Assembly: GCF_030547245.1 (NCBI RefSeq)
Contig: NZ_JAUOQT010000002.1
Coordinates: forward strand, 558,001-622,000
Direction: 5' to 3'
Length of the DNA stretch: 64,000 nt
Source: Oceanihabitans sp. 2_MG-2023
GTDB taxonomy: Bacteria; Bacteroidota; Bacteroidia; Flavobacteriales; Flavobacteriaceae
The notes beneath the pieces are model-generated. The model was not told where the DNA came from. It searched no databases and worked only from the letters and a program-made list of their open reading frames with translations. Positions 1 through 64,000 of this stretch are shown one piece after another; position 1 is the stretch's first letter; each line of letters starts with the position of its first letter. Both the position numbers and the translations under genes were made by a program.

Positions 1-45
1 GACGAAAAAAGCTTACTAGAAACCATCACAAAATATTTAAAATAA
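1..45 (+). CDS. 3' end of an unidentified gene
   Basis: The first 45 bases read as an open frame ending DEKSLLETITKYLK and a TAA stop that touches a strong hairpin terminator. Only 14 residues are visible, so no function can be given. The position of the stop at the foot of the terminator is the main reason to believe this is the tail of a real gene. Confidence 0.5.
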   Translation, partial: DEKSLLETITKYLK

Positions 46-76
46 AAAAAGGCGAACTAATTAGTTCGCCTTTTTT
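45..76. terminator. Bidirectional intrinsic terminator
   Basis: A near-perfect palindrome: an A-run, then GGCGAACTAA pairing with TTAGTTCGCC, then a T-run. A-tract and T-tract flank the stem on both sides, so it can end the rightward gene entering the window and the leftward TerB-like gene. Confidence 0.85.
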
Positions 77-96
77 GTATAAACTTCAATAATAAA

Positions 97-528
97 TTAT
101 TTGTTCATCGTTTTAATTTCTTCCATAAAAGTATCTAAATCTACTTTATTACTAACTAAAGTAAGTGCTTTATCTACTACATATTTTACGTTTATAGCAG
201 AAAACCCTAAACCAACAGCTATTTTGCGTAAAACAATCTCTTCATGATCTCCTTTAATATGATCTACATGTACCATTCTAGCCAAATCAAACAAACGCTC
301 TAAACGTCTATCGTAAGAAGTTGGAGGATTGATATTATGAGAAGCATAATCCTTTAAAATCGTGGCATAATCCCCTTCGCTAATATCTAAATTTCTAGCT
401 AAACGATCTAAAAACGCCTTCTCCTCATCAGTAATAACACCATCATCCATTGCAACTCTAACTATTGATGCAAAATGATCTTCATTACGCTTTTTAAACC
501 CACTATCAAATAAATCTGAAATTGACAT
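97..528 (-). CDS. TerB-like domain protein
   Basis: A small soluble, all-helical acidic protein of about 143 residues. The segment AMDDGVITDEEKAFLDRL followed by a second helical half (LFDLARMVHVDH, LRKIAVGLGF) is the usual pattern of TerB-like (tellurite-resistance-type) helical domains, which often carry paired acidic metal-binding residues. I start it at the ATG giving MSISDLFDSG rather than at an upstream TTG, because homologous proteins begin with this kind of short helix. The cellular role of stand-alone TerB-like proteins in Flavobacteriia is not known, and there is no tellurite operon nearby. No signal peptide is visible. Confidence 0.6.
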   Translation of the reverse strand: MSISDLFDSGFKKRNEDHFASIVRVAMDDGVITDEEKAFLDRLARNLDISEGDYATILKDYASHNINPPTSYDRRLERLFDLARMVHVDHIKGDHEEIVLRKIAVGLGFSAINVKYVVDKALTLVSNKVDLDTFMEEIKTMNK

Positions 529-599
529 ATATTCTTTTTTTAAGTGCGACAAAGATAATTAAACTAAACACTTTTTAAAAGATTATTAATAGCTTTTTT

Positions 600-735
600 T
601 ATGGCATTACACTACTTCGCTTAAGCTACGTAACGTCGCGCTTTCCGTTAATAGTTTTGGCTTAAAGCGCACACGCGCCAAAAGCTAACCACTACAATCC
701 CTAATGCAAAATGTATCGCTTCGTTAAGGGATTCT
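600..735. repeat. Probable dispersed intergenic element (hairpin-rich)
   Basis: This stretch lies in a 304-base gap between the TerB-like gene and mfd. It is clearly richer in G+C and in CGC/CGT words than the AT-rich flanks. It holds two inverted pairs: TAGTTTTGGC with GCCAAAAGCTA, and AATCCCTAA with TTAAGGGATT. It has no long open frame. Similar 100-150 bp intergenic elements occur in many flavobacterial genomes, so I infer a dispersed non-coding repeat. Only one copy is present in this window, so the repeat status is unproven. Confidence 0.4.
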
Positions 736-832
736 AATAAAAAAAACAAACGATATAAAAGAAGAAAAAAACAGACATCAATTCTTAACAAAAAAAAAAT
801 GGAAGTAGTATATTTACAAAAAAATTATTTAG

Positions 833-3800
833 GTGAGTAAAACACTTCTCTCGCAAACCTACGCACAGTCTTTGCAAACGCAAAAACTGCAAAATGCTAT
901 TGCCCAAACCGAAACAAAAACACATATTAAAGAACTTGTTGGCTCTTCGCTTTCCTTTATAGTTTCACAAACTTTTAAACAAGCAGACAAACCGTTTCTA
1001 CTTATTTTTAACGATAAAGAAGAAGCTGCATTTTATCTTAATGATTTAGAACTATTACTAAATACAAAAGATGTACTCTTTTATCCTGGAAGCTACAGAA
1101 GACCATACCAAATAGAAGAAACAGATAATGCAAACGTATTGCTTCGCGCCGAAGTTTTAAACAGAATAAACTCGCGTAAAAAACCTGCTATAATTGTTAC
1201 CTATCCAGATGCACTTTTCGAAAAAGTAGTAACGCGTAGAGAACTCGAAAAAAACACATTAAAAATCTCGGTAAACGATGACCTTTCTATAGACTTTGTA
1301 AACGAAATACTATTTACATACAAATTTAAACGTGTAGATTTTGTTACAGAACCTGGAGAGTTTTCAGTGCGTGGTGGTATTGTAGATGTGTTCTCCTTTA
1401 GTAATGACGAGCCCTATAGAATTGAGTTTTTTGGTGACGAGGTAGACAGCATTCGTACCTTCGATGTAGAAACACAACTCTCGACAGAACAGATTAAAAA
1501 AATAAGTATCATTCCTAATGTTGCTAATAAATTTCTAGAAGAAAGCAGACAAAGTTTTTTAAAATATATCGCACAAAAAACAGTGGTCTTTACTAAAAAC
1601 ACAGATCTTATTTTTTCTAGAGTAGATTCGCTTTTTGAAAAAGCAGTAGAAGCTTTCGATGCACTTTCTTCAGAAATCAAACATGCTGCACCTAAAGAAC
1701 TATTTTGTAGTGCAACACTATTAAAAAAACAACTTTTAGAGTTTAATGTAATCGAATTTGGCACATCTGCAATCCTCTCTAAAACCAACGATACATCGCA
1801 ACTTATAGCGTTTAAAACAACACCACAACCAGCTTTTAATAAAAATTTTGAGCTTTTAATCGAAAACCTTAACAGTAACCACAACAAAGGCTTTACCAAT
1901 TATATCGCTTGTGCTAGCGAACAACAAGCAAAACGTTTCCATGATATTTTTGAAGACGTAGATCAAGAGGTAAAATATAAAACCATAGTACTTTCCCTTT
2001 TTCAGGGTTTTGTAGATCATGACAATAAAATAATTTGTTATACAGACCATCAAATATTTGAACGCTACCATAAATTTCATCTTAAAAATGGCTATGCAAA
2101 AAAGCAATCAATTACCTTAAAAGAACTTACAAACTTAGATATTGGAGATTATGTTACACATATAGATCATGGTATTGGTAAATTTGGCGGTCTGCAAAAA
2201 ATTGATGTAGAAGGCAAAAAACAAGAAGCCATAAAATTGGTTTATGGGGAACGTGATATATTATATTTAAGCATTCATTCTTTACATAAAATCACCAAAT
2301 TTAATGGTAAAGATGGAAAGCCTCCAAAAGTATATAAATTAGGCAGTAAAGCTTGGAAGGTTTTAAAACAAAAAACAAAATCTAGAGTTAAAGAAATTGC
2401 ATTCAACCTTATTAAAGTTTATGCAAAACGAAAACTAGAAAAAGGATACCAATATAATCCAGATTCTTATTTACAACACGAACTAGAAGCTTCATTTATT
2501 TACGAAGATACTCCAGACCAAAGCACAGCAACTGCAGATATTAAAGCAGACATGGAAAGCGAAAGACCAATGGATCGACTAATTTGTGGTGATGTTGGGT
2601 TTGGTAAAACAGAAGTTGCTATTCGTGCCGCTTTTAAAGCAGTTGATAATGGGAAACAAGTTGCTGTTTTAGTACCAACTACCATTTTAGCATACCAACA
2701 TTCTAGAACTTTTGCAGAGCGTTTAAAAGAATTTCCAGTAACTGTAGATTATCTAAACCGCTTTAGAACAGCAAAAGAAAAACGGGAAACCATAGAGAAG
2801 CTTGAAAAAGGACATGTAGACATCATCATCGGAACACATCAACTGGTAAATAAAAATGTGAAATTTAAAGATTTAGGATTGCTCATTGTAGATGAGGAAC
2901 AAAAATTTGGTGTCGCTGTAAAAGAAAAACTAAAAACACTAAAACATAATGTAGATGTGTTAACTTTAACAGCAACACCAATACCTAGAACGCTTCAGTT
3001 TAGTTTAATGGCTGCAAGAGATATGTCAGTAATTACAACTGCTCCTCCAAATCGTTATCCTATTGAGAGTAATGTAATTCGTTTTAGTGAAGAAAGGATT
3101 CGCGATGCTATTAGTTATGAGATTCAACGAGGTGGCCAAATTTTCTTCATTCATAACAGAATAGAAAATATTAAAGAAGTGGCAGGAATGATACAACGAC
3201 TTGTTCCTGATGCTAAAATTGGTATAGGTCATGGGCAACTAGATGGAAAAAAACTAGAGCAACTTATGCTCGCTTTTATGAATGGCGATTTTGATGTTCT
3301 TGTAAGCACAACCATTATAGAAAGTGGTCTCGATGTACCAAATGCAAATACCATTTTTATTAATAATGCAAATAATTTCGGACTTAGTGATTTACACCAA
3401 ATGCGTGGTCGTGTTGGTCGAAGCAATAAAAAAGCATTTTGTTATTTTATAACTCCAGAATACTCTGCAATGACCACAGACGCAAGAAAACGTATTACTG
3501 CGTTAGAGCAATTTACAGAGCTTGGTAGTGGTTTTAATATTGCAATGAAAGATCTAGAAATTCGTGGAGCTGGAGATTTACTTGGTGGTGAACAAAGCGG
3601 ATTTATTAATGATATTGGGTTTGATACGTATCAGAAAATTCTAAATGAAGCCATCGAAGAGCTTAAAGAAAATGAGTTTAAAGATCTTTATGAAGACGAT
3701 GGAAAAGAAAAAGAATATGTAAAAGATATTACTATTGATAGTGATTTCTCGCTACTATTTCCAGACGATTATGTAAACAATATAGCCGAAAGATTAAACC

Positions 3801-4183
3801 TATACACCCAATTAAACAATATAAAAACCGAAGAAGAACTAATCCTATTCGAAACACAACTTATCGATAGATTTGGAGAATTACCAACACAAGTTGTAGA
3901 CTTATTAAATTCGGTTAGAATAAAATGGATTGCTACTAAGTTAGGTTTAGAAAAAATAATAATGAAAAAAGGCAAACTAATTGGTTATTTTATTAACGAT
4001 CAACAAAGCGCCTTTTACCAAAGCCAAGGCTTTACAAAAGTCTTGCAATACATTCAAGCGAATCCACAAGCTTGTAAAATGAAAGAAAAACAAACCAGAA
4101 CAGGTTTAAGATTATTGCTTACTTTTGATAAAATTAACACTGTAGACAAAGCATTAAACGCATTAAACCCTATTTTGGCATAA
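833..4183 (+). CDS. mfd: Transcription-repair coupling factor Mfd
   Basis: A 1116-residue superfamily 2 translocase that removes RNA polymerase stalled at DNA lesions and recruits UvrA. The order of parts is canonical: a UvrB-like region in the first ~320 residues, an RNA-polymerase-interacting CarD-like domain near residue 432 (IGDYVTHIDHGIGKF), a RecG-like motor with Walker A GDVGFGKTE near 586 and the DEEQ box near 685, helicase motifs RGRVGRS near 860, and a C-terminal TRCF domain. The length is normal. The start is a GTG giving MSKTLLSQTY, which matches how family members in this group begin. The next gene follows after a gap of about 32 bases. Confidence 0.96.
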   Translation: MSKTLLSQTYAQSLQTQKLQNAIAQTETKTHIKELVGSSLSFIVSQTFKQADKPFLLIFNDKEEAAFYLNDLELLLNTKDVLFYPGSYRRPYQIEETDNANVLLRAEVLNRINSRKKPAIIVTYPDALFEKVVTRRELEKNTLKISVNDDLSIDFVNEILFTYKFKRVDFVTEPGEFSVRGGIVDVFSFSNDEPYRIEFFGDEVDSIRTFDVETQLSTEQIKKISIIPNVANKFLEESRQSFLKYIAQKTVVFTKNTDLIFSRVDSLFEKAVEAFDALSSEIKHAAPKELFCSATLLKKQLLEFNVIEFGTSAILSKTNDTSQLIAFKTTPQPAFNKNFELLIENLNSNHNKGFTNYIACASEQQAKRFHDIFEDVDQEVKYKTIVLSLFQGFVDHDNKIICYTDHQIFERYHKFHLKNGYAKKQSITLKELTNLDIGDYVTHIDHGIGKFGGLQKIDVEGKKQEAIKLVYGERDILYLSIHSLHKITKFNGKDGKPPKVYKLGSKAWKVLKQKTKSRVKEIAFNLIKVYAKRKLEKGYQYNPDSYLQHELEASFIYEDTPDQSTATADIKADMESERPMDRLICGDVGFGKTEVAIRAAFKAVDNGKQVAVLVPTTILAYQHSRTFAERLKEFPVTVDYLNRFRTAKEKRETIEKLEKGHVDIIIGTHQLVNKNVKFKDLGLLIVDEEQKFGVAVKEKLKTLKHNVDVLTLTATPIPRTLQFSLMAARDMSVITTAPPNRYPIESNVIRFSEERIRDAISYEIQRGGQIFFIHNRIENIKEVAGMIQRLVPDAKIGIGHGQLDGKKLEQLMLAFMNGDFDVLVSTTIIESGLDVPNANTIFINNANNFGLSDLHQMRGRVGRSNKKAFCYFITPEYSAMTTDARKRITALEQFTELGSGFNIAMKDLEIRGAGDLLGGEQSGFINDIGFDTYQKILNEAIEELKENEFKDLYEDDGKEKEYVKDITIDSDFSLLFPDDYVNNIAERLNLYTQLNNIKTEEELILFETQLIDRFGELPTQVVDLLNSVRIKWIATKLGLEKIIMKKGKLIGYFINDQQSAFYQSQGFTKVLQYIQANPQACKMKEKQTRTGLRLLLTFDKINTVDKALNALNPILA

Positions 4184-4215
4184 CCTTTGAAATAGTTAAA
4201 GAAAAACCAATTATA

Positions 4216-5598
4216 ATGACTAAAAAACTACTTTTTTTAATCGCATTTTTGCCAAGTATTGTATTGGCGCAACACACTATTAAAGGAAAATTTACTCCTG
4301 CCGACGAATTTAAATTCGCAATTTTATATAAAGTAACACCTACAACTTCTATATATGTAAATAATGCAGAAATTGATAGCATTGGTAATTTTCAATTTAA
4401 ACTAGATACTACAATAACAAAAGGCATGTACAGAATAGTTTATGCGCTTCCCCAAGACGAGTATAATTTTGATCTTATCTATAATGCAAAAGAAGATATT
4501 GAACTTACTTTTAATTTAGAGGAAGGTGCCAAATTTATTAAATCGGAAGAAAACAAACTACTTAATGCATATACAGAAAGCTTACAAATAGTTAGCAAAA
4601 ACATAAATGCTTACTACGGTGGAAAACAAACTAAAAAAGAATTTCATAAAGTTTTTGATGTGTTAGCAGAAACACAAAACGAATTCGAAAAAGCTTCAGA
4701 AGGTATGCTAGCTTCTCACTTTATCAAGGCAAGTAAGCCATATATTCCAACAGAAATGGAAGATGCTCAAACGTTTTCAAAAAACGTAAAAGCTAATTAT
4801 TTTTCAAATATCGACTTCAGCAATCCTACCTTACAAAGCTCTAGTTTTTTAATTGAAACCGTTTTAAATTATGTATTTACATTTACAAATCCTATAGACG
4901 AAAATTTAGGCTATAAAAAGAATATTGACACTGTAGTAGCTGCAATAGGAAACAATGCTACAATTAAAGAAATTATTACAGAAGTACTTTTTAATCAGTT
5001 TGTAGACTCTAAAAAAGAAGAAGTAGCAAACCATATCGCAGACAATTATTTATTACCAATAGCCACTGCAAAAAAAGATAATGCTTTAATTCAAAAACTT
5101 ACAGTATACAAAAATACTTCAATTGGAGAACTTGCTCCTAATTTTACCATAGAAATCCCTATAGACGAAAAAATAGAACTAGTTAAACTATACGACTATA
5201 AAGAAGCTTCACAATATGTTGTCGTTTTTTGGAGTAGTACTTGTTCGCATTGTTTAGAAGAATTACCTAAACTACAAGCTTATATTAAAAACTTAGAAGA
5301 AGGAAAACTAAAAGTCATTGCTGTTGCACTAGAAAACGATATTTATAGATGGAAAGACAAAACCTATGATTTTCCAGAATTCATTCATGTGTTTGGCGAA
5401 GGTAAATGGGAAAATCCAATTGGTGATGCTTATGGTGTAACAGCTACTCCAACCTATTTTATTCTAGATGCAAACAAAAATATTATAGAAAAACCAGATG
5501 ATTTCCCAGCTTTAGAAGCGTTCTATAAAGAAAATCCTATAATTTTAGAAAAGAAAGAAAATGAAGAAGAGGATAGTGAAATAATAAATATGGATTAA
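4216..5598 (+). CDS. TlpA/ResA-like thioredoxin-fold protein, exported
   Basis: This 460-residue protein starts with a cleavable signal peptide (MTKKLLFLIAFLPSIVLAQ) and has no lipobox Cys. The first two thirds look like the DUF4369/DUF5106-type region often fused to thioredoxin domains in Bacteroidota. The C-terminal thioredoxin domain has the active site STCSHCLEELPK near residue 340, a CxxC with Ser-His between the cysteines, and a cis-Pro region TATPTYFI. It is predicted to be a periplasmic thiol-disulfide oxidoreductase that reduces or isomerizes cysteine pairs. The substrate cannot be told. The C-terminal tail is strongly acidic. It may be co-transcribed with mfd. Confidence 0.8.
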   Translation: MTKKLLFLIAFLPSIVLAQHTIKGKFTPADEFKFAILYKVTPTTSIYVNNAEIDSIGNFQFKLDTTITKGMYRIVYALPQDEYNFDLIYNAKEDIELTFNLEEGAKFIKSEENKLLNAYTESLQIVSKNINAYYGGKQTKKEFHKVFDVLAETQNEFEKASEGMLASHFIKASKPYIPTEMEDAQTFSKNVKANYFSNIDFSNPTLQSSSFLIETVLNYVFTFTNPIDENLGYKKNIDTVVAAIGNNATIKEIITEVLFNQFVDSKKEEVANHIADNYLLPIATAKKDNALIQKLTVYKNTSIGELAPNFTIEIPIDEKIELVKLYDYKEASQYVVVFWSSTCSHCLEELPKLQAYIKNLEEGKLKVIAVALENDIYRWKDKTYDFPEFIHVFGEGKWENPIGDAYGVTATPTYFILDANKNIIEKPDDFPALEAFYKENPIILEKKENEEEDSEIINMD

Positions 5599-5614
5599 GA
5601 AAATTTAATTCTTT

Positions 5615-6292
5615 TTAAATCTCATAAAGCGTAGTTACAATTACACCTTTATTATTATGTAATGTAATAGACACCAATTCCTTTTGTTTACTCACCTTAA
5701 AATAAAACGGTGCAGCTAATATTTGTATCCCACTTTGTTTTTTTAATCTTATTCCTTGACCAGAAATAATGTCTTTATTTGGAATAAACTCCCCTTTAGG
5801 TAGGTGCTCCGTTAATATAACAAACGGATACTTTTTTAATTTATTTAAAACACTTAATACTTCTGCATTCGATAAATGTTGCAACACTTGTCTTACTATA
5901 ACACAATCGGCATCTGGCAAATTATCTACAGCAATATCTAAACATTGAAATTCTAAATTTTCAGCTATAAAGTTTTCTTTATTATATATTATTAGTTCGT
6001 CTACTATATCTATAGCAACATACTTTTTAGTATGCTTTACCAATTGTTTGCCAATATTAAAATCTCCACAACCTAAATCGCAAACAGAAAGTGGTTTATT
6101 AAAAGATTTTAAAAATGAAGTTACTACATCTATATATGGAACTACTAATTCTGGATGATGAGATCCTTCACCAGAATAAAAAGTGGCCGTATTATTTCCC
6201 CAAAGTTTCTTTTCATAAACCTGTTCCATAGCGGCTTTAGTTGGCCAAGGTTTTTTAGCTTTTTGGATGCCCTTATTTTTTTCTTTCTGCAT
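5615..6292 (-). CDS. Class I SAM-dependent methyltransferase
   Basis: A 225-residue cytoplasmic protein with the Rossmann methyltransferase motif I at residues 70-79 (VCDLGCGDFN), an acidic motif II after YVAID, and motif IV around DADCVIVRQVLQHL. The RQVLQHLS segment is typical of methyltransferases of the class I type 11/25 groups. The N-terminus is rich in lysine (MQKEKNKGIQKAKKPW). The acceptor substrate cannot be inferred. It is convergent with the TlpA-like gene, with only 16 bases between the stops. Confidence 0.75.
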   Translation of the reverse strand: MQKEKNKGIQKAKKPWPTKAAMEQVYEKKLWGNNTATFYSGEGSHHPELVVPYIDVVTSFLKSFNKPLSVCDLGCGDFNIGKQLVKHTKKYVAIDIVDELIIYNKENFIAENLEFQCLDIAVDNLPDADCVIVRQVLQHLSNAEVLSVLNKLKKYPFVILTEHLPKGEFIPNKDIISGQGIRLKKQSGIQILAAPFYFKVSKQKELVSITLHNNKGVIVTTLYEI

Positions 6293-6391
6293 AAGTCATT
6301 AAAAAGTCTGCGACAGACTATAATTAATACAAAACTAATATAATCCTATTCGCAAGCAAAACAGAAATAAATGTTAAAATTTTTTTCATTT

Positions 6392-6407
6392 CTAAACGAT
6401 TAGTTAG
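6392..6407. promoter_or_regulatory. TetR operator, copy 1 (upstream of tetR)
   Basis: CTAAACGATTAGTTAG is an imperfect dyad. It shares its left half and centre with a second, fully symmetric copy downstream of the tetR gene. It overlaps the -7 box of the tetR promoter, as expected for autorepression. Confidence 0.6.
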
Positions 6408-6412
6408 ATTTG
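6405..6412 (+). promoter_or_regulatory. -7 promoter box of tetR
   Basis: TAGATTTG fits the Bacteroidota -7 consensus TAnnTTTG. Its first bases are shared with the TetR operator. No clear TTG lies at the expected -33 position, so this is a partial match. Confidence 0.45.
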
Positions 6413-6452
6413 TTGTGGAATTAAAAATATTTTCGTTTTCACGGAAAATAAA

Positions 6453-7016
6453 ATGGCTAGAAAAAAACAATATATAGAAGAAGAAGTTATTGATAAAGCA
6501 ATGCATTTGTTTTGGCGTAATGGTTATGAAAACACATCTATGCAAATGCTTGAAAAAGAAATGGGAATTAATAAATTTTCTATATATTCTAGTTTTGGCA
6601 ATAAACATGGTTTGTTTTTAGAAAGTTTAAAATACTATAAAGCAAAATCTAAAACCCTTTTTGAAGATTTTAAAAAAGCATCCAATGGCATAGAAGACAT
6701 TAAACAGTTTTTCTATAATTCTGTAAGTTCTAATTATAAAACCGACCATATTAAAGGTTGTTTTATAACGAACACCTATAATGAGTTTTCAGAAAATGAA
6801 GACGAATTAATTAAAGAGCAGATGCATTCTTTTATGAATAACTTAAAACAAATTATCATAGAAAAATTACAAATGAATGCTACAAAAGATAAAGAAACAA
6901 TAGCTAAACAAGCTAATTACTTAATGCTAGCAAAACATGGCTTAGCTGCAGCAGCAAGAGTAAACACAAAACAAGAAATAGAAGATTATATTGAAATGAC
7001 CTTTAAAAATCTTTAA
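6453..7016 (+). CDS. TetR/AcrR-family transcriptional repressor
   Basis: A 187-residue protein with an N-terminal TetR helix-turn-helix: VIDKAMHLFWRNGYENTSM, then MEKEMGI-like recognition helix and the family signature IYSSFGNKHGLF near residue 47. The C-terminal ligand domain is variable. Paired dyads lie just before this gene and just after it, so it probably represses itself and the AhpD/FrnE/peroxiredoxin genes that follow. The inducer is likely an oxidant or electrophile, judging from the target genes; this is inference. Confidence 0.85.
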   Translation: MARKKQYIEEEVIDKAMHLFWRNGYENTSMQMLEKEMGINKFSIYSSFGNKHGLFLESLKYYKAKSKTLFEDFKKASNGIEDIKQFFYNSVSSNYKTDHIKGCFITNTYNEFSENEDELIKEQMHSFMNNLKQIIIEKLQMNATKDKETIAKQANYLMLAKHGLAAAARVNTKQEIEDYIEMTFKNL

Positions 7017-7035
7017 ACTTTTTTTTACACAATAA

Positions 7036-7051
7036 CTAAACGATTGTTTAG
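7036..7051. promoter_or_regulatory. TetR operator, copy 2 (upstream of AhpD-like gene)
   Basis: CTAAACGATTGTTTAG is a perfect dyad (CTAAAC-N4-GTTTAG) in the 65-base gap between tetR and the AhpD-like gene. Twelve or more of its 16 bases match the copy upstream of tetR. Confidence 0.65.
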
Positions 7052-7081
7052 AAATAATAAACATTAATAAAAAATAAAATT

Positions 7082-7645
7082 ATGACAACTTTAAAAATTC
7101 ACAACATTGAAACAGCTCCAGAAGGAAGCAAATCACTATTAGAAAATTCTCAAAAAGCTTTCGGAATGATTCCTGGTTTACACGGTGTTTTAGCAGGAGC
7201 TCCAAAAATATTAGAAGCATACCAAACCTTACATCAGTTATTTACAGAAACTTCTTTTAATGAAAAAGAATTAACAGTAGTATGGCAAACCATAAATGTA
7301 GAACACGCTTGTCATTACTGCGTTCCTGCACATACAGGAATTGCAAAAATGATGAAAGTAGATGACAGCATTACAGAAGCCTTACGTAATGAAACGCCTT
7401 TAGAAGACACAAAACTAGAAGCTTTACGTACAATGACTTTAACTATTGTTAAAAATAGAGGTAATGTTACTCAAGCAGATTTAGATGCTTTTTATGCAGC
7501 AGGATATGGAGAACAACAAGTGCTAGAAATTATTTTAGGGCTTTCGCAAAAAGTAATAAGTAACTATACAAACCATATTGCAAATACACCTGTGGATGCG
7601 CCATTTGAAAAATTTGCTTGGTCTAAAGAGAATGTGGTTTCATAA
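7082..7645 (+). CDS. Carboxymuconolactone decarboxylase / AhpD-like protein
   Basis: A 187-residue all-helical protein of the AhpD/CMD superfamily. The catalytic relay is intact: Glu74, Cys77, Cys80 and His84 in EHACHYCVPAH. AhpD-like proteins use the CxxC pair to reduce peroxides or to recycle a peroxiredoxin. The gene sits directly after a TetR repressor and a perfect TetR dyad, and is followed by DsbA-like and peroxiredoxin-like genes, so a role in a thiol-based peroxide response is likely. True carboxymuconolactone decarboxylase activity is unlikely, because no aromatic pathway genes are near. Confidence 0.82.
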   Translation: MTTLKIHNIETAPEGSKSLLENSQKAFGMIPGLHGVLAGAPKILEAYQTLHQLFTETSFNEKELTVVWQTINVEHACHYCVPAHTGIAKMMKVDDSITEALRNETPLEDTKLEALRTMTLTIVKNRGNVTQADLDAFYAAGYGEQQVLEIILGLSQKVISNYTNHIANTPVDAPFEKFAWSKENVVS

Positions 7646-7676
7646 TCCCTAAAACCACAGATTTTTAATTATTAAT

Positions 7677-7710
7677 AATAAGCCTTCCATGTATGTGGAA
7701 GGTTTATTTT
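7677..7710 (+). terminator. Hairpin terminator after the AhpD-like gene
   Basis: CCTTCCA pairs with TGGAAGG around a short loop, followed by a T-rich run. It lies between the AhpD-like and FrnE-like genes, so the downstream pair may be reached only by read-through or by its own promoter. Confidence 0.65.
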
Positions 7711-7721
7711 AATCTAACATT

Positions 7722-8366
7722 ATGAAAGAAAAAATGAAAATAGATATTGTTTCCGATGTGGTTTGCCCTTGGTGCACCATTGGCTTCAAAAGGTTAGAAA
7801 AAGCAATTTTAGATCTCGGTCTACAAGACCAAGTAGAAATAGAATGGCAACCTTTTGAATTGAACCCTAATATGCCTTCACAGGGACAAGATCTACAAGA
7901 ACATATTACAGAAAAATATGGTGCTACTTTAGAACAGCAAAAAAAATCGCAACAACAAATGATAGAAGCTGGAGAAGCGGTTGGTTTTACTTTTGATTAT
8001 TTTGACAAAATGCGTATGGCTAACACTTTTGAAGCACATATCTTATTAGAATATGCTAAATATTTTGGAAAACAAACCGAATTAAAAATGCGATTAACTA
8101 CTGCTTTTTTTAGCGAACGAAAAGATGTTTCTAATAGAAATATTTTAAAACAAGCATTAACAGATGTTGGCTTAAATGCAGAAGAAGCATTATCTAAATT
8201 AGATAATCAAGAAATACGCAAGGAAGTAAAAACAAAAGAAAAATATTGGCAACAACTAGGTGTAAGTGCTGTACCAACAATAGTTTTTAATAGAAAAAAT
8301 GCGGTAACTGGTGCACAACCTGTAGATGTATTTAAACAAGTTCTATCGGAATTAATTGCGGAATAA
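7722..8366 (+). CDS. DsbA-family oxidoreductase, FrnE-like
   Basis: A 214-residue cytoplasmic protein with no signal peptide. The thioredoxin-fold active site Cys15-Pro-Trp-Cys18 lies in SDVVCPWCTIGFKR, and the cis-Pro loop is GVSAVPTIVF. The FrnE-type insertion of helices (HITEKYGA through FDYFDKMRMANTFEAH) is present and the length is normal. Proteins of this type act on thiol-disulfide exchange, polyketide-related or stress functions; the exact substrate is unknown. The next gene starts 14 bases later. Confidence 0.85.
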   Translation: MKEKMKIDIVSDVVCPWCTIGFKRLEKAILDLGLQDQVEIEWQPFELNPNMPSQGQDLQEHITEKYGATLEQQKKSQQQMIEAGEAVGFTFDYFDKMRMANTFEAHILLEYAKYFGKQTELKMRLTTAFFSERKDVSNRNILKQALTDVGLNAEEALSKLDNQEIRKEVKTKEKYWQQLGVSAVPTIVFNRKNAVTGAQPVDVFKQVLSELIAE

Positions 8367-8380
8367 CATAAAAACAAAAC

Positions 8381-9046
8381 ATGGCAACAAATAAAAATAA
8401 GGGTGAACTAGATGCATTGCTAGATGTAAAACGTAAAGAAGGTGCTGGAAAATTCACCGAAGAAAAAAGTCGTATTTACGCAGACGGTATCACGAGCGTA
8501 GCAAGTTCTGGAATACTAGAAAAGGCATTAAACGTTGGGGATAAAGCTCCAAATTTTACACTTAAAAATGCGCTAAACAAATCCGTTTCTTTATACAACA
8601 ACCTTCAAAACGGACCTGTAGTTTTAACGTGGTATAGAGGCGGATGGTGTCCGTATTGCAATATAACGCTACACTATTTACAAGAAAAACTACCTGAATT
8701 TCAAAAAGCAGGTGCTACACTTATTGCATTAACTCCCGAGTTACCAGATAATTCTTTAAGCACTTCAGAAAAAAACAAATTAGAATTCACGGTTTTAAGT
8801 GATGTAGGGAACACCATTGGAAAAAAATATGGCGTTGTTTTCACATTAACAGACGAAGTTGCAACTATTTATGAAGCTAGTTTTGGTTTAAGTGAAATGA
8901 ATGGTGACAAAAGCAATCAATTACCTTTGGCTGCAACCTATGTTATAGATACCAAGGGCATTATTCAATATGCATTTTTAGATGCAGACTATAGAGAAAG
9001 AGCAGAAGCAACAGATATATTAACTGCCTTAAATAAGTTAAACTAA
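8381..9046 (+). CDS. Peroxiredoxin-like (AhpC/TSA) protein
   Basis: A 221-residue thioredoxin-fold protein. The RGGWCPYCN motif puts the peroxidatic Cys at residue 90 with a second Cys at 93, as in the atypical PRX-like2 group. An N-terminal helical extension of about 50 residues precedes the fold (VGDKAPNFTLKNA). It probably reduces hydroperoxides in the cytoplasm, with electrons from the neighbouring thiol proteins. It forms a pair with the FrnE-like gene and is convergent with the yraN-like gene, with 6 bases between stops. Confidence 0.83.
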   Translation: MATNKNKGELDALLDVKRKEGAGKFTEEKSRIYADGITSVASSGILEKALNVGDKAPNFTLKNALNKSVSLYNNLQNGPVVLTWYRGGWCPYCNITLHYLQEKLPEFQKAGATLIALTPELPDNSLSTSEKNKLEFTVLSDVGNTIGKKYGVVFTLTDEVATIYEASFGLSEMNGDKSNQLPLAATYVIDTKGIIQYAFLDADYRERAEATDILTALNKLN

Positions 9047-9052
9047 TAGGAA

Positions 9053-9412
9053 CTAGAAATGATAAAAAGCATTTTCTAAATGCTCTATTTCAAAGGTATT
9101 CCCTGTTTTAACTATTGCAATAATATCGAAACGCACTTCCACATCTAGTTTATTCGTGGTTACATATTGATCCACTGCTTTTACTATTCGTTGTATTTGC
9201 TTCGGCTTTAAAAAATCTTGGGGATTTCCAAAATCTTTTGTCGATCTGGTTTTCACTTCTACAATAGCAAGTGTGTCTTTTTGTTTAGCAATAATATCTA
9301 CTTCTGCTTTTTGAAATCGATAATTACGTTCCATAATTTGGTACCCATTTTGCAATAGAAAATCTACTGCAAGCTGTTCTCCTTTTTCACCAAGCTCATT
9401 GTGTTGTGCCAT
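9053..9412 (-). CDS. YraN/UPF0102 family endonuclease-like protein
   Basis: A 119-residue protein with the family's conserved pattern GEKGEQLAVDFL, then ERNYRF, AEVDIIA and VEVKTRS. This is the restriction-endonuclease-like fold, with the D and E-x-K residues that bind metal. Length and order are normal. The biological role of YraN proteins is still unsettled; a role in DNA processing is assumed from the fold. Confidence 0.9.
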   Translation of the reverse strand: MAQHNELGEKGEQLAVDFLLQNGYQIMERNYRFQKAEVDIIAKQKDTLAIVEVKTRSTKDFGNPQDFLKPKQIQRIVKAVDQYVTTNKLDVEVRFDIIAIVKTGNTFEIEHLENAFYHF

Positions 9413-9420
9413 CTTGTTCT

Positions 9421-9507
9421 TGCGTAGGCAGGAATCTTATCCTGTCTACCTAAATTTTTATCCACACGCCAGCCTGTCGGCTGACAGGAAAGCGGGAATC
9501 CTTAATT
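9421..9507. repeat. Short intergenic repeat-like element with inverted repeats
   Basis: The words GTAGGCAGGAATCTTATCC and CGCCAGCCTGTCGGCTGACA stand out as GC-rich in an AT-rich genome. CCTGTC-GGCT-GACAGG is a perfect hairpin, and AGGAAT...ATCCT forms a second. Similar GCAGGAAT words are common between flavobacterial genes, so I infer a dispersed repeat. No coding potential is seen. Confidence 0.4.
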
Positions 9508-9542
9508 ACTCCTTTATTTTTGCAACGAATACACGAATATTT

Positions 9543-9845
9543 TTATAATCGTTCAGCAAGTTTAAGTATTTGGTTGACAAAACTTAATACAGTTGTTGTT
9601 TCTTTTGTAAACTTAAAGAAATCAAATATCGGTTTAGGTAATTTTTTGTTTAGATTTTCAGTTTCATCTTCAGTTAAGTTCTCAAATGATTTAAGCCAAT
9701 CTTCTAAATAATCTATACCTTGATAAGTTAAACTAGTACCATTATTATCAACATAACCCTTATTTACCGCTAAGTATCTTACATTTTGATTATATAGGTG
9801 ATTATTGAAATCATTCCCGTAAAGTGCTTTATTCTTCAAAAACAA
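9543..9845 (-). CDS. Hypothetical protein, possibly a gene remnant
   Basis: A 100-residue frame on the same strand as the LD-carboxypeptidase gene, overlapping its 3' end by 17 bases. Composition looks protein-like, with the stretch LTYQGIDYLEDWLKSF resembling the end of a winged-helix or helical domain and a hydrophobic last helix (TVLSFVNQILKLAERL). No family is recognised, and there is no signal peptide. It may be a real small gene coupled to the upstream one or the C-terminal remains of a longer gene. Confidence 0.45.
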   Translation of the reverse strand: MFLKNKALYGNDFNNHLYNQNVRYLAVNKGYVDNNGTSLTYQGIDYLEDWLKSFENLTEDETENLNKKLPKPIFDFFKFTKETTTVLSFVNQILKLAERL

Positions 9846-10845
9846 CAGTACTCGTATCCTTTCCTACATTAATTTTAGCATTTCTACCAAGAATTAATGC
9901 ACGATTATCTTTTTCATGACCAACAGGAACATTAAAAACTATAGGGAAATCGTATTCGGCTAAAACATCTAAAATAAGTTGCTCTACAGAAGTACCCCAA
10001 GGTGTTGTATTTTTTCGCATTTTACTCATATCGCCAACCATAACACCTTTACAGTTTTCAAAATAACCAGCACGTTTAAGGCTTTGCAACATTCTATCAA
10101 TATGGTATTTGTATTCCCCTATTTCTTCAATAAATAAAATTTTACCAGAAGTATCAATACTTGTATTAGAGCCTAACATAGTATGAAGTATTGTCAAGTT
10201 CCCTCCAACTACAGGACCTGTTACTTCTCCTACTCTATTATAATTAGAGCCTTTTAAAGTATATGCAATTTGTTCTCCAAAAATAGCATCTCTAAAAGTG
10301 GCTATACTTTCTTTTATTTCGCCTAAATCTTTCGTTAAACTCACACACATTAATGCATGAATAGACTCCACACCTTCATTATGTATTTGGTTGTGAAGTG
10401 CTGTTATATCGCTGTAACCTATAACCCATTTCGGTTTTTGCTTGAATTTTGAATAATCCAAATTATCTAATATCCTTACGGTTCCATAACCTCCTCTTGC
10501 ACTCCAAATAGCACTAATACTAGGATCGTCTAATGCTTTCTGAAAATCTTCACAACGCTCTGCATCTGTTCCTGCAAAATGGTTATCGGTACTAAAAACA
10601 TGATCCCCTACAACTACATTTAAATTCCAGCTTTTAAGTAATGCTATTGCCTGTTCTACTTCATCATTTCTATTTTTAAGTATTCCGGAAGGAGCAACAA
10701 TAGCAACAGTATCTCCTGCTTTTAAATAATCTGGTTGTATCAAAGTAGTCGTGTTTTTTATGCTATTATCTTGTGCTAAAAGTGTTAGGTTTCCAAAGAA
10801 AAAAACCACGCAAAATAGTTGCAAAAAGATTCGTTTTTTAGTCAT
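9829..10845 (-). CDS. LD-carboxypeptidase (peptidase family S66)
   Basis: A 338-residue exported protein starting at MTKKRIFLQL with a signal peptide ending near LLAQ. S66 enzymes cut the L,D bond between meso-DAP and D-Ala in muropeptides, in peptidoglycan recycling. The catalytic Ser is about residue 145 in VIGYSDITAL, the Glu lies in FIEEIGEY near 245, and the His in VGHEKDNRALI near 315. LdcA of E. coli is cytoplasmic, but signal-peptide-bearing S66 proteins are common in Bacteroidota, so this copy probably acts in the periplasm. I chose the second Met because the five residues before it do not belong to the signal peptide. Confidence 0.9.
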   Translation of the reverse strand: MTKKRIFLQLFCVVFFFGNLTLLAQDNSIKNTTTLIQPDYLKAGDTVAIVAPSGILKNRNDEVEQAIALLKSWNLNVVVGDHVFSTDNHFAGTDAERCEDFQKALDDPSISAIWSARGGYGTVRILDNLDYSKFKQKPKWVIGYSDITALHNQIHNEGVESIHALMCVSLTKDLGEIKESIATFRDAIFGEQIAYTLKGSNYNRVGEVTGPVVGGNLTILHTMLGSNTSIDTSGKILFIEEIGEYKYHIDRMLQSLKRAGYFENCKGVMVGDMSKMRKNTTPWGTSVEQLILDVLAEYDFPIVFNVPVGHEKDNRALILGRNAKINVGKDTSTVVFEE

Positions 10846-10888
10846 AATGTAAATGTACATTTTTTTTCTAAATCCCTCTTAAAATGTG

Positions 10889-10896
10889 TACTTTTG
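10889..10896 (+). promoter_or_regulatory. -7 promoter box of metG
   Basis: TACTTTTG is an exact match to TAnnTTTG, 23 bases before the metG start. A TTG at -33 is not evident. Confidence 0.5.
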
Positions 10897-10919
10897 TGTC
10901 TTCAAAAAAGAAATTTATA

Positions 10920-12980
10920 ATGTCAAAAAGATATACAATTACTGCAGCTTTACCATACACCAATGGACCAATTCATATTGGTCATTTAGCGGGTGTTTAT
11001 GTTCCTGCAGATATTTATGCGCGTTTTATGCGTTTAACAGGAAACGATGTTGCTTTTATTTGTGGTAGTGACGAGCATGGAGTTCCTATTACTATTAAAG
11101 CAAAAAAAGAAGGTGTAACCCCGCAAGACATTGTAGATAAATATCACGCAATTATTAAAAAATCTTTTGAGGACTTCGGAATTACTTTCGATAACTACTC
11201 ACGTACTTCTGCTAAAATTCATCACGATACTGCTTCCGAATTTTTTACAACACTTTATAATAAAAATGAATTTGTTGAAGAAGTTTCCGAACAATTATAT
11301 GATGCAGAAGCAAACCAATTTTTAGCAGATAGGTTTGTTGTTGGTACGTGTCCAAAATGTGGAAACGAAGAAAGTTATGGAGACCAATGTGAAAACTGCG
11401 GAACAAGCCATAATGCCACAGATTTAATAAATCCTAAATCTGCAATAACAGGAAACGTTCCCACTTTAAAGCAAACAAAACATTGGTTTTTACCTTTAAA
11501 TAAACATGAAGAATTTTTAAGAGAATGGATTTTAAAAGGCCATAAAAAAGATTGGAAACCTAATGTTTATGGACAAGTTAAATCTTGGATTGACGATGGT
11601 TTACGTCCTCGTGCTGTAACCAGAGATTTAGACTGGGGAATCCCGGTACCTCTTGAAGGAGCCGAAGGAAAAGTTCTTTACGTATGGTTTGATGCACCAA
11701 TTGGCTATATCTCTTCAACCAAAGAATGGGCAGATCGCGTTGGTAAAGATTGGGAACCTTACTGGAAAGACAAAGACACCAAACTGGTACACTTTATTGG
11801 TAAAGACAATATTGTGTTTCATTGCATTATTTTCCCAGCAATGCTTAAAGCAGAAGGTTCTTATATTTTACCAGATAATGTGCCTGCAAACGAGTTTTTA
11901 AATCTAGAAGGTAAAAAACTTTCTACCTCAAAAAACTGGGCTGTTTGGTTACCAGAATATTTAGAAGATTTCCCAAACCAACAAGATGTTTTACGTTATG
12001 CTTTAACAGCAAATGCACCAGAAAGTAAGGATAACGATTTTACTTGGAAAGATTTTCAGGCAAGAAACAACAACGAATTAGTAGCCATTTTTGGAAACTT
12101 CATCAATCGTGTAGTTGTTTTAACTAATAAATATTACAACGGAATTGTTCCTGAACCTGCTACTTTTTCTAAAATAGACGAAGAAACTCTTGCTGCAATA
12201 AAAGCATATCCAAACGTGATTTCTAGCTCTATTGAAAGATATCGTTTTAGGGAAGCAGGACAAGAATTAATGAATCTTGCCAGATTAGGAAATAAATATT
12301 TAGCAGACGAAGAGCCTTGGAAAGTGATTAAACTAGATGAGTCTCGTACTAAAACAATCATGTATGTCGCATTACAGATTGCTTCGGCTTTAGCTACATT
12401 AAGTGAACCCTTTTTACCGTTTACTTCTACGAAATTAAAATCTATTCTTTCGCATTCTACACTCGATGCGGAAACCACTTGGGAAGAAGTTTCTACCAAA
12501 GAAGTTTTACTGTCTGCAAATCACCAAATAGGAAAAGCAGAATTACTTTTTTCAAAAATAGAAGACGAAGCCATTCAAAAACAATTAGACAAATTAGAAG
12601 CTAGTAAAAAAGCAAACGAAATAGCAAATGCAGTTGTCGAGCCACAAAAAGAAACAATTGCTTTCGAAGATTTTACAAAACTAGACATTCGTGTTGGTAC
12701 TATTTTGGAAGCCGAAAAAATGCCAAAAGCAAAAAAACTTTTAGTTCTTAAAGTAGACACCGGAATAGACGTAAGAACCATTGTTTCTGGTATTGCAGAA
12801 AGTTTTACTGCAGAAGAAGTAGTTGGTAAAAAAGTAACGGTTTTAGTAAACCTTGCGCCTAGAGCACTTCGTGGTGTAGAAAGTGAAGGCATGATTTTAA
12901 TGACAGAAACTCCAGAAGGCAAATTAGTATTTGTAAATCCAGATGATGCAAATATTAGCAATGGGTTGCAAATAAGCTAG
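10920..12980 (+). CDS. metG: Methionyl-tRNA synthetase
   Basis: A 686-residue class I aminoacyl-tRNA synthetase. The HIGH motif is in [13 protein letters not shown] near residue 13, the zinc knuckle is [18 protein letters not shown], and the KMSKS loop appears as KLSTSKN. A C-terminal EMAP/Trbp111-like tRNA-binding OB domain follows ([18 protein letters not shown] to the end), as in the long form of the enzyme. I start at [16 protein letters not shown] because upstream residues are not part of the conserved Rossmann strand. A small lipoprotein gene follows with a 1-base gap. Confidence 0.97.
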
Positions 12981-12981
12981 A

Positions 12982-13449
12982 ATGAAAAAACTAGTTCTAG
13001 TATTTATTTTCATTAGTGTGTTTTCTTGTAAAACAAAAGTACCTCAAAAAAAGACCAATACTTTCTTACTTTCAGATAGTTGGATACTTAACAAGGTGTC
13101 TTACCTAGAGGCTAATTTTCATGATAAAACCATTCTTTTTAATGATGCTACAAACCAATGTTTTAAAGATAGTCGATGGCAATTTAACACCACAAATAAC
13201 GATGGTACATACTCTATAAACGACCTTTATTGCACAATTGGAAAACGTGAAATCTCTTATCGTTTTTTAAAAACGGAAGAAAAAACAGGCTACTCAGATA
13301 TTGTTTTAAAGACTAAAAATAAAGCAGGAAAGTGGAAACATTATAGAATAAAAATAACAGCGTTTTCTCATAATACAATGCAATGGCAATATGTTGTATA
13401 CATTAAAAACAAAAGACATACCATTAACCTGCAATTTGAGAAAGCATAA
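12982..13449 (+). CDS. Small lipocalin-like lipoprotein (copy 1)
   Basis: A 155-residue protein with a lipoprotein signal: MKKLVLVFIFISVFSC, acylated Cys then KTKV, so probably facing the periplasm. The rest is beta-rich with WxLNKVSYLEANFHDKTIL, a DxxxCFKDSRWQF segment and TYSINDLYC, suggesting a lipocalin-like barrel with two Cys that could pair. It is clearly related to the protein on the other side of tex (shared LNKVSY, LFND, INDLYC, GKR, MQW blocks). It is translationally close to metG and ends at a terminator. Function unknown. Confidence 0.75.
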   Translation: MKKLVLVFIFISVFSCKTKVPQKKTNTFLLSDSWILNKVSYLEANFHDKTILFNDATNQCFKDSRWQFNTTNNDGTYSINDLYCTIGKREISYRFLKTEEKTGYSDIVLKTKNKAGKWKHYRIKITAFSHNTMQWQYVVYIKNKRHTINLQFEKA

Positions 13450-13468
13450 TTATTTACTCATTATATTA

Positions 13469-13500
13469 AACCTTGTAATTTAGCACTACAAGGTTTTTTT
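13469..13500 (+). terminator. Intrinsic terminator after metG operon
   Basis: AACCTTGTA pairs with TACAAGGTT and is followed by a run of seven Ts. It separates the metG-lipoprotein unit from tex. Confidence 0.88.
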
Positions 13501-13528
13501 GTTACTTTTCTAAAATTAAATTCTCCTT

Positions 13529-15646
13529 ATGATTTCTTTTATAATATCGAAAACCAAATTACCAGAAACTTCTGTAAAAAACACTATAATACTTTTAAAT
13601 GAAGACTGTACAATTCCGTTTATATCGCGTTACAGAAAAGAACGAACAGGAAATTTAGATGAAGTTCAAATAGGTGAAATTGTAAAATATAAAGAAGCAT
13701 ATGAAACGTTAGAAAAACGTAAAATTGCTATTTTAAAAGCAATGGAAGAACAAGAACTTTTAACCGAAGAATTAAAAGATAAAATAAAAAAAACAAAAGA
13801 CTTAATCACGCTAGAAGATATTTATTTACCTTTTAAGAAAAAGCGAAAAACCAAGGCAGAAAATGCACGTAAAAATGGTTTAGAACCTTTGGCTAAGATT
13901 ATCATGAGCCAAAATACAAATGATATAAAATCGATAGCTTTTAAATATGTTAAAGGTGAAATTACTTCTGTAGAATCAGCTATAGAAGGTGCTAGACATA
14001 TTATCGCAGAATGGATTAATGAGCGAACAGATATTAGAAACCAGATTAGAAACCAACTAGCGCGTTTCGCGATGATTTCCACGAAAGTGATAAAATCAAT
14101 GAAAGATGATGAAAAAGCACAAAAATTTAGAGATTATTTTGATTGGGAAGAATCTTTAAACAGAATTCCATCGCACAGATTACTCGCTATTTTAAGGGCT
14201 GAAACCGAAGGGTATATTCGCGTAAAAATTGGTATCGATAATGATCGATCCTTACAAAAAATAGAAAGCAGAATAATTAGATCGCAAAATGCATGTGCGT
14301 ATCAAATAGAACTTGCAATTGCAGACACTTATAAACGTTTGCTCTTTCCTTCACTATCTAATGAGGCATTACAAAATGCGAAAAACAAAGCAGACGAATC
14401 TGCAATTACTGTTTTTGCAAAAAACTTGAAACAACTACTATTAGGTTCTCCATTAGGGGAAAAAAGAGTATTAGCAATAGATCCTGGGTTTAGATCTGGT
14501 TGTAAAGTAGTATGTCTAGATGCGCAAGGACAACTTAAATACAACGAAACCATTTATCCGCATGCTCCCAAAAACGATAATATTGGAGCTATGAAAAAGA
14601 TTAGCTCTTTAACGGATGCTTATAAAATTGAAGCTATTGCAATAGGTAACGGAACAGCTTCAAGAGAAACAGAAGCTTTAATACGTAAAATTCATTTTAA
14701 AAAAGACATACAAGTATTTGTTGTAAGTGAAGCTGGAGCTAGTATTTACTCGGCTTCTAAGATAGCTCGTGAAGAATTTCCAAATTATGATGTTACTGTA
14801 AGGGGCTCTGTTTCTATTGGGAGACGCCTTCAAGATCCTTTAGCAGAACTGGTTAAAATAGATGCTAAATCTATTGGTGTTGGGCAATACCAACATGATG
14901 TAGACCAAAGCAAGCTTCAAAAACAACTAGATGTTGTAGTAGAGAACTGTGTGAACGCCGTTGGCGTAAATATTAATACAGCTAGTAAAAGCTTACTTAG
15001 TTATGTCTCTGGAATTGGCCCAAAACTAGCTGAAAATATTTTTAATTACAGAAACGAAATTGGTGTTTTTACTAACCGAAATGAAATTAAAAAAGTGCCT
15101 CGGTTAGGTGGAAAAGCTTTTGAGCAAGGTGCTGCTTTTTTAAGAATTAAAGAGGGCAAAAACCCTTTAGATAATTCTGCTGTTCACCCAGAAAGCTACA
15201 AAATAGTAGAAAAAATGGCTAAAGATTTAAAGGTATCTTTAAACGAGTTAATTGGAAACGCATCCATACTTCAAAAAATAAATATTAAAAACTACACCAC
15301 AGAAGCTATTGGTTTACTTACACTAGAAGATATTATTAAAGAATTAGAAAAACCAGGTTTAGATATTAGAGAGGTGGCTAAGGTTTTTACTTTTAATCAA
15401 AATATTAAAACGATTAATGACCTTAAAGTAGGGCAATTACTTCCAGGGATAGTAAATAACATTACCAATTTTGGTTGTTTTGTAGATGTTGGTATTAAAG
15501 AAAGTGCCTTAATTCATGTTTCTAACTTAGCAGATAGTTTTGTAAAAGATGTTAATGAACACGTACATTTACACCAACAAATTATAGTAAAAGTATTAGA
15601 GGTAGATATCATTAGAAAACGTATTCAACTAAAACTGGAGAAGTAA
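13529..15646 (+). CDS. tex: Tex-family RNA-binding transcription accessory protein
   Basis: A 705-residue protein with the Tex order of domains: N-terminal helical Tex-N (FISRYRKERTGNLDEVQI), a YqgF/RNase H-like central domain (RVLAIDPGFRSGCKV near residue 312), helix-hairpin-helix segments (NINTASKSLLSYVSGIGPKL), and a C-terminal S1 RNA-binding domain (GIVNNITNFGCFVDVGIKES). Tex interacts with nucleic acid and the transcription machinery in the cytoplasm. Length is slightly shorter than E. coli YhgF, normal for this phylum. A terminator lies upstream, so it has its own promoter. Confidence 0.95.
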   Translation: MISFIISKTKLPETSVKNTIILLNEDCTIPFISRYRKERTGNLDEVQIGEIVKYKEAYETLEKRKIAILKAMEEQELLTEELKDKIKKTKDLITLEDIYLPFKKKRKTKAENARKNGLEPLAKIIMSQNTNDIKSIAFKYVKGEITSVESAIEGARHIIAEWINERTDIRNQIRNQLARFAMISTKVIKSMKDDEKAQKFRDYFDWEESLNRIPSHRLLAILRAETEGYIRVKIGIDNDRSLQKIESRIIRSQNACAYQIELAIADTYKRLLFPSLSNEALQNAKNKADESAITVFAKNLKQLLLGSPLGEKRVLAIDPGFRSGCKVVCLDAQGQLKYNETIYPHAPKNDNIGAMKKISSLTDAYKIEAIAIGNGTASRETEALIRKIHFKKDIQVFVVSEAGASIYSASKIAREEFPNYDVTVRGSVSIGRRLQDPLAELVKIDAKSIGVGQYQHDVDQSKLQKQLDVVVENCVNAVGVNINTASKSLLSYVSGIGPKLAENIFNYRNEIGVFTNRNEIKKVPRLGGKAFEQGAAFLRIKEGKNPLDNSAVHPESYKIVEKMAKDLKVSLNELIGNASILQKINIKNYTTEAIGLLTLEDIIKELEKPGLDIREVAKVFTFNQNIKTINDLKVGQLLPGIVNNITNFGCFVDVGIKESALIHVSNLADSFVKDVNEHVHLHQQIIVKVLEVDIIRKRIQLKLEK

Positions 15647-15893
15647 TTGTAAAAAATCGAAAAAAAACCACTTTTATTTTGGAAAACTTACCGTTAATAT
15701 GCTATATTCGTACTTTGTCGATTAAATGTTTGACAAAACACCCTAAAAACCCTAACAATAGCAATAATATATTTAATGAAATTTAATTTTTATTGAATAT
15801 TATTAAAACATTAATTAGAATACAAAATTACCAGAAAAGGGGACTGATTTTTTTGAATCTGAATAATGTATTGCTAGCAACATTAATAGCAAA

Positions 15894-16361
15894 ATGATTA
15901 AAAAACTTGTACTTGTACCCTTAGCATGTATTCTATTATTCGGATTTAAAAGCGCTAACGATATTTCTTCTGAGAAAATTCTAAAAGACTTTTGGCTACT
16001 AAACAAAGTATCTTACGTTGAGCCAGACATGCATGAAAGAATCACACTTTTTAACGATGTAACTAACTTTTGTTTTGAACAAAGCCTTTGGAGATTTAGT
16101 GAATTAAATAATACAGGAACTTACGCAATAAATGACCTTTATTGTTCTTTCGGAAAAAGAAACATTTCTTTTGATGTCACTAAATCGATTAAAAAATCTG
16201 GATTGTATGACGTTGTTTTAAAAATACAGAAAGAAAATGGTCTTGCCGATAAATTTAAAGTGAAAATCACGGAAATTACAGACAATTCGATGCAGTGGAA
16301 CTACACTACCTGGATAAACAAAAGACCATACACTATAAAGATGAATTTTGTAAAAAAATAA
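15894..16361 (+). CDS. Small lipocalin-like exported protein (copy 2)
   Basis: A 155-residue paralogue of the lipoprotein just before tex. The N-terminal hydrophobic stretch (LVLVPLACILLFGF) contains a Cys, but at a poor lipobox position (LACILLF), so it may be exported by signal peptidase I rather than lipidated. Shared blocks with copy 1 include LNKVSYVEPD, TLFNDVTNFCFE, YAINDLYC, GKR and MQWNY. The two conserved cysteines are kept. It is monocistronic with a 247-base AT-rich leader. Function unknown. Confidence 0.72.
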   Translation: MIKKLVLVPLACILLFGFKSANDISSEKILKDFWLLNKVSYVEPDMHERITLFNDVTNFCFEQSLWRFSELNNTGTYAINDLYCSFGKRNISFDVTKSIKKSGLYDVVLKIQKENGLADKFKVKITEITDNSMQWNYTTWINKRPYTIKMNFVKK

Positions 16362-16468
16362 GAACTACATTACTCATTTTGCACAAATTGTATAGTTAAC
16401 AAAAAGACAGCTAAAAAACTTCTAAAATTTGTATATTGCATATTATACTTAACGTTTAAGTGATTATT

Positions 16469-19276
16469 ATGCAAAAAAACAAAATCATCATTTTCTTATT
16501 GTTTGGGTTAATGTGTGGTTTAGTTATAGCACAAGAAATCCCTCCTATTGAAACCTATTCACCAAAAGATTTTGGTGCAGAAAATCAAAATTGGTCTATA
16601 TCACAATCTAAAGACAAGCATATATATATTGCTAATAATAAAGGTCTTTTAGAGTTTAATGGTGCTAGCTGGACCCTATACCCTTCCCCAAACGAAACTA
16701 TATTTCGTACTGTACATGTTGTAGATAATTTGATTTATACTGGATGCTATATGGAGTTTGGTTTTTGGAAAAGAAACGAACAAGGCACATTAACTTACAC
16801 TTCTTTATCCAATGAGTTAGAGGTGCCCGTTATTGAAGACGAGCATTTTTGGAATATAATTAGTCTAGACAACTGGATATTATTTCAATCCTTAAATAGA
16901 ATTATTATCTACGATGTAACCAATGCTTCTTATAAAGTTATAGATTCTAAAACCACTTTAACAAAAATATTTAAAGTAAATGAGACAATTTATTTTCAAA
17001 AACTACAAGATGGTATTTATAAAATAGAAAATGGATCACCAAAGTTAGTTACAAATCAAGAAATTGTTAAAAACAACATAGTAGTCAACATCTTTAACAA
17101 TAAAGACGAACTACTTATACAAACCCAAGAAAAAGGCTTATATCAATTCACTAATAACAAATTAATAAAATGGGATAACCCTATAAATAACTTTTTAGCT
17201 AACAAAAGTGTTTATAGTAGCATCAAACTAAAAGATGACAGCTTTGCTTTTGGCACTATTTCTAATGGTATTTTACTTATAGATCAAAAAGGAAACATTA
17301 AACAACAAATAAATCATGAAAAAGGATTAAGCAACAACACTATATTATCCCTTTTTCAAGATCAAGACAGTAATATTTGGCTGGGTTTAGACAATGGAAT
17401 TAACTGCATAAACATAACCTCTCCTTTTAGTATATTTGATGACATAAAAGGCGAACTAGGAACCATATACACTTCTGCTTTAAAAAACAACTACATATAT
17501 CTAGGTACTAATCAAGGCTTATTTTATAGAAATCAAAACTCGAAAGAACCGTATAAATTTATTGAAGGCACTAAAGGGCAAGTTTGGTCCTTAGTAAATA
17601 TAAATAATATTTTATTTTGTGGTCATGATAGTGGGACGTTTATTGTAAATAACAATCAAGTTGAAAAAATAGCAAACATACAAGGTACTTGGAACATAAA
17701 AACCATCGACTCGCATGAAAACCTACTATTACAAGGAAATTATAATGGCTTAAACATTCTTGAAAAAAAGAACAACAAATGGCAATTTCGAAATAAAATT
17801 GAAGGCTTTAATAGTTCATCCAAATACTTTGAACGAATAAATACTAATGAAATATTTGTAAACCACGAATACAAAGGGGTATTTAAAATTATAATTAATG
17901 AAGATTTCACAAAAGCGATTCAAGTAACCAAAGACACAACCATTAAAAAAGGACTACGTTCAAGTCTTATTAAGTATAACGACAACTTATTTTACTCTTA
18001 TAAAAATGGTGTTTTCAAATACAATACCGCAACAAAAACTTTTAAAATAGATACTGTTTACAGTAAATTATTAGATAGTAGTCAATACATTTCTGGTAAA
18101 TTAATAACCGATACAAAATCTACTAAACTTTGGGGTTTTACAAATAACAGTATTAACTATATTTCACCAGGAAAGCTTAGTAACGAACCTAATATTAGTA
18201 AAATCTCATTACCAAACTCAATTAAAAAAGGAATGTCGGGCTATGAAAATATTTTACATTTAGAAAATGAAAAATATTTATTTGGAACCTCAACAGGTTA
18301 CATCATAATAGATTTAGATAAATTAAAAGAAAAACAATATACCATACACATAAACACAATAACAAAACAAGAAATAAATAAACCTGCTATTCGCGTAAAA
18401 ATCGACGAAAACACTAGTTTTAACAACAATGAAAACAACATTGAATTTAGTTATAACGTTACAGAATTTGAAAAATTTCACGAAACACAATACCAATACC
18501 AACTATTAGGTTTATATAACACCTGGAGTAATTGGTCTTCTAATTCAAGTATATCTTTTAACAACTTACCTTTTGGCGATTACACCTTTAACGTTAGAGC
18601 CAAAATAGCTAATAGCAAATCTAATAATATTGCCACCTACAATTTCAACATTGCTAAACCTTGGTATTTAAGTAATCTAATGATTGCATTATATATTCTT
18701 GGACTTTTAGTTTTCTCGTTTATGATGCATACTATATATAAAAGGTATTACAGAAAACAAAGAGAAAAATTACTTCAAAATACACAACGAGAATTAGATC
18801 TTAAAAAATTAGAAAATGAGCAACAGCTCATGAGTTTTAAAAACGAAAAACTACAACAAGATGTAAATAGTAAAAACAGAGAACTAGCTATCTCAACAAT
18901 GAGCTTAATTAAGAAGAATGAATTTTTAAACAATATTAAAAACGAACTTAAAAATGCAGATGAAAACAAAAATTTAAAATCAGTAATAAAAATTATTGAC
19001 AATAACCTAAACAACACAAATGATTGGAAATTATTTCAAGAAGCTTTTAATAATGCAGATAAAGATTTCTTGAAAAAGATTAAAGCTATTCATCCTTCAT
19101 TAACTCCAAATGATTTACGTTTATGTGCTTATTTAAGACTAAACTTATCTTCAAAAGAAATAGCTCCTTTATTAAACATCTCCCCAAGAAGCGTCGAAGT
19201 AAAACGGTATCGTTTGCGTAAAAAAATAGAATTACCACACGAAGCAAGCTTAACAAGCTACATTTTAGATCTATAA
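16469..19276 (+). CDS. Membrane-tethered sensor-regulator with beta-propeller, Y_Y_Y domain and LuxR-type HTH
   Basis: A 935-residue one-component regulator. It has a signal peptide (ending GLVIAQ), a long periplasmic region of propeller-like repeats (SKDKHIYIANNKGLLEFNG, IWLGLDNGIN), a triple-tyrosine domain near 650-725, one TM helix near 735-757, a coiled coil, and a C-terminal LuxR/GerE-type HTH (LTPNDLRLCAYLRLNLSSKE, SPRSVEVKRYRLRKKI). There is no histidine kinase or receiver domain. This architecture is that of SusR-like glycan sensors, so it likely binds imported beta-glucan oligosaccharides and switches on the adjacent SusC operon. A GTG three codons upstream is an alternative start. 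Confidence 0.85.
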   Translation: MQKNKIIIFLLFGLMCGLVIAQEIPPIETYSPKDFGAENQNWSISQSKDKHIYIANNKGLLEFNGASWTLYPSPNETIFRTVHVVDNLIYTGCYMEFGFWKRNEQGTLTYTSLSNELEVPVIEDEHFWNIISLDNWILFQSLNRIIIYDVTNASYKVIDSKTTLTKIFKVNETIYFQKLQDGIYKIENGSPKLVTNQEIVKNNIVVNIFNNKDELLIQTQEKGLYQFTNNKLIKWDNPINNFLANKSVYSSIKLKDDSFAFGTISNGILLIDQKGNIKQQINHEKGLSNNTILSLFQDQDSNIWLGLDNGINCINITSPFSIFDDIKGELGTIYTSALKNNYIYLGTNQGLFYRNQNSKEPYKFIEGTKGQVWSLVNINNILFCGHDSGTFIVNNNQVEKIANIQGTWNIKTIDSHENLLLQGNYNGLNILEKKNNKWQFRNKIEGFNSSSKYFERINTNEIFVNHEYKGVFKIIINEDFTKAIQVTKDTTIKKGLRSSLIKYNDNLFYSYKNGVFKYNTATKTFKIDTVYSKLLDSSQYISGKLITDTKSTKLWGFTNNSINYISPGKLSNEPNISKISLPNSIKKGMSGYENILHLENEKYLFGTSTGYIIIDLDKLKEKQYTIHINTITKQEINKPAIRVKIDENTSFNNNENNIEFSYNVTEFEKFHETQYQYQLLGLYNTWSNWSSNSSISFNNLPFGDYTFNVRAKIANSKSNNIATYNFNIAKPWYLSNLMIALYILGLLVFSFMMHTIYKRYYRKQREKLLQNTQRELDLKKLENEQQLMSFKNEKLQQDVNSKNRELAISTMSLIKKNEFLNNIKNELKNADENKNLKSVIKIIDNNLNNTNDWKLFQEAFNNADKDFLKKIKAIHPSLTPNDLRLCAYLRLNLSSKEIAPLLNISPRSVEVKRYRLRKKIELPHEASLTSYILDL

Positions 19277-19408
19277 CTACCAAACATGAGGGTTTTTTAA
19301 CCATACATTACCACAACATTGTTAAATTCATTCTTTTTTTTATAGCATTTACATTATTAACAAAATATTATGCTTTTCCTTATTTTAAAGACCACGCAAT
19401 GCTAATTC

Positions 19409-19434
19409 AACAAAAAAATGGTTGTTTTTTTGTT
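19409..19434. promoter_or_regulatory. Perfect inverted repeat upstream of laminarin susC
   Basis: AACAAAAAAA and TTTTTTTGTT form a perfect 10-bp dyad around TGGTTG, 84 bases before the susC start in a 242-base gap. It could be a regulator site or a terminator of the sensor gene (A-run, hairpin, T-run). Downstream, TTG and TAGTTTTA with a 22-base gap are a weak candidate promoter. Confidence 0.4.
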
Positions 19435-19518
19435 ATGTATATTTTTTGTTGCGGTGTGTTTTGAAAATTTCACATTTATTATAGATAGTTTTAACATCAA
19501 GAAATCAAACTAATATTT

Positions 19519-22500
19519 ATGAGACTCACACTCTACACATTTTTAGCACTACTTTTTTTTACAACAGCAAGTGCACAGAACCATACTATTTCTGGAACCA
19601 TTATAGAGAAAGATAATGGCATGCCTATTCCTGGTGCTAACATAATAGTTAAAAACACCAACAATGGAGTCGTTTCCGATTTTGATGGCCTTTTTACTAT
19701 TAATGAAGTACCTAATGGAGCTACGCTACAATTTAGTTATGTTGGCTTTGTTACTTATGAAGTTGTAATAAATAAATCAACTACTCTAAATATTCAATTA
19801 GAAACAGATGTAGCAAGCCTAGACGAAGTTGTTGTAATTGGTTACGGTTCTCAAAAACTTAGTAAGGTTTCAGGTTCTGTATCTAAAGTAGATTCAGAAA
19901 GTATTGAAACTCTAAAACCAGTAAGGGTTGAAGAAGCCCTTCAAAGTTCTGCAACTGGTATCAATGTAGTCTCTAATGGTTCCCCTGGTAAATCACCAGC
20001 AATATCTATCAGAGGTGTTGTGTCTGCGCAAGGTAGCTCTCCTTTAGTAGTTGTAGATGGCGTAATACAAGGTATAGACGATTTAAATACCTTAAACCCA
20101 TCAGATGTGGAATCTATTAATGTTTTAAAAGATGCAGCATTAACTGCAATATATGGTGTAAAAGGAGGAAATGGTGTTATTGTAGTTACGACAAAATCTG
20201 GTAAGAAAAACCAAAAAGTTACTGTTAATTTTGACTCCTCTTATGGTGTTCAAGAAGTAATAAGACAGGTTGATGTTTTAAATGCTAGTGAATATGCTGC
20301 CATACTAAACGAAGCAAGTGTAGCTTCTGGAGGAGATATTATATTTCCAGACCTCTCTACTATAGGTAAAGGTACAAATTGGCAAGATGAAGTAATCGAA
20401 ACTGCAGCTATACAATCGCATAACATTTCGGTTTCTGGAGGATCAGAAAAAATAAGTTACTTTTTCTCTGGAGGATTTTTAGGACAAGATGGTGTTGTTG
20501 GCGGCAATGATAAATCGTATTTTGATAGAACATCGCTTTCTGGTAGAATAAACGCAGATTTATCCGATAAGTTTAAACTAATAGTAAACACAAATTATGC
20601 AAATATTAAAGACAAATCTTTGTCTGAAAATAATATAGGAAGTGTTTTATCTAATGCTTTAAATTTCGATCCAATGGTAAATCCATATAATTCCGATGGA
20701 AGTTTTGGTATTAGTGAAACTATCACACAAGAAATAATTAACCCGTTAACGCAATTAGACAACACTTATAACGAAGGGAATACGAATAAAATCACTGGTA
20801 AATTAGAATTACAATACAAAATATTAGATAATGTAAAATTAACTTCACGCTTTGGCTATAATTATGTAGACGTTTATACTAAAAACTTTACTCCTTTAGT
20901 GTATTATGGTGTTGGTCATAATGGTACAACTGCAAATCCAGATTTATCTCCAATAATAACCACAGATGCAGAAACAGGAGAGGAAACATCTACACACAAT
21001 AGAGTATCAGAGTCTAACACAAATTACTTTTCTTACACCTATGAATTGTTTGGAAATTATGACTTTAATCTTATAAACGAAAATCATAATTTTGAAACAG
21101 TATTGGGATTATCTCTTAGTAGAAATTCTGGAGAAAACATAACAGCTAATGCACAAGACATACCTTTTAATTCATGGAGTTATGCAGATGTAAGTGCTGC
21201 AACTGGAGATAACGCCTCACAAACCTCTGGTTCATGGCAATATCTTAATAAAAACATGTCCTACTTTGGAAGATTAAATTATGATTTTAACAATAAATAC
21301 CTAGTTTCTATTTTAGGAAGGTATGATGGTTCTTCAACATTTGGTGATAACAATAGATACGGTTTATTCTATGCTGCATCTTTAGGTTGGGTAGCTTCAA
21401 ACGAAGACTTTTTCAATTCTGAAATTATTGATTTCCTAAAAATTAGAGGTAGTTATGGCGCAACCGGAAGTGATAATCTAGGAGATAATGCAGATGCACA
21501 ATTTTCTTCCATTAATACATTTCCACAATACACCTTCGATGGTAATATTGTAAGTGGTTCAACATTAGGTTCTATACCAAACCCAGACTTATCATGGGAA
21601 ACACAAAAACAATTAAATGCTGGTTTTGATATTAGAATGTTTACAAACAAAATATCCATGTCTGCAGACTATTACCAAAAGGATGTAGTAGATTTAATCT
21701 TTAGACCTTCACCTAGCTTATATCTTGGTGATATTGCTGCTCCATCTGGAAATGTAGGTGCTTCAAAAACAAACGGTGTAGATATTTCATTAGGTTATAA
21801 TAATGAATTTTCAGATGACTTTAGCTTTAGTACAAACATTAACTTTACCACCGTAAATACAGAAGTTACCAAAGTAGATAATGGAGGTGCCGATTTTGTT
21901 CTAGGAGCTGGATACGGAATTCCTTATACCATTATAAGTCGTTTTGAAGAAGGGGAAACACCTTGGTATTTTTATGGTTATCAAACCGATGGCATTTTTC
22001 AAACTCAAGAAGAGATTGATACACATGCAACGCAAACTGGTGCACAACCAGGAGATATTAGATTTGCAGATATAAATGGTGATGGAGTAATTAATGATGA
22101 AGATAGAACAAATATAGGAAATCCTTTCCCTGATTTTACTTTTGGTTGGAATGCCTCTATTAACTATAAAAATATAGATTTTAATATTGGAACTTATGCT
22201 TCTATTGGAAATGATATTTATAGAGCTTATGAAAGAAACTCCACCTACACAAACCGTTTTGCTTCTACTTTAGACAGATGGACAGGTCCAGGAACTAGTG
22301 ATTCAGAACCTAGAGTTACTTTTGAAGACACCAACAACAACACAAGAGCTTCAGATAGATATATTGAAGATGGCAGCTTTTTCAAAATTAAAAACTTACA
22401 GCTTGGTTATACCATACCAAATGTTCCAGGCATAAGCAAACTACGTTTATACGCACAAGTTAAAAACGTATATACATTTACCAAATATTCAGGTTACGAC

Positions 22501-22599
22501 CCAGAAATATCTTCTGGTAGTGTTAGTGATACAGGTGTTGACAGAGGAACCTATCCTATCCCAAGAATTTGGTCTGTTGGATTAAATGTAAACTTTTAA
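19519..22599 (+). CDS. SusC-like TonB-dependent outer-membrane glycan transporter (laminarin)
   Basis: A 1026-residue outer-membrane protein: signal peptide ending TTASAQ, a CarboxypepD_reg-like domain (GTIIEKDNGMPIPGANIIVK), the SusC-type linker DEVVVIGYGSQK near residue 110, a plug domain with NVLKDAALTAIYGVKGGNG, and a 22-strand barrel ending in RIWSVGLNVNF with the terminal aromatic residue. It imports oligosaccharides with energy from TonB. Followed by SusD after 12 bases. Substrate is inferred as laminarin from the GH16/GH17/GH30/GH149 neighbours. Confidence 0.95.
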   Translation: MRLTLYTFLALLFFTTASAQNHTISGTIIEKDNGMPIPGANIIVKNTNNGVVSDFDGLFTINEVPNGATLQFSYVGFVTYEVVINKSTTLNIQLETDVASLDEVVVIGYGSQKLSKVSGSVSKVDSESIETLKPVRVEEALQSSATGINVVSNGSPGKSPAISIRGVVSAQGSSPLVVVDGVIQGIDDLNTLNPSDVESINVLKDAALTAIYGVKGGNGVIVVTTKSGKKNQKVTVNFDSSYGVQEVIRQVDVLNASEYAAILNEASVASGGDIIFPDLSTIGKGTNWQDEVIETAAIQSHNISVSGGSEKISYFFSGGFLGQDGVVGGNDKSYFDRTSLSGRINADLSDKFKLIVNTNYANIKDKSLSENNIGSVLSNALNFDPMVNPYNSDGSFGISETITQEIINPLTQLDNTYNEGNTNKITGKLELQYKILDNVKLTSRFGYNYVDVYTKNFTPLVYYGVGHNGTTANPDLSPIITTDAETGEETSTHNRVSESNTNYFSYTYELFGNYDFNLINENHNFETVLGLSLSRNSGENITANAQDIPFNSWSYADVSAATGDNASQTSGSWQYLNKNMSYFGRLNYDFNNKYLVSILGRYDGSSTFGDNNRYGLFYAASLGWVASNEDFFNSEIIDFLKIRGSYGATGSDNLGDNADAQFSSINTFPQYTFDGNIVSGSTLGSIPNPDLSWETQKQLNAGFDIRMFTNKISMSADYYQKDVVDLIFRPSPSLYLGDIAAPSGNVGASKTNGVDISLGYNNEFSDDFSFSTNINFTTVNTEVTKVDNGGADFVLGAGYGIPYTIISRFEEGETPWYFYGYQTDGIFQTQEEIDTHATQTGAQPGDIRFADINGDGVINDEDRTNIGNPFPDFTFGWNASINYKNIDFNIGTYASIGNDIYRAYERNSTYTNRFASTLDRWTGPGTSDSEPRVTFEDTNNNTRASDRYIEDGSFFKIKNLQLGYTIPNVPGISKLRLYAQVKNVYTFTKYSGYDPEISSGSVSDTGVDRGTYPIPRIWSVGLNVNF

Positions 22600-22611
22600 A
22601 AAAAAAGAATT

Positions 22612-24057
22612 ATGAAAATACTTAAAAACTCCGTTTTACCTTTTATGCTAATCTTTTTAGCATTAGGCTGTTCCGATTATTTAGATGTAGAACCAACAGA
22701 TACACACGAAATAGAAGATAGTGTTTATTTTCAACAAGAAGCAGATTATCAAGCTGCAGTTATAGGAACCTATGACCCTTTACAATGGATGTATTTAAAT
22801 ACACTTATTGGGGATATCGCATCAGACAACTCTTTATGTGGTGGCGAAAGCGCAACAGATGTAATTGGGTTACAACAAATTGACGACATGACACACAACC
22901 CTAATAATGACAACTTAACCAATTTATGGAAATGGTGTTATGAAGGCGTAAATCGTGCTAATTATTTAGAAGAAAACAAAACCAAATTAGATTTTGATGG
23001 TAAAGAAGCTTTATATGGTGAAGTTTATTTTTTAAGAGCTTATTATTATTTTGAATTGGTTAAATTTTTTGGAGATGTACCAGTATTTGTGGATAGAAGA
23101 TTAGATGCTTCAGATTCAGGAAACATACCTAGAAGTCCAAAAGCAGATGTTTATACACAAATAGAAACAGACCTAAGAGATGCAATTGCTGTGTTACCAA
23201 CTACACAATCGCAATCAGGAAGAGTAACAAAATATGCCGCACAAGCATTATTAGGTAAAGCATATTTGTATCAAGAAAAATTTCCTGAAGCCGCAACAAC
23301 TTTAAATAATGTAATTGGTGCTTTTACTTTAGTAGATGACTTTGAAAGCCAGTTTTTAAAATCTGGAGAAAATGGTATAGAATCTGTTTTTGAAGTACAA
23401 TACACAAATACGTCAGAGTGGTATGATTGGGATTATGTACCGCAAGGGACAGAAGGTAATTTTGGAATAATACACAATGGTCCAAGAGCAGACATTGCTG
23501 GCTATGCTAGAGGCTGGGCTTTTAATGTTCCAACACAAGACTTATATGATGCTTATGATAGTGAAGACACAAGAAGAGAGGCTACTATACTAACATATTC
23601 TGGCGATGCAAGTAGCTTAGCTGGTTATGAACAAACGGGATATTTTAACCATAAATACATACCAAGAGCTGGTGAAAGTGGCGCCCAAACAGAACTTAAT
23701 TATTTGAATAATTATAGAGCTATTCGTTATGCAGATGTTTTATTAATGGCTGCAGAAGCAAATGCTAGAGGAAATATTAGTGATGGTTTAGCACAACAAT
23801 ACTTAAATGAAGTTAGAAGAAGAGCTTTTGGTGATTTAGATCATGATATAACCTCTTCAGGTAACACATTAGTTCAAGCAATTTGGAACGAAAGAAAACT
23901 AGAATTAGCAATGGAAGGGCACCGCTTCTTCGATTTAGTAAGAACTGGTGAAGCTGCATCAACCATAAATGGTTTTACAACAAATAAACACGAAGTATTC
24001 CCTATTCCTCAACTAGAAAGAGATATTTCAGGTATAACTCAAAACGAAGGATATTAA
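22612..24057 (+). CDS. SusD-like surface glycan-binding lipoprotein (laminarin)
   Basis: A 481-residue SusD/RagB lipoprotein with TPR-like helices (YFLRAYYYFELVKFFGDVPV; AAQALLGKAYLYQEKFPEA) and the family's C-terminal LAMEGHRFFDLVRTGEA block. The acylated Cys is followed by SDYLDVEP; acidic residues here match surface-export signals of Flavobacteriia. It forms a lid over the SusC barrel and hands over glycan. Tight spacing on both sides shows an operon. Confidence 0.95.
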   Translation: MKILKNSVLPFMLIFLALGCSDYLDVEPTDTHEIEDSVYFQQEADYQAAVIGTYDPLQWMYLNTLIGDIASDNSLCGGESATDVIGLQQIDDMTHNPNNDNLTNLWKWCYEGVNRANYLEENKTKLDFDGKEALYGEVYFLRAYYYFELVKFFGDVPVFVDRRLDASDSGNIPRSPKADVYTQIETDLRDAIAVLPTTQSQSGRVTKYAAQALLGKAYLYQEKFPEAATTLNNVIGAFTLVDDFESQFLKSGENGIESVFEVQYTNTSEWYDWDYVPQGTEGNFGIIHNGPRADIAGYARGWAFNVPTQDLYDAYDSEDTRREATILTYSGDASSLAGYEQTGYFNHKYIPRAGESGAQTELNYLNNYRAIRYADVLLMAAEANARGNISDGLAQQYLNEVRRRAFGDLDHDITSSGNTLVQAIWNERKLELAMEGHRFFDLVRTGEAASTINGFTTNKHEVFPIPQLERDISGITQNEGY

Positions 24058-24068
24058 AAAATAACTAT

Positions 24069-26159
24069 ATGAAAACAATAAAATACATATTCAGTATGTG
24101 CATTATTACACTACTAATTATTAGTTGTGTAAATGATGATGATAATACAGACTTTGTGAATACTGCTGTCGCTCCAACTAACGTTATGGCATTATTTAAT
24201 GTAACACAAGACAATACAGGATTGGTTACGATAACACCTACAGCAGAAAATGCAATTAATTTTAATATTTTTTATGGTGATGCAACAGAAGAACCAGCAA
24301 ATATCATGCAAGGAGAAAATGCGATGCACACATACGAAGAAGGTACTTACACCGTAAGAATTGTTGCAGTTGGAGTTACAGGATTAGAAACAGAAATCAC
24401 AAAAGAATTGGCTGTATCTTTTAATGCTCCTTCAAATTTAGTTGCAACCGCAGAAAATGATGTTGCCATATCTAAACAGGTGAATGTTTTAGCTACTGCT
24501 GATGATGCAGTAAGTTACGATGTTGATTTTGGAGATGGAAGTGAAATACTAACTGGAAACATAGGGGAAATAATTTCTCATATCTATGCAGACGCAGGAA
24601 CTTATAATATAACTGTTGTGGCGATGGGAGCTGCTATTGAAACCACACAATTTATAATTGAAGATTTTGAAGTTACTGCGATTCTTCAACCTTTAGCTTC
24701 AGCGCCAACACCTCCTGCAAGAGCTGCTCAAGATGTTATATCTGTATTTAGTGCAGCATATACAGATTTAGAAAACACAAATTTCTTCCCAGATTGGGGA
24801 CAAGGCGGACAAGGTAGTTCTTGGGCTATGTTTGATTTAGCTGGTGATCAAATGCTTCAATACATTAACCTTAGTTACCAAGGGGTAGCTCTAGAAGACG
24901 GAACTAGTGTAGATGTATCTGCAATGGAGTTTCTACACATAGATGTATGGACTGCAGATGTTACAACACAAATAGAAACATCATTAATTAATAATCCGGC
25001 TGGGTCTTCGGAAGCTCCAGTAACAAATAATTTAAATCCAAACGATTGGACAAGTATAGATATTCCAATTTCCGACTATACAGATCAAGGATTAAGTGTA
25101 AATGAAATTTTTCAATTAAAATTTGTTGGCACACCTTGGGCTGCTGGAACTGTATTTATTGATAATATTTACTTCTGGAAAGAATCTACTGGTCCTTCTC
25201 CAATAGTAGGCACATGGAAAATAGCACCAGAAGAAGGTGCCCTTGAAGTTGGAGATGGTGCTGGAACTATATGGTGGGCAATTCCAGCTGCTGATGTAGC
25301 AACCAGAGCTTGTTATTTTGATGATGAATATATTTTTAATGCAGATGGATCCTTCCAAAATGTACTAGGTACAGAAACATGGTTAGAAACATGGCAAGGA
25401 GTAGCCGCTGATGGATGTGGAGCACCAATCGCACCTCATAACGGATCAAGTCCAGCAACATATATCGATAATGGTAATTCTTTAACCATTTCAGGTGTTG
25501 GTGCTTATTTAGGAATACCTAAAGTGCATAATACAGGTGAAGATGGTATGCCAGTAAATGATACTATTACTTATGATTATGTAATAGCACCAGATGGTAA
25601 TACTTTAGAAATAACAATTTCAGGGTTTAATGGAGGTACAGAGTATTGGTACTATAAATTAATTAAAGATTCTGCTCCAGTTTCCCCTTTAATTGGTACA
25701 TGGAAAGTAGCTTCTGAAGAAGGTGCTCTTGAAGTTGGAGATGGAGCTGGAACGGTATGGTGGTCGATTCCAGATGCTGATCTTGCAGCAAGAGCTTGTT
25801 ATTTTGATGATGCATATATTTTCAATGCAGATGGATCATTTCAAAATGTATTAGGTACAGAAACATGGCTAGAAACATGGCAAGGAGTAGCTGCTGATGG
25901 ATGTGGAGCTCCAATTGCACCTCATAATGGTACAAATACAGCATCGTATACAAGCACAGCAAGTACTGTAACTGTAAATGGCTTAGGTGCATATCTAGGA
26001 TTGCCTAAGGTGCATAATACAGGTGAAAATGGAATGCCTGATAATGATACTATTACCTATGATTATGTATTGTCAACAGATGGTAACACATTAGATATTA
26101 CTATTTCTGGATTTAATGGAGGTACAGAGTATTGGTATTATAAATTGATTAAACAATAA
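24069..26159 (+). CDS. Surface glycan-binding lipoprotein with PKD, CBM-like and duplicated lipocalin-like domains
   Basis: A 696-residue lipoprotein (ISC, then VNDDDNTD: acidic, surface type). Order of parts: two PKD/Ig-like domains (residues ~30-115 and ~120-205, with FGDGSE), a jelly-roll CBM-like domain (~215-375, ending AAGTVFIDNIYFWK), then two copies of a ~160-residue beta domain starting at GTWK near residues 381 and 543. It occupies the SusE/SGBP position between SusD and GH16 and most likely binds beta-glucan on the cell surface. No catalytic motif is visible. A third, divergent copy of the repeated domain lies in the next gene. Confidence 0.85.
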   Translation: MKTIKYIFSMCIITLLIISCVNDDDNTDFVNTAVAPTNVMALFNVTQDNTGLVTITPTAENAINFNIFYGDATEEPANIMQGENAMHTYEEGTYTVRIVAVGVTGLETEITKELAVSFNAPSNLVATAENDVAISKQVNVLATADDAVSYDVDFGDGSEILTGNIGEIISHIYADAGTYNITVVAMGAAIETTQFIIEDFEVTAILQPLASAPTPPARAAQDVISVFSAAYTDLENTNFFPDWGQGGQGSSWAMFDLAGDQMLQYINLSYQGVALEDGTSVDVSAMEFLHIDVWTADVTTQIETSLINNPAGSSEAPVTNNLNPNDWTSIDIPISDYTDQGLSVNEIFQLKFVGTPWAAGTVFIDNIYFWKESTGPSPIVGTWKIAPEEGALEVGDGAGTIWWAIPAADVATRACYFDDEYIFNADGSFQNVLGTETWLETWQGVAADGCGAPIAPHNGSSPATYIDNGNSLTISGVGAYLGIPKVHNTGEDGMPVNDTITYDYVIAPDGNTLEITISGFNGGTEYWYYKLIKDSAPVSPLIGTWKVASEEGALEVGDGAGTVWWSIPDADLAARACYFDDAYIFNADGSFQNVLGTETWLETWQGVAADGCGAPIAPHNGTNTASYTSTASTVTVNGLGAYLGLPKVHNTGENGMPDNDTITYDYVLSTDGNTLDITISGFNGGTEYWYYKLIKQ
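25209..26156 (+). repeat. Tandem duplication of a 486-bp domain within the SGBP gene
   Basis: Two adjacent units begin at 25209 and 25695. Long blocks are almost identical at DNA level, for example AACATGGCAAGGAGTAGC and TTTAATGGAGGTACAGAGTA in both. Differences are mainly silent third-position changes, pointing to a fairly recent duplication kept under selection for protein sequence. Confidence 0.9.
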
Positions 26160-26169
26160 ATAAAAAAAG

Positions 26170-27783
26170 ATGAAAAATATAAAATATATTATAACTCTTT
26201 TCTTCTCCCTTGTGTTTTTAGTAAGCTGTGAAGAAGAAAACTACCAATTTGGAGACTTAACTGCACCAACCAACCTTCAAGTTTCGGCTGAAATAATAGG
26301 TCAGGATACAGCAAACCCATTTGGTGATGGATCTGGTAATGTGAATTTTACAGCTACTGCAGATAATGCTATTACCTATAGATATTCATATAATGGAGAT
26401 CAGGAAATAGCTGCTAACGGTGAACTTGCATATGCTTTTTCTAATTTAGGTATCAACACCTACACAGTTACAGTTATTGCAATAGGCCCAGGAGGTAATT
26501 CTACTTCTGCAACTATTGAAGTAGAAGTATTAGCAACCTACTCTGCTCCTGCAGATTTATTAGCAATACTTCATGGAAATGAATCAAAAACTTGGAGAGT
26601 TAAATCGGAAAAAGCTGGTCATTTTGGTTTGGGACCAGTTGGTGGAGCTCCTACCGAATGGTATGCCGCTGGCCCAAGTGAAAAAGCAGCAACAGGAATG
26701 TATGATGATCGTTATGTTTTCCATTCTGATGGAACATTTACCCATGTCACAAATAGCGTAAATGACGATCCAACAGAAGATGTTACTGGTACTATTTTTG
26801 GACGTGTTGGTTTAGTTGAAGAATTAGGACCACACAACGAAACTCCAAATGGAGATGATATAGAAAACTATCCGTATAGTGACTATTCCGAAAACTGGAC
26901 TTTAACAGCTCCAGGTGGTAACGAAACTATTAATTTAAGTGGATTAGGATTTATTGGTTACTACACAGGAGGTTCTCATAGTTATGAAATTTATGATCGT
27001 TCAGTGGCAAATGAACTACTTCTTAGAACTACCGATGGTAATAATGGTTTTGACTGGTGGTTTATTATAACTTCTGAAGAAGAGGAAACTGGAACAGAAC
27101 TAGAATTAGTTTGGTCTGATGAATTTGATACGAATGGTACTCCTAACCCTGCAAACTGGACCTACGACCTTGGTGCTGGAGGATGGGGAAATCAAGAATT
27201 ACAAACATATACAGACAACGCCGAAAATGTAATAGTAGATAATGGCTCACTTATAATAACCGCTAAAGCAAATGGTAGTGGTTATACTTCCGCAAGATTA
27301 AAATCCGAAGGATTACAAAGTTTCACCTATGGTAAAATGGAAATTAGAGCAAAATTACCAGCTTCCCAAGGTACTTGGCCAGCAATTTGGATGTTAGGTT
27401 CTAATTTTAGCACAGTAGGTTGGCCTACTTGTGGTGAAATAGACATTATGGAACAAACAGGTTGGGATAAAAATATTTCCTTAGGCACTTGCCATTGGTT
27501 AGATAGCGGAAGCGGAACTAACGCTAGTTTTGGAGAAACCACAGCTATAGCAAATGCTGCAACAGAATTTCATGTATATTCTCTAGATTGGAGTGAACAA
27601 TCGGTTAAAATTTCGGTAGATGATGTTCCATTTATGACATTAACTAATAGTTCTAATTTACCATTTAATGCAGACTTCTTCTTTATACTTAATATAGCAA
27701 TGGGAGGAACTCTTGGTGGAGATATTGACCCTGCATTTACAGAAGATACCATGGAAATTGATTATGTAAGAGTATATCAATAA
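26170..27783 (+). CDS. GH16 endo-beta-1,3-glucanase (laminarinase), multidomain lipoprotein
   Basis: A 537-residue lipoprotein (VSC, then EEENYQF: acidic, surface type). An Ig/PKD-like domain (~30-120) is followed by a lipocalin-like domain (~130-305, DDRYVFHSDGTFTHV) and a GH16 catalytic domain from ~312. The catalytic motif is E423-I-D425-I-M-E428 (GEIDIMEQTGW), with Glu423 nucleophile and Glu428 acid/base. The W-rich surroundings (GTWPAIWMLG; FFFILNIAMGG) are those of laminarinases rather than carrageenases or agarases. It probably cuts laminarin at the cell surface to feed SusCD. It closes the first laminarin operon; a terminator follows. Confidence 0.93.
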   Translation: MKNIKYIITLFFSLVFLVSCEEENYQFGDLTAPTNLQVSAEIIGQDTANPFGDGSGNVNFTATADNAITYRYSYNGDQEIAANGELAYAFSNLGINTYTVTVIAIGPGGNSTSATIEVEVLATYSAPADLLAILHGNESKTWRVKSEKAGHFGLGPVGGAPTEWYAAGPSEKAATGMYDDRYVFHSDGTFTHVTNSVNDDPTEDVTGTIFGRVGLVEELGPHNETPNGDDIENYPYSDYSENWTLTAPGGNETINLSGLGFIGYYTGGSHSYEIYDRSVANELLLRTTDGNNGFDWWFIITSEEEETGTELELVWSDEFDTNGTPNPANWTYDLGAGGWGNQELQTYTDNAENVIVDNGSLIITAKANGSGYTSARLKSEGLQSFTYGKMEIRAKLPASQGTWPAIWMLGSNFSTVGWPTCGEIDIMEQTGWDKNISLGTCHWLDSGSGTNASFGETTAIANAATEFHVYSLDWSEQSVKISVDDVPFMTLTNSSNLPFNADFFFILNIAMGGTLGGDIDPAFTEDTMEIDYVRVYQ

Positions 27784-27830
27784 GACATAAAAGTAGTTTA
27801 TAATTATTTTGAATTAGTAATTTTAAAATT

Positions 27831-27859
27831 AAAGGTCGAGCACACTACTCGACCTTTTT
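27831..27859 (+). terminator. Terminator between GH16 and GH149 genes
   Basis: AAAGGTCGAG pairs with CTCGACCTTT around a 7-base loop and is followed by Ts. It divides the laminarin genes into a susC-GH16 unit and a GH149-symporter unit. Confidence 0.88.
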
Positions 27860-27941
27860 AGTAAATTTTTTGATTCCAGAATAAATTAAACCAATAACCT
27901 ATTTAAAACATACTATAGACACCATAGTTATAAATATTAAA

Positions 27942-30900
27942 ATGAGTAAAAACCCTATATATATAGGAAGCAATAAAGCTTCATTTGAAGACAACCAAGT
28001 TAAAGGAGAACAAGTACTTTTCGAAAACGAGGTTTACTATAAAATTTCTAACAATCATAAAATGCGCCCGTTTTTTATGAGTATTGTTAGCAATTCTAAT
28101 CACTGGATGTTTATTTCAAGTAATGGCGGTTTGTCTGCTGGTAGAAAAAACGCAGAATATGCGCTATTTCCATATTACACAGATGATAAATTAACAGAAC
28201 TTGCTGAAATTACTGGAAGTAAAACCATTCTTTTAGTAAACAAAGAAGACAAAACTTTTTTATGGGAACCTTTTTCTAATAAATATCAAGGAGTTTACAC
28301 TACTAAAAGGAATCTGTATAAAAATGCATTTGGTAATAAGGTCATTTTTGAAGAAGTAAACGAAGATCTAAACCTTACTTTTAGATACCAATGGAACTCA
28401 AGTGATAAATACGGTTTCATTAAAAAATCCACCATAAGCAACAACAATAATACAGAGGTAACCATTGATGTTTTAGATGGTTTACAAAATTTAATGCCTT
28501 ATGGTGTTAGTTCCGATTTACAAAACGCAAGCAGCAATTTAGTTGATGCATACAAAAAGAGTGAATTAGAAGCCGATACTGGCTTAGGTATTTTCGCTTT
28601 AAGTGCAATTATTGTTGATAAAGCAGAACCTAGTGAAGCATTAAAATCTAATATTGTTTGGTCTTTAGGAATTGATAATCCTAAATACTTACTTTCTTCA
28701 TTACAATTGGATCCTTTTAGACAAGGAAAAGAACTGAAACAAGAAGTTGATATTAAAGCCGAAAAAGGGGCTTATTTTGTTTCTTCTACAATTCAATTAA
28801 AAGCTAATAAAGAAAAAAACTGGATGCTTATTGCAGATGTTAACCAATCTATGAGTGACATTTGTGCTATTTCAGAAAAAATAAACAATACTAATATTGC
28901 TTCATTAATTCAAGAAGATATTGAAGCTGGAACCAAACAGTTAATTGCTTTAGCAGGAAGTGCAGACGCTTTACAACTAAGTGACAGCTCACTTAGAAAC
29001 ACAAGACATTTTGCAAACACGCTTTTCAATATTATGAGAGGTGGTATTTTTGATAATAATTATACTATTGAAAAAGAAGATTTTGTAAAATATATTGCAA
29101 ATGCTAATAAAAAAGTATTCCAGAAAAAAAAGGAACTACTATCCAAACTACCTGAAGTTTTTCAACTAAATACTATAAAAGAGATTGCCGAAAAAGAGGT
29201 AGACAAAAATTTTAAACGCCTTTGTTTTGAATATTTACCATTAAAATTTAGTAGAAGACATGGAGATCCAAGTAGACCTTGGAACAAATTTTCTATCAAT
29301 ACAAGAAATGAAATTGATGGATCTAAAATTTTAGACTACGAAGGTAACTGGAGAGATATCTTTCAAAACTGGGAAGCACTTGCGCATTCCTACCCTGAGT
29401 TTATTGAAAACATGATTCATAAGTTTTTAAACGCATCTACGTTCGATGGTTACAATCCATATCGTGTTACCAAAGGTGGTTTTGACTGGGAAACTATTGA
29501 ACCAGACGATCCTTGGTCTTATATAGGATATTGGGGAGATCATCAAATTATTTACTTACTTAAGTTTTTGGAGTTTATTGAAAAGCATTACCCAAATAAA
29601 TTAGCAGCTTATTTTAACCAAGACATTTTTGTTTACGCAAATGTGCCTTATAAAATTAAAAGCTACAAAGAGCTGCTTGCAAATCCAAAAGATACCATAG
29701 ATTTTGATGAAGAATTAGATGCTAATATTCGTCAAAAAAGAACAGAATTAGGTGTAGATGGTGCTTTATTAAGAGACGAAAACTTCTTTATCCTTAAAGT
29801 AAATATGGTAGAAAAGTTATTAGCAACGGTTTTAGCTAAACTTTCTAATTTTATTCCTGAAGGAGGAATATGGTTAAATACACAAAGACCAGAATGGAAC
29901 GATGCAAATAATGCTTTAGTTGGTAATGGTGTTTCTATGGTTACACTGTATTATTTAAAACGTTTTTTAGACTTTTTTGAAGTTGTTACAACAAATTTAG
30001 AAACGGAAGAATTTGAAATTTCTGAAGAATTATCACAGTTTTTTAATAAAGTAGTAGCTACTTTTAATACAAACAAACATATTCTTTCTGGAAAAATTTC
30101 AGATATAGATAGAAAAACAGTTTTAGACGGACTTGGTTCTGCTGGAAGCAATTTTAGAGAAACTATTTACAACAATGCATTTACTAGCAATAGAGAAACA
30201 ATTACCAAAGCAGATTTATTAGCATTTATTAAAATTTCTAACAGTTATTTAGAGCACTCTATTAATGCAAACAAAAGAGCAGATAATTTATATCATGCTT
30301 ATAATTTAATGACTGTAACTAGTGACAACTCAATTTCTATTTCCTATTTACCAGAAATGTTAGAAGGTCAAGTTGCAGTTTTAAGTTCTGGATATCTAAC
30401 TCCAAAATCTGCTCTAGAAACGCTAAACGCACTAAAAGCCAGCGCCTTATTTAGACCGGACCAATACAGCTATATATTGTATCCTAACAAGGTATTACCT
30501 CGCTTTACAGACAAAAACAATATTCCTGAAAAAGCTGTTAAAAACTCAAAACTTTTACAACAATTACTTGCAGATGGTAACGCACAAATAATTCAAAAAG
30601 ATGTTTTAGGAAACTATCATTTTAACGGAAACTTTAATAATGCAAACAGTTTAAAAGAAGCACTATCCAACTTGTCTGAAGAAAAATACGGCACACTAAT
30701 TAAAGACGAAAAAAGTCTTTTAATGGCAACCTTTGAAGACCTTTTTAACCATAAAGCATTCACAGGAAGATCAGGAACATTCTTTGGTTACGAAGGCTTA
30801 GGTTCTATTTATTGGCACATGGTTTCTAAACTACTTCTTGCTGTTCAAGAAAATGCTTTATTAGCAATAAACAATAAAGATTCTGAGAAAGTTATTGGTG

Positions 30901-31400
30901 GCATATTAGATCATTATTACGAAATTAACGAAGGTATTGGTGTTAATAAATCTCCAAAATTATATGGTGCATTTCCAACAGATCCATATTCACATACACC
31001 AGGTGGAAAAGGGGCACAACAACCAGGAATGACGGGACAAGTAAAAGAAGATGTGTTATGTAGATTTGGTGAATTAGGTGTTTTTGTTAAAAACGGAATG
31101 CTTCAATTCAACCCAAGATTGTTACGACAAGAAGAGTTTCTTACAGATAACAAAACTTTCAAATACACAAATATCAATAAAGAAGAAAAAGTTATTACAA
31201 TTAACAAAAACGCTTTGTGTTTCACCTATTGTCAAGTACCTATAATCTATAGATTGGAAAATAAAAATAGTGTTGAAGTCACTTTATCTAATAATGAAAG
31301 AAAAAGCTTTAACGAGTTACAATTAGATATTGAAACAAGTAAATCTTTGTTTGAAAGAAACGGAAAAATCAATACAATAACAGTTTCGATTAAAAGATAA
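27942..31400 (+). CDS. Beta-1,3-oligoglucan phosphorylase, GH149-like (GH161 possible)
   Basis: A 1152-residue protein without signal peptide, so cytoplasmic. The N-terminal half is a beta-sandwich-like region (MFISSNGGLSAGRKNAEYALFPYYT); the second is an (alpha/alpha)6 barrel with YEGNWRDIFQNWEALAHSYP and GGFDWETIEPDDPWSYIGYW, features of the large inverting phosphorylases related to GH94. The size and neighbours match GH149, which splits beta-1,3-glucan oligosaccharides with phosphate into alpha-glucose-1-phosphate; GH161 has the same activity and cannot be excluded by eye. It would spare one ATP per glucose compared with hydrolysis. It starts the second laminarin unit; GH17 follows after 3 bases. 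Confidence 0.8.
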   Translation: MSKNPIYIGSNKASFEDNQVKGEQVLFENEVYYKISNNHKMRPFFMSIVSNSNHWMFISSNGGLSAGRKNAEYALFPYYTDDKLTELAEITGSKTILLVNKEDKTFLWEPFSNKYQGVYTTKRNLYKNAFGNKVIFEEVNEDLNLTFRYQWNSSDKYGFIKKSTISNNNNTEVTIDVLDGLQNLMPYGVSSDLQNASSNLVDAYKKSELEADTGLGIFALSAIIVDKAEPSEALKSNIVWSLGIDNPKYLLSSLQLDPFRQGKELKQEVDIKAEKGAYFVSSTIQLKANKEKNWMLIADVNQSMSDICAISEKINNTNIASLIQEDIEAGTKQLIALAGSADALQLSDSSLRNTRHFANTLFNIMRGGIFDNNYTIEKEDFVKYIANANKKVFQKKKELLSKLPEVFQLNTIKEIAEKEVDKNFKRLCFEYLPLKFSRRHGDPSRPWNKFSINTRNEIDGSKILDYEGNWRDIFQNWEALAHSYPEFIENMIHKFLNASTFDGYNPYRVTKGGFDWETIEPDDPWSYIGYWGDHQIIYLLKFLEFIEKHYPNKLAAYFNQDIFVYANVPYKIKSYKELLANPKDTIDFDEELDANIRQKRTELGVDGALLRDENFFILKVNMVEKLLATVLAKLSNFIPEGGIWLNTQRPEWNDANNALVGNGVSMVTLYYLKRFLDFFEVVTTNLETEEFEISEELSQFFNKVVATFNTNKHILSGKISDIDRKTVLDGLGSAGSNFRETIYNNAFTSNRETITKADLLAFIKISNSYLEHSINANKRADNLYHAYNLMTVTSDNSISISYLPEMLEGQVAVLSSGYLTPKSALETLNALKASALFRPDQYSYILYPNKVLPRFTDKNNIPEKAVKNSKLLQQLLADGNAQIIQKDVLGNYHFNGNFNNANSLKEALSNLSEEKYGTLIKDEKSLLMATFEDLFNHKAFTGRSGTFFGYEGLGSIYWHMVSKLLLAVQENALLAINNKDSEKVIGGILDHYYEINEGIGVNKSPKLYGAFPTDPYSHTPGGKGAQQPGMTGQVKEDVLCRFGELGVFVKNGMLQFNPRLLRQEEFLTDNKTFKYTNINKEEKVITINKNALCFTYCQVPIIYRLENKNSVEVTLSNNERKSFNELQLDIETSKSLFERNGKINTITVSIKR

Positions 31401-31403
31401 TTT

Positions 31404-32681
31404 ATGAATAACATGAAAAAAATAACAGTTCTCATTTTCAGTATTCTCACTGTAATTGTTTTGTTTTCATGTAATAAAAAAAGTGAAACGAAAGTAAATA
31501 AAGTGATTTCTGCTAAAGAAATTTTAGGCAATCCCGATTTTCTAGCAATTTCTTATGGTGGTTATAGAGAAAAATCGAGAGAAGTGCAACCTACACTAGA
31601 AGAGCTAAAAGAGGATATGAAAATATTGTCTGCTATGGGAATTAAAATTCTTAGAACTTATAATGTACATCTTGAACAAGCATCCAACTTGTTAGAGGCA
31701 ATTCAACAATTAAAAGAAGAAGATCCAAACTTTAACATGTATGTTATGTTAGGCGCTTGGATAGATTGTAAAAACGCTTTTAATAAGCAAAACATAGAGC
31801 CAGATCATAATCTTGAAAGCGAGAGAAATACAGTAGAAATTAATACAGCAGTTACATTGGCCAACAAATACCCTGAAATTGTAAAAATTATCGCGGTTGG
31901 TAACGAAGCAATGGTTAAATGGGCAGCTAGCTATTATGTGCAACCAAGCGTTATATTAAAATGGGTAACTCATTTACAAGATTTAAAAAAATCGAAGGGT
32001 TTACCTGCTGATTTATGGATAACTAGTTCGGATGATTATACCTCTTGGGGAGGAGGAGATAGCGTTTATCACACCAAAGATTTAGAAAAATTAATACATA
32101 CAGTAGATTATATTTCTATGCATACCTACCCTTTTCATAATTCGCATTACAATTCCGATTTCTGGGAAATTCCAGAAAACGAAAACACTTTAACAGATAA
32201 AGAAAAAGTAGATGCAGCAATGCTTCGTGCATTAAATTTTGCTAAAAAACAATACGATACCGTTTCTAATTATATGAAAAGTATTGGTGCTAACAAACCA
32301 ATTCATATTGGCGAAACCGGTTGGGCAACAACATCTAATGGTTTTTATGGCGAAAATGGATCTCGTGCAACAGACGAGTACAAACAAGGATTATACTACA
32401 GCCATTTGCGAGAATGGACTAACAAAGAAAATATTTCTTGTTTCTATTTTGAAGCTTTTGATGAACAATGGAAAGATGCTGAAAACGAAAAAGGCTCAGA
32501 AAATCATTTCGGTTTATTAACCATTAACGGAAAAGCAAAATATCCTCTTTGGAACCTAGTAGATAAAGGAGTATTTAAAAATGTATCTAGAAATGGAAAC
32601 CCAATTACGAAAAGCTATAATGGGAAATTAGATTCCTTAATGAAAGATGTATTCGTACCAAACACAAACTACTCTAAATAA
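31404..32681 (+). CDS. GH17 beta-1,3-glucanase/glucanosyltransferase, lipoprotein
   Basis: A 425-residue lipoprotein (LFSC, then NKKSET: basic, so probably periplasmic). TIM-barrel enzyme of GH17: Glu168 in VGNEAMVKWA is the acid/base and Glu304 in IHIGETGWATTSNG the nucleophile. YNVHLEQASNLLEAI resembles the N-terminal barrel strand. GH17 enzymes in flavobacterial laminarin loci act on beta-1,3-oligosaccharides after import. An ATG three codons in (MKKITVL) is an equally good start for the signal peptide. Part of the GH149 operon. Confidence 0.9.
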   Translation: MNNMKKITVLIFSILTVIVLFSCNKKSETKVNKVISAKEILGNPDFLAISYGGYREKSREVQPTLEELKEDMKILSAMGIKILRTYNVHLEQASNLLEAIQQLKEEDPNFNMYVMLGAWIDCKNAFNKQNIEPDHNLESERNTVEINTAVTLANKYPEIVKIIAVGNEAMVKWAASYYVQPSVILKWVTHLQDLKKSKGLPADLWITSSDDYTSWGGGDSVYHTKDLEKLIHTVDYISMHTYPFHNSHYNSDFWEIPENENTLTDKEKVDAAMLRALNFAKKQYDTVSNYMKSIGANKPIHIGETGWATTSNGFYGENGSRATDEYKQGLYYSHLREWTNKENISCFYFEAFDEQWKDAENEKGSENHFGLLTINGKAKYPLWNLVDKGVFKNVSRNGNPITKSYNGKLDSLMKDVFVPNTNYSK

Positions 32682-32684
32682 GAA

Positions 32685-33704
32685 ATGAAAAAAATACTAT
32701 ACATAACCCTTTTTCTACTTGTTTTTGTTTCCTGTAAAAGCAAAATAAATAATGATATTGTAACTGTATCTAATCAAAAAATACTGGTAAACAACAACCC
32801 TTATTTAATAAAAGGTATTTGTTATCATCCAGTACCAAAAGGTAGTGGTAATAATAGAAGTTTTAAAACGCTAACCCAAGATTTAGCATTAATGGTAGAA
32901 GCAGGAATAAACACGATTAGAGTGTATGAACCAATTGATAATATAAAAGTTTTAGATGAGATTCATGAAGCTGGATTAAAAGTAATTATCGGTTTTGGTT
33001 ATAAACAAGATGGTAAAAATGATATTTATTCTGGCACTTTTATCAACTACATAAATAAATACAAAAACCACAAAGCAATTCTACTTTGGGAACTTGGTAA
33101 CGAATATAACTATCACCCACAATGGTTTCAAGACGACATCAAAAACTGGTACAAAGCAATGAATGTTGCAGCTACTTTAATTCATGAAAATGACACAACG
33201 CACCCTGTATCTACTGCACATGGAGATTTACCAGATACATTAGCACTATCAATGTGCCCTAATATAGATGTTTGGGGAATGAATGTATATCGATGGGACA
33301 ATCCGGAACCAATTTTTAACGAATGGCGAGCGGTTAGCAACAAACCAATGTATTTATCAGAAACTGGATCAGACAGTTATATGAAAATCACTAAAAATGG
33401 TTTTAACGAAGGGGTAAATCAAAAAGCACAGGCCGAAGCCACAAAAAATATATTAGAAAAAACCTTTAACAACCAACAAATTTGCTCAGGTGTGACCCTG
33501 TTTTCTTTTACGGATGGCTGGTGGAAAGCTGGAAATAATGACACTCAAGATATTGGTGGTTGGGCTCCTAACAGTACAGGGATTCCTTATGATGGTGCAC
33601 CAAATGAAGAGTTTTGGGGAATTGTAGATATAAACAGAAAGAAAAAAGAAGTATTTGCAATAGTAAAAGAAAAATATGCGAGTTTAAACAAGCAAGAACA
33701 TTAA
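32685..33704 (+). CDS. Clan GH-A TIM-barrel glycosidase/transglycosidase, lipoprotein
   Basis: A 339-residue lipoprotein (VSC, then KSKINND). One (beta/alpha)8 barrel with Glu140 in LWELGNEYNYH (acid/base) and Glu226 in MYLSETGSDSYM (nucleophile), the clan GH-A pair at the ends of strands 4 and 7. The beginning LVNNNPYLIKGICYHPVPKG resembles GH2 C-domains, GH5 and fungal GH72 glucanosyltransferases. I cannot assign the family from motifs alone. In this operon the substrate should be a beta-1,3- or beta-1,6-glucan fragment. Four bases separate it from the GH17 gene. Confidence 0.75.
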   Translation: MKKILYITLFLLVFVSCKSKINNDIVTVSNQKILVNNNPYLIKGICYHPVPKGSGNNRSFKTLTQDLALMVEAGINTIRVYEPIDNIKVLDEIHEAGLKVIIGFGYKQDGKNDIYSGTFINYINKYKNHKAILLWELGNEYNYHPQWFQDDIKNWYKAMNVAATLIHENDTTHPVSTAHGDLPDTLALSMCPNIDVWGMNVYRWDNPEPIFNEWRAVSNKPMYLSETGSDSYMKITKNGFNEGVNQKAQAEATKNILEKTFNNQQICSGVTLFSFTDGWWKAGNNDTQDIGGWAPNSTGIPYDGAPNEEFWGIVDINRKKKEVFAIVKEKYASLNKQEH

Positions 33705-33715
33705 AAATATAGATT

Positions 33716-35221
33716 ATGAAAACACCTAACTACAGTTTATCTATCTTATTAATTATTACATTAATGAGCTGTACTCAAAAAAAAGAAAGCTTAGAAGTAG
33801 CTGTTTTTGAAACTTCTGTAAACGGAAACAAATTAACACAAATTACAGAATTCCCATCGCAAATAGAAGATAGTACAGCAACAGTTACCATTATACCAGA
33901 ACAAAAACTTCAAACCATAACTGGTTTTGGTGGCTCTTTTACAGAATCTTCAGCATACCTAATAAACAAATTAAGCAAAGAAAACAGAACAAAAATTCTG
34001 AATGCTTATTTTTCTGAAGAAGGTGCAAATTATACTTTAACAAGAACACATATTGCTTCCTGTGATTTTTCATTAAACAACTATACCTATGCTCCTGTAG
34101 TTGATGATATGGAATTAAAAAACTTCACAATCGAAGAAGATAGAGAGGATTTAATTCCTATGATTAAAGATGCCATGAATATATCAAAAGATGGCTTTAA
34201 TATTATTGCATCACCATGGACATCTCCACCATGGATGAAAGACAACAAAAAATATGTTGGCGGAAAATTGCTTCCAAAATATAATGACGCCTTTGCCTTA
34301 TACTTTTCTAAATACTTAAATGCATATAAAAAAGAAGGAATAGATATTTGGGGACTTACTCCTGTTAACGAACCGCATGGAAATGGAAACAACTGGGAAA
34401 GCATGCATTTTTCACCAGAAGAAGAAACCAATTTTGTACAAAACCATTTAGGTCCAAAACTAGAAAAAGACGGCTTTGAAAACGTGAAAATTCTAGGATA
34501 TGACCAAAATAGACAAGGAGTAAAAGAATGGGTAGATGTCATGTATAATGACGAAGCATCCTCTAAATATTATGATGGTTTAGCAATACATTGGTACGAA
34601 AGTACGTATGAAGTTTTTCCAGAAGAACTACAATATGCACACAACAAAGCACCAAAAAAATATTTAATAGAAACCGAAGGTTGTATAGATTCTGAAATAC
34701 CTAAATGGCAAGATGATGTTTGGTATTGGAGCAAAGAAGCTACAGATTGGGGATACGACTGGAGAGAACCAGAAAAGAAATACTTACACCCAAAATATGC
34801 TCCAGTAAATCGATATGCTAGAGATATTATTGGTTGCCTAAATAATTGGGTAGATGGCTGGGTAGATTGGAACATGGTTTTAGATAAACAAGGTGGCCCT
34901 AATTGGTTCGAAAACTGGTGTGTTGCTCCAGTAATTGTAGACCCTGAAGCTGATGAGGTTTATTTTACTCCATTGTATTATACTATGTCTCATTTTAGCA
35001 AATATATTAGACCAGGAGCTGTTGTTTTAGGAGTTGAAAATTCCGATCCTTCATTACTAGTTACAGCCGCAAAAAATCCAGAAGGTTCTATAGCAATTGT
35101 AGCTTTTAACGAAGGGAAAGAAACCAAAAACTTCAACCTTTCTTTACATGAGAAAAACATTACAATAAAAATAAATGCACAAGCTATTCAAACTATAGTT
35201 ATACCAAATTCTGGTAAATAA
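33716..35221 (+). CDS. GH30 beta-glucosidase, likely exo-beta-1,6 on laminarin branches
   Basis: A 501-residue lipoprotein (LMSC, then TQKKESL: not acidic, probably periplasmic). GH30 hallmarks: QTITGFGGSFTESSA near residue 65, SPWTSPPWMKDN near 165, acid/base Glu219 in LTPVNEPHGNG, nucleophile Glu321 in YLIETEGCIDS, and a C-terminal beta-sandwich. GH30 enzymes in marine laminarin loci remove beta-1,6-linked glucose side chains, which fits the endo-beta-1,3 and phosphorylase genes here. Length is normal. Confidence 0.92.
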   Translation: MKTPNYSLSILLIITLMSCTQKKESLEVAVFETSVNGNKLTQITEFPSQIEDSTATVTIIPEQKLQTITGFGGSFTESSAYLINKLSKENRTKILNAYFSEEGANYTLTRTHIASCDFSLNNYTYAPVVDDMELKNFTIEEDREDLIPMIKDAMNISKDGFNIIASPWTSPPWMKDNKKYVGGKLLPKYNDAFALYFSKYLNAYKKEGIDIWGLTPVNEPHGNGNNWESMHFSPEEETNFVQNHLGPKLEKDGFENVKILGYDQNRQGVKEWVDVMYNDEASSKYYDGLAIHWYESTYEVFPEELQYAHNKAPKKYLIETEGCIDSEIPKWQDDVWYWSKEATDWGYDWREPEKKYLHPKYAPVNRYARDIIGCLNNWVDGWVDWNMVLDKQGGPNWFENWCVAPVIVDPEADEVYFTPLYYTMSHFSKYIRPGAVVLGVENSDPSLLVTAAKNPEGSIAIVAFNEGKETKNFNLSLHEKNITIKINAQAIQTIVIPNSGK

Positions 35222-35242
35222 CATATAACAACCAATAACAAG

Positions 35243-36721
35243 ATGTCAAACCAAAAAATAGTTTTAAAAAACAGAGTACCTATGTTACAAAAAGTTGCAT
35301 TTGGTTTTGGCATGCTTGCCAATCAAATGTTTCCTGCTATTATTAGTATTTTCATTGTGGTTCTTGTACAGAGTTTGGGGTTTCCTGGTTGGATGTGGGG
35401 AGTTGTTTCATTAGTACCACGACTTTTTGATGCTATTACAGATCCTATTATGGGTTTTATCTCCGATAATACAAAATCAAAATGGGGAAGAAGAAGACAG
35501 TATGTTTTTATAGGAGCCATAATTATGTGTATTTCATTTATAATTATGTGGCAATTATATAAAGAAAATAGTCTTGATTATAATTTTTACTACTTTCTTT
35601 CTTCGTCTTTAGTGTTTTATTTAGGCTTAACTATTTTTAGCGTGCCTTATGTAGCAATGGGTTACGAAATGAGTGAAGACTTTCATGAACGAACAAATAT
35701 TATGGGAATAGCTCAATTTATTGGACAATGGGCTTGGGTAATTGCTCCCTGGTTTTGGGTTTTAATGGATGATAAAGATTGGTTTCCTTCTAGCGAAGTA
35801 GCAGTACGAGAATTAGCCATTTGGGTTGCTGTAGTTTGCACTATTTTTGCAATGATTCCTGCTATATTTATTAAAGGAAAATCTACTACACATGAGGATT
35901 ACGAAAGTATAACTTTTAACAGCGTTTTAAAAAATTTACACACCATTTTTGTTGTTAATTTTGTTCAAGCGCTTAGTATGAAACCTTTTAGAAAGTTATG
36001 TGTCGCTACGTTCTTAATTTTTAATGCATTTAATACTGTAGCAGCTTTTACTTATTTTATTATTGTTTATTATTTGTTTGATGGAGTTACAGGTCCAGAT
36101 GGAGCTTGGTGGTGGCCTACTCTTTTTGGAAGCGTTGGCGCATTAGTGACTTCCTTTTTAGTAATTCCATTAGTTACTAAAATGTCAAAAAAAATGGGTA
36201 AAAAGAAAGCATTTATTGTATCCCAATCCATATCTGTTATTGGTTATGTTATGTTATGGTTTTTATTTATTCCAGGTAAACCGTACATGTTTTTATTTGC
36301 GCTTCCCTTTTTCTCTTTTGGTATTGGAGGTTTATTTACAATCATGATGTCTATGACAGCAGATGTTATCGATTTAGATGAGTTAAACACAGGTAAAAGA
36401 CGTGAAGGTGTTTTTGGAGCTATTTATTGGTGGATGGTAAAATTTGGTTTTGGAATAGCTGGTGGTTTAACTGGACTTATTTTTTCAATTATAGGATTTC
36501 AATCTGGAGCTCCTACACAAACCGAAGAGGCGCTAATTGGATTAAGATTATTCTTCTCTGGCTTACCAATTCTTGGAACTTTAATCGCAATATATGTAAT
36601 GAGTGATTATGATATTACTGAAGAACGTGCTGGTGAAATTCGTGCAGAACTAGACAAAAAGAAAAAAACAAAAAAAATAAATATAGAGAAAAACAAAAAA
36701 AATCTTGAAGTTGCTTCATAG
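35243..36721 (+). CDS. GPH-family (MFS) sugar:cation symporter
   Basis: A 492-residue inner-membrane protein with about 12 TM helices. The glycoside-pentoside-hexuronide family signature FDAITDPIMGFISDNTKSK is followed by WGRRRQY, and the second half has the partner motif MTADVIDLDELNTGKRREG. It probably brings glucose or short beta-glucan oligosaccharides into the cytoplasm, where the phosphorylase acts. The C-terminal tail is lysine-rich (KKKTKKINIEKNKKNLE). It is the last gene of the operon. Confidence 0.93.
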   Translation: MSNQKIVLKNRVPMLQKVAFGFGMLANQMFPAIISIFIVVLVQSLGFPGWMWGVVSLVPRLFDAITDPIMGFISDNTKSKWGRRRQYVFIGAIIMCISFIIMWQLYKENSLDYNFYYFLSSSLVFYLGLTIFSVPYVAMGYEMSEDFHERTNIMGIAQFIGQWAWVIAPWFWVLMDDKDWFPSSEVAVRELAIWVAVVCTIFAMIPAIFIKGKSTTHEDYESITFNSVLKNLHTIFVVNFVQALSMKPFRKLCVATFLIFNAFNTVAAFTYFIIVYYLFDGVTGPDGAWWWPTLFGSVGALVTSFLVIPLVTKMSKKMGKKKAFIVSQSISVIGYVMLWFLFIPGKPYMFLFALPFFSFGIGGLFTIMMSMTADVIDLDELNTGKRREGVFGAIYWWMVKFGFGIAGGLTGLIFSIIGFQSGAPTQTEEALIGLRLFFSGLPILGTLIAIYVMSDYDITEERAGEIRAELDKKKKTKKINIEKNKKNLEVAS

Positions 36722-37238
36722 CTTAACCACAGTAAAATTATTGTGTTAATGTATCTCTAGGTTTATTACTTTCATCTATTTCTCCCATTATTTTAATTTA
36801 ATTGCTTCCCTAATTAATCATTATTCATATAATAACTATTTTCAAACAGTTATTCATTCCCAAAAAAAACACTATTAAAACCTCCTCTTAATTTTAAAAC
36901 CCTAATAAATAACACCTCAAAAAACACAAAAAAGTTAGCAAAACTACTCTAAAGCTAAACTTAAAAAAACTTAAAGCTCTACAAGCGTTATAAGTACCAC
37001 AACATCAACACAACAAATTAATTATGCTAATAATTATTTAATTATAAAACCTGCTAAAAACACTGATTTCACTAGGCTTATCAACCAATTCAATACTGTA
37101 TGTTTCTTGTAGTGCTATAAATACCAAAAACATAAAAAAGATGCCATATATTTATAAATATCAAATAATTTTTGCTAAAAAATTAACAAATAAGCAAAAT
37201 TAGACTTGGTAATTAAAATTAATTAAACTCTTTATATT
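36722..37238. other. Long AT-rich intergenic region upstream of the T9SS protein
   Basis: A 517-base non-coding stretch. I see no frame, no RNA gene and no convincing promoter. It contains a perfect 14-base palindrome ATATTTATAAATAT at 37148 and an inverted pair TTTTGCT/AGCAAAA about 40-70 bases before the next start. These may be regulator sites or chance in AT-rich DNA. Confidence 0.5.
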
Positions 37239-39002
37239 ATGAAAAAAATTACATTACTACTAACCCTATTAATCTACTCTTTGGGCTTTTCACAAACACT
37301 ACCAATAGATTTTGAAACAACAAATACTTGGGGAGATTTTGATGGTGGTGTTGTAACTACAATATCAAATCCACAAAACAATACAGATAACAATTCTGCA
37401 AATGTTGGTCAAATGGTTAAAAGTGCTGGCCAAGTTTGGGGAGGAAGCTCATTAGTACTTAATTCTGCAATGGATTTTACAGCAAATAACACATTTTCAA
37501 TGAAAGCCTACTCCATTAAACCTGGAACTAAAGTCTTAATGAAAGTAGAAAACGCTGCTGATGGTAATATTAATTACGAACAAGAAGTTACCATGACCAT
37601 GGTAAATGCTTGGGAAACTTTAGTTTTTGATTTTTCAACAATTAACGCAGCTAATACGTATGATAAAATTGTTGTGATTTTTGACTTAGGAACCATGGGA
37701 GATGGTACTCCTGACTTCACATATTACTTAGATGATATTACTTTATACGATAATGGTATAACTACACCTACTCTATCACTTCCTATGGACTTTGAAACCG
37801 AGCCAGTAACAAGCGATTTTATTGACTTTGATGGAGGAACTGCAACCGTAATAAGCAACCCGCAATCTGTATCTTCAAACACAAGTGCAACAGTAGCCCA
37901 AATAGTTAGAAATGGTGGCCAAATTTGGGGAGGAAGCAAAGTAATTTTATCCAACAATCTTGATTTTTCAACCCTTGGTGGTATTTCTATGAAAGTGTTC
38001 ACAACAGCTCCAATTGGAACAACCGTTAAATTTAAATTAGAAGGTATTGGTGAAACAGAAATAGATACTTACACAACAGTTTCTGGTGCTTGGGAAACAT
38101 TAACATGGGATTTTACTGGTCAACCAGCAAACTTTAACACTTTAGTCTTCATGTTTGATTTTGGTAATTTAGGAGATGGCACAGCTAGTTCTACATTTCT
38201 TTTTGATGATATTGAACAAATAGATGTTACAGGTGGATTATCACAAATTGATCTTCCTGTAGATTTTGAAGCTACTACTGTAAATTACACAATGACAGAT
38301 TTTGGAGGTAATGCTTCTTCCATAATGGCAGATCCAACAAACCCAAATAATACTGTTATTCAAGTTATAAAAACTGCTGGAGCAGAATTATGGGCTGGTA
38401 CAACAATTGGAACTGCTTCTGGTTTTGCAACTGCAATTCCTGTTACTGCTACAGCTTCAAAAATGTATGTAAAAGTATGGTCTCCTGACGCTGCAACTCC
38501 AATTCGATTAAAAATAGAAGATGCTTCAGACCCAACAAGATCTGTAGAAACAGAAACAAATACTACCGTTGCTTCAGGATGGGAAACTATTGAATTTGAT
38601 TTCAATAACGAAGCGCCAGGAACTGCTGCATTAAACCCTTCTTACACTTTCAACAAAGCCTCTATATTTTTTAACTTTGGAACAACAGGTGCAGATGCAC
38701 GTCGTGTAGAAAAAACGTATTACTTTGATGATGTAAGTTTTAATATGCCATTAAGTGTGGATTCTATTGAAAATTTAGGATTTAATGTATATCCAAATCC
38801 TACGCAGAACATTTGGAATGTTAATAGTAATCAAATTATTACTTCTGTTCAAGTATATGACGTTTTAGGGAAACAAGTAATAATTCTTAATCCTAATGCA
38901 AAGAAAGTAGCACTAGATGCAACTTCTTTAAACAGTGGTTTATATTTTGCTAAATTAAATTCAAGTTCTAGCACTAAAACAGTAAAACTAGTAAGAAAAT
39001 AA
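37239..39002 (+). CDS. T9SS-secreted protein with three CBM-like repeats
   Basis: A 587-residue secreted protein: signal peptide (ending SLGFSQ), three ~160-residue repeats starting at LP-x-DFE near residues 21, 181 and 339, and a type IX secretion C-terminal domain (NVYPNPTQNIWNV to TKTVKLVRK). Each repeat has a G-G-x-WGGS or LWAG block and a TYYLDDITLY/FLFDDIEQI/YYFDDVSF strand, typical of jelly-roll carbohydrate-binding modules. No catalytic domain is present. The place at the end of the laminarin genes suggests a glucan-binding protein secreted to the cell surface. The repeats have diverged, with the third most distant. Confidence 0.8.
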   Translation: MKKITLLLTLLIYSLGFSQTLPIDFETTNTWGDFDGGVVTTISNPQNNTDNNSANVGQMVKSAGQVWGGSSLVLNSAMDFTANNTFSMKAYSIKPGTKVLMKVENAADGNINYEQEVTMTMVNAWETLVFDFSTINAANTYDKIVVIFDLGTMGDGTPDFTYYLDDITLYDNGITTPTLSLPMDFETEPVTSDFIDFDGGTATVISNPQSVSSNTSATVAQIVRNGGQIWGGSKVILSNNLDFSTLGGISMKVFTTAPIGTTVKFKLEGIGETEIDTYTTVSGAWETLTWDFTGQPANFNTLVFMFDFGNLGDGTASSTFLFDDIEQIDVTGGLSQIDLPVDFEATTVNYTMTDFGGNASSIMADPTNPNNTVIQVIKTAGAELWAGTTIGTASGFATAIPVTATASKMYVKVWSPDAATPIRLKIEDASDPTRSVETETNTTVASGWETIEFDFNNEAPGTAALNPSYTFNKASIFFNFGTTGADARRVEKTYYFDDVSFNMPLSVDSIENLGFNVYPNPTQNIWNVNSNQIITSVQVYDVLGKQVIILNPNAKKVALDATSLNSGLYFAKLNSSSSTKTVKLVRK

Positions 39003-39031
39003 TTTCCTATTTGAAATCTAACTAATTTAAA

Positions 39032-39066
39032 AGAGTATGCTGCAATTGTTGGCATACTTTTTTTTA
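39032..39066 (+). terminator. Terminator after the T9SS protein gene
   Basis: AGTATGC pairs with GCATACT and is followed by a run of eight or more Ts. It lies just before the LacI-family start. Confidence 0.85.
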
Positions 39067-39078
39067 TATCTTTATATT

Positions 39079-40068
39079 ATGATAACACTTAAAGATTTAG
39101 CCGAAAAATTAAACGTTTCTGTTTCTACAGTCTCTAAGGCGTTGCACGATAATCCAGAGATAAGTGCAGATACTATTAAACGTGTAAAAGAAGTAGCAAA
39201 ACTTTATAATTACCAACCTAATAAAATAGCGCAAAGCCTAAAAGCAAATCAAACAAAAACATTCGGTGTAATAATACCAAGCCTTTTGAACCGATTTTTT
39301 GCTAAAGTGTTATTTGGTATTGAAAAAGAAGCCAGAGAAAAAGGATATAATATTATTACTTGTATGTCTAATGAAAAATTAGATAAAGAAAAAGAATGCA
39401 TCCAATTATTAAGCAATGGTAGTGTAGATGGTTTTATAATTGCGGTTTCTGAAGAAACTCAAAAAACCAAAGATTATTCACATTTTAAAGCAACGCAATT
39501 AGCAAAAATTCCAATTGTTATGTTTGATAGAGTTATTGATGAATTTAATTGCGACAAGGTAATTATTGATGATTTTGAAGAAGCAAAAAAACTAACATTA
39601 AAACTATTAAAACAAGGCAAAAAAAATATTGCGTTTATTTCTACAATTAACGATCTAAATGTTGGAAACTTAAGAAGAGAAGGCTATGAAAACGCTATGA
39701 AAGAAAACATTAATTTACTATTTATTGACACTAATAAAGATATACAACAACAAATAAAAACATTTCTTGTAAACAATAAACATGTAGATGCTATAATAGC
39801 TGCAGATAACATTTCTGGTACTATAGTAATAAGTGTAGCAAATCATTTAGGTTATAAAATACCTAAAGAATTATCTATAATAGGCTTCGCAGATGAGCAA
39901 ATTTCAAATCTCTCTGTACCAAAACTTTCCTATTTAAATCAAAATGCACAACAAATGGGAAAAAGAGCAATACACTTGATGATAAATAGATTAAAAGATA
40001 AAACAATTACTAAAGAGTTTATAACAGAGAAAATCATAACAACTTTTGCAAAACAAGAATCTTTTTAA
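39079..40068 (+). CDS. LacI-family transcriptional regulator
   Basis: A 329-residue regulator starting MITLKDLAEKLNVSVSTVSK, the canonical LacI HTH, with the hinge helix region YNYQPNKIAQSLKANQ and a periplasmic-binding-protein-like effector domain (TFGVIIPSLLNRFFAKVLFG; AIIAADNISGTIV). An in-frame upstream Met inside the terminator gives an unlikely 14-residue extension. It follows the laminarin locus and precedes the alginate locus; which one it controls is open, and the adjacent T9SS protein or laminarin units are the simplest guess. Confidence 0.92.
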   Translation: MITLKDLAEKLNVSVSTVSKALHDNPEISADTIKRVKEVAKLYNYQPNKIAQSLKANQTKTFGVIIPSLLNRFFAKVLFGIEKEAREKGYNIITCMSNEKLDKEKECIQLLSNGSVDGFIIAVSEETQKTKDYSHFKATQLAKIPIVMFDRVIDEFNCDKVIIDDFEEAKKLTLKLLKQGKKNIAFISTINDLNVGNLRREGYENAMKENINLLFIDTNKDIQQQIKTFLVNNKHVDAIIAADNISGTIVISVANHLGYKIPKELSIIGFADEQISNLSVPKLSYLNQNAQQMGKRAIHLMINRLKDKTITKEFITEKIITTFAKQESF

Positions 40069-40071
40069 TTG

Positions 40072-40740
40072 TTATGGATTTAATATTTTTTCAAATGTTG
40101 CTCTAGACTGACTACCATAAATACCATCTACATCAATATTTCTCTCCTTCTGAAATGAAATAAGAGCTGTTTCGGTTTTAGGTCCAAAAACACCATCTGC
40201 ACTTCCAGTTAAGTAATTTAGTTTAATAAGTATTTTCTGTAATAGCTTTACATTTTCACTACTATCTCCTTTTCGTAAATAACCAGTAGGGATTTCTATG
40301 TCTTCTTCTAAATCATCTGTTAAACTTCTAAATTCAATAATTCGATCTAACGTAAAGGTTTGAATATTTACCTCATCATTTTGATTTCCTCCAAGACAAT
40401 AAATAGATTTTCCACTTTTAGTATATCCTAAAAAAAATCCAACATGTCCAAAAAGACTATTAATATCTGTACGCCAAAAAACAACGATATCTCCAGGCTG
40501 CGGCCAATCGGTTTTTTTTCCAACCTTTAACCAACTTCTAGCCATTGCACTATTAGACATTTCTAAATTAGCCTGCAAAGCAACCCAATTAGCAAAAATG
40601 CTACACCAAGCAACCTCATCATTACCAAAATCTAAACCAGTCATTTCCTGGTATTCTAAAATACGTTCATTGTGTGCAGAACCACTAATTTCTTTTTGGC
40701 CTAATTCACCAAAAGCTATTTTTAAAGTATCACCTAACAT
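40072..40740 (-). CDS. CHAP/NlpC-P60-like amidase with peptidoglycan-binding domain
   Basis: A 222-residue protein, TIGR02594-like. The N-terminal cysteine peptidase domain has Cys in DEVAWCSIFANW near residue 46 and His in SLFGHVGFFLGY near 97. The C-terminal part is a PG_binding_1 three-helix domain (VKLLQKILIKLNYL ... VFGPKTETALISFQKERNI). No signal peptide, as in phage endolysins and in some self-lysis or toxin proteins. It is opposite in direction to its neighbours and sits between the two glycan loci, only 3 bases from the LacI stop. It may be a remnant of phage origin or a domesticated cell-wall enzyme. Confidence 0.8.
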   Translation of the reverse strand: MLGDTLKIAFGELGQKEISGSAHNERILEYQEMTGLDFGNDEVAWCSIFANWVALQANLEMSNSAMARSWLKVGKKTDWPQPGDIVVFWRTDINSLFGHVGFFLGYTKSGKSIYCLGGNQNDEVNIQTFTLDRIIEFRSLTDDLEEDIEIPTGYLRKGDSSENVKLLQKILIKLNYLTGSADGVFGPKTETALISFQKERNIDVDGIYGSQSRATFEKILNP

Positions 40741-40861
40741 AATTATTAAAATTAAAAATTAATATGATGCTATTAAATCTATTAGGGAAGAAATACTGGA
40801 AATAAATTTAGCAAAAATATATATCAATTAATGCTATATGTCAATTTAATTTGATAAAAAC

Positions 40862-40891
40862 TTGCGAATTAAATAAATATTTATATTTTTG
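40862..40891 (+). promoter_or_regulatory. Promoter P1 (PL7 gene)
   Basis: TTG at -33, exactly 19 bases, then TATTTTTG, a full match to TAnnTTTG. The box runs straight into operator 1. Confidence 0.8.
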
Positions 40892-40913
40892 GTAAACCAA
40901 TCTGGTTAACCAA
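40889..40913. promoter_or_regulatory. Tandem-dyad operator 1 (alginate regulon)
   Basis: TTGGTAAACCAA followed after one base by CTGGTTAACCAA: two TGGT-N2-ACCA dyads with centres 13 bases apart. It begins inside the -7 box and covers the expected transcription start. It matches the two other copies at 24 of 25 bases and resembles FadR-subfamily uronate operators. Confidence 0.85.
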
Positions 40914-40937
40914 TTTTTTATTATTTATTTATTTTTC

Positions 40938-41873
40938 ATGAGAATAGCAGACAAATTCTATACCTTACAACTAGCTACAATTCTATGTGTGGTTCTTTTT
41001 TTTAGTTGTACGAATAATGAAGATGCATCAGATAACGCTGAAATAATAGATGAAATTATTGATAATCAAGAAGAAGAAGAAGAAGAAACTATAGAATATG
41101 CAGATATTGATTTCTCTAATTGGAAAGTTACACTACCTGTAGATAATGATAATAATGGTGGTCCAGATGAATATCAACCTTTGCAATTAATAAATCTTGG
41201 ATACCAAACATTAGAACCTGTACAACCATATATGTATGATGACATAACAGATGGTTCCTTAGTCTTCTATACTTTTCCAGATGTTTCCACCACAAATAGC
41301 TCGTACTCTAGAACAGAATTGAGAGAACTAATAAACCCAAGTAATTCTAGAGAAAACTGGACATTATTAGAAGGTGGTGAAATGACAGGTCGCTTAAAAG
41401 TAGATGCTGTTTCTGCAAATGCTACATCTAGTGATGACTATCATAAAGTAATCGTTATGCAAATTCATGGTGTCCTTTCTCAAGAAGATATGGATATACA
41501 TGGTTTTTCATCTAACAATGGCCCTCCACTTATAAAAATCTATTGGAAAGATGGTTATATATGGTCGCATAAAAAATCACTTATAGACGAATCTACAGAT
41601 GGAGATGATTTACTTGAAACCTCTAGCAATACCTGGACAGACATTAAATTAAACTTAGGATATGTTGGGTTTGAAGCTTTTGATTTTAGAATTACTGCAA
41701 GCGATGCTAAAATAGAAGTACAATTAAATAACAATGCAGCACACGTATATCAAGACGTAAGTCTAAACAAATGGCCTTATGAAAACTACTTTAAGGCAGG
41801 GAATTATTTAAACTCAACACATGCAGACGCTTTTTCTTATATAAAATACTATAATTTATCTATTACTCACTAA
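40938..41873 (+). CDS. PL7 alginate lyase, surface lipoprotein (copy 1)
   Basis: A 311-residue lipoprotein (FFSC, then TNNEDASDNAE and a run of six Glu: surface type). The PL7 jelly roll has the three hallmark blocks: SYSRTELREL near residue 124, VMQIHG near 175 (QIH, the form linked with guluronate-containing substrates in this family) and YFKAGNYLNS near 286. It cleaves alginate by beta-elimination. It has its own promoter and operator upstream and a terminator downstream, so it is a single-gene unit of the alginate regulon. Confidence 0.92.
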   Translation: MRIADKFYTLQLATILCVVLFFSCTNNEDASDNAEIIDEIIDNQEEEEEETIEYADIDFSNWKVTLPVDNDNNGGPDEYQPLQLINLGYQTLEPVQPYMYDDITDGSLVFYTFPDVSTTNSSYSRTELRELINPSNSRENWTLLEGGEMTGRLKVDAVSANATSSDDYHKVIVMQIHGVLSQEDMDIHGFSSNNGPPLIKIYWKDGYIWSHKKSLIDESTDGDDLLETSSNTWTDIKLNLGYVGFEAFDFRITASDAKIEVQLNNNAAHVYQDVSLNKWPYENYFKAGNYLNSTHADAFSYIKYYNLSITH

Positions 41874-41898
41874 AGAATGATTTGAATGTAGTCAAATC

Positions 41899-41930
41899 AA
41901 AAAGCCTTTTGTATTTTTAAAAAGGCTTTT
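41899..41930 (+). terminator. Terminator after PL7 copy 1
   Basis: AAAAAGCCTTTT pairs with AAAAAGGCTTTT, with a T-rich tail. The next gene starts 33 bases later with no obvious operator, so that operon may depend on read-through or another promoter. Confidence 0.82.
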
Positions 41931-41963
41931 ATATTTTAAAGACATCTAACACATTACAATGCA

Positions 41964-44270
41964 ATGAAAAAAATAATATTAAGTTTCAATTTATGCTTCT
42001 TACTAATGACCTGTAGTAATCTAGAAGTTACCAATTCTACTAGAGTCTCCAATATCGACGAACTAAATACTGCCATTAAAAATAGTGAAGCAGGAGACAA
42101 CATTGTTTTAACAAATGGTATTTGGAAAGATGTTGAAATAAAATTTACAGGAAAAGGAACAAAAGAAAATCCTATTACTTTATCGGCCGAAACAGCTGGA
42201 AAAGTTTTTATAGAAGGGGTTTCTAATCTAGCTATTAGTGGAGATTATTTAGAAGTAAGTGGTTTGTTTTTTAGAAATGGACATGCTCCATCTCAAAATG
42301 TAATAGCATTTAGAACGAGTCCTAAAGAGGTAGCAAACCATTGTAAAGTTACAAATTGTGTGATTCTAGACTTTAATAATCTAGAACGTGATCAAGATAA
42401 TCTTTGGGTGCAACTTTACGGAAAGCATAACGAGTTAAGTAACTGCTATATTGCTGGAAAAACAAATGGAGGACCAACATTGAGAGTGGATTTAAAAGGA
42501 AATCAAAGTATTAGAAACTATCATAAAATCATAAATAACCATTTTGGACCAAGGCCAAGAAAAGGTGGGGCAAGAGGTGAAACTATTCAGTTAGGAAGTA
42601 GCTTTACATCCATGTCACCAAGTAATACTTTAATTGCAAATAATTTATTTGAAGAGTGTAATGGTGAAGTTGAAATAATTTCAAGTAAAACCAATTTTAA
42701 TATTATTAAAAACAATATTTTTTATAAAAGTGAAGGATCTGTAGTAACGCGTCACGGAAATTATGTTGCAGTAGATGGAAACTATTTTATTGGCGATGGT
42801 AAGAATGATCAATTTGGAGGAATTAGAATTATTAACACAGGACATTGGATTACAAACAACTTGTTTTATAAAATAAAAGGTAAGAATTTTAGAAGTCCAA
42901 TTGCAATTATGAACGGAATTCCAAAGTCACCATTAAACAGATATAACCAAGTTACAGATGTTGTAGTTGCATACAATACCTTTGTTGATTCAGACTCTCC
43001 ATGGCAATTTGGTGTTGGACAAAACCTTTCGCAAGCAGATGTTTTGCCTAAATCAGAAATTAGATCTGCTAGAGCATTAAGAACAGAAGTTGTAAATAAT
43101 ATAATATATAATTCTGTTGGTAATGCTAATCCAATTATAGAACATGATAAAGCTGATGGCGTAACCTTTGCAAGTAACATTATCGATAATAATGGTGTCG
43201 AAATTGAAAACAATCATGGTTTAATTTCTAAAGAACTAACGTTAACAGATATAGGAACAGCACTTGCTGTACCAACATCTGGTTTTGATGATATTGAAAT
43301 TTATAATGGATTTGATTTTGAAACAATTACAGAGGATTTAATAGGAAACTCCAGAAGTAAATCAAATCAAATTGGCGCAATTTTAAATACAGGAAATATT
43401 AGTTTAGATCTTTTGGATAAAACTAAATATGGTGCAGATTGGTTTTCAAACGAAGTGGAAGCAAAAGACCCAAAAACACATACAGTAGCTAATTCTGCGG
43501 AATTAAATACCAAACTAAAAGAAGCAGAAAGTGGAGATATTATTGATTTAACAGAAGGAGTATTTCAAGTTTCAAATTCTTTAGTAATAAACAAAACAAT
43601 TACTATTCAATCTAAAAATAAAGCTGAAATTGTTTATTCAGGAGCAGCAGAAACTCCAGCTTTTTCATTGCAACCTTACGGAAAGCTAACCTTAAAAGGA
43701 ATTAAACTAAAAGGAAACAATACAAACTATGCTTTTGCAAGTTTAAAAAAGAACATGTCTAATCACTTTGGGTTAGATGTTCTAGATTCAGAAATCAGTA
43801 ATTTCAACTATGCGTTAAGAGTATATAAACAATCTTTTTCTGAAGAAATTGCCTTTAAAAACACCTCGATTTCTAATTGCGAAAACGGAATTGAATTATC
43901 TGAAGAAACAAACGATAGAGGTGATTACAACACAGAGTACTTAACCATCGATAATTGTCAATTTACGAATGTAAAACAAAATGTTATAGATTATTATAGA
44001 GGCGGATACGATGAGTCTACCATTGGCGGAAACCTTTTAGTTACAAATAGCACATTTACCAATTGTGGTGCAAAAGAGAAAAACAAAAGGCTATTAAATC
44101 ATAATGGTATTGTAAATGTAAATATTACGAAGAACACATTTAAAAATAATAAAGTACAATTTGTATCTATTCTTTGGGGAGCCAAAAATAATGTAGCATC
44201 AGAAAACAACTTAATGGATTCTGGACAAATAAAAACCGAAGAAAATTTAGTAATGAAACTCATGTATTAA
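41964..44270 (+). CDS. PL6 alginate lyase (copy 1), two beta-helix domains
   Basis: A 768-residue lipoprotein (LMTC, then SNLEVTNS). The N-terminal parallel beta-helix is the PL6 (chondroitinase-B-like) catalytic domain: NNHFGPRPRKGGARGETIQL, then EIISSKTN near residue 241 and VTRHGNY near 262, which carry the Lys and Arg catalytic residues of the family. A second beta-helix from about residue 510 (AELNTKLKEAESGDIIDL) lacks these residues. Paralogue of the second PL6 gene. It starts a six-gene run with gaps of 1, 12, 11, 32 and 67 bases. Confidence 0.92.
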   Translation: MKKIILSFNLCFLLMTCSNLEVTNSTRVSNIDELNTAIKNSEAGDNIVLTNGIWKDVEIKFTGKGTKENPITLSAETAGKVFIEGVSNLAISGDYLEVSGLFFRNGHAPSQNVIAFRTSPKEVANHCKVTNCVILDFNNLERDQDNLWVQLYGKHNELSNCYIAGKTNGGPTLRVDLKGNQSIRNYHKIINNHFGPRPRKGGARGETIQLGSSFTSMSPSNTLIANNLFEECNGEVEIISSKTNFNIIKNNIFYKSEGSVVTRHGNYVAVDGNYFIGDGKNDQFGGIRIINTGHWITNNLFYKIKGKNFRSPIAIMNGIPKSPLNRYNQVTDVVVAYNTFVDSDSPWQFGVGQNLSQADVLPKSEIRSARALRTEVVNNIIYNSVGNANPIIEHDKADGVTFASNIIDNNGVEIENNHGLISKELTLTDIGTALAVPTSGFDDIEIYNGFDFETITEDLIGNSRSKSNQIGAILNTGNISLDLLDKTKYGADWFSNEVEAKDPKTHTVANSAELNTKLKEAESGDIIDLTEGVFQVSNSLVINKTITIQSKNKAEIVYSGAAETPAFSLQPYGKLTLKGIKLKGNNTNYAFASLKKNMSNHFGLDVLDSEISNFNYALRVYKQSFSEEIAFKNTSISNCENGIELSEETNDRGDYNTEYLTIDNCQFTNVKQNVIDYYRGGYDESTIGGNLLVTNSTFTNCGAKEKNKRLLNHNGIVNVNITKNTFKNNKVQFVSILWGAKNNVASENNLMDSGQIKTEENLVMKLMY

Positions 44271-44271
44271 T

Positions 44272-46494
44272 ATGAAAAATCTAACGCTATTTTTTTTGTT
44301 TTTTCTTGTCTGGTTTCAAAATGTTGATGCACAAACAATACCATCTAATGAAATAATAGATAATGATAAATTATTTTCTTATTTAACTAAAACAGTCCAA
44401 AATAGTTTAATATCTAATGGAGCAACTTCTCAAGTAGATCTAGCGAAATACTTTCGCACAAAATTTAGTGAACGTTATTTCTATAATTGGAAAAATAACA
44501 ATAAACGATTCCAAGAATACACAAAGCTATACCCAGAATCTAAAGCAAAACATACAGCAAGAGCACTAGATCACTTGGCAAAATTTCCAGCAGAAGCACA
44601 ATGGAAACTGCCTTTTAATTACCAAAACGGAGAACCTGTAAACGCTTATGCTTTACGTCATTTAGCAAGGCAACATAAAATGATAGATATCGGTTATTAT
44701 TATTTCTATCAAAACAAAGACGAACAGTATTTAGATTATTTTACCAATCAAATGGCATCTTTAAATACTGCTTTAGCCAATAATAAATATGAAAGTATTG
44801 AAGATGGAAATGGCGTTTATGAAGCCTTTCGTTCTGGATACCGCATTATCAATTGGTTACAATTACATAATTTGTTTTTAGGAGAATCTGGTTACTCAGA
44901 CAAAGAACAATTAGTTACTATTGCTACATTTTTACAACACGCTCAACATTTGTACCAACGCAACCAAGAATTCAAATCTGGTAATCACCAAACACGAGGC
45001 TTATGTGCTTTAGCAATGCTTTCTATTATACTGCAAGATTTTGAAGGAACAGAGCTTTGGTACAACCATGCCATGAAACTTTTAGGAGAACATTTAGATA
45101 AAGAAATAAACCCTGATGGCTTTCAATTTGAACGCACAATTCACTACCACATGAGTGATATTGGCACCTACTTTTATGTATATCAATTAGCTAAAAAAAG
45201 CAACACTCCTATCCTTCCTGTTTGGAAAAACAAATTAGAGTCTCTTTTCACAACACTTGTAAAAATTGCTTATCCAGATAAATCTGCACCTGTTTTATCT
45301 GATGATACAGACACACCTTGGGCAGAAAAAAATGATATTTCTGGAGCTATGACTTTAGGATATCTACTATTTGAAGATCCCGAAATAGGATATTTTGCAA
45401 ATAATAAATTAAGCACAAAATTCTATTGGAATGCAAGTGCTTCACAATTAGATAAATTAAAAAACATACAAGCTGTTCCGCCAAAAGAATTATCCTACGT
45501 TTTTCCAGACACAGGCTATTATATTATGCGTGAAGGTTGGAACAAAAAAGACAACATGTTAGTAATTTCGGCAGATGTAGACGAACTAAAACCAGACCAT
45601 CAACATGGTGACATATTAGGCATACAAGCAATGGCTAATGGTCAAGTAATTTTACCAAATTACCAAGTACGCTATTCCCTTAAAGATTTAGAGTTGTTTA
45701 AAAACTCTATGACTAAAAATGTTGCTTTAGTAGATAATGAATTACAAGGAAAACAATACACAAGTAACAAAGGAGGAAGTGGTTTTGGTAAATTTAAAAA
45801 CCTTCCAGAAACAAAAAACATCACGTTTCTAACTAATGGAAATTTAGAGGTTTTCGCAGGAAGTCATAACGGGTTTGAAAATATTGGTGTACAATATAGT
45901 AGACAGGTTATTTCTATAGATAATAGTTTTTGGATTGTAAAAGATAATTTCACCTCTAAAACAAATCACGAATACAAACAAGTTTGGCAAGGTCATTATA
46001 GTTTAGAAAATGGTTCAGACTTATTACGCGCTTCTTTTATTAACGGTTCTGGTTTAGATATTTTTCAATTGCACAAAACAGACAATGTTTTAACCGATGG
46101 AGCAAGAGGAAAACAATGGGCTGTAGTTTCAAAAAAAGACACGAAAAACTTTAACTTTATAACCGTTTTATTTCCTTTTGAAACCTATGATAAACGAATA
46201 GACGAAACTTCAAAAGAAAAAGAATTTAATGGCTGGAAACTAAACGCTTCCAAATGGAAAACAAACAATCCTGAAGCTATTTCTTTAACAAAAGAAGATG
46301 TTTCCATATTCTTTTCGGTGAAAACATTAAAATTTGAAAACACCAAAATCACTTTTGAAAAAGAGGTGGATGTTCTTGTTAATTTTAAAAATGAAGACTT
46401 AATACTTCAACTACTTAACAAAAAAGAAGGAAAAGCGATTATAGAAAAAAATGGAGTTACTCAAACTATTAATTGCGCTTTCGAGAATAATTAA
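44272..46494 (+). CDS. Heparinase II/III-fold polysaccharide lyase, subfamily uncertain
   Basis: A 740-residue exported protein with a signal peptide ending NVDAQ and no lipobox. The order is an (alpha/alpha) toroid (HLAKFPAEAQWKLPFNYQNG, EFKSGNHQTRGLCALAMLS, FQFERTIHYHMSDIG) followed by an anti-parallel beta-sheet domain (DTGYYIMREGWN, DELKPDHQHGDILGIQAMA). His/Tyr residues in NHQ, HYH and HQHGD are in the right places for a lyase of this fold. It lacks PL17-type blocks seen in the other toroid enzyme here, so it may belong to PL39, PL15, PL12 or an unassigned group. Alginate or its oligomers are the likely substrate from context only. Confidence 0.72.
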   Translation: MKNLTLFFLFFLVWFQNVDAQTIPSNEIIDNDKLFSYLTKTVQNSLISNGATSQVDLAKYFRTKFSERYFYNWKNNNKRFQEYTKLYPESKAKHTARALDHLAKFPAEAQWKLPFNYQNGEPVNAYALRHLARQHKMIDIGYYYFYQNKDEQYLDYFTNQMASLNTALANNKYESIEDGNGVYEAFRSGYRIINWLQLHNLFLGESGYSDKEQLVTIATFLQHAQHLYQRNQEFKSGNHQTRGLCALAMLSIILQDFEGTELWYNHAMKLLGEHLDKEINPDGFQFERTIHYHMSDIGTYFYVYQLAKKSNTPILPVWKNKLESLFTTLVKIAYPDKSAPVLSDDTDTPWAEKNDISGAMTLGYLLFEDPEIGYFANNKLSTKFYWNASASQLDKLKNIQAVPPKELSYVFPDTGYYIMREGWNKKDNMLVISADVDELKPDHQHGDILGIQAMANGQVILPNYQVRYSLKDLELFKNSMTKNVALVDNELQGKQYTSNKGGSGFGKFKNLPETKNITFLTNGNLEVFAGSHNGFENIGVQYSRQVISIDNSFWIVKDNFTSKTNHEYKQVWQGHYSLENGSDLLRASFINGSGLDIFQLHKTDNVLTDGARGKQWAVVSKKDTKNFNFITVLFPFETYDKRIDETSKEKEFNGWKLNASKWKTNNPEAISLTKEDVSIFFSVKTLKFENTKITFEKEVDVLVNFKNEDLILQLLNKKEGKAIIEKNGVTQTINCAFENN

Positions 46495-46506
46495 AATAAA
46501 TAGAAA

Positions 46507-47532
46507 ATGAAAAAAGCAATATTTACATTAGTTACGTTTTTAATAATAGTTGCTTGTAAAAACAATTCTAAAACAACTACAAACACAGATGCTTCTGGAA
46601 AAACGGAAGATGCTACAAAATACCCAAGCGATGTGATTCCTTTTATGGAAAAATGGAAAATCCTTTTAGGAGATGGCACATATAAAGACGATTTAGTAAA
46701 TTATAAAAAAGACGATTTCTTTTATGTTGAAAATGACGGAGAAACAAACTGGGTAGTTTACAAAACACCTAATTCTGGTATTACCTCAAGAACTTCAAGC
46801 AATACAAGAACCGAACTAGGTGAAAAAGCACATTGGATTCCTGAAACTGGAGGAAAACTAACTGGCACACTAAAAGTACAACATGTTTCTACAACAGGAA
46901 ATGCAAATATACCTTCCTCATATGCTGTAGTTATCGGACAAATTCATAGTGACGAAGGTCATGAAAACGAACCATTAAAAATATACTACAAGAAATTCCC
47001 AGGTCATACTAAAGGATCTGTATTTTGGAACTATGAAATAAATACTGTTGGCGAGGATAATTCTGGAAGATGGGATTACTCAACAGCGGTTTGGGGTTAC
47101 GACTTTTCCGTTGTTGGCAAAGATGCATCTACAGCGCCCGAAGAACCAAAAGATGGTATTGAATTGGGTGAAGAATTTAGCTACGAAGTAAATGTTTATA
47201 AAGGTGTTATGTATCTAACATTTTCAAGTAAAGGTCACAAAACGATAACGTTCACCAAAAACTTGCTAAAATCAGATTTCTCAACAAAAGAAGATATTCC
47301 GCAACAAATTATAGACGTATATGCATCCAGAAGAACAGTGAATGTAGAACGTGAAATTGCCTATGCAGGAGAAATAAATTACTTTAAACAAGGCGCTTAT
47401 AACCAAGCTAATAGCAAAACAGGATCTAAAACATTTGATGGCAATATAGAAAAACAATATGCAAATGGAGCTTATACCGAAGTTTGGTTTAAAAAAGCTA
47501 CTGTTGGCAAAGGAACAGCACCTAACCATTAA
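46507..47532 (+). CDS. PL7 alginate lyase, lipoprotein (copy 2)
   Basis: A 341-residue lipoprotein (VAC, then KNNSKTTT: no acidic signal, probably periplasmic). PL7 blocks: SNTRTELGEKA near residue 100, VIGQIHSDEG near 144, and YFKQGAYNQ near 297. It is more distant from the other two PL7 proteins, with a longer insert (TVGEDNSGRWDYSTAVWGYD), and may act on shorter or different alginate fragments. It lies between the heparinase-fold lyase and the kinase-dehydrogenase fusion. Confidence 0.88.
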   Translation: MKKAIFTLVTFLIIVACKNNSKTTTNTDASGKTEDATKYPSDVIPFMEKWKILLGDGTYKDDLVNYKKDDFFYVENDGETNWVVYKTPNSGITSRTSSNTRTELGEKAHWIPETGGKLTGTLKVQHVSTTGNANIPSSYAVVIGQIHSDEGHENEPLKIYYKKFPGHTKGSVFWNYEINTVGEDNSGRWDYSTAVWGYDFSVVGKDASTAPEEPKDGIELGEEFSYEVNVYKGVMYLTFSSKGHKTITFTKNLLKSDFSTKEDIPQQIIDVYASRRTVNVEREIAYAGEINYFKQGAYNQANSKTGSKTFDGNIEKQYANGAYTEVWFKKATVGKGTAPNH

Positions 47533-47543
47533 AACGAAAATCA

Positions 47544-49427
47544 TTGAATAAAGTAATATTTGTAATGGGAGTTTCTGGTTGTGGAAAAAGCACAATAGGA
47601 AAATTACTTGCCCGAGAATTAGACATTCCTTTTTTTGATGGTGATGATTTCCACCCTGAAAGTAATATTAAAAAAATGTCTAACGGTCAAGCTTTAAATG
47701 ATGAAGACAGACAAGGTTGGTTACAAACATTAAACAATTTAGCCATAAAGCAACTCACAAAAAACAGTTGTGTTATTGTTTGCTCTGCTTTAAAACAAAA
47801 GTATCGTGAAACGTTAAGTCATACTATTAAAGAGAAAACAAAATGGGTACATCTATCTGGTTCTTTCGAACAGGTTTTAAAAAGATTAAATAACAGAGAG
47901 GGACATTTCATGCCTGCCGAGTTACTAAAGTCACAATTTGAAACCTTAGAAACACCAGATGAAGCCATGAAAATAGACATTAAGATAACACCAGAAAATA
48001 TTATTAAAAAAATAAAACAAGAATTAATGAAAACCTCAGAATTTGGATTATTTGGTTTAGGCGTTATGGGAAAAAGCCTATGTAGAAATTTAGCCAATAA
48101 CGGATTTAAAATTTCTATGTTTAACAGACATGTTAATGATGTTGAGGTAGATGTTGCTAAAAACTTTAAAGCAGAATATCCCGAATTAGCACAAGCAGAA
48201 GCTTACGATGATATTGCTGCTTTTGTTAATTCATTGCAACAACCAAGGCGCATTATGTTAATGGTTAATGCTGGAAAAACAATAGATTATGTTATTGAAG
48301 ATTTACTGCCTCATCTGTCAAAAAATGACATCATTATTGATGGTGGAAATTCTAATTATAAAAAAACGAAACAACGTAACGAATATTTAAAAACTAAAGG
48401 AATTCACTTTATTGGAACTGGAGTTTCTGGAGGTGAAGAAGGTGCTTTAAAAGGACCATCCATAATGCCCAGCGGAGATAAAGAAGCCTACAAAAAAATA
48501 GCTCCTTTTTTAGAAACTATATCTGCAAAAGACAAAAACGGCCTACCTTGTTGTACCTACGTTGGACCAGAAGGAAGCGGGCAATTTATTAAAATGGTGC
48601 ATAATGGCGTGGAGTATGTAGAAATGCAATTACTAGCAGAAGTTGCAACGATTTTAGAATCTTTAGGTCAAAATCCAGATGCTATTGCTAACACTTTAAA
48701 TAACTGGAAAGCAACTGCAGATAGTTATTTGTTAGAAATTACAACTGCAATTTTTCAAAAAAAAGAAGGAGACGATTGGTTAGTAAATAAAATATTAGAT
48801 AAAGCTGGTAATAAAGGCACAGGAAACTGGACAACCATAGCTTCAGCCGAACTTGGTGTCCCTAGCACATTAATCGCTTCTGCCCTATTTTCAAGATATA
48901 TTTCGTTTTATAAAGAAGAGAGATTACAATTAAACAAACTTTTTGAAAAAGGAAATACTTCGCAATTAAACCTAACAACTAACGAAATTTTAGAGGCTTA
49001 CCAGTTTGCAAGAATTATTAATCACTATCAAGGTTTTAAATTAATTGCTGAAGCTTCAAACAAAATGGATTGGGATCTAAACCTAAGTGAAATAGCAAGA
49101 ATATGGACTAATGGCTGTATAATTAGATCTACTTTAATGGAAGAATTGGTTGTAGTGTTTAAACAGACATCAAATATTTTAACCAATACAGAATTAATAA
49201 ACACGGTTATTAAATACAAACCAGCTGCAAAAAAAGTAGTGTCACAATGCATACTTAATGATGTTGCAACACCAGCTCTGGCAGAAGCTATCCAATTTTT
49301 AAACGGAATTACAACAGCATATACCTCTGCAAATATAATACAAGCACAACGTGATTACTTTGGAGCACACACCTATCAAAGATTAGATGATGCATCTGGA
49401 AAGAGCCATCACACGAACTGGAATTAA
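47544..49427 (+). CDS. Gluconokinase :: 6-phosphogluconate dehydrogenase fusion
   Basis: One 627-residue frame with two complete enzymes. Residues 1-160 are a GntK-type P-loop kinase: GVSGCGKST, DGDDFHP, MSNGQALNDEDRQGWL, VCSALKQKYRE. Residues ~165-627 are 6-phosphogluconate dehydrogenase: LGVMGKSLCRNLA, DGGNSNYKKT, GTGVSGGEEGALKGPSIMP, KMVHNGVEY, GNKGTGNWT and C-terminal RDYFGAHTYQRLD. Together they would turn gluconate plus ATP into 6-phosphogluconate and then ribulose-5-phosphate, CO2 and NAD(P)H. The start is TTG; the first ATG lies within the first beta strand of the P-loop fold and would cut it. No frameshift is needed. Cytoplasmic. Confidence 0.92.
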   Translation: MNKVIFVMGVSGCGKSTIGKLLARELDIPFFDGDDFHPESNIKKMSNGQALNDEDRQGWLQTLNNLAIKQLTKNSCVIVCSALKQKYRETLSHTIKEKTKWVHLSGSFEQVLKRLNNREGHFMPAELLKSQFETLETPDEAMKIDIKITPENIIKKIKQELMKTSEFGLFGLGVMGKSLCRNLANNGFKISMFNRHVNDVEVDVAKNFKAEYPELAQAEAYDDIAAFVNSLQQPRRIMLMVNAGKTIDYVIEDLLPHLSKNDIIIDGGNSNYKKTKQRNEYLKTKGIHFIGTGVSGGEEGALKGPSIMPSGDKEAYKKIAPFLETISAKDKNGLPCCTYVGPEGSGQFIKMVHNGVEYVEMQLLAEVATILESLGQNPDAIANTLNNWKATADSYLLEITTAIFQKKEGDDWLVNKILDKAGNKGTGNWTTIASAELGVPSTLIASALFSRYISFYKEERLQLNKLFEKGNTSQLNLTTNEILEAYQFARIINHYQGFKLIAEASNKMDWDLNLSEIARIWTNGCIIRSTLMEELVVVFKQTSNILTNTELINTVIKYKPAAKKVVSQCILNDVATPALAEAIQFLNGITTAYTSANIIQAQRDYFGAHTYQRLDDASGKSHHTNWN

Positions 49428-49459
49428 AACAAATAAAACAATAAAAACGATCTCATATT

Positions 49460-50734
49460 ATGGATGCAACAACACCTAATAAATCATTTCTTAAAAAAAT
49501 TATTGCTATTATATTAGGATTTGGTCCTGGAATTTTTGCTATTGGTTATACCATTGGTACAGGTAGTGTAACTTCTATGATTGTAGCAGGAAGCAAGTTT
49601 AACATGCAATTACTCTGGGTACTATTACTAAGTTGTATCTTCTCTGGTGTATTGATGTTTGCTTATGGAAATTACGGATTGATAACTGGTGAAACTGCAC
49701 TCTTCGGATTTAAAAAACACTTAAAATACGGTAAAGCTTTAGCTATATTAATTATTATAGGAATCACATTTGGACAATGGAATTCTTTAATGGGAATTTT
49801 AGGGATATCTTCTAATATCATTTACGAAATTTTGGCTGTTAATTTTGATGGACTAAGTGATTTTAAATATGAAACTGTATTAATAACCGCTATCATCATC
49901 ATCATAACATTTTACTTATTAATGCTAGTTGGTAAGTACACTTTTTTTGAAAAAATACTAGTCATTTTTGTAACCTTAATGGGATTCTCCTTTATACTAT
50001 CCCTATGTTTTGTACAACCACTTCCTATAGATGTAGTTAAAGGATTAATACCAACAATTCCAGATGTACCAGGAGGCAAAATGTTAGTTGCCGCATTTGT
50101 TGGTACTACCATGGCTTCGGCTACATTTTTATCTAGACCTTTATTTGTAAAAGGAAAAGGATGGACTATTAAAAACTTAGAACAACAAAAAAAGGATTCT
50201 ATAACAGCTGCAGTTTTAATCTTTTTAATTAGTGCAACTATTATGGCTGTGTCTGCTGGAGCTTTATTTTATGAAGGAAAAGAAGTAACACAAGTTTTAG
50301 ATATGGCAAATACATTAGAACCTGTTGCTGGTAAATGGGCCGTTACTATTTTCTTTTTTGGTGCTTTAAGTGCTGGTTTATCTTCTATTTTCCCTTGTCT
50401 ATTAATTGCTCCTTTATTACTTGCCGATTACCAATCTGGCGAATTAGATACAAACTCTAAACAGTTTAGAATTATAACCTTTATAGCTTGCCTAGTTGCT
50501 TTAATAGGCCCTGCTTTTGGCGCAAATCCTATAGAAGTTCAAATTCTTTCCCAAGTATTTAATGTATTTATTTTACCTGCAGTAGTATTAGGAATTATTC
50601 TAATGATAAATAATAAGAAAGTAATGAAAGATTACAAAACCAATCTTGGAGTAAACATTGGGCTATTTGCCGCTTTATTCTTTTCGTTAGTAATTTCATA
50701 CAACGGGATTCTTGCACTAACAGAATATTTTTAA
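49460..50734 (+). CDS. NRAMP-fold transporter lacking metal-binding residues
   Basis: A 424-residue inner-membrane protein with about 11 TM helices. It aligns without gaps to MntH-type NRAMP at TM1 (GPGIFAIGYTIGTGSV against GPAFIAAIGYIDPGNF) and QLLWV, and at TM6 (GTTMASATFL against GATIMPHVIYL). Thus DPGN is GTGS at residues 33-36 and MPH is ASA at 219-221: the Asp, Asn and Met that hold the divalent metal are gone. It therefore should not carry Mn2+ or Fe2+ in the usual way. Located between gntK::gnd and the SDR gene in an alginate operon, it may carry a sugar acid or uronate. The function is inferred only. Confidence 0.82.
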   Translation: MDATTPNKSFLKKIIAIILGFGPGIFAIGYTIGTGSVTSMIVAGSKFNMQLLWVLLLSCIFSGVLMFAYGNYGLITGETALFGFKKHLKYGKALAILIIIGITFGQWNSLMGILGISSNIIYEILAVNFDGLSDFKYETVLITAIIIIITFYLLMLVGKYTFFEKILVIFVTLMGFSFILSLCFVQPLPIDVVKGLIPTIPDVPGGKMLVAAFVGTTMASATFLSRPLFVKGKGWTIKNLEQQKKDSITAAVLIFLISATIMAVSAGALFYEGKEVTQVLDMANTLEPVAGKWAVTIFFFGALSAGLSSIFPCLLIAPLLLADYQSGELDTNSKQFRIITFIACLVALIGPAFGANPIEVQILSQVFNVFILPAVVLGIILMINNKKVMKDYKTNLGVNIGLFAALFFSLVISYNGILALTEYF

Positions 50735-50801
50735 TAAAACAATTCGCAAAAAATAAATACATCAACAATAAAAACATCAACTCTATCAATACATACGCAA
50801 T

Positions 50802-51569
50802 ATGAATACGAATAAATTAACAGGAAAAAACGTTCTAATAACCGCTGGAGCACAAGGGATTGGAGAATCTATAACAAAACACTTTATTGATAATGGAGCC
50901 AATGTGGCAATTCATTATTTTTCTAGTGCAGATACAGCAAACCAATTGACAGAATATGCAACTAGCAAAGGGCAAAAAGCAATAGCTATAAGTGGCGATC
51001 TAACCAAAGAGGCAGATGCTAATGCAATGTTAAAAACAACAGTAGATGCACTTGGAAGTTTAGATATACTAATCAATAATGCAGGTTCCCTTGTTGCACG
51101 TAGAATGCTAGGCGATATAGAAACAGAATTCTGGCACAAAGTAATGGACATTAACCTAACCTCCATGATGTTTGTTACAAGAGCAGCTGCGCCTTATTTA
51201 GCAAAAAACGAAAACAGTAGTATTGTTAATTTAGCATCACTAGCAGGTCGTAAAGGTGGACACCCAGGATCTCTAGTATATGCAACAAGTAAAGGAGCTA
51301 TCTTAACATTTACAAGAGCACTTTCCACAGAATTAGGAGATCAAGGTATTCGAGTTAATGCAGTTTCTCCTGGTCTTATTCTTGGAACTTCTTTTCATAA
51401 CACACATACTACAAAAGAATCGGCAGCCGAAACTACAGCTGGTATCCCAATTCAACGAGCAGGTAATGCTGCAGATGTTGCTAGAGCTGTTTTATTTCTA
51501 GCATCTGAATATGACGGTTTTATTACTGGAGCTACACTTGACATCAACGGAGGTGTTTACAACATGTAG
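50802..51569 (+). CDS. SDR oxidoreductase, DehR-like (4-deoxy-5-hexoseulose uronate reductase)
   Basis: A 255-residue classical short-chain dehydrogenase. Cofactor loop TAGAQGIG at 14-21, NNAG near 92, catalytic Ser146, Tyr160 and Lys164 (YATSK), and the GG ending ITGATLDINGG. SDRs in alginate loci reduce the lyase end product DEH to 2-keto-3-deoxygluconate with NAD(P)H. No acidic residue is evident after the second strand (AIHYFSSADTA), consistent with possible NADPH use. It ends the PL6-led operon; a terminator follows. Confidence 0.85.
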   Translation: MNTNKLTGKNVLITAGAQGIGESITKHFIDNGANVAIHYFSSADTANQLTEYATSKGQKAIAISGDLTKEADANAMLKTTVDALGSLDILINNAGSLVARRMLGDIETEFWHKVMDINLTSMMFVTRAAAPYLAKNENSSIVNLASLAGRKGGHPGSLVYATSKGAILTFTRALSTELGDQGIRVNAVSPGLILGTSFHNTHTTKESAAETTAGIPIQRAGNAADVARAVLFLASEYDGFITGATLDINGGVYNM

Positions 51570-51582
51570 TTGTTTATTACAG

Positions 51583-51629
51583 AGCCATTAACAAAATACT
51601 AATGTGTTTTTTTAATGGCTTATTTTTTA
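51583..51629 (+). terminator. Terminator after the SDR gene
   Basis: AGCCATTAA pairs with TTAATGGCT across a 20-base loop, followed by TATTTTTTAT. Confidence 0.75.
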
Positions 51630-51677
51630 TCTTGTAATCAAAATAGCACAGGTTTGAGTTAAAAGTCTATATATTAT

Positions 51678-51707
51678 TTGGAAAATTATAAAAATCACGT
51701 ATATTGG
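51678..51707 (+). promoter_or_regulatory. Promoter P2 (PL6 copy 2 operon)
   Basis: TTG, 19 bases, then TATATTGG (one mismatch to TAnnTTTG). The weak -7 box overlaps operator 2. Confidence 0.65.
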
Positions 51708-51728
51708 TAAACCAATCTGGTAAACCAA
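51704..51728. promoter_or_regulatory. Tandem-dyad operator 2 (alginate regulon)
   Basis: TTGGTAAACCAA plus CTGGTAAACCAA. It ends only 6 bases before the ATG of the PL6 gene, so the transcript has a leader of about 20 bases and the operator DNA also encodes the translation start region. Confidence 0.87.
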
Positions 51729-51734
51729 TTGTTT

Positions 51735-54077
51735 ATGACAAACCAACTAAAGCATTTTACTACTATAATTTTTCTTTTTTTACTAGTATTTTCATGTAAT
51801 GAAAGTGAAAATAATGCTTTATTAGTAAATGATTTATCCGAATTTAACAAGGCTGTAAAAAACGCAAATCCAGGAGATATTATCACACTAGCTAACGGTG
51901 TTTGGAAAGATGCAGAATTGGTATTTGAAGGAAAAGGGACAGCAGAAGATCCTATTACACTTAACGTTGAAGAAAAAGGAAAAGTAACTTTAGAAGGAAA
52001 TTCAAACTTGCAATTAGCTGGTGAACATTTAATTGTTGAAGGTCTAGTTTTTAAAAATGGTTTCACTCCTACTAACGCAGTAATTTCTTTCAGAAAAAAC
52101 AGAGAAGAAATAGCAAACAATAGTCGTTTAACCGAATGTGTTATAGACAACTACAATAATCCAGAGCGTCAAGTACAAGATTATTGGATTACTATTTACG
52201 GAAAAAATAACCGTATAGACCACAACCATATTGTTGGTAAAAAGAACCTTGGTGTAACTATGATTGTTGGATTAGACACCAAATCGAGTAGAGCAAACAA
52301 CCATAAAATTGATCACAACTATTTTGGCCCAAGACCAACTTACGGAAATAATGGAGGAGAAACTTTACGTATTGGGACAAGTCATCATGCACTAGAAAAC
52401 TCAAACACTTTAGTAGCGTCTAATTATTTTGACAGAACAAATGGCGAACATGAAATTATTTCAAACAAAGCTTGTCAAAACACCTTTAAATACAATACTT
52501 TTTTTGAGTGTACTGGTACATTAACTATGCGTCATGGAAATGAAACCTTAGTTGATGGAAATATGTTTATTGGAAACAACAAACCAAGTACAGGAGGTGT
52601 TCGTATTATTAACGAAACACAAACGGTTATTAATAATTATCATATTGGTTTAACCGGTTACCGTTTTAGAGGTGCATTTGTAATGATGAATGGCGTACCA
52701 AATTCACCACCAAATCGTTATGTTCCTGTTATAAATTCAAAAGCAAACAATAATATATTTATTGATTGCAATCATATTCTTTTTGGTGCTGGTAATGATG
52801 CCGAAAGAAGTCAAGCTCCAAGAACTTCAGAATTTTCAGGTAATATTATTTACAATAAAAACGAAAGTGACATTTTTACTATCGATGCCGATATTAGCGG
52901 CATTACATTTAAGAATAATCTTCTTAGCAAAGACGGCAAAACTTCTATTAATGAAGGTTTTGAAAATGCCGAGATCTCCTTAGTAAAAAATAAACAAGGA
53001 TACTTCATCCCGAAGTCAGATAAAATTAAAAGGGCAATCAACATCAGTCCAAAAATTGCTACAAAAGAAAATACTGGTACAACTTGGTATTCCAAAAAAG
53101 ACACAAACATTGCTTTTAATTCAGGAAAAACAACAAAAGTTGCTCCAGGAATTAATACATTATATGAAGCAACAAAAAATTCAGAAGCAGGAGATATTTT
53201 AGTATTAGAATCGAGCAAAAATTATTTAATAACTAAAGCAGCAAAAATTAATCACCCATTAACTATAAAATCATCAGGAAAAGAAAAGCCTGTTATTTTA
53301 TTTGAACGTATGATGGCTTTAGAAATTCAAAATGGCGGAAGTTTGTCACTAGAAAACATCACTTTTGATGGTACTAAATCTCCAGACTACGCAGGAAATT
53401 CTGTAATTAGTACTAGTAAAAATTCCATGCTAGATAATTACAAACTATTTATTGACAATTGCGAATTTAAAGATATGGTTGTTAACCATTCGTTTGATGT
53501 ACTAAGAGTCTCTAAAGGCACTTTCGCAGATACTATTAGTATTCAAAATTCTAAATTCAAAAACATCTCTGGTCACATTGCTGCATTAGATAAAGAAACG
53601 GATGACATTGGCGCATATAATGTAGAATACTTTATTATGAAAAACAATACAGTAACCGATTTACAAGGTGCTGCTTTACGTTTATATAGAGGCGGAAAAG
53701 ACGAAAGTACTTTCGGTCCATTTTTAGAAGTAGACCACAACGTATTTAATAATGTAGGTTTTGGCAAAAAGAATAAATATAAATCTGCTATGTCTTTATA
53801 TGGCGTTCAAGTTAACAATATTGAAAACAACAACTTTAACAATACAGCTGGTTTAAACATGCACTTAGTAGTAGGTGAACCAATTGTAAATGTATTAAAT
53901 AACAACTATTACAAATCTGGAAAAATTGAAGTTACCGGAAATCAAAAACATACTATAGAAAACCTATATAACATAGCTCCAACTTTTAAAAAAGGAACCT
54001 TTGAACTATCAAAGGATTCTTCATTAAGAGGAAAAGGAACTGACCATAAAAACATAGGACCTATTTCTAATAACTAA
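51735..54077 (+). CDS. PL6 alginate lyase (copy 2), two beta-helix domains
   Basis: A 780-residue lipoprotein (VFSC, then NESENNAL: acidic, likely surface). The PL6 catalytic beta-helix has DHNYFGPRPTYGNNGGETLR, EIISNKACQN and MRHGNETLVDG with the catalytic Lys and Arg. A second beta-helix starts near residue 470. It shares the late block ALRLYRGGKDESTFG with YYRGGYDESTIGG in copy 1, so the two are full-length paralogues. I use the ATG rather than an upstream TTG that overlaps the operator. PL17 follows after 2 bases. Confidence 0.93.
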   Translation: MTNQLKHFTTIIFLFLLVFSCNESENNALLVNDLSEFNKAVKNANPGDIITLANGVWKDAELVFEGKGTAEDPITLNVEEKGKVTLEGNSNLQLAGEHLIVEGLVFKNGFTPTNAVISFRKNREEIANNSRLTECVIDNYNNPERQVQDYWITIYGKNNRIDHNHIVGKKNLGVTMIVGLDTKSSRANNHKIDHNYFGPRPTYGNNGGETLRIGTSHHALENSNTLVASNYFDRTNGEHEIISNKACQNTFKYNTFFECTGTLTMRHGNETLVDGNMFIGNNKPSTGGVRIINETQTVINNYHIGLTGYRFRGAFVMMNGVPNSPPNRYVPVINSKANNNIFIDCNHILFGAGNDAERSQAPRTSEFSGNIIYNKNESDIFTIDADISGITFKNNLLSKDGKTSINEGFENAEISLVKNKQGYFIPKSDKIKRAINISPKIATKENTGTTWYSKKDTNIAFNSGKTTKVAPGINTLYEATKNSEAGDILVLESSKNYLITKAAKINHPLTIKSSGKEKPVILFERMMALEIQNGGSLSLENITFDGTKSPDYAGNSVISTSKNSMLDNYKLFIDNCEFKDMVVNHSFDVLRVSKGTFADTISIQNSKFKNISGHIAALDKETDDIGAYNVEYFIMKNNTVTDLQGAALRLYRGGKDESTFGPFLEVDHNVFNNVGFGKKNKYKSAMSLYGVQVNNIENNNFNNTAGLNMHLVVGEPIVNVLNNNYYKSGKIEVTGNQKHTIENLYNIAPTFKKGTFELSKDSSLRGKGTDHKNIGPISNN

Positions 54078-54079
54078 AC

Positions 54080-56359
54080 ATGACACAATCTAAAAATTTC
54101 ATATTTAAATTTGCTTTAGTCGCAATTGTATTCACTGTATTTTCTTGTAAAAAAGAAAATACAGCTGGTACAAATTCTAAATCAGAAACATCCATTTCAC
54201 AAGAGCATCCAAAATTAATTCTTACCGCTCAGGGTGTAAAAAACATTAGAGAACAATTAGGGTCCATTCCAATTTTCGATAATTCACTTCAAGCAGTTAA
54301 AGAAGAAATTGATGCAGAAATTAAAGCAGGTATAGAAGTTCCAATTCCTAAAGATTATTCCGGTGGTTATACACACGTAAGACATAAACGCAATTGGGTA
54401 GTACTACAAAAAGCTGGTGTTTTATATCAAATATTAGACGATGAAAAATATGCGCAATATGTTAAAGACATGTTGATGCAATACGAAAAACTATACAAAA
54501 CACTTCCACTACACCCAAAAACTAGATCTTATGCTAGAGGGAAATTATTCTGGCAATGCTTAAACGATTCTAACTGGTTGGTTTATGTAAGTCAAGCGTA
54601 CGATTGCATCTACAATTATTTAACCGAAGAAGAACGCAACAAATTAGAAAACAATTTATTTAAGCCATTTGCAGATCATATTTCTATAGATAGCCCGCAA
54701 TTTTACCAAAGAGTTCACAACCACAGTACTTGGGGTAATGCAGCTGTTGGTATGATTGGTTTGGTAATGAATGACCAAGAATTAATAGATCGTGCTTTAT
54801 ACGGAATTAAAGGTGTCGATTTAGACACAAAAGCTAAAGATGATGATGGTGGATTTTTAAATAAAGATGGAAAAGCTGGCTTTTTAGCAAATATTGAAGA
54901 ACCTTTTTCTCCAGATGGCTATTATAATGAAGGGCCATATTACCAGCGTTATGCTATGTATCCTTTTTTAATTTTTGCAGAGGGTCTTCATAATGTAAAG
55001 CCAGAATTGAAGATTTTTGAATATAAAGAAGGAGTACTACTAAAATCTATAAATGCACTTTTAAATTTATCGGATGCAGATGGGGAATTTTTTCCACTTA
55101 ACGATGGACAAAAAGGTATGTCATATTATAATAGTGCTTTAGTTACTGCAGTAGATATTTCGTATCATTTTGGAAAACAAGATCCTGGTTTACTATCTAT
55201 TGCAAAAGAACAAAATACAGTCCTATTAGATGATTCTGGTTTGGCAGTAGCACTGGGTATAAAAAATGGCAAAGAAAAACCGTTTCTTAAAAAATCCATT
55301 AACTTATCCGACGGCCCAGAAGGAACACAAGGCGGTGTTGGTATTTTAAGAAACGAAGATATCGAACTTGTTTTTAAATATGCTGCACAAGGATCCAGCC
55401 ATGGGCACTATGATAAGTTATCCTATTCGTTATATGAAAAAGGAGAAGAAGTGATTCAAGATTATGGTCTAGCACGATTTGTAAATATTGAACAAAAAGG
55501 TGGAGGAAATTATCTTAAAGAAAATAAAACTTGGGCAAAACAAACTATTGCACATAATACTGTTACGCAAAATGAAACCTCTCATTTTACAGGAAAATAT
55601 GATATTGGAAGTTTACATCATTCCGATTTACATTATTTCTCTTCAGAAAATGAAAACGTACAAATCGTGAGCGCTAAAGAAACAAACGCATATCCAGGAA
55701 CCGAAATGCTTCGCACAATGGCTATCATTAAAGAAAAAGATTTCGAAAAACCATTTATGCTAGATATCATGAAGATAACTTCAGCTTCAGCGAACCAATA
55801 CGATTTTCCGTATTACTATTTCGGACAAGTTTTACAAACAAATTTCGATTTCCAAACATCCGAAACATTAAAACCACTAGGAACTAAAAATGGGTATCAA
55901 CATTTATTTGTCGAAGCTACTGCAAAAGCAAATACAGATAATTCTAAATTCTCATGGCTAAATAAAAATAAATTCTATACCTTAACTACTGTAACTAATG
56001 CCAATGATGCATTATTGTTTACCAGAATTGGTGCAAACGACCCAGAATTTAATCTAAGAAGAGACCCTGCAGTAATTTTAAGAAGAAAAAATACAAAAAA
56101 TACCACTTTTGTTTCCATAATAGAAACACATGGTAGTTATAGTCCAATTTCTGAATCTGCTTTAAATTCAAATAGTACTATTGCAGCTTTACAAGTAATT
56201 TTAGACACAACAGATTATACTGCAATAGCGATAACAACTATAAATAATAATACCAAAATATTTATTACAGTAAATACAAACACTTCAAAAGAGACAAAAC
56301 ATAGTATAAAAATTAACAATAAGAATTATGAGTGGTCTGGTTCTTATTATTTCAAATAA
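54080..56359 (+). CDS. PL17 oligoalginate lyase, lipoprotein
   Basis: A 759-residue lipoprotein (VFSC, then KKENTAGT: probably periplasmic). PL17 features: HPKLILTAQGVKNIRE at the start of the toroid, HNHSTWGNAAVGMIG near residue 211, EGPYYQRYAMYPFL near 288 and GSSHGHYDKLSYSLYEKG near 438, giving the Asn, His and Tyr residues used in catalysis, then a beta-sheet domain. PL17 exolytic lyases release unsaturated monouronate that becomes DEH. It is in one operon with PL6 copy 2 and kdgF. Confidence 0.94.
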   Translation: MTQSKNFIFKFALVAIVFTVFSCKKENTAGTNSKSETSISQEHPKLILTAQGVKNIREQLGSIPIFDNSLQAVKEEIDAEIKAGIEVPIPKDYSGGYTHVRHKRNWVVLQKAGVLYQILDDEKYAQYVKDMLMQYEKLYKTLPLHPKTRSYARGKLFWQCLNDSNWLVYVSQAYDCIYNYLTEEERNKLENNLFKPFADHISIDSPQFYQRVHNHSTWGNAAVGMIGLVMNDQELIDRALYGIKGVDLDTKAKDDDGGFLNKDGKAGFLANIEEPFSPDGYYNEGPYYQRYAMYPFLIFAEGLHNVKPELKIFEYKEGVLLKSINALLNLSDADGEFFPLNDGQKGMSYYNSALVTAVDISYHFGKQDPGLLSIAKEQNTVLLDDSGLAVALGIKNGKEKPFLKKSINLSDGPEGTQGGVGILRNEDIELVFKYAAQGSSHGHYDKLSYSLYEKGEEVIQDYGLARFVNIEQKGGGNYLKENKTWAKQTIAHNTVTQNETSHFTGKYDIGSLHHSDLHYFSSENENVQIVSAKETNAYPGTEMLRTMAIIKEKDFEKPFMLDIMKITSASANQYDFPYYYFGQVLQTNFDFQTSETLKPLGTKNGYQHLFVEATAKANTDNSKFSWLNKNKFYTLTTVTNANDALLFTRIGANDPEFNLRRDPAVILRRKNTKNTTFVSIIETHGSYSPISESALNSNSTIAALQVILDTTDYTAIAITTINNNTKIFITVNTNTSKETKHSIKINNKNYEWSGSYYFK

Positions 56360-56382
56360 ATAAACCAACTTAAATTAAAATT

Positions 56383-56754
56383 ATGAAAAGATTTAGTGAA
56401 AAATATGTTATCACAAAAAACATGGACTGGGAAGTTCTTGGAGGAGGAGTATCTAGAAAATTTTTAGGTTACGATAACCAAATCATGATGGTAAGAGTCA
56501 AATTTGATAAAGGAGCATTAGGCGCACCGCATCAACATTTTCATACACAAGCTACCTATTGTGTTTCTGGAAAATTTGAATTTGAAATTGATGGTGTAAA
56601 GCAAATTGTAGAAGCTGGAGATGGCGTTTATATTGAACCAAATTTATTACATAGCGCAGTTTGTCTAGAAGAAGGGGAACTAATTGATACATTTAGCCCA
56701 GTAAGAGAAGATTTCTTAAGTGGTGATTCTGTTTCTTATTTTGGAGATAAATAG
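56383..56754 (+). CDS. kdgF: KdgF-type cupin, unsaturated uronate to DEH conversion
   Basis: A 123-residue single cupin domain. The metal site is His50, His52, Gln56 and His90 (APHQHFHTQATY; PNLLHSAV). KdgF catalyses ring opening of the 4,5-unsaturated uronic acids made by alginate or pectin lyases to linear 5-keto (DEH) products. It follows PL17, which makes its substrate. Cytoplasmic or periplasmic location cannot be told; no signal peptide is present. Confidence 0.9.
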   Translation: MKRFSEKYVITKNMDWEVLGGGVSRKFLGYDNQIMMVRVKFDKGALGAPHQHFHTQATYCVSGKFEFEIDGVKQIVEAGDGVYIEPNLLHSAVCLEEGELIDTFSPVREDFLSGDSVSYFGDK

Positions 56755-56885
56755 ACTCAAAAAGACAATTACATTATAAAAGAGAGTTTTATAAAAAAAC
56801 AAAATAAAGCGCTTAAGCAAAATACCAATGTTTGCTATTTTAACTTAAATATCACCTATTTTAACATATAAAAATTACGAAAACG

Positions 56886-56915
56886 TTGGAATTAACAAAA
56901 TTTTATATATATTTG
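56886..56915 (+). promoter_or_regulatory. Promoter P3 (alginate susC)
   Basis: TTG, exactly 19 bases, TATATTTG: a full match to the Bacteroidota consensus. The -7 box overlaps operator 3. The predicted leader to susC is about 200 bases. Confidence 0.82.
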
Positions 56916-56937
56916 GTAAACCAATCTGGTAAACCAA
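56913..56937. promoter_or_regulatory. Tandem-dyad operator 3 (alginate regulon)
   Basis: TTGGTAAACCAA plus CTGGTAAACCAA, identical over 25 bases to operator 2 and one base different from operator 1. Confidence 0.88.
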
Positions 56938-56960
56938 TTTAATTTTGGGCTTAAAAAACA

Positions 56961-56994
56961 AAAAAAGGACAAGTAAAATAACCTATCCTTTTTT
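56961..56994 (+). terminator. Terminator-like hairpin in the susC leader (possible attenuator)
   Basis: AAAAAAGGA pairs perfectly with TCCTTTTTT across a 16-base loop, ending in a T-run. It lies after P3 and before susC, so P3 transcripts must pass it. It could be the end of the kdgF transcript or an attenuator for susC. Confidence 0.5.
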
Positions 56995-57126
56995 AAAAAA
57001 CTTCTTTGACGGGAAGTAATTATGTAATAAAACATAACATTACAAAAGTAACAAACATATTGATACTTGCCTAATGATTGTGTTTTTAGTAAAACAAATT
57101 AATTAACTAAAAATTAAAAATCAATT

Positions 57127-60100
57127 ATGAATTTAAAAGCTAAATCGGCATTATTTGCATTACTCTTCATGTGCATTTCTGCCTTTGCCCAAGAAAACGT
57201 AACAGTAAAAGGGCTAGTGGTAGATGCAAATGACAATATGCCATTACCAAGTGTAAATGTAATTATTGTTGGTACTAGTACAGGAACTAGTACAGATTTT
57301 GATGGTAACTACCAATTACAAGTAAAAAACGGAGATGTAATTCAATTCTCTTACATTGGTTACCTATCGCAAACAGTGATTGTTAATAACCAAAGCTCTA
57401 TCGATATTTCTTTAGCAGCAGATGCTAATAGCTTAGATGAAGTAGTAGTAGTTGGTTATGGTACACAAAAGAAAAGTCACTTGACTGGTGCTATATCGAA
57501 AGTAAAAAATGAAACACTGGATCAAATTGCTGTTTCAAGAGTAGATGACGCTTTAGTAGGTCAAGTATCTGGTGTAAATATTCAAGCAACAAATGCAGAA
57601 GCTGGTGGAGCACCTACAATTACCATTAGAGGTGTTGGTTCTATAACCGCAGACTCTGGTCCTGCTGTAGTAGTAGATGGTATAGTTGTAAGTTCTGATT
57701 TTCTTGGAAATTTAGACATGAATGATGTAGAATCTTTTGAAGTATTAAAAGATGCAGCATCTGCAGCTATTTATGGTAGTGAAGGTTCTAATGGTGTAAT
57801 TATGATTACTACTAAAAGTGGTAAATCTGGAAAAACTAAATTTAGTTACCAAACGTACACTGGATTTAAAGAAGCTCATGGAAGTGATGATTATAGAAAA
57901 AGTGTAGCAGATTGGGCTAAAAAAGAGCAAGCTGCAACTGGAACACTTTCTGGTGAAACATTATACGCGCAGTTATTAGTTGCAACTACAGGTGTAGACA
58001 GAGATTGGCAAGATGTATTTTTTGATGGAGGTACAGTTACAAGTCACTCTTTTGCAGCTAGAGGTGGTTCTGAAAAAACAAAATTTAGTACATCTTTAAG
58101 ATATCTTCATGATGAAGGTGTTGTTATAACAGATGATTATAAATTAATGACTGGGAAAATAAAAATTGACACTGAATTAAGTGACAAACTAAAATTTGGA
58201 ATTAGTGCAACTCCTTCTTATACAAAACAAAGAAGATTACCTACTTCAATTCATAACCCAACACGTCAATCGCCATGGTTGCCAATTTACCATACAGAAG
58301 AAACACTTCAGTTTGTTAATACTTCGGCTTACCCAGATGTACAAGCAGGTGATTATTTCTACGAAAATCATTTAATGAATTTAGATTTAGATAATGATGG
58401 TAATACAGAAAGACCACGTACTTCAGGAGATTCAAACCCTTATGCACAATACGTAGAAAGAGAACATTATGAATACAATACAAAACTATATGGATCTACT
58501 TATTTAAGTTATGACATTATTGAAGGGCTTACAGCAAAAACTTCTTTAGGTTTAACTTTAGACCAAAGAAAAAGAGAAAGATGGGATGGAACAAAATATC
58601 ATGCATCTGGGAATAGTAGAGCATTATATAACTTACAAAACAGATTTCGTACTAGATTAATTTCAGATAACACATTAAATTATTCTACTACAATAGGTGA
58701 AAACCATGAACTTAATATATTAGCAGGTGCAACAATACAACAAAGAAAAAGTAGCACTAGTGATGTAACTGGTACAGGGTATACTAGTGATAGACTTAAA
58801 AATTTACAAGGTGCAACAAGTATTTCTGAATTTGAAGAAATCAACACCGTACTACAAAAAGTAGGTTACTTTGGTAGAGTTACTTATGCGTATGCAGACA
58901 AATATTTATTATCTGCTTCTTTTAGACGTGATGGTAGTTCTGTTTTTGGAATTGATACTAAATGGGGTAATTTCCCTGCAGCTTCTATAGGTTGGAATGC
59001 TCATAACGAAGATTTTTTAAGTGATAGTGATGTTGTAAGCAAACTAAAATTTAGAGTTAGTTATGGTCTTACAGGTTCTGAAAACTTTAATGTTGGTGAC
59101 GAAGTGGTAAATGCATGGCCTTACTTAGCTTTATTACAAAACTCTAATGCGGTTAGTGATGGCAGTATTTCTCCTGGTGTATCTCCACTTAATATTGCTA
59201 ATGCATTATTACAATGGGAAGCTTCTGAAGAGTTTAACCCTGCTGTAGATTTTGGATTATTCAACAATAAAATTTCTGGATCGGTAGATTATTACCAAAG
59301 AACTAGTGATGAATTACTATTAGAAAACCCTGTTTCTTATGTAACTGGATTTTCTGGAGGTATAGTAAACTTAGGAAAAGTACAAAACAGAGGTTGGGAA
59401 TTTGAATTAAGAACTAAAAATATTAGTAGTGAGAAATTTTCTTGGAACTCTACTATAATTGCTTCTACGAATAAAAACGAACTACTTAGTTTTGGGGATT
59501 CAAACAATGCATTAATTGAAGATACCTATGGTAGAAATTCACAATGGATTAATAGAATTGGAGAGCCAATTTCTTCTTTCTGGGGTTATGTTGTAGACGA
59601 AGAAGCGTATAACGAAACAGAATTTAGAACTAATTATGTAGACAACCCTTGGAACAGAATTAATGGTCAAGCTGATGATACTATCGTAAAAGATTTAAAT
59701 GGTGATGGTATTATTACTGATGAGGATAAAACTATTTTAGGTGATCCTTATCCAGACTTAGTATATAGTTTTACTAATGAATTTAAATATGGTGACTTTG
59801 ATTTTTCTTTCATGTTACAAGGTAGCTTAGGTGCACAAGTAAATAACATTGGAGATCAATACTTCTATAACTGGTTTGGTAATAGAACTAGAGCTGGTGG
59901 AGAAGCACAAGCAGTTTCAGATGGTGTAGTACCTCATGAATCTTTTATTCAAGAAAAAGTTTTAACTAGTGAAGTAATTGCAAGTGCAGACTACTTTTCA
60001 TTACGTAATGTAAGCCTTGGGTATAATTTCCCAGATGATTTAACATCAAAATTAGGTTTATCAGGACTTAGACTTTATGCAACTGGTCAGAATTTAATTT

Positions 60101-60234
60101 ATATTACAGCAGATGATTACCATGGTTTTAACCCTGAGCATATAGATGGTACAGATCCTAGAGCATATGGTTCTCAAAGAGCTGGTACGCCAATATATAG
60201 TACAATATCTTTCGGTTTAAACGTTGATTTTTAA
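57127..60234 (+). CDS. SusC-like TonB-dependent outer-membrane transporter (alginate)
   Basis: A 1035-residue protein with signal peptide (ISAFAQ), CarboxypepD_reg-like domain (VKGLVVDANDNMPLPSVNVI), the SusC linker DEVVVVGYGTQKKSHLTGA, plug block EVLKDAASAAIYGSEGSNG, and a barrel ending ISFGLNVDF. It should import alginate oligosaccharides; the substrate is inferred from the PL7/PL6/PL17 neighbours and shared operator. It is similar in plan to the laminarin SusC but clearly not a recent copy. Confidence 0.95.
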   Translation: MNLKAKSALFALLFMCISAFAQENVTVKGLVVDANDNMPLPSVNVIIVGTSTGTSTDFDGNYQLQVKNGDVIQFSYIGYLSQTVIVNNQSSIDISLAADANSLDEVVVVGYGTQKKSHLTGAISKVKNETLDQIAVSRVDDALVGQVSGVNIQATNAEAGGAPTITIRGVGSITADSGPAVVVDGIVVSSDFLGNLDMNDVESFEVLKDAASAAIYGSEGSNGVIMITTKSGKSGKTKFSYQTYTGFKEAHGSDDYRKSVADWAKKEQAATGTLSGETLYAQLLVATTGVDRDWQDVFFDGGTVTSHSFAARGGSEKTKFSTSLRYLHDEGVVITDDYKLMTGKIKIDTELSDKLKFGISATPSYTKQRRLPTSIHNPTRQSPWLPIYHTEETLQFVNTSAYPDVQAGDYFYENHLMNLDLDNDGNTERPRTSGDSNPYAQYVEREHYEYNTKLYGSTYLSYDIIEGLTAKTSLGLTLDQRKRERWDGTKYHASGNSRALYNLQNRFRTRLISDNTLNYSTTIGENHELNILAGATIQQRKSSTSDVTGTGYTSDRLKNLQGATSISEFEEINTVLQKVGYFGRVTYAYADKYLLSASFRRDGSSVFGIDTKWGNFPAASIGWNAHNEDFLSDSDVVSKLKFRVSYGLTGSENFNVGDEVVNAWPYLALLQNSNAVSDGSISPGVSPLNIANALLQWEASEEFNPAVDFGLFNNKISGSVDYYQRTSDELLLENPVSYVTGFSGGIVNLGKVQNRGWEFELRTKNISSEKFSWNSTIIASTNKNELLSFGDSNNALIEDTYGRNSQWINRIGEPISSFWGYVVDEEAYNETEFRTNYVDNPWNRINGQADDTIVKDLNGDGIITDEDKTILGDPYPDLVYSFTNEFKYGDFDFSFMLQGSLGAQVNNIGDQYFYNWFGNRTRAGGEAQAVSDGVVPHESFIQEKVLTSEVIASADYFSLRNVSLGYNFPDDLTSKLGLSGLRLYATGQNLIYITADDYHGFNPEHIDGTDPRAYGSQRAGTPIYSTISFGLNVDF

Positions 60235-60252
60235 TTATAAACACATCAAATT

Positions 60253-61701
60253 ATGAAAAACATAAAATTTTTAATAGTAGCTCTAGCAGGAAGTATTTTT
60301 ATTTCCTGTGATACAGAAGAGTTTTTAAACCCATTACCAGATACTGTAGTTGTAGTTGATACGTTTTTTGAAACAGATGCAGATGTATTAGCTGGAGTAA
60401 TAGGAGTGTATGATGCCCTTCAAGGGGTGAATGAAAATACAGAAACAAACATAGGGGATTTTAACAGAGGAGTGCAGTTTGAACACCTTTTAACAGAACA
60501 CCGTACAGATAATACAAGAAATGCAACACTAGAAGGATCTAAATCCGATTTTCATAGATATGTAGTTACTGCAAACAATGTAGAATCTGAAGATTATTAT
60601 CAATCTATGTATGAAGTTATTTTTAGAGTAAATAATGTCTTAAACTTTATGGATGTTGCAGATGATAGTAATCGTGCCAAATATACAGCAGAAGTTAAAT
60701 TCTTAAGAGCTTATGCATATTTTAACTTAGTAAGATTATTTGGTGATGTACCATTAGTAACCACTGTTTTAGGACCTGAAGAAGACCAAGCTCTTTTTAC
60801 ACGTATTGATTCTGATTTAATATACGAACAGATTATAGAAGATTTATTAGAAGCTGCTAACACTTTAGATAACACGTACAAATCTAGAGCGTCACAAGCT
60901 GCAGCACAAGCGCTATTAGCAAAAGTTTACTTAACACAAGGAACAAACTATGTTGCTGCGCAACAATTATGCGAATCGATTATTGGTGGACAATATTCTT
61001 TACAATCTAACTATTATGATGTCTTTTATAACGAACTAAATAACGAGATTATCTTTGCAATTCAATACCTGTCGGGTGATGCTAATGAAAGTCAGAGTTT
61101 TTCTTCAGAATTTACTTCAGGAGTTCGTGCAGGTAGAGAAGATGGTCAAAATATTGTTAATGATAATCTTATAGCAGATTTTAATATGTATGGAGGTATA
61201 AGAACAGATATTTCATATACAACCGTTCTAGGTTCTAATGAAGTTGCAAAATTCTTACCAGATGGTTTTGATGCTAATGCTTCACCAACTCCTTATGGTC
61301 CTAATGCAAGAAATGCGGGTAATGATTATATCGCAATTCGTTATGCAGATGTGCTTTTAATGCATGTAGAGGCTATTATGGGACAAAGTTCTGAAACAAG
61401 TAACTCAAACGCACTTAACTCTTTTAAAGAAGTAAGAGATAGAGCTTTTCCAGATACGGCTCCAAACATCGTTACAAGTGTAACAAAAGAAGAACTTTTA
61501 CGTGAAAGACGTGTAGAATTTGCTTTCGAAAATCAACGTTACTTCGATTTAGTTAGATTTGGTGTTTTAGATGCTGTACTTAGTGCGCATTCCGATGAAA
61601 TGGGATATGTATATGATCCAAGAAAAGCTTTATTATTACCAATCCCTGCAAGAGAAATAAATCTTAGTGGTGGTCTTTTAACTCAAAATCCAGGATATTA
61701 A
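60253..61701 (+). CDS. SusD-like surface lipoprotein (alginate)
   Basis: A 482-residue SusD/RagB lipoprotein (ISC, then DTEEFLNP: acidic surface signal). Family blocks: KFLRAYAYFNLVRLFGDVPL, AAAQALLAKVYLTQGT, RRVEFAFENQRYFDLVRFG and the closing LLPIPAREINLSGGLLTQNP. It covers the SusC barrel and binds alginate oligosaccharides. 18 bases after susC. Confidence 0.95.
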   Translation: MKNIKFLIVALAGSIFISCDTEEFLNPLPDTVVVVDTFFETDADVLAGVIGVYDALQGVNENTETNIGDFNRGVQFEHLLTEHRTDNTRNATLEGSKSDFHRYVVTANNVESEDYYQSMYEVIFRVNNVLNFMDVADDSNRAKYTAEVKFLRAYAYFNLVRLFGDVPLVTTVLGPEEDQALFTRIDSDLIYEQIIEDLLEAANTLDNTYKSRASQAAAQALLAKVYLTQGTNYVAAQQLCESIIGGQYSLQSNYYDVFYNELNNEIIFAIQYLSGDANESQSFSSEFTSGVRAGREDGQNIVNDNLIADFNMYGGIRTDISYTTVLGSNEVAKFLPDGFDANASPTPYGPNARNAGNDYIAIRYADVLLMHVEAIMGQSSETSNSNALNSFKEVRDRAFPDTAPNIVTSVTKEELLRERRVEFAFENQRYFDLVRFGVLDAVLSAHSDEMGYVYDPRKALLLPIPAREINLSGGLLTQNPGY

Positions 61702-61719
61702 TACTTAAAAAATTAAACT

Positions 61720-62592
61720 ATGAAAAATAAAGTAAATATTTTCCGTAATTCAACATTATTCCTCTTAAGTATAGTAGCAGCTAGTTTTACTATTAGTTGT
61801 GAAGATGCCTTTAGAGACGATTTACCTGACTCAAATTCTCAGGAAGATACTATTTTACCTACAGCTGATTTTTCTTATTCAGCAGATGTAGATAATTTTA
61901 GACTAATAAGTTTCACAGATCTTTCAACGCAATCCGCTTTCTATTCTTGGAATTTTGGAAACGGTGATACTTCTACAGATCAAGATCCAACATACACATT
62001 TGATGCTGAAGGAACTTACCCTGTAACATTTACAACAAGTGACGCTAATGGCGCATCTGATTCTATTACTTTAGATGTTGTCGTATCAGAACCAGAAGAA
62101 CCAGAAGCTATTGTTCCTGTAATTGGAGGTTGGGAATTTGAAAGTAGCGGAGATCCTCTTTGTGAAGACAGTAGAGATTGTTGGAGAATTAGTGGAGCAT
62201 CTATACATCAAACATCAAGTAATGGAGATGGTGGTACTCGATCTGCTAAATACACAGCTGGAAGCGCAGACAATAGAGTTTCATACCAAGCAATAACCGT
62301 ATCTCCTAATACAAGTTATGTTTTAAGATTTAGATATTCTATCCGAGCTATTGGTTCTGGGGATAGTATTAGAGCAAGTATTGTTGATGGTCAATTATCC
62401 AATTTTAGTGAATTTGCAAGTGCAACTTTGTTAGCGCAAGGATCAGGAACAAATGCATTAGGTGTAGATAATTATGATGACTATGTATTAGCCTTTGAAA
62501 CAGGAGCTAATGGTGACATCGCTATTGTTTTTGATCATGATGGAAATACAGATAACACTTGGATAGATAATGTTACTATCGATGTACAATAA
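61720..62592 (+). CDS. PKD-domain surface glycan-binding lipoprotein (alginate)
   Basis: A 290-residue lipoprotein (TISC, then EDAFRDDLPD: acidic surface signal). A PKD domain at ~45-125 (FYSWNFGNGDTSTDQDPTY) is followed by a jelly-roll CBM-like domain at ~135-290 (GGWEFESSGDPL to TWIDNVTIDVQ) with a Cys pair in CEDSRDCW. It sits in the SusE-like place and likely binds alginate. No catalytic residues are apparent. Confidence 0.85.
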   Translation: MKNKVNIFRNSTLFLLSIVAASFTISCEDAFRDDLPDSNSQEDTILPTADFSYSADVDNFRLISFTDLSTQSAFYSWNFGNGDTSTDQDPTYTFDAEGTYPVTFTTSDANGASDSITLDVVVSEPEEPEAIVPVIGGWEFESSGDPLCEDSRDCWRISGASIHQTSSNGDGGTRSAKYTAGSADNRVSYQAITVSPNTSYVLRFRYSIRAIGSGDSIRASIVDGQLSNFSEFASATLLAQGSGTNALGVDNYDDYVLAFETGANGDIAIVFDHDGNTDNTWIDNVTIDVQ

Positions 62593-62609
62593 ATCTATAA
62601 ATTAAATAA

Positions 62610-63506
62610 ATGTTTAGATATCTCAAGATTGGTTTGTTTATTTTTCTAGTTTCTTCTGTTAGTGCCAATTGTCAAGCACAAAAAAATACTGTAACGAAAG
62701 AAGTTAAAAAGAGGAAAAAAAAGAAGAAAAAATACAAACTTCCTGAGATAGATTTAAGTCACTGGAGTGTAACCACTCCAGAGCTAAACGCAAAAGGTGG
62801 AGCGATGAATATTGAACCACCTGAAATTTTAAATTATGCAACAGACGAGCGTTTAACAAAATATATGTATAACGACTCCACTAAAGGAGCTTTAGTTTTC
62901 TATGCTTATCCTAGTAATGCTACAACAGCTAACACTAAATATTCTAGGTCTGAGCTAAGAGAGCAAATGGTTCCTGGCGATAATAATACCAACTGGACCT
63001 TTGCCGATGGCGCCTATATGAAAGGCGAATTGGCAATGGATAAGGTTACTAAAGATAGTGAAGGTAAATATCATAAAGTAATCATCATGCAAATTCATGG
63101 TCGATTAACAAATGAACAAAGAGATCTAATTGGTCAAAAAGACAATAATGCACCTCCAATATTAAAAATTTATTGGGATAAAGGTAAAATTAGAGTAAAA
63201 ACCAAAGAACTAAAAAACCTAAATGCTACTCAAGAAGAAATGCTACATAAAGATGCTTGGGGGAATGACGATGGTTACACTTTTGAACAAGAAGTTGGAT
63301 TTAAAAAATTCACACTCGAAGTAGAAATATCCAGTGGCAAAATGGTTATTATTTTAAATAAAACAGATTATAAAGTATATAAAAATATTCATATGGCAAA
63401 ATGGGGAATCTTTGAAAATTATTTTAAAGCAGGGAACTATTTTCAAAGTAGAGATGAAGGCGCTTATGCAAAAGTTAGATACTATAAATTAGAAGTCACA
63501 CATTAA
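62610..63506 (+). CDS. PL7 alginate lyase with polylysine linker (copy 3)
   Basis: A 298-residue exported protein. The signal peptide ends near SANCQAQ; the Cys has a poor lipobox (Asn at -1), so it is more likely soluble. Residues 33-43 are almost all Lys/Arg (KKRKKKKKKYK) before the PL7 domain. PL7 blocks: KYSRSELREQM near 112, IIMQIHGR near 160, YFKAGNYFQS near 271. It resembles PL7 copy 1 more than copy 2. Last gene of the susC operon. Confidence 0.92.
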   Translation: MFRYLKIGLFIFLVSSVSANCQAQKNTVTKEVKKRKKKKKKYKLPEIDLSHWSVTTPELNAKGGAMNIEPPEILNYATDERLTKYMYNDSTKGALVFYAYPSNATTANTKYSRSELREQMVPGDNNTNWTFADGAYMKGELAMDKVTKDSEGKYHKVIIMQIHGRLTNEQRDLIGQKDNNAPPILKIYWDKGKIRVKTKELKNLNATQEEMLHKDAWGNDDGYTFEQEVGFKKFTLEVEISSGKMVIILNKTDYKVYKNIHMAKWGIFENYFKAGNYFQSRDEGAYAKVRYYKLEVTH

Positions 63507-63536
63507 AAATATTTTGATTAGTCTTATTGTGATTAA

Positions 63537-63576
63537 GTTAAACTTAGAAGGTCTTAATTAGGCCTTTAAGTTTAAC
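63537..63576. terminator. Hairpin after PL7 copy 3
   Basis: GTTAAACTTA pairs perfectly with TAAGTTTAAC, with inner AGG/CCT pairs. There is no long T-run after it, so termination strength is uncertain, but its position between two units fits. Confidence 0.6.
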
Positions 63577-63650
63577 TAAACTATAAAGTTCTTTCTAAAT
63601 GAAATTTATTACATTTATCATATAAACAGACATTATATAATTATTGATTT

Positions 63651-64000
63651 ATGAAATTAGAGATACTTACGAAAACTGAAAATTTTGATATACAAAAACA
63701 CATCATTGCTAGTATTCGTGATTTAATAAATTTAAAGAATCTGGAACCTGGAGATAAACTACCAGCAGAAAGAACTCTTTCAGAAAAATTTGAAGTATCT
63801 AGAAGTAATGTAAGAGAAGCAATTCAAAAATTAGAATTTTATGGATTATTAGAATCTATTCCGCAAAGTGGAACATTTGTAGCTAATATTGGTGTAATAG
63901 CAATGAATGGGATGATTGAAGATATACTAAGATTAGAATCGCCAGAATTTAAATCCTTAGTTGAAACTAGAATTTTATTAGAATTAAAAACGGTACGACT
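63651..64000 (+). CDS. FadR/GntR-family regulator (5' part, cut by window end)
   Basis: 116 residues are visible from ATG (MKLEILTKTENFDIQKHIIA). The GntR winged HTH is complete: LEPGDKLPAERTLSEKFEVS, RSNVREAIQKLEFYGLLESI and SGTFVANIG. The start of a helical FCD-type effector domain follows (SPEFKSLVETRILLELKTVR), which marks the FadR subfamily. FadR-type regulators of uronate use bind TGGT-N-ACCA dyads, just like the three operators in this locus, so this is the best candidate repressor, probably released by a DEH/KDG-type metabolite. No operator copy is seen in front of its own gene. Confidence 0.85.
   Translation, partial: MKLEILTKTENFDIQKHIIASIRDLINLKNLEPGDKLPAERTLSEKFEVSRSNVREAIQKLEFYGLLESIPQSGTFVANIGVIAMNGMIEDILRLESPEFKSLVETRILLELKTVR

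Follow-up and report, generated by a model that had tools for sequence, protein, structure and literature searches.

The gene considered here lies in a window of 64,000 nucleotides (the whole stretch of DNA analysed) from Oceanihabitans sp. 2_MG-2023, within a run of genes at 40938-56754 that holds it together with alginate lyase genes and in which gaps are throughout no longer than 159 nt (Table 1). The open reading frame was confirmed as first described, with an ATG start, and its product passes the curated profile cut-off for the NRAMP family (PF01566, TC 2.A.55), with an E-value of 5.2e-64 and 217 bits (cut-off 29.8) over profile positions 1-356 of 357; its NCBIfam name is 'Nramp family divalent metal transporter' (NF037982, 81.9 bits, cut-off 50).

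Table 1. Features of the NRAMP gene, its product and the surrounding alginate locus (window positions). The CAZy names of the lyases at 40938..47532 are those that we take their Pfam matches to imply.
Feature	Position	Strand	Basis or remark
Alginate lyase genes PL7, PL6, PL17-like, PL7 (upstream, same gene run)	40938..47532	+	Pfam matches
gntK::gnd fusion (gluconokinase + decarboxylating 6-phosphogluconate dehydrogenase)	47544..49427	+	32 nt upstream of NRAMP gene
NRAMP-fold transporter, GTGS clade, 424 aa	49460..50734	+	ORF, Pfam, alignment, tree
TM1 Gly33-Thr34-Gly35-Ser36, replacing canonical DPGN	49556..49567	+	Invariant in 41/41 clade members
TM6 Ala219-Ser220-Ala221, replacing canonical MPH	50114..50122	+	Alignment
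Arg226, at canonical TM6 His place	50135..50137	+	Clade 29/29, other aligned NRAMPs 0/48; 41/41 with added loci
Asp323, near TM8, Gly in E. coli MntH	50426..50428	+	Invariant in 41/41 clade members
SDR oxidoreductase, substrate unsettled	50802..51569	+	67 nt downstream of NRAMP gene
PL6, PL17 (oligoalginate-lyase-like), KdgF-like cupin (downstream, same gene run)	51729..56754	+	Profile matches
SusC, SusD, PKD protein, PL7 of alginate locus	57127..63506	+	Profile matches
GntR regulator gene start, opening GntR-MFS-DehR-KdgK-KdgA cluster	63651..64000	+	Contig continues past window

The initial annotation placed the NRAMP gene between gntK::gnd and a uronate reductase. Both neighbours are there, but the downstream one is established only as an SDR; it has 38% identity to the SDR encoded alongside KdgK/KdgA in a related locus (L132), a type of protein named DehR here by its context, the counterpart of which in the own genome lies beyond the window. 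The end of the window cuts the locus, and the contig goes on with GntR, MFS, DehR, KdgK and KdgA genes, the MFS gene starting 0.4 kb past the end; its product has 67% identity to the MFS protein of L132, whose best NCBIfam match is to the D-galactonate-transporter subfamily, below cut-off. It had also been argued that the alginate locus encodes no other inner-membrane carrier. This is true only inside the window, and because the contig continues with an MFS gene that is not visible from the window, the argument falls. A separate set of carbohydrate genes is present upstream at 31404-36721 of the window, comprising a GH17 match below cut-off, GH30 and an MFS_2 sugar carrier.

Residue signature of the GTGS clade

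Alignment by phmmer to PDB MntH chains (one of which, 8e6i, is a mutant MntH with Ala for the Met of MPH) places the GTGS segment of the window protein on DPGN and its ASA segment on MPH, as the initial annotation had it, and likewise bears out the retention of framework residues, including GPG, LLWV and AGLSS. The window protein thus has the Pfam family and framework residues in common with the canonical metal-transporting NRAMPs (MntH/SLC11), whereas their DPGN/MPH ligands are absent from it. The canonical TM3 acidic pair and TM6 His pair are also replaced, Arg226 aligning with a His that we take to be H237 of DraNramp, and residues 14-45, which hold TM1, include no charged residue. That every metal ligand had been replaced was a slight overstatement, since 39 of 41 clade members retain the TM10 Gln (Q365 in the window protein), which presumably belongs to the metal site of DraNramp. 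A LeuT-like fold with 11-12 TM helices is predicted by homology only; an AF2 model from 27 close homologues was poor (mean pLDDT 55.7).

The 145 distinct NRAMPs gathered for motif comparison, from which L047 was dropped as short, fall into a canonical DPGN/MPH group, NDAGG/APW, IGPGT/VPYN and GTGS groups and several smaller ones. IGTGS is present in all 80 of those gathered that have at least 80% identity (window protein included), followed in TM6 by MASATF in 49 and MAAATF in 31. In a tree of NRAMP homologues, a check proposed with the initial annotation, 74 rows were kept after thinning at 85% identity, with L002, L138 and the second ORF of L152 excluded; all 29 remaining GTGS proteins group together, set off from the other rows by a single branch with SH-aLRT 100 by a quick method, in a tree for which the tool gave a long-branch warning and the order of the deep groups is not resolved. 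Arg226 separates these clade rows from all other aligned NRAMPs (Table 1). Across the 41 aligned clade members, G33, T34, G35, S36, R226, W235 and D323 are each invariant, and the Ile before GTGS is replaced by Val in five. The window protein, with GTGS in TM1, Arg226 in TM6, W235 and D323, is a member of this clade; invariance of the motif across the clade rules out chance, a frameshift or a sequencing error as its origin. A search for relatives in viral contigs found none.

The best PDB match of the window protein is 7qia, from the NRMT group of magnesium transporters, which are also NRAMP relatives with an altered TM1 and which transport Mg2+ with altered ligands. They differ in that their motifs, which we take to be the NDAGG/APW type, retain an Asp, and they form a separate clade; NDAGG is absent from TM1 of the window protein. 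A Pfam Nramp search of the own genome found no canonical DPGN MntH. Its only other match above the cut-off is non-canonical, a second and very remote homologue with GVSH in TM1 and about 17% identity (L002, at L190:7719-8933 on contig C27).

Neighbourhoods of close and distant relatives

Of 258 relatives in named genomes, the best 80 (82-94% identity) were taken to represent close homologues. In 69 of these 80 loci gntK::gnd is the immediate upstream neighbour of the NRAMP gene and has the same orientation; 73 include an alginate lyase gene in the examined flank, and 61 have an SDR resembling that of the window. Seven loci, some of them on short contigs, have no lyase gene in the examined flank, and five of the seven (L047, L066, L070, L080 and L081) keep the gntK::gnd-NRAMP-SDR unit, with a GntR-like gene between in two. 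gntK::gnd is missing in 10/80, and the NRAMP gene is found without it in seven alginate loci (L028, L034, L061, L062, L065, L073 and L076).

At the genome level, 52 of 299 genomes of the family encode a relative at E<=1e-50. PL7 (PF08787 at E<=1e-15) was found in 36 of the 39 genomes with a member of the clade at or above 56% identity versus 35 of the remaining 260 (Fisher p 3e-23), and in 2/13 genomes that have only 35-43% relatives versus 33 of the 247 in which no relative is encoded (p 0.69). Those 13 genomes show no PL7 link, and the association with alginate is thus confined to one branch. A reading in which the carrier serves alginate only is weakened both by this lack of PL7 enrichment with distant relatives and by the lyase-free loci.

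The concern that GTGS homologues might be scattered without sugar-acid genes is not borne out overall. A gene from a fixed panel of sugar-acid genes lies within five ORFs of the NRAMP gene in 24/39 GTGS loci and in 1/39 loci of other NRAMPs (p 1e-8; L160 and L173 among 41 control loci gave no NRAMP), the panel having been drawn partly from the tested loci, so that L115, L118, L126, L132 and L210 are positive only via their own genes. With such self-only matches dropped, 19/39 GTGS loci are positive (p 3e-6). A panel gene within five ORFs is absent from 15/39, and none was found near the NRAMP gene in L194, L206 or L209.

The contexts themselves are varied and belong to several sugar-acid pathways that are unrelated to one another. 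KdgK-KdgA neighbours are found in L132 and L133, in both of which NRAMP ends the operon, and on the other strand in L207; the order is KdgK-KdgA-NRAMP-GntK-Gnd-GntP in L191 and UxaC-SDR-NRAMP-UxuA in L208. Elsewhere NRAMP is encoded with KduI and a GH88 protein (L210), in a DgoK-aldolase-gluconolactonase context (L115), five ORFs from a glucuronate isomerase (L126), with GntK-Gnd and a zinc dehydrogenase (L192, the genome of which has no PL7), or beside a GH2 protein of beta-glucuronidase type, assigned by family search in L118 and by likeness in L117, L119, L120, L122 and L123. Less clearly related to sugar acids are L198-L201 and L204, with Gfo/Idh-type oxidoreductases, an amidohydrolase and a protein of glucosamine-isomerase/6-phosphogluconolactonase type, assignments that were made by Pfam for L204 and by likeness for the others.

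In E. coli SK1144 (L141:4437-10134) a GTGS-clade NRAMP gene, annotated as a metal transporter, is part of a CoA transferase - enoyl-CoA hydratase - NRAMP - FAD oxidoreductase set beside a LacI-type gene, and the substrate of its product is probably an organic acid; the stretch is matched in 825 of 5426 E. coli genomes, in 545 of them over at least 80% of its length. The NRAMP frame is split in L135 (CP054241.1, 834 kb), with intact copies existing elsewhere; this record is named an E. coli plasmid, carries chromosomal dnaB, alr, tyrB and dusA, and may be a misassembled part of a chromosome. On a Mesobacillus foraminis plasmid (L182:2388-6203), a ligand-less NRAMP relative with VGTAD in TM1 follows CoA-transferase and thiolase genes.

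Occupancy of the gluconate permease slot

The operon slot behind gntK::gnd is shared with GntP/GntT gluconate:H+ symporters (PF02447), from which the window protein differs in family, matching PF01566 only. Occupancy of the slot was compared in 47 genomes, i.e. 45 of 129 with a match spanning GntK and Gnd plus two with separate adjacent genes (G454 and G470), 82 of the 129 being matched by the Gnd part alone and not counted. The next same-strand gene encodes GntP in 21, NRAMP in 14 and neither in 12, adjacency being judged by coordinates from GntP matches listed down to ~1e-100, so that weaker adjacent GntPs may be missed, as in G550, where ORF reading revealed one. By ORF reading of 20 gntK::gnd loci without NRAMP, GntP is next in 15 and not next in five.

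Any GntP (PF02447 at E<=1e-20) is present in 1/14 genomes with NRAMP in the slot versus 33/33 of the others (p 1e-10), or 1/13 versus 32/32 when G454 and G470 are left out and full-length matches alone are used. In 13 of the 14, NRAMP thus follows gntK::gnd and the genome encodes no GntP elsewhere; these include the window's own genome, in which a PF02447 search found none. Likewise, in the clade of at least 80% identity GntP occurs in 1/15 genomes with gntK directly upstream (12 genera; G459, with gntK alone and gnd elsewhere, is included) and in 5/5 without (p 0.0004). The p-values for displacement take no account of common descent: a single ancestral replacement, inherited along with the cassette, could be behind much of the pattern, though it would not account for GntP being lost in one set of genomes and kept in the other. 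A second sampled genome without NRAMP is available for four genera of the set, of which two agree with displacement (G549 versus G337, G311 versus G530) and two are neutral (G327 versus G544, G296 versus G521). Displacement of GntP is the best evidence for a sugar-acid substrate.

The two carriers also coexist. GntP and NRAMP are both present in G327, G470 and G533, in the last two of which GntK-Gnd is beside or near NRAMP (in G533, which has a 57% relative, GntK and Gnd are three and four ORFs away), and GntP is present in all 17 genomes of the clade at 67-76% identity. Gluconate therefore cannot be the general substrate, and the NRAMP of GntP-keeping genomes probably does something else. Of five loci examined in the 67-76% clade, four are KDG operons (L131-L133 and L195), a context that transport of KDG or DEH fits, and L194 has no sugar-acid neighbour.

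In six gntK::gnd loci (L218, L219, L221, L225, L227 and L229) a gluconolactonase-like (SMP-30) gene directly precedes the fusion, which suggests a route from gluconolactone to gluconate.

Substrate, alternatives and precedent

The available evidence makes it fairly probable that the window gene encodes an NRAMP-fold inner-membrane importer that carries sugar acids and not metals, with gluconate as the likeliest substrate in this genome. The carrier would import gluconate, or a close hexonate, for phosphorylation by GntK, and the product would then be decarboxylated by Gnd to ribulose 5-phosphate; Arg226 may bind the carboxylate near the old metal site, and related members may carry other hexonates or hexuronates, e.g. 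KDG, DEH, glucuronate and galactonate. The proposal in the initial annotation that the fold has been repurposed for a sugar acid or uronate is in this way partly supported, with displacement of GntP and the neighbours in favour of a sugar acid and its only-carrier argument failing; it can be sharpened to a protein that occupies the gluconate-permease slot.

It is rather unlikely that the substrate is instead an alginate product (DEH, KDG, or saturated mannuronate or guluronate), with gntK::gnd a passenger or acting on such an acid. The clade of at least 56% identity does track PF08787, NRAMP ends the KdgK-KdgA operons of L132 and L133, and it stays in the seven alginate loci without gntK::gnd; moreover, the five genomes of the at least 80% clade without gntK directly upstream, from the separate 299-genome sample, all have GntP, and the two of them whose loci were examined (L196 and L197, the latter with a 38% GntK-like gene four ORFs off) are alginate loci. 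Against this stand the displacement from the GntP slot, the cassette kept in the five lyase-free loci (some on short contigs), and the MFS gene beside DehR and KdgK, which already offers a route for DEH or oligomers in the own genome.

That the protein is still a divalent-metal transporter with other ligands, meeting a demand of the pathway for metal or handling cations set free from alginate, appears improbable. Its family membership, its likeness to 7qia of the NRMT group and the Mn2+ findings on YcsG described below are in favour, as is the non-canonical nature of L002, which leaves no ordinary MntH for Mn2+ supply in the own genome; however, TM1 is without charge, the protein has lost DPGN, MPH and the acidic pair of TM3, and a metal role predicts neither mutual exclusion with GntP nor the UxaC/UxuA, KduI and DgoK contexts. 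Co-transport of a metal-sugar-acid complex, or export of a sugar acid, rather than import of the free acid, we regard as very improbable: alginate fragments and gluconate do chelate divalent ions, and other importers (MFS, SSF and GntP) coexist with NRAMP in many loci, but the missing GntP-type carrier in 13/14 NRAMP-slot genomes, in which the GntP family only was counted, favours import of a catabolic substrate.

An NRAMP carrier for an organic acid has a precedent in PxpT of Corynebacterium glutamicum and YcsG of Bacillus subtilis (TC 2.A.55), NRAMP-family proteins encoded with enzymes of organic-acid catabolism; PxpT, 50% identical to YcsG, is reported to be required if C. glutamicum is to grow on 5-oxoproline, and the authors leave metal transport possible (PMC13274462). 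An organic substrate for an NRAMP protein is thus already in print, and the suggestion that an organic-acid NRAMP would be a new function for the superfamily was too strong. YcsG has also been reported as an Mn2+ importer: cell Mn rose when it was overexpressed, and combined loss of mntH, mntA and ycsG was achieved only in cells supplied with ycsG at an ectopic site (PMC10448178); therefore loss of the canonical ligands alone does not prove loss of metal transport.

The substrate 5-oxoproline sets PxpT/YcsG apart from the carrier proposed here. 5-Oxoprolinase genes of the pxpA, pxpC and long OPLAH types, recognised by sequence patterns, lie within four ORFs of IGPGT NRAMPs (L142-L178) in 20/25 loci and near GTGS NRAMPs in 0/39, and a PxpT-like role for the GTGS clade was rejected on these neighbours. 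The NRAMPs beside 5-oxoprolinase genes, with which PxpT/YcsG were compared by description, have IGPGT, mostly VPYN and no Arg at the place of Arg226, and fall in another part of the tree; IGPGT/VPYN motifs are absent from the window protein. NRAMPs of the IGPGT/VPYN type are also found beside annotated hydantoinase/oxoprolinase genes in haloarchaea (L136 and L139).

In the literature on alginate use, the legend to a figure (S3) on Alteromonas alginolytic systems gives one gene the label 'Nramp, metal-ion transporter' (PMC6431674). The inner-membrane routes given for Vibrio in the accessible text are MFS, SSS and TTT, NRAMP not being in that text (PMC13390454), and a term search did not find the word 'metal' in the searchable text of two papers on flavobacterial alginate systems (PMC8072126 and PMC8073546). 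Among the matches listed in open-licence literature on NRAMP with alginate, uronate, glucuronate or gluconate, no assignment of an NRAMP protein to a sugar acid was found.

We lean slightly towards a wider form of the sugar-acid proposal, in which the GTGS clade in its entirety, marine Flavobacteriia through to E. coli, would comprise NRAMP-fold carriers of organic acids, mainly C6 sugar acids, the metal site having become a carboxylate site via Arg226, with GntP displaced in gluconate operons and uronate, galactonate and KDG operons also filled. The narrower reading, of the window protein as a sugar-acid importer, is supported by the organic-acid precedent of PxpT (PMC13274462) and of the IGPGT NRAMPs, the other large group without the ligands, beside 5-oxoprolinase genes.

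NRAMP is a textbook family of metal transporters, and a branch that carries sugar acids would change the annotation of a gene in the alginate loci of many marine bacteria. If the proposal is correct, it would supply a missing importer for gluconate or uronate and would allow direct comparison of one fold switching from metal to carboxylate. If it holds for the clade, many proteins now named 'Nramp family divalent metal transporter' would be misnamed.
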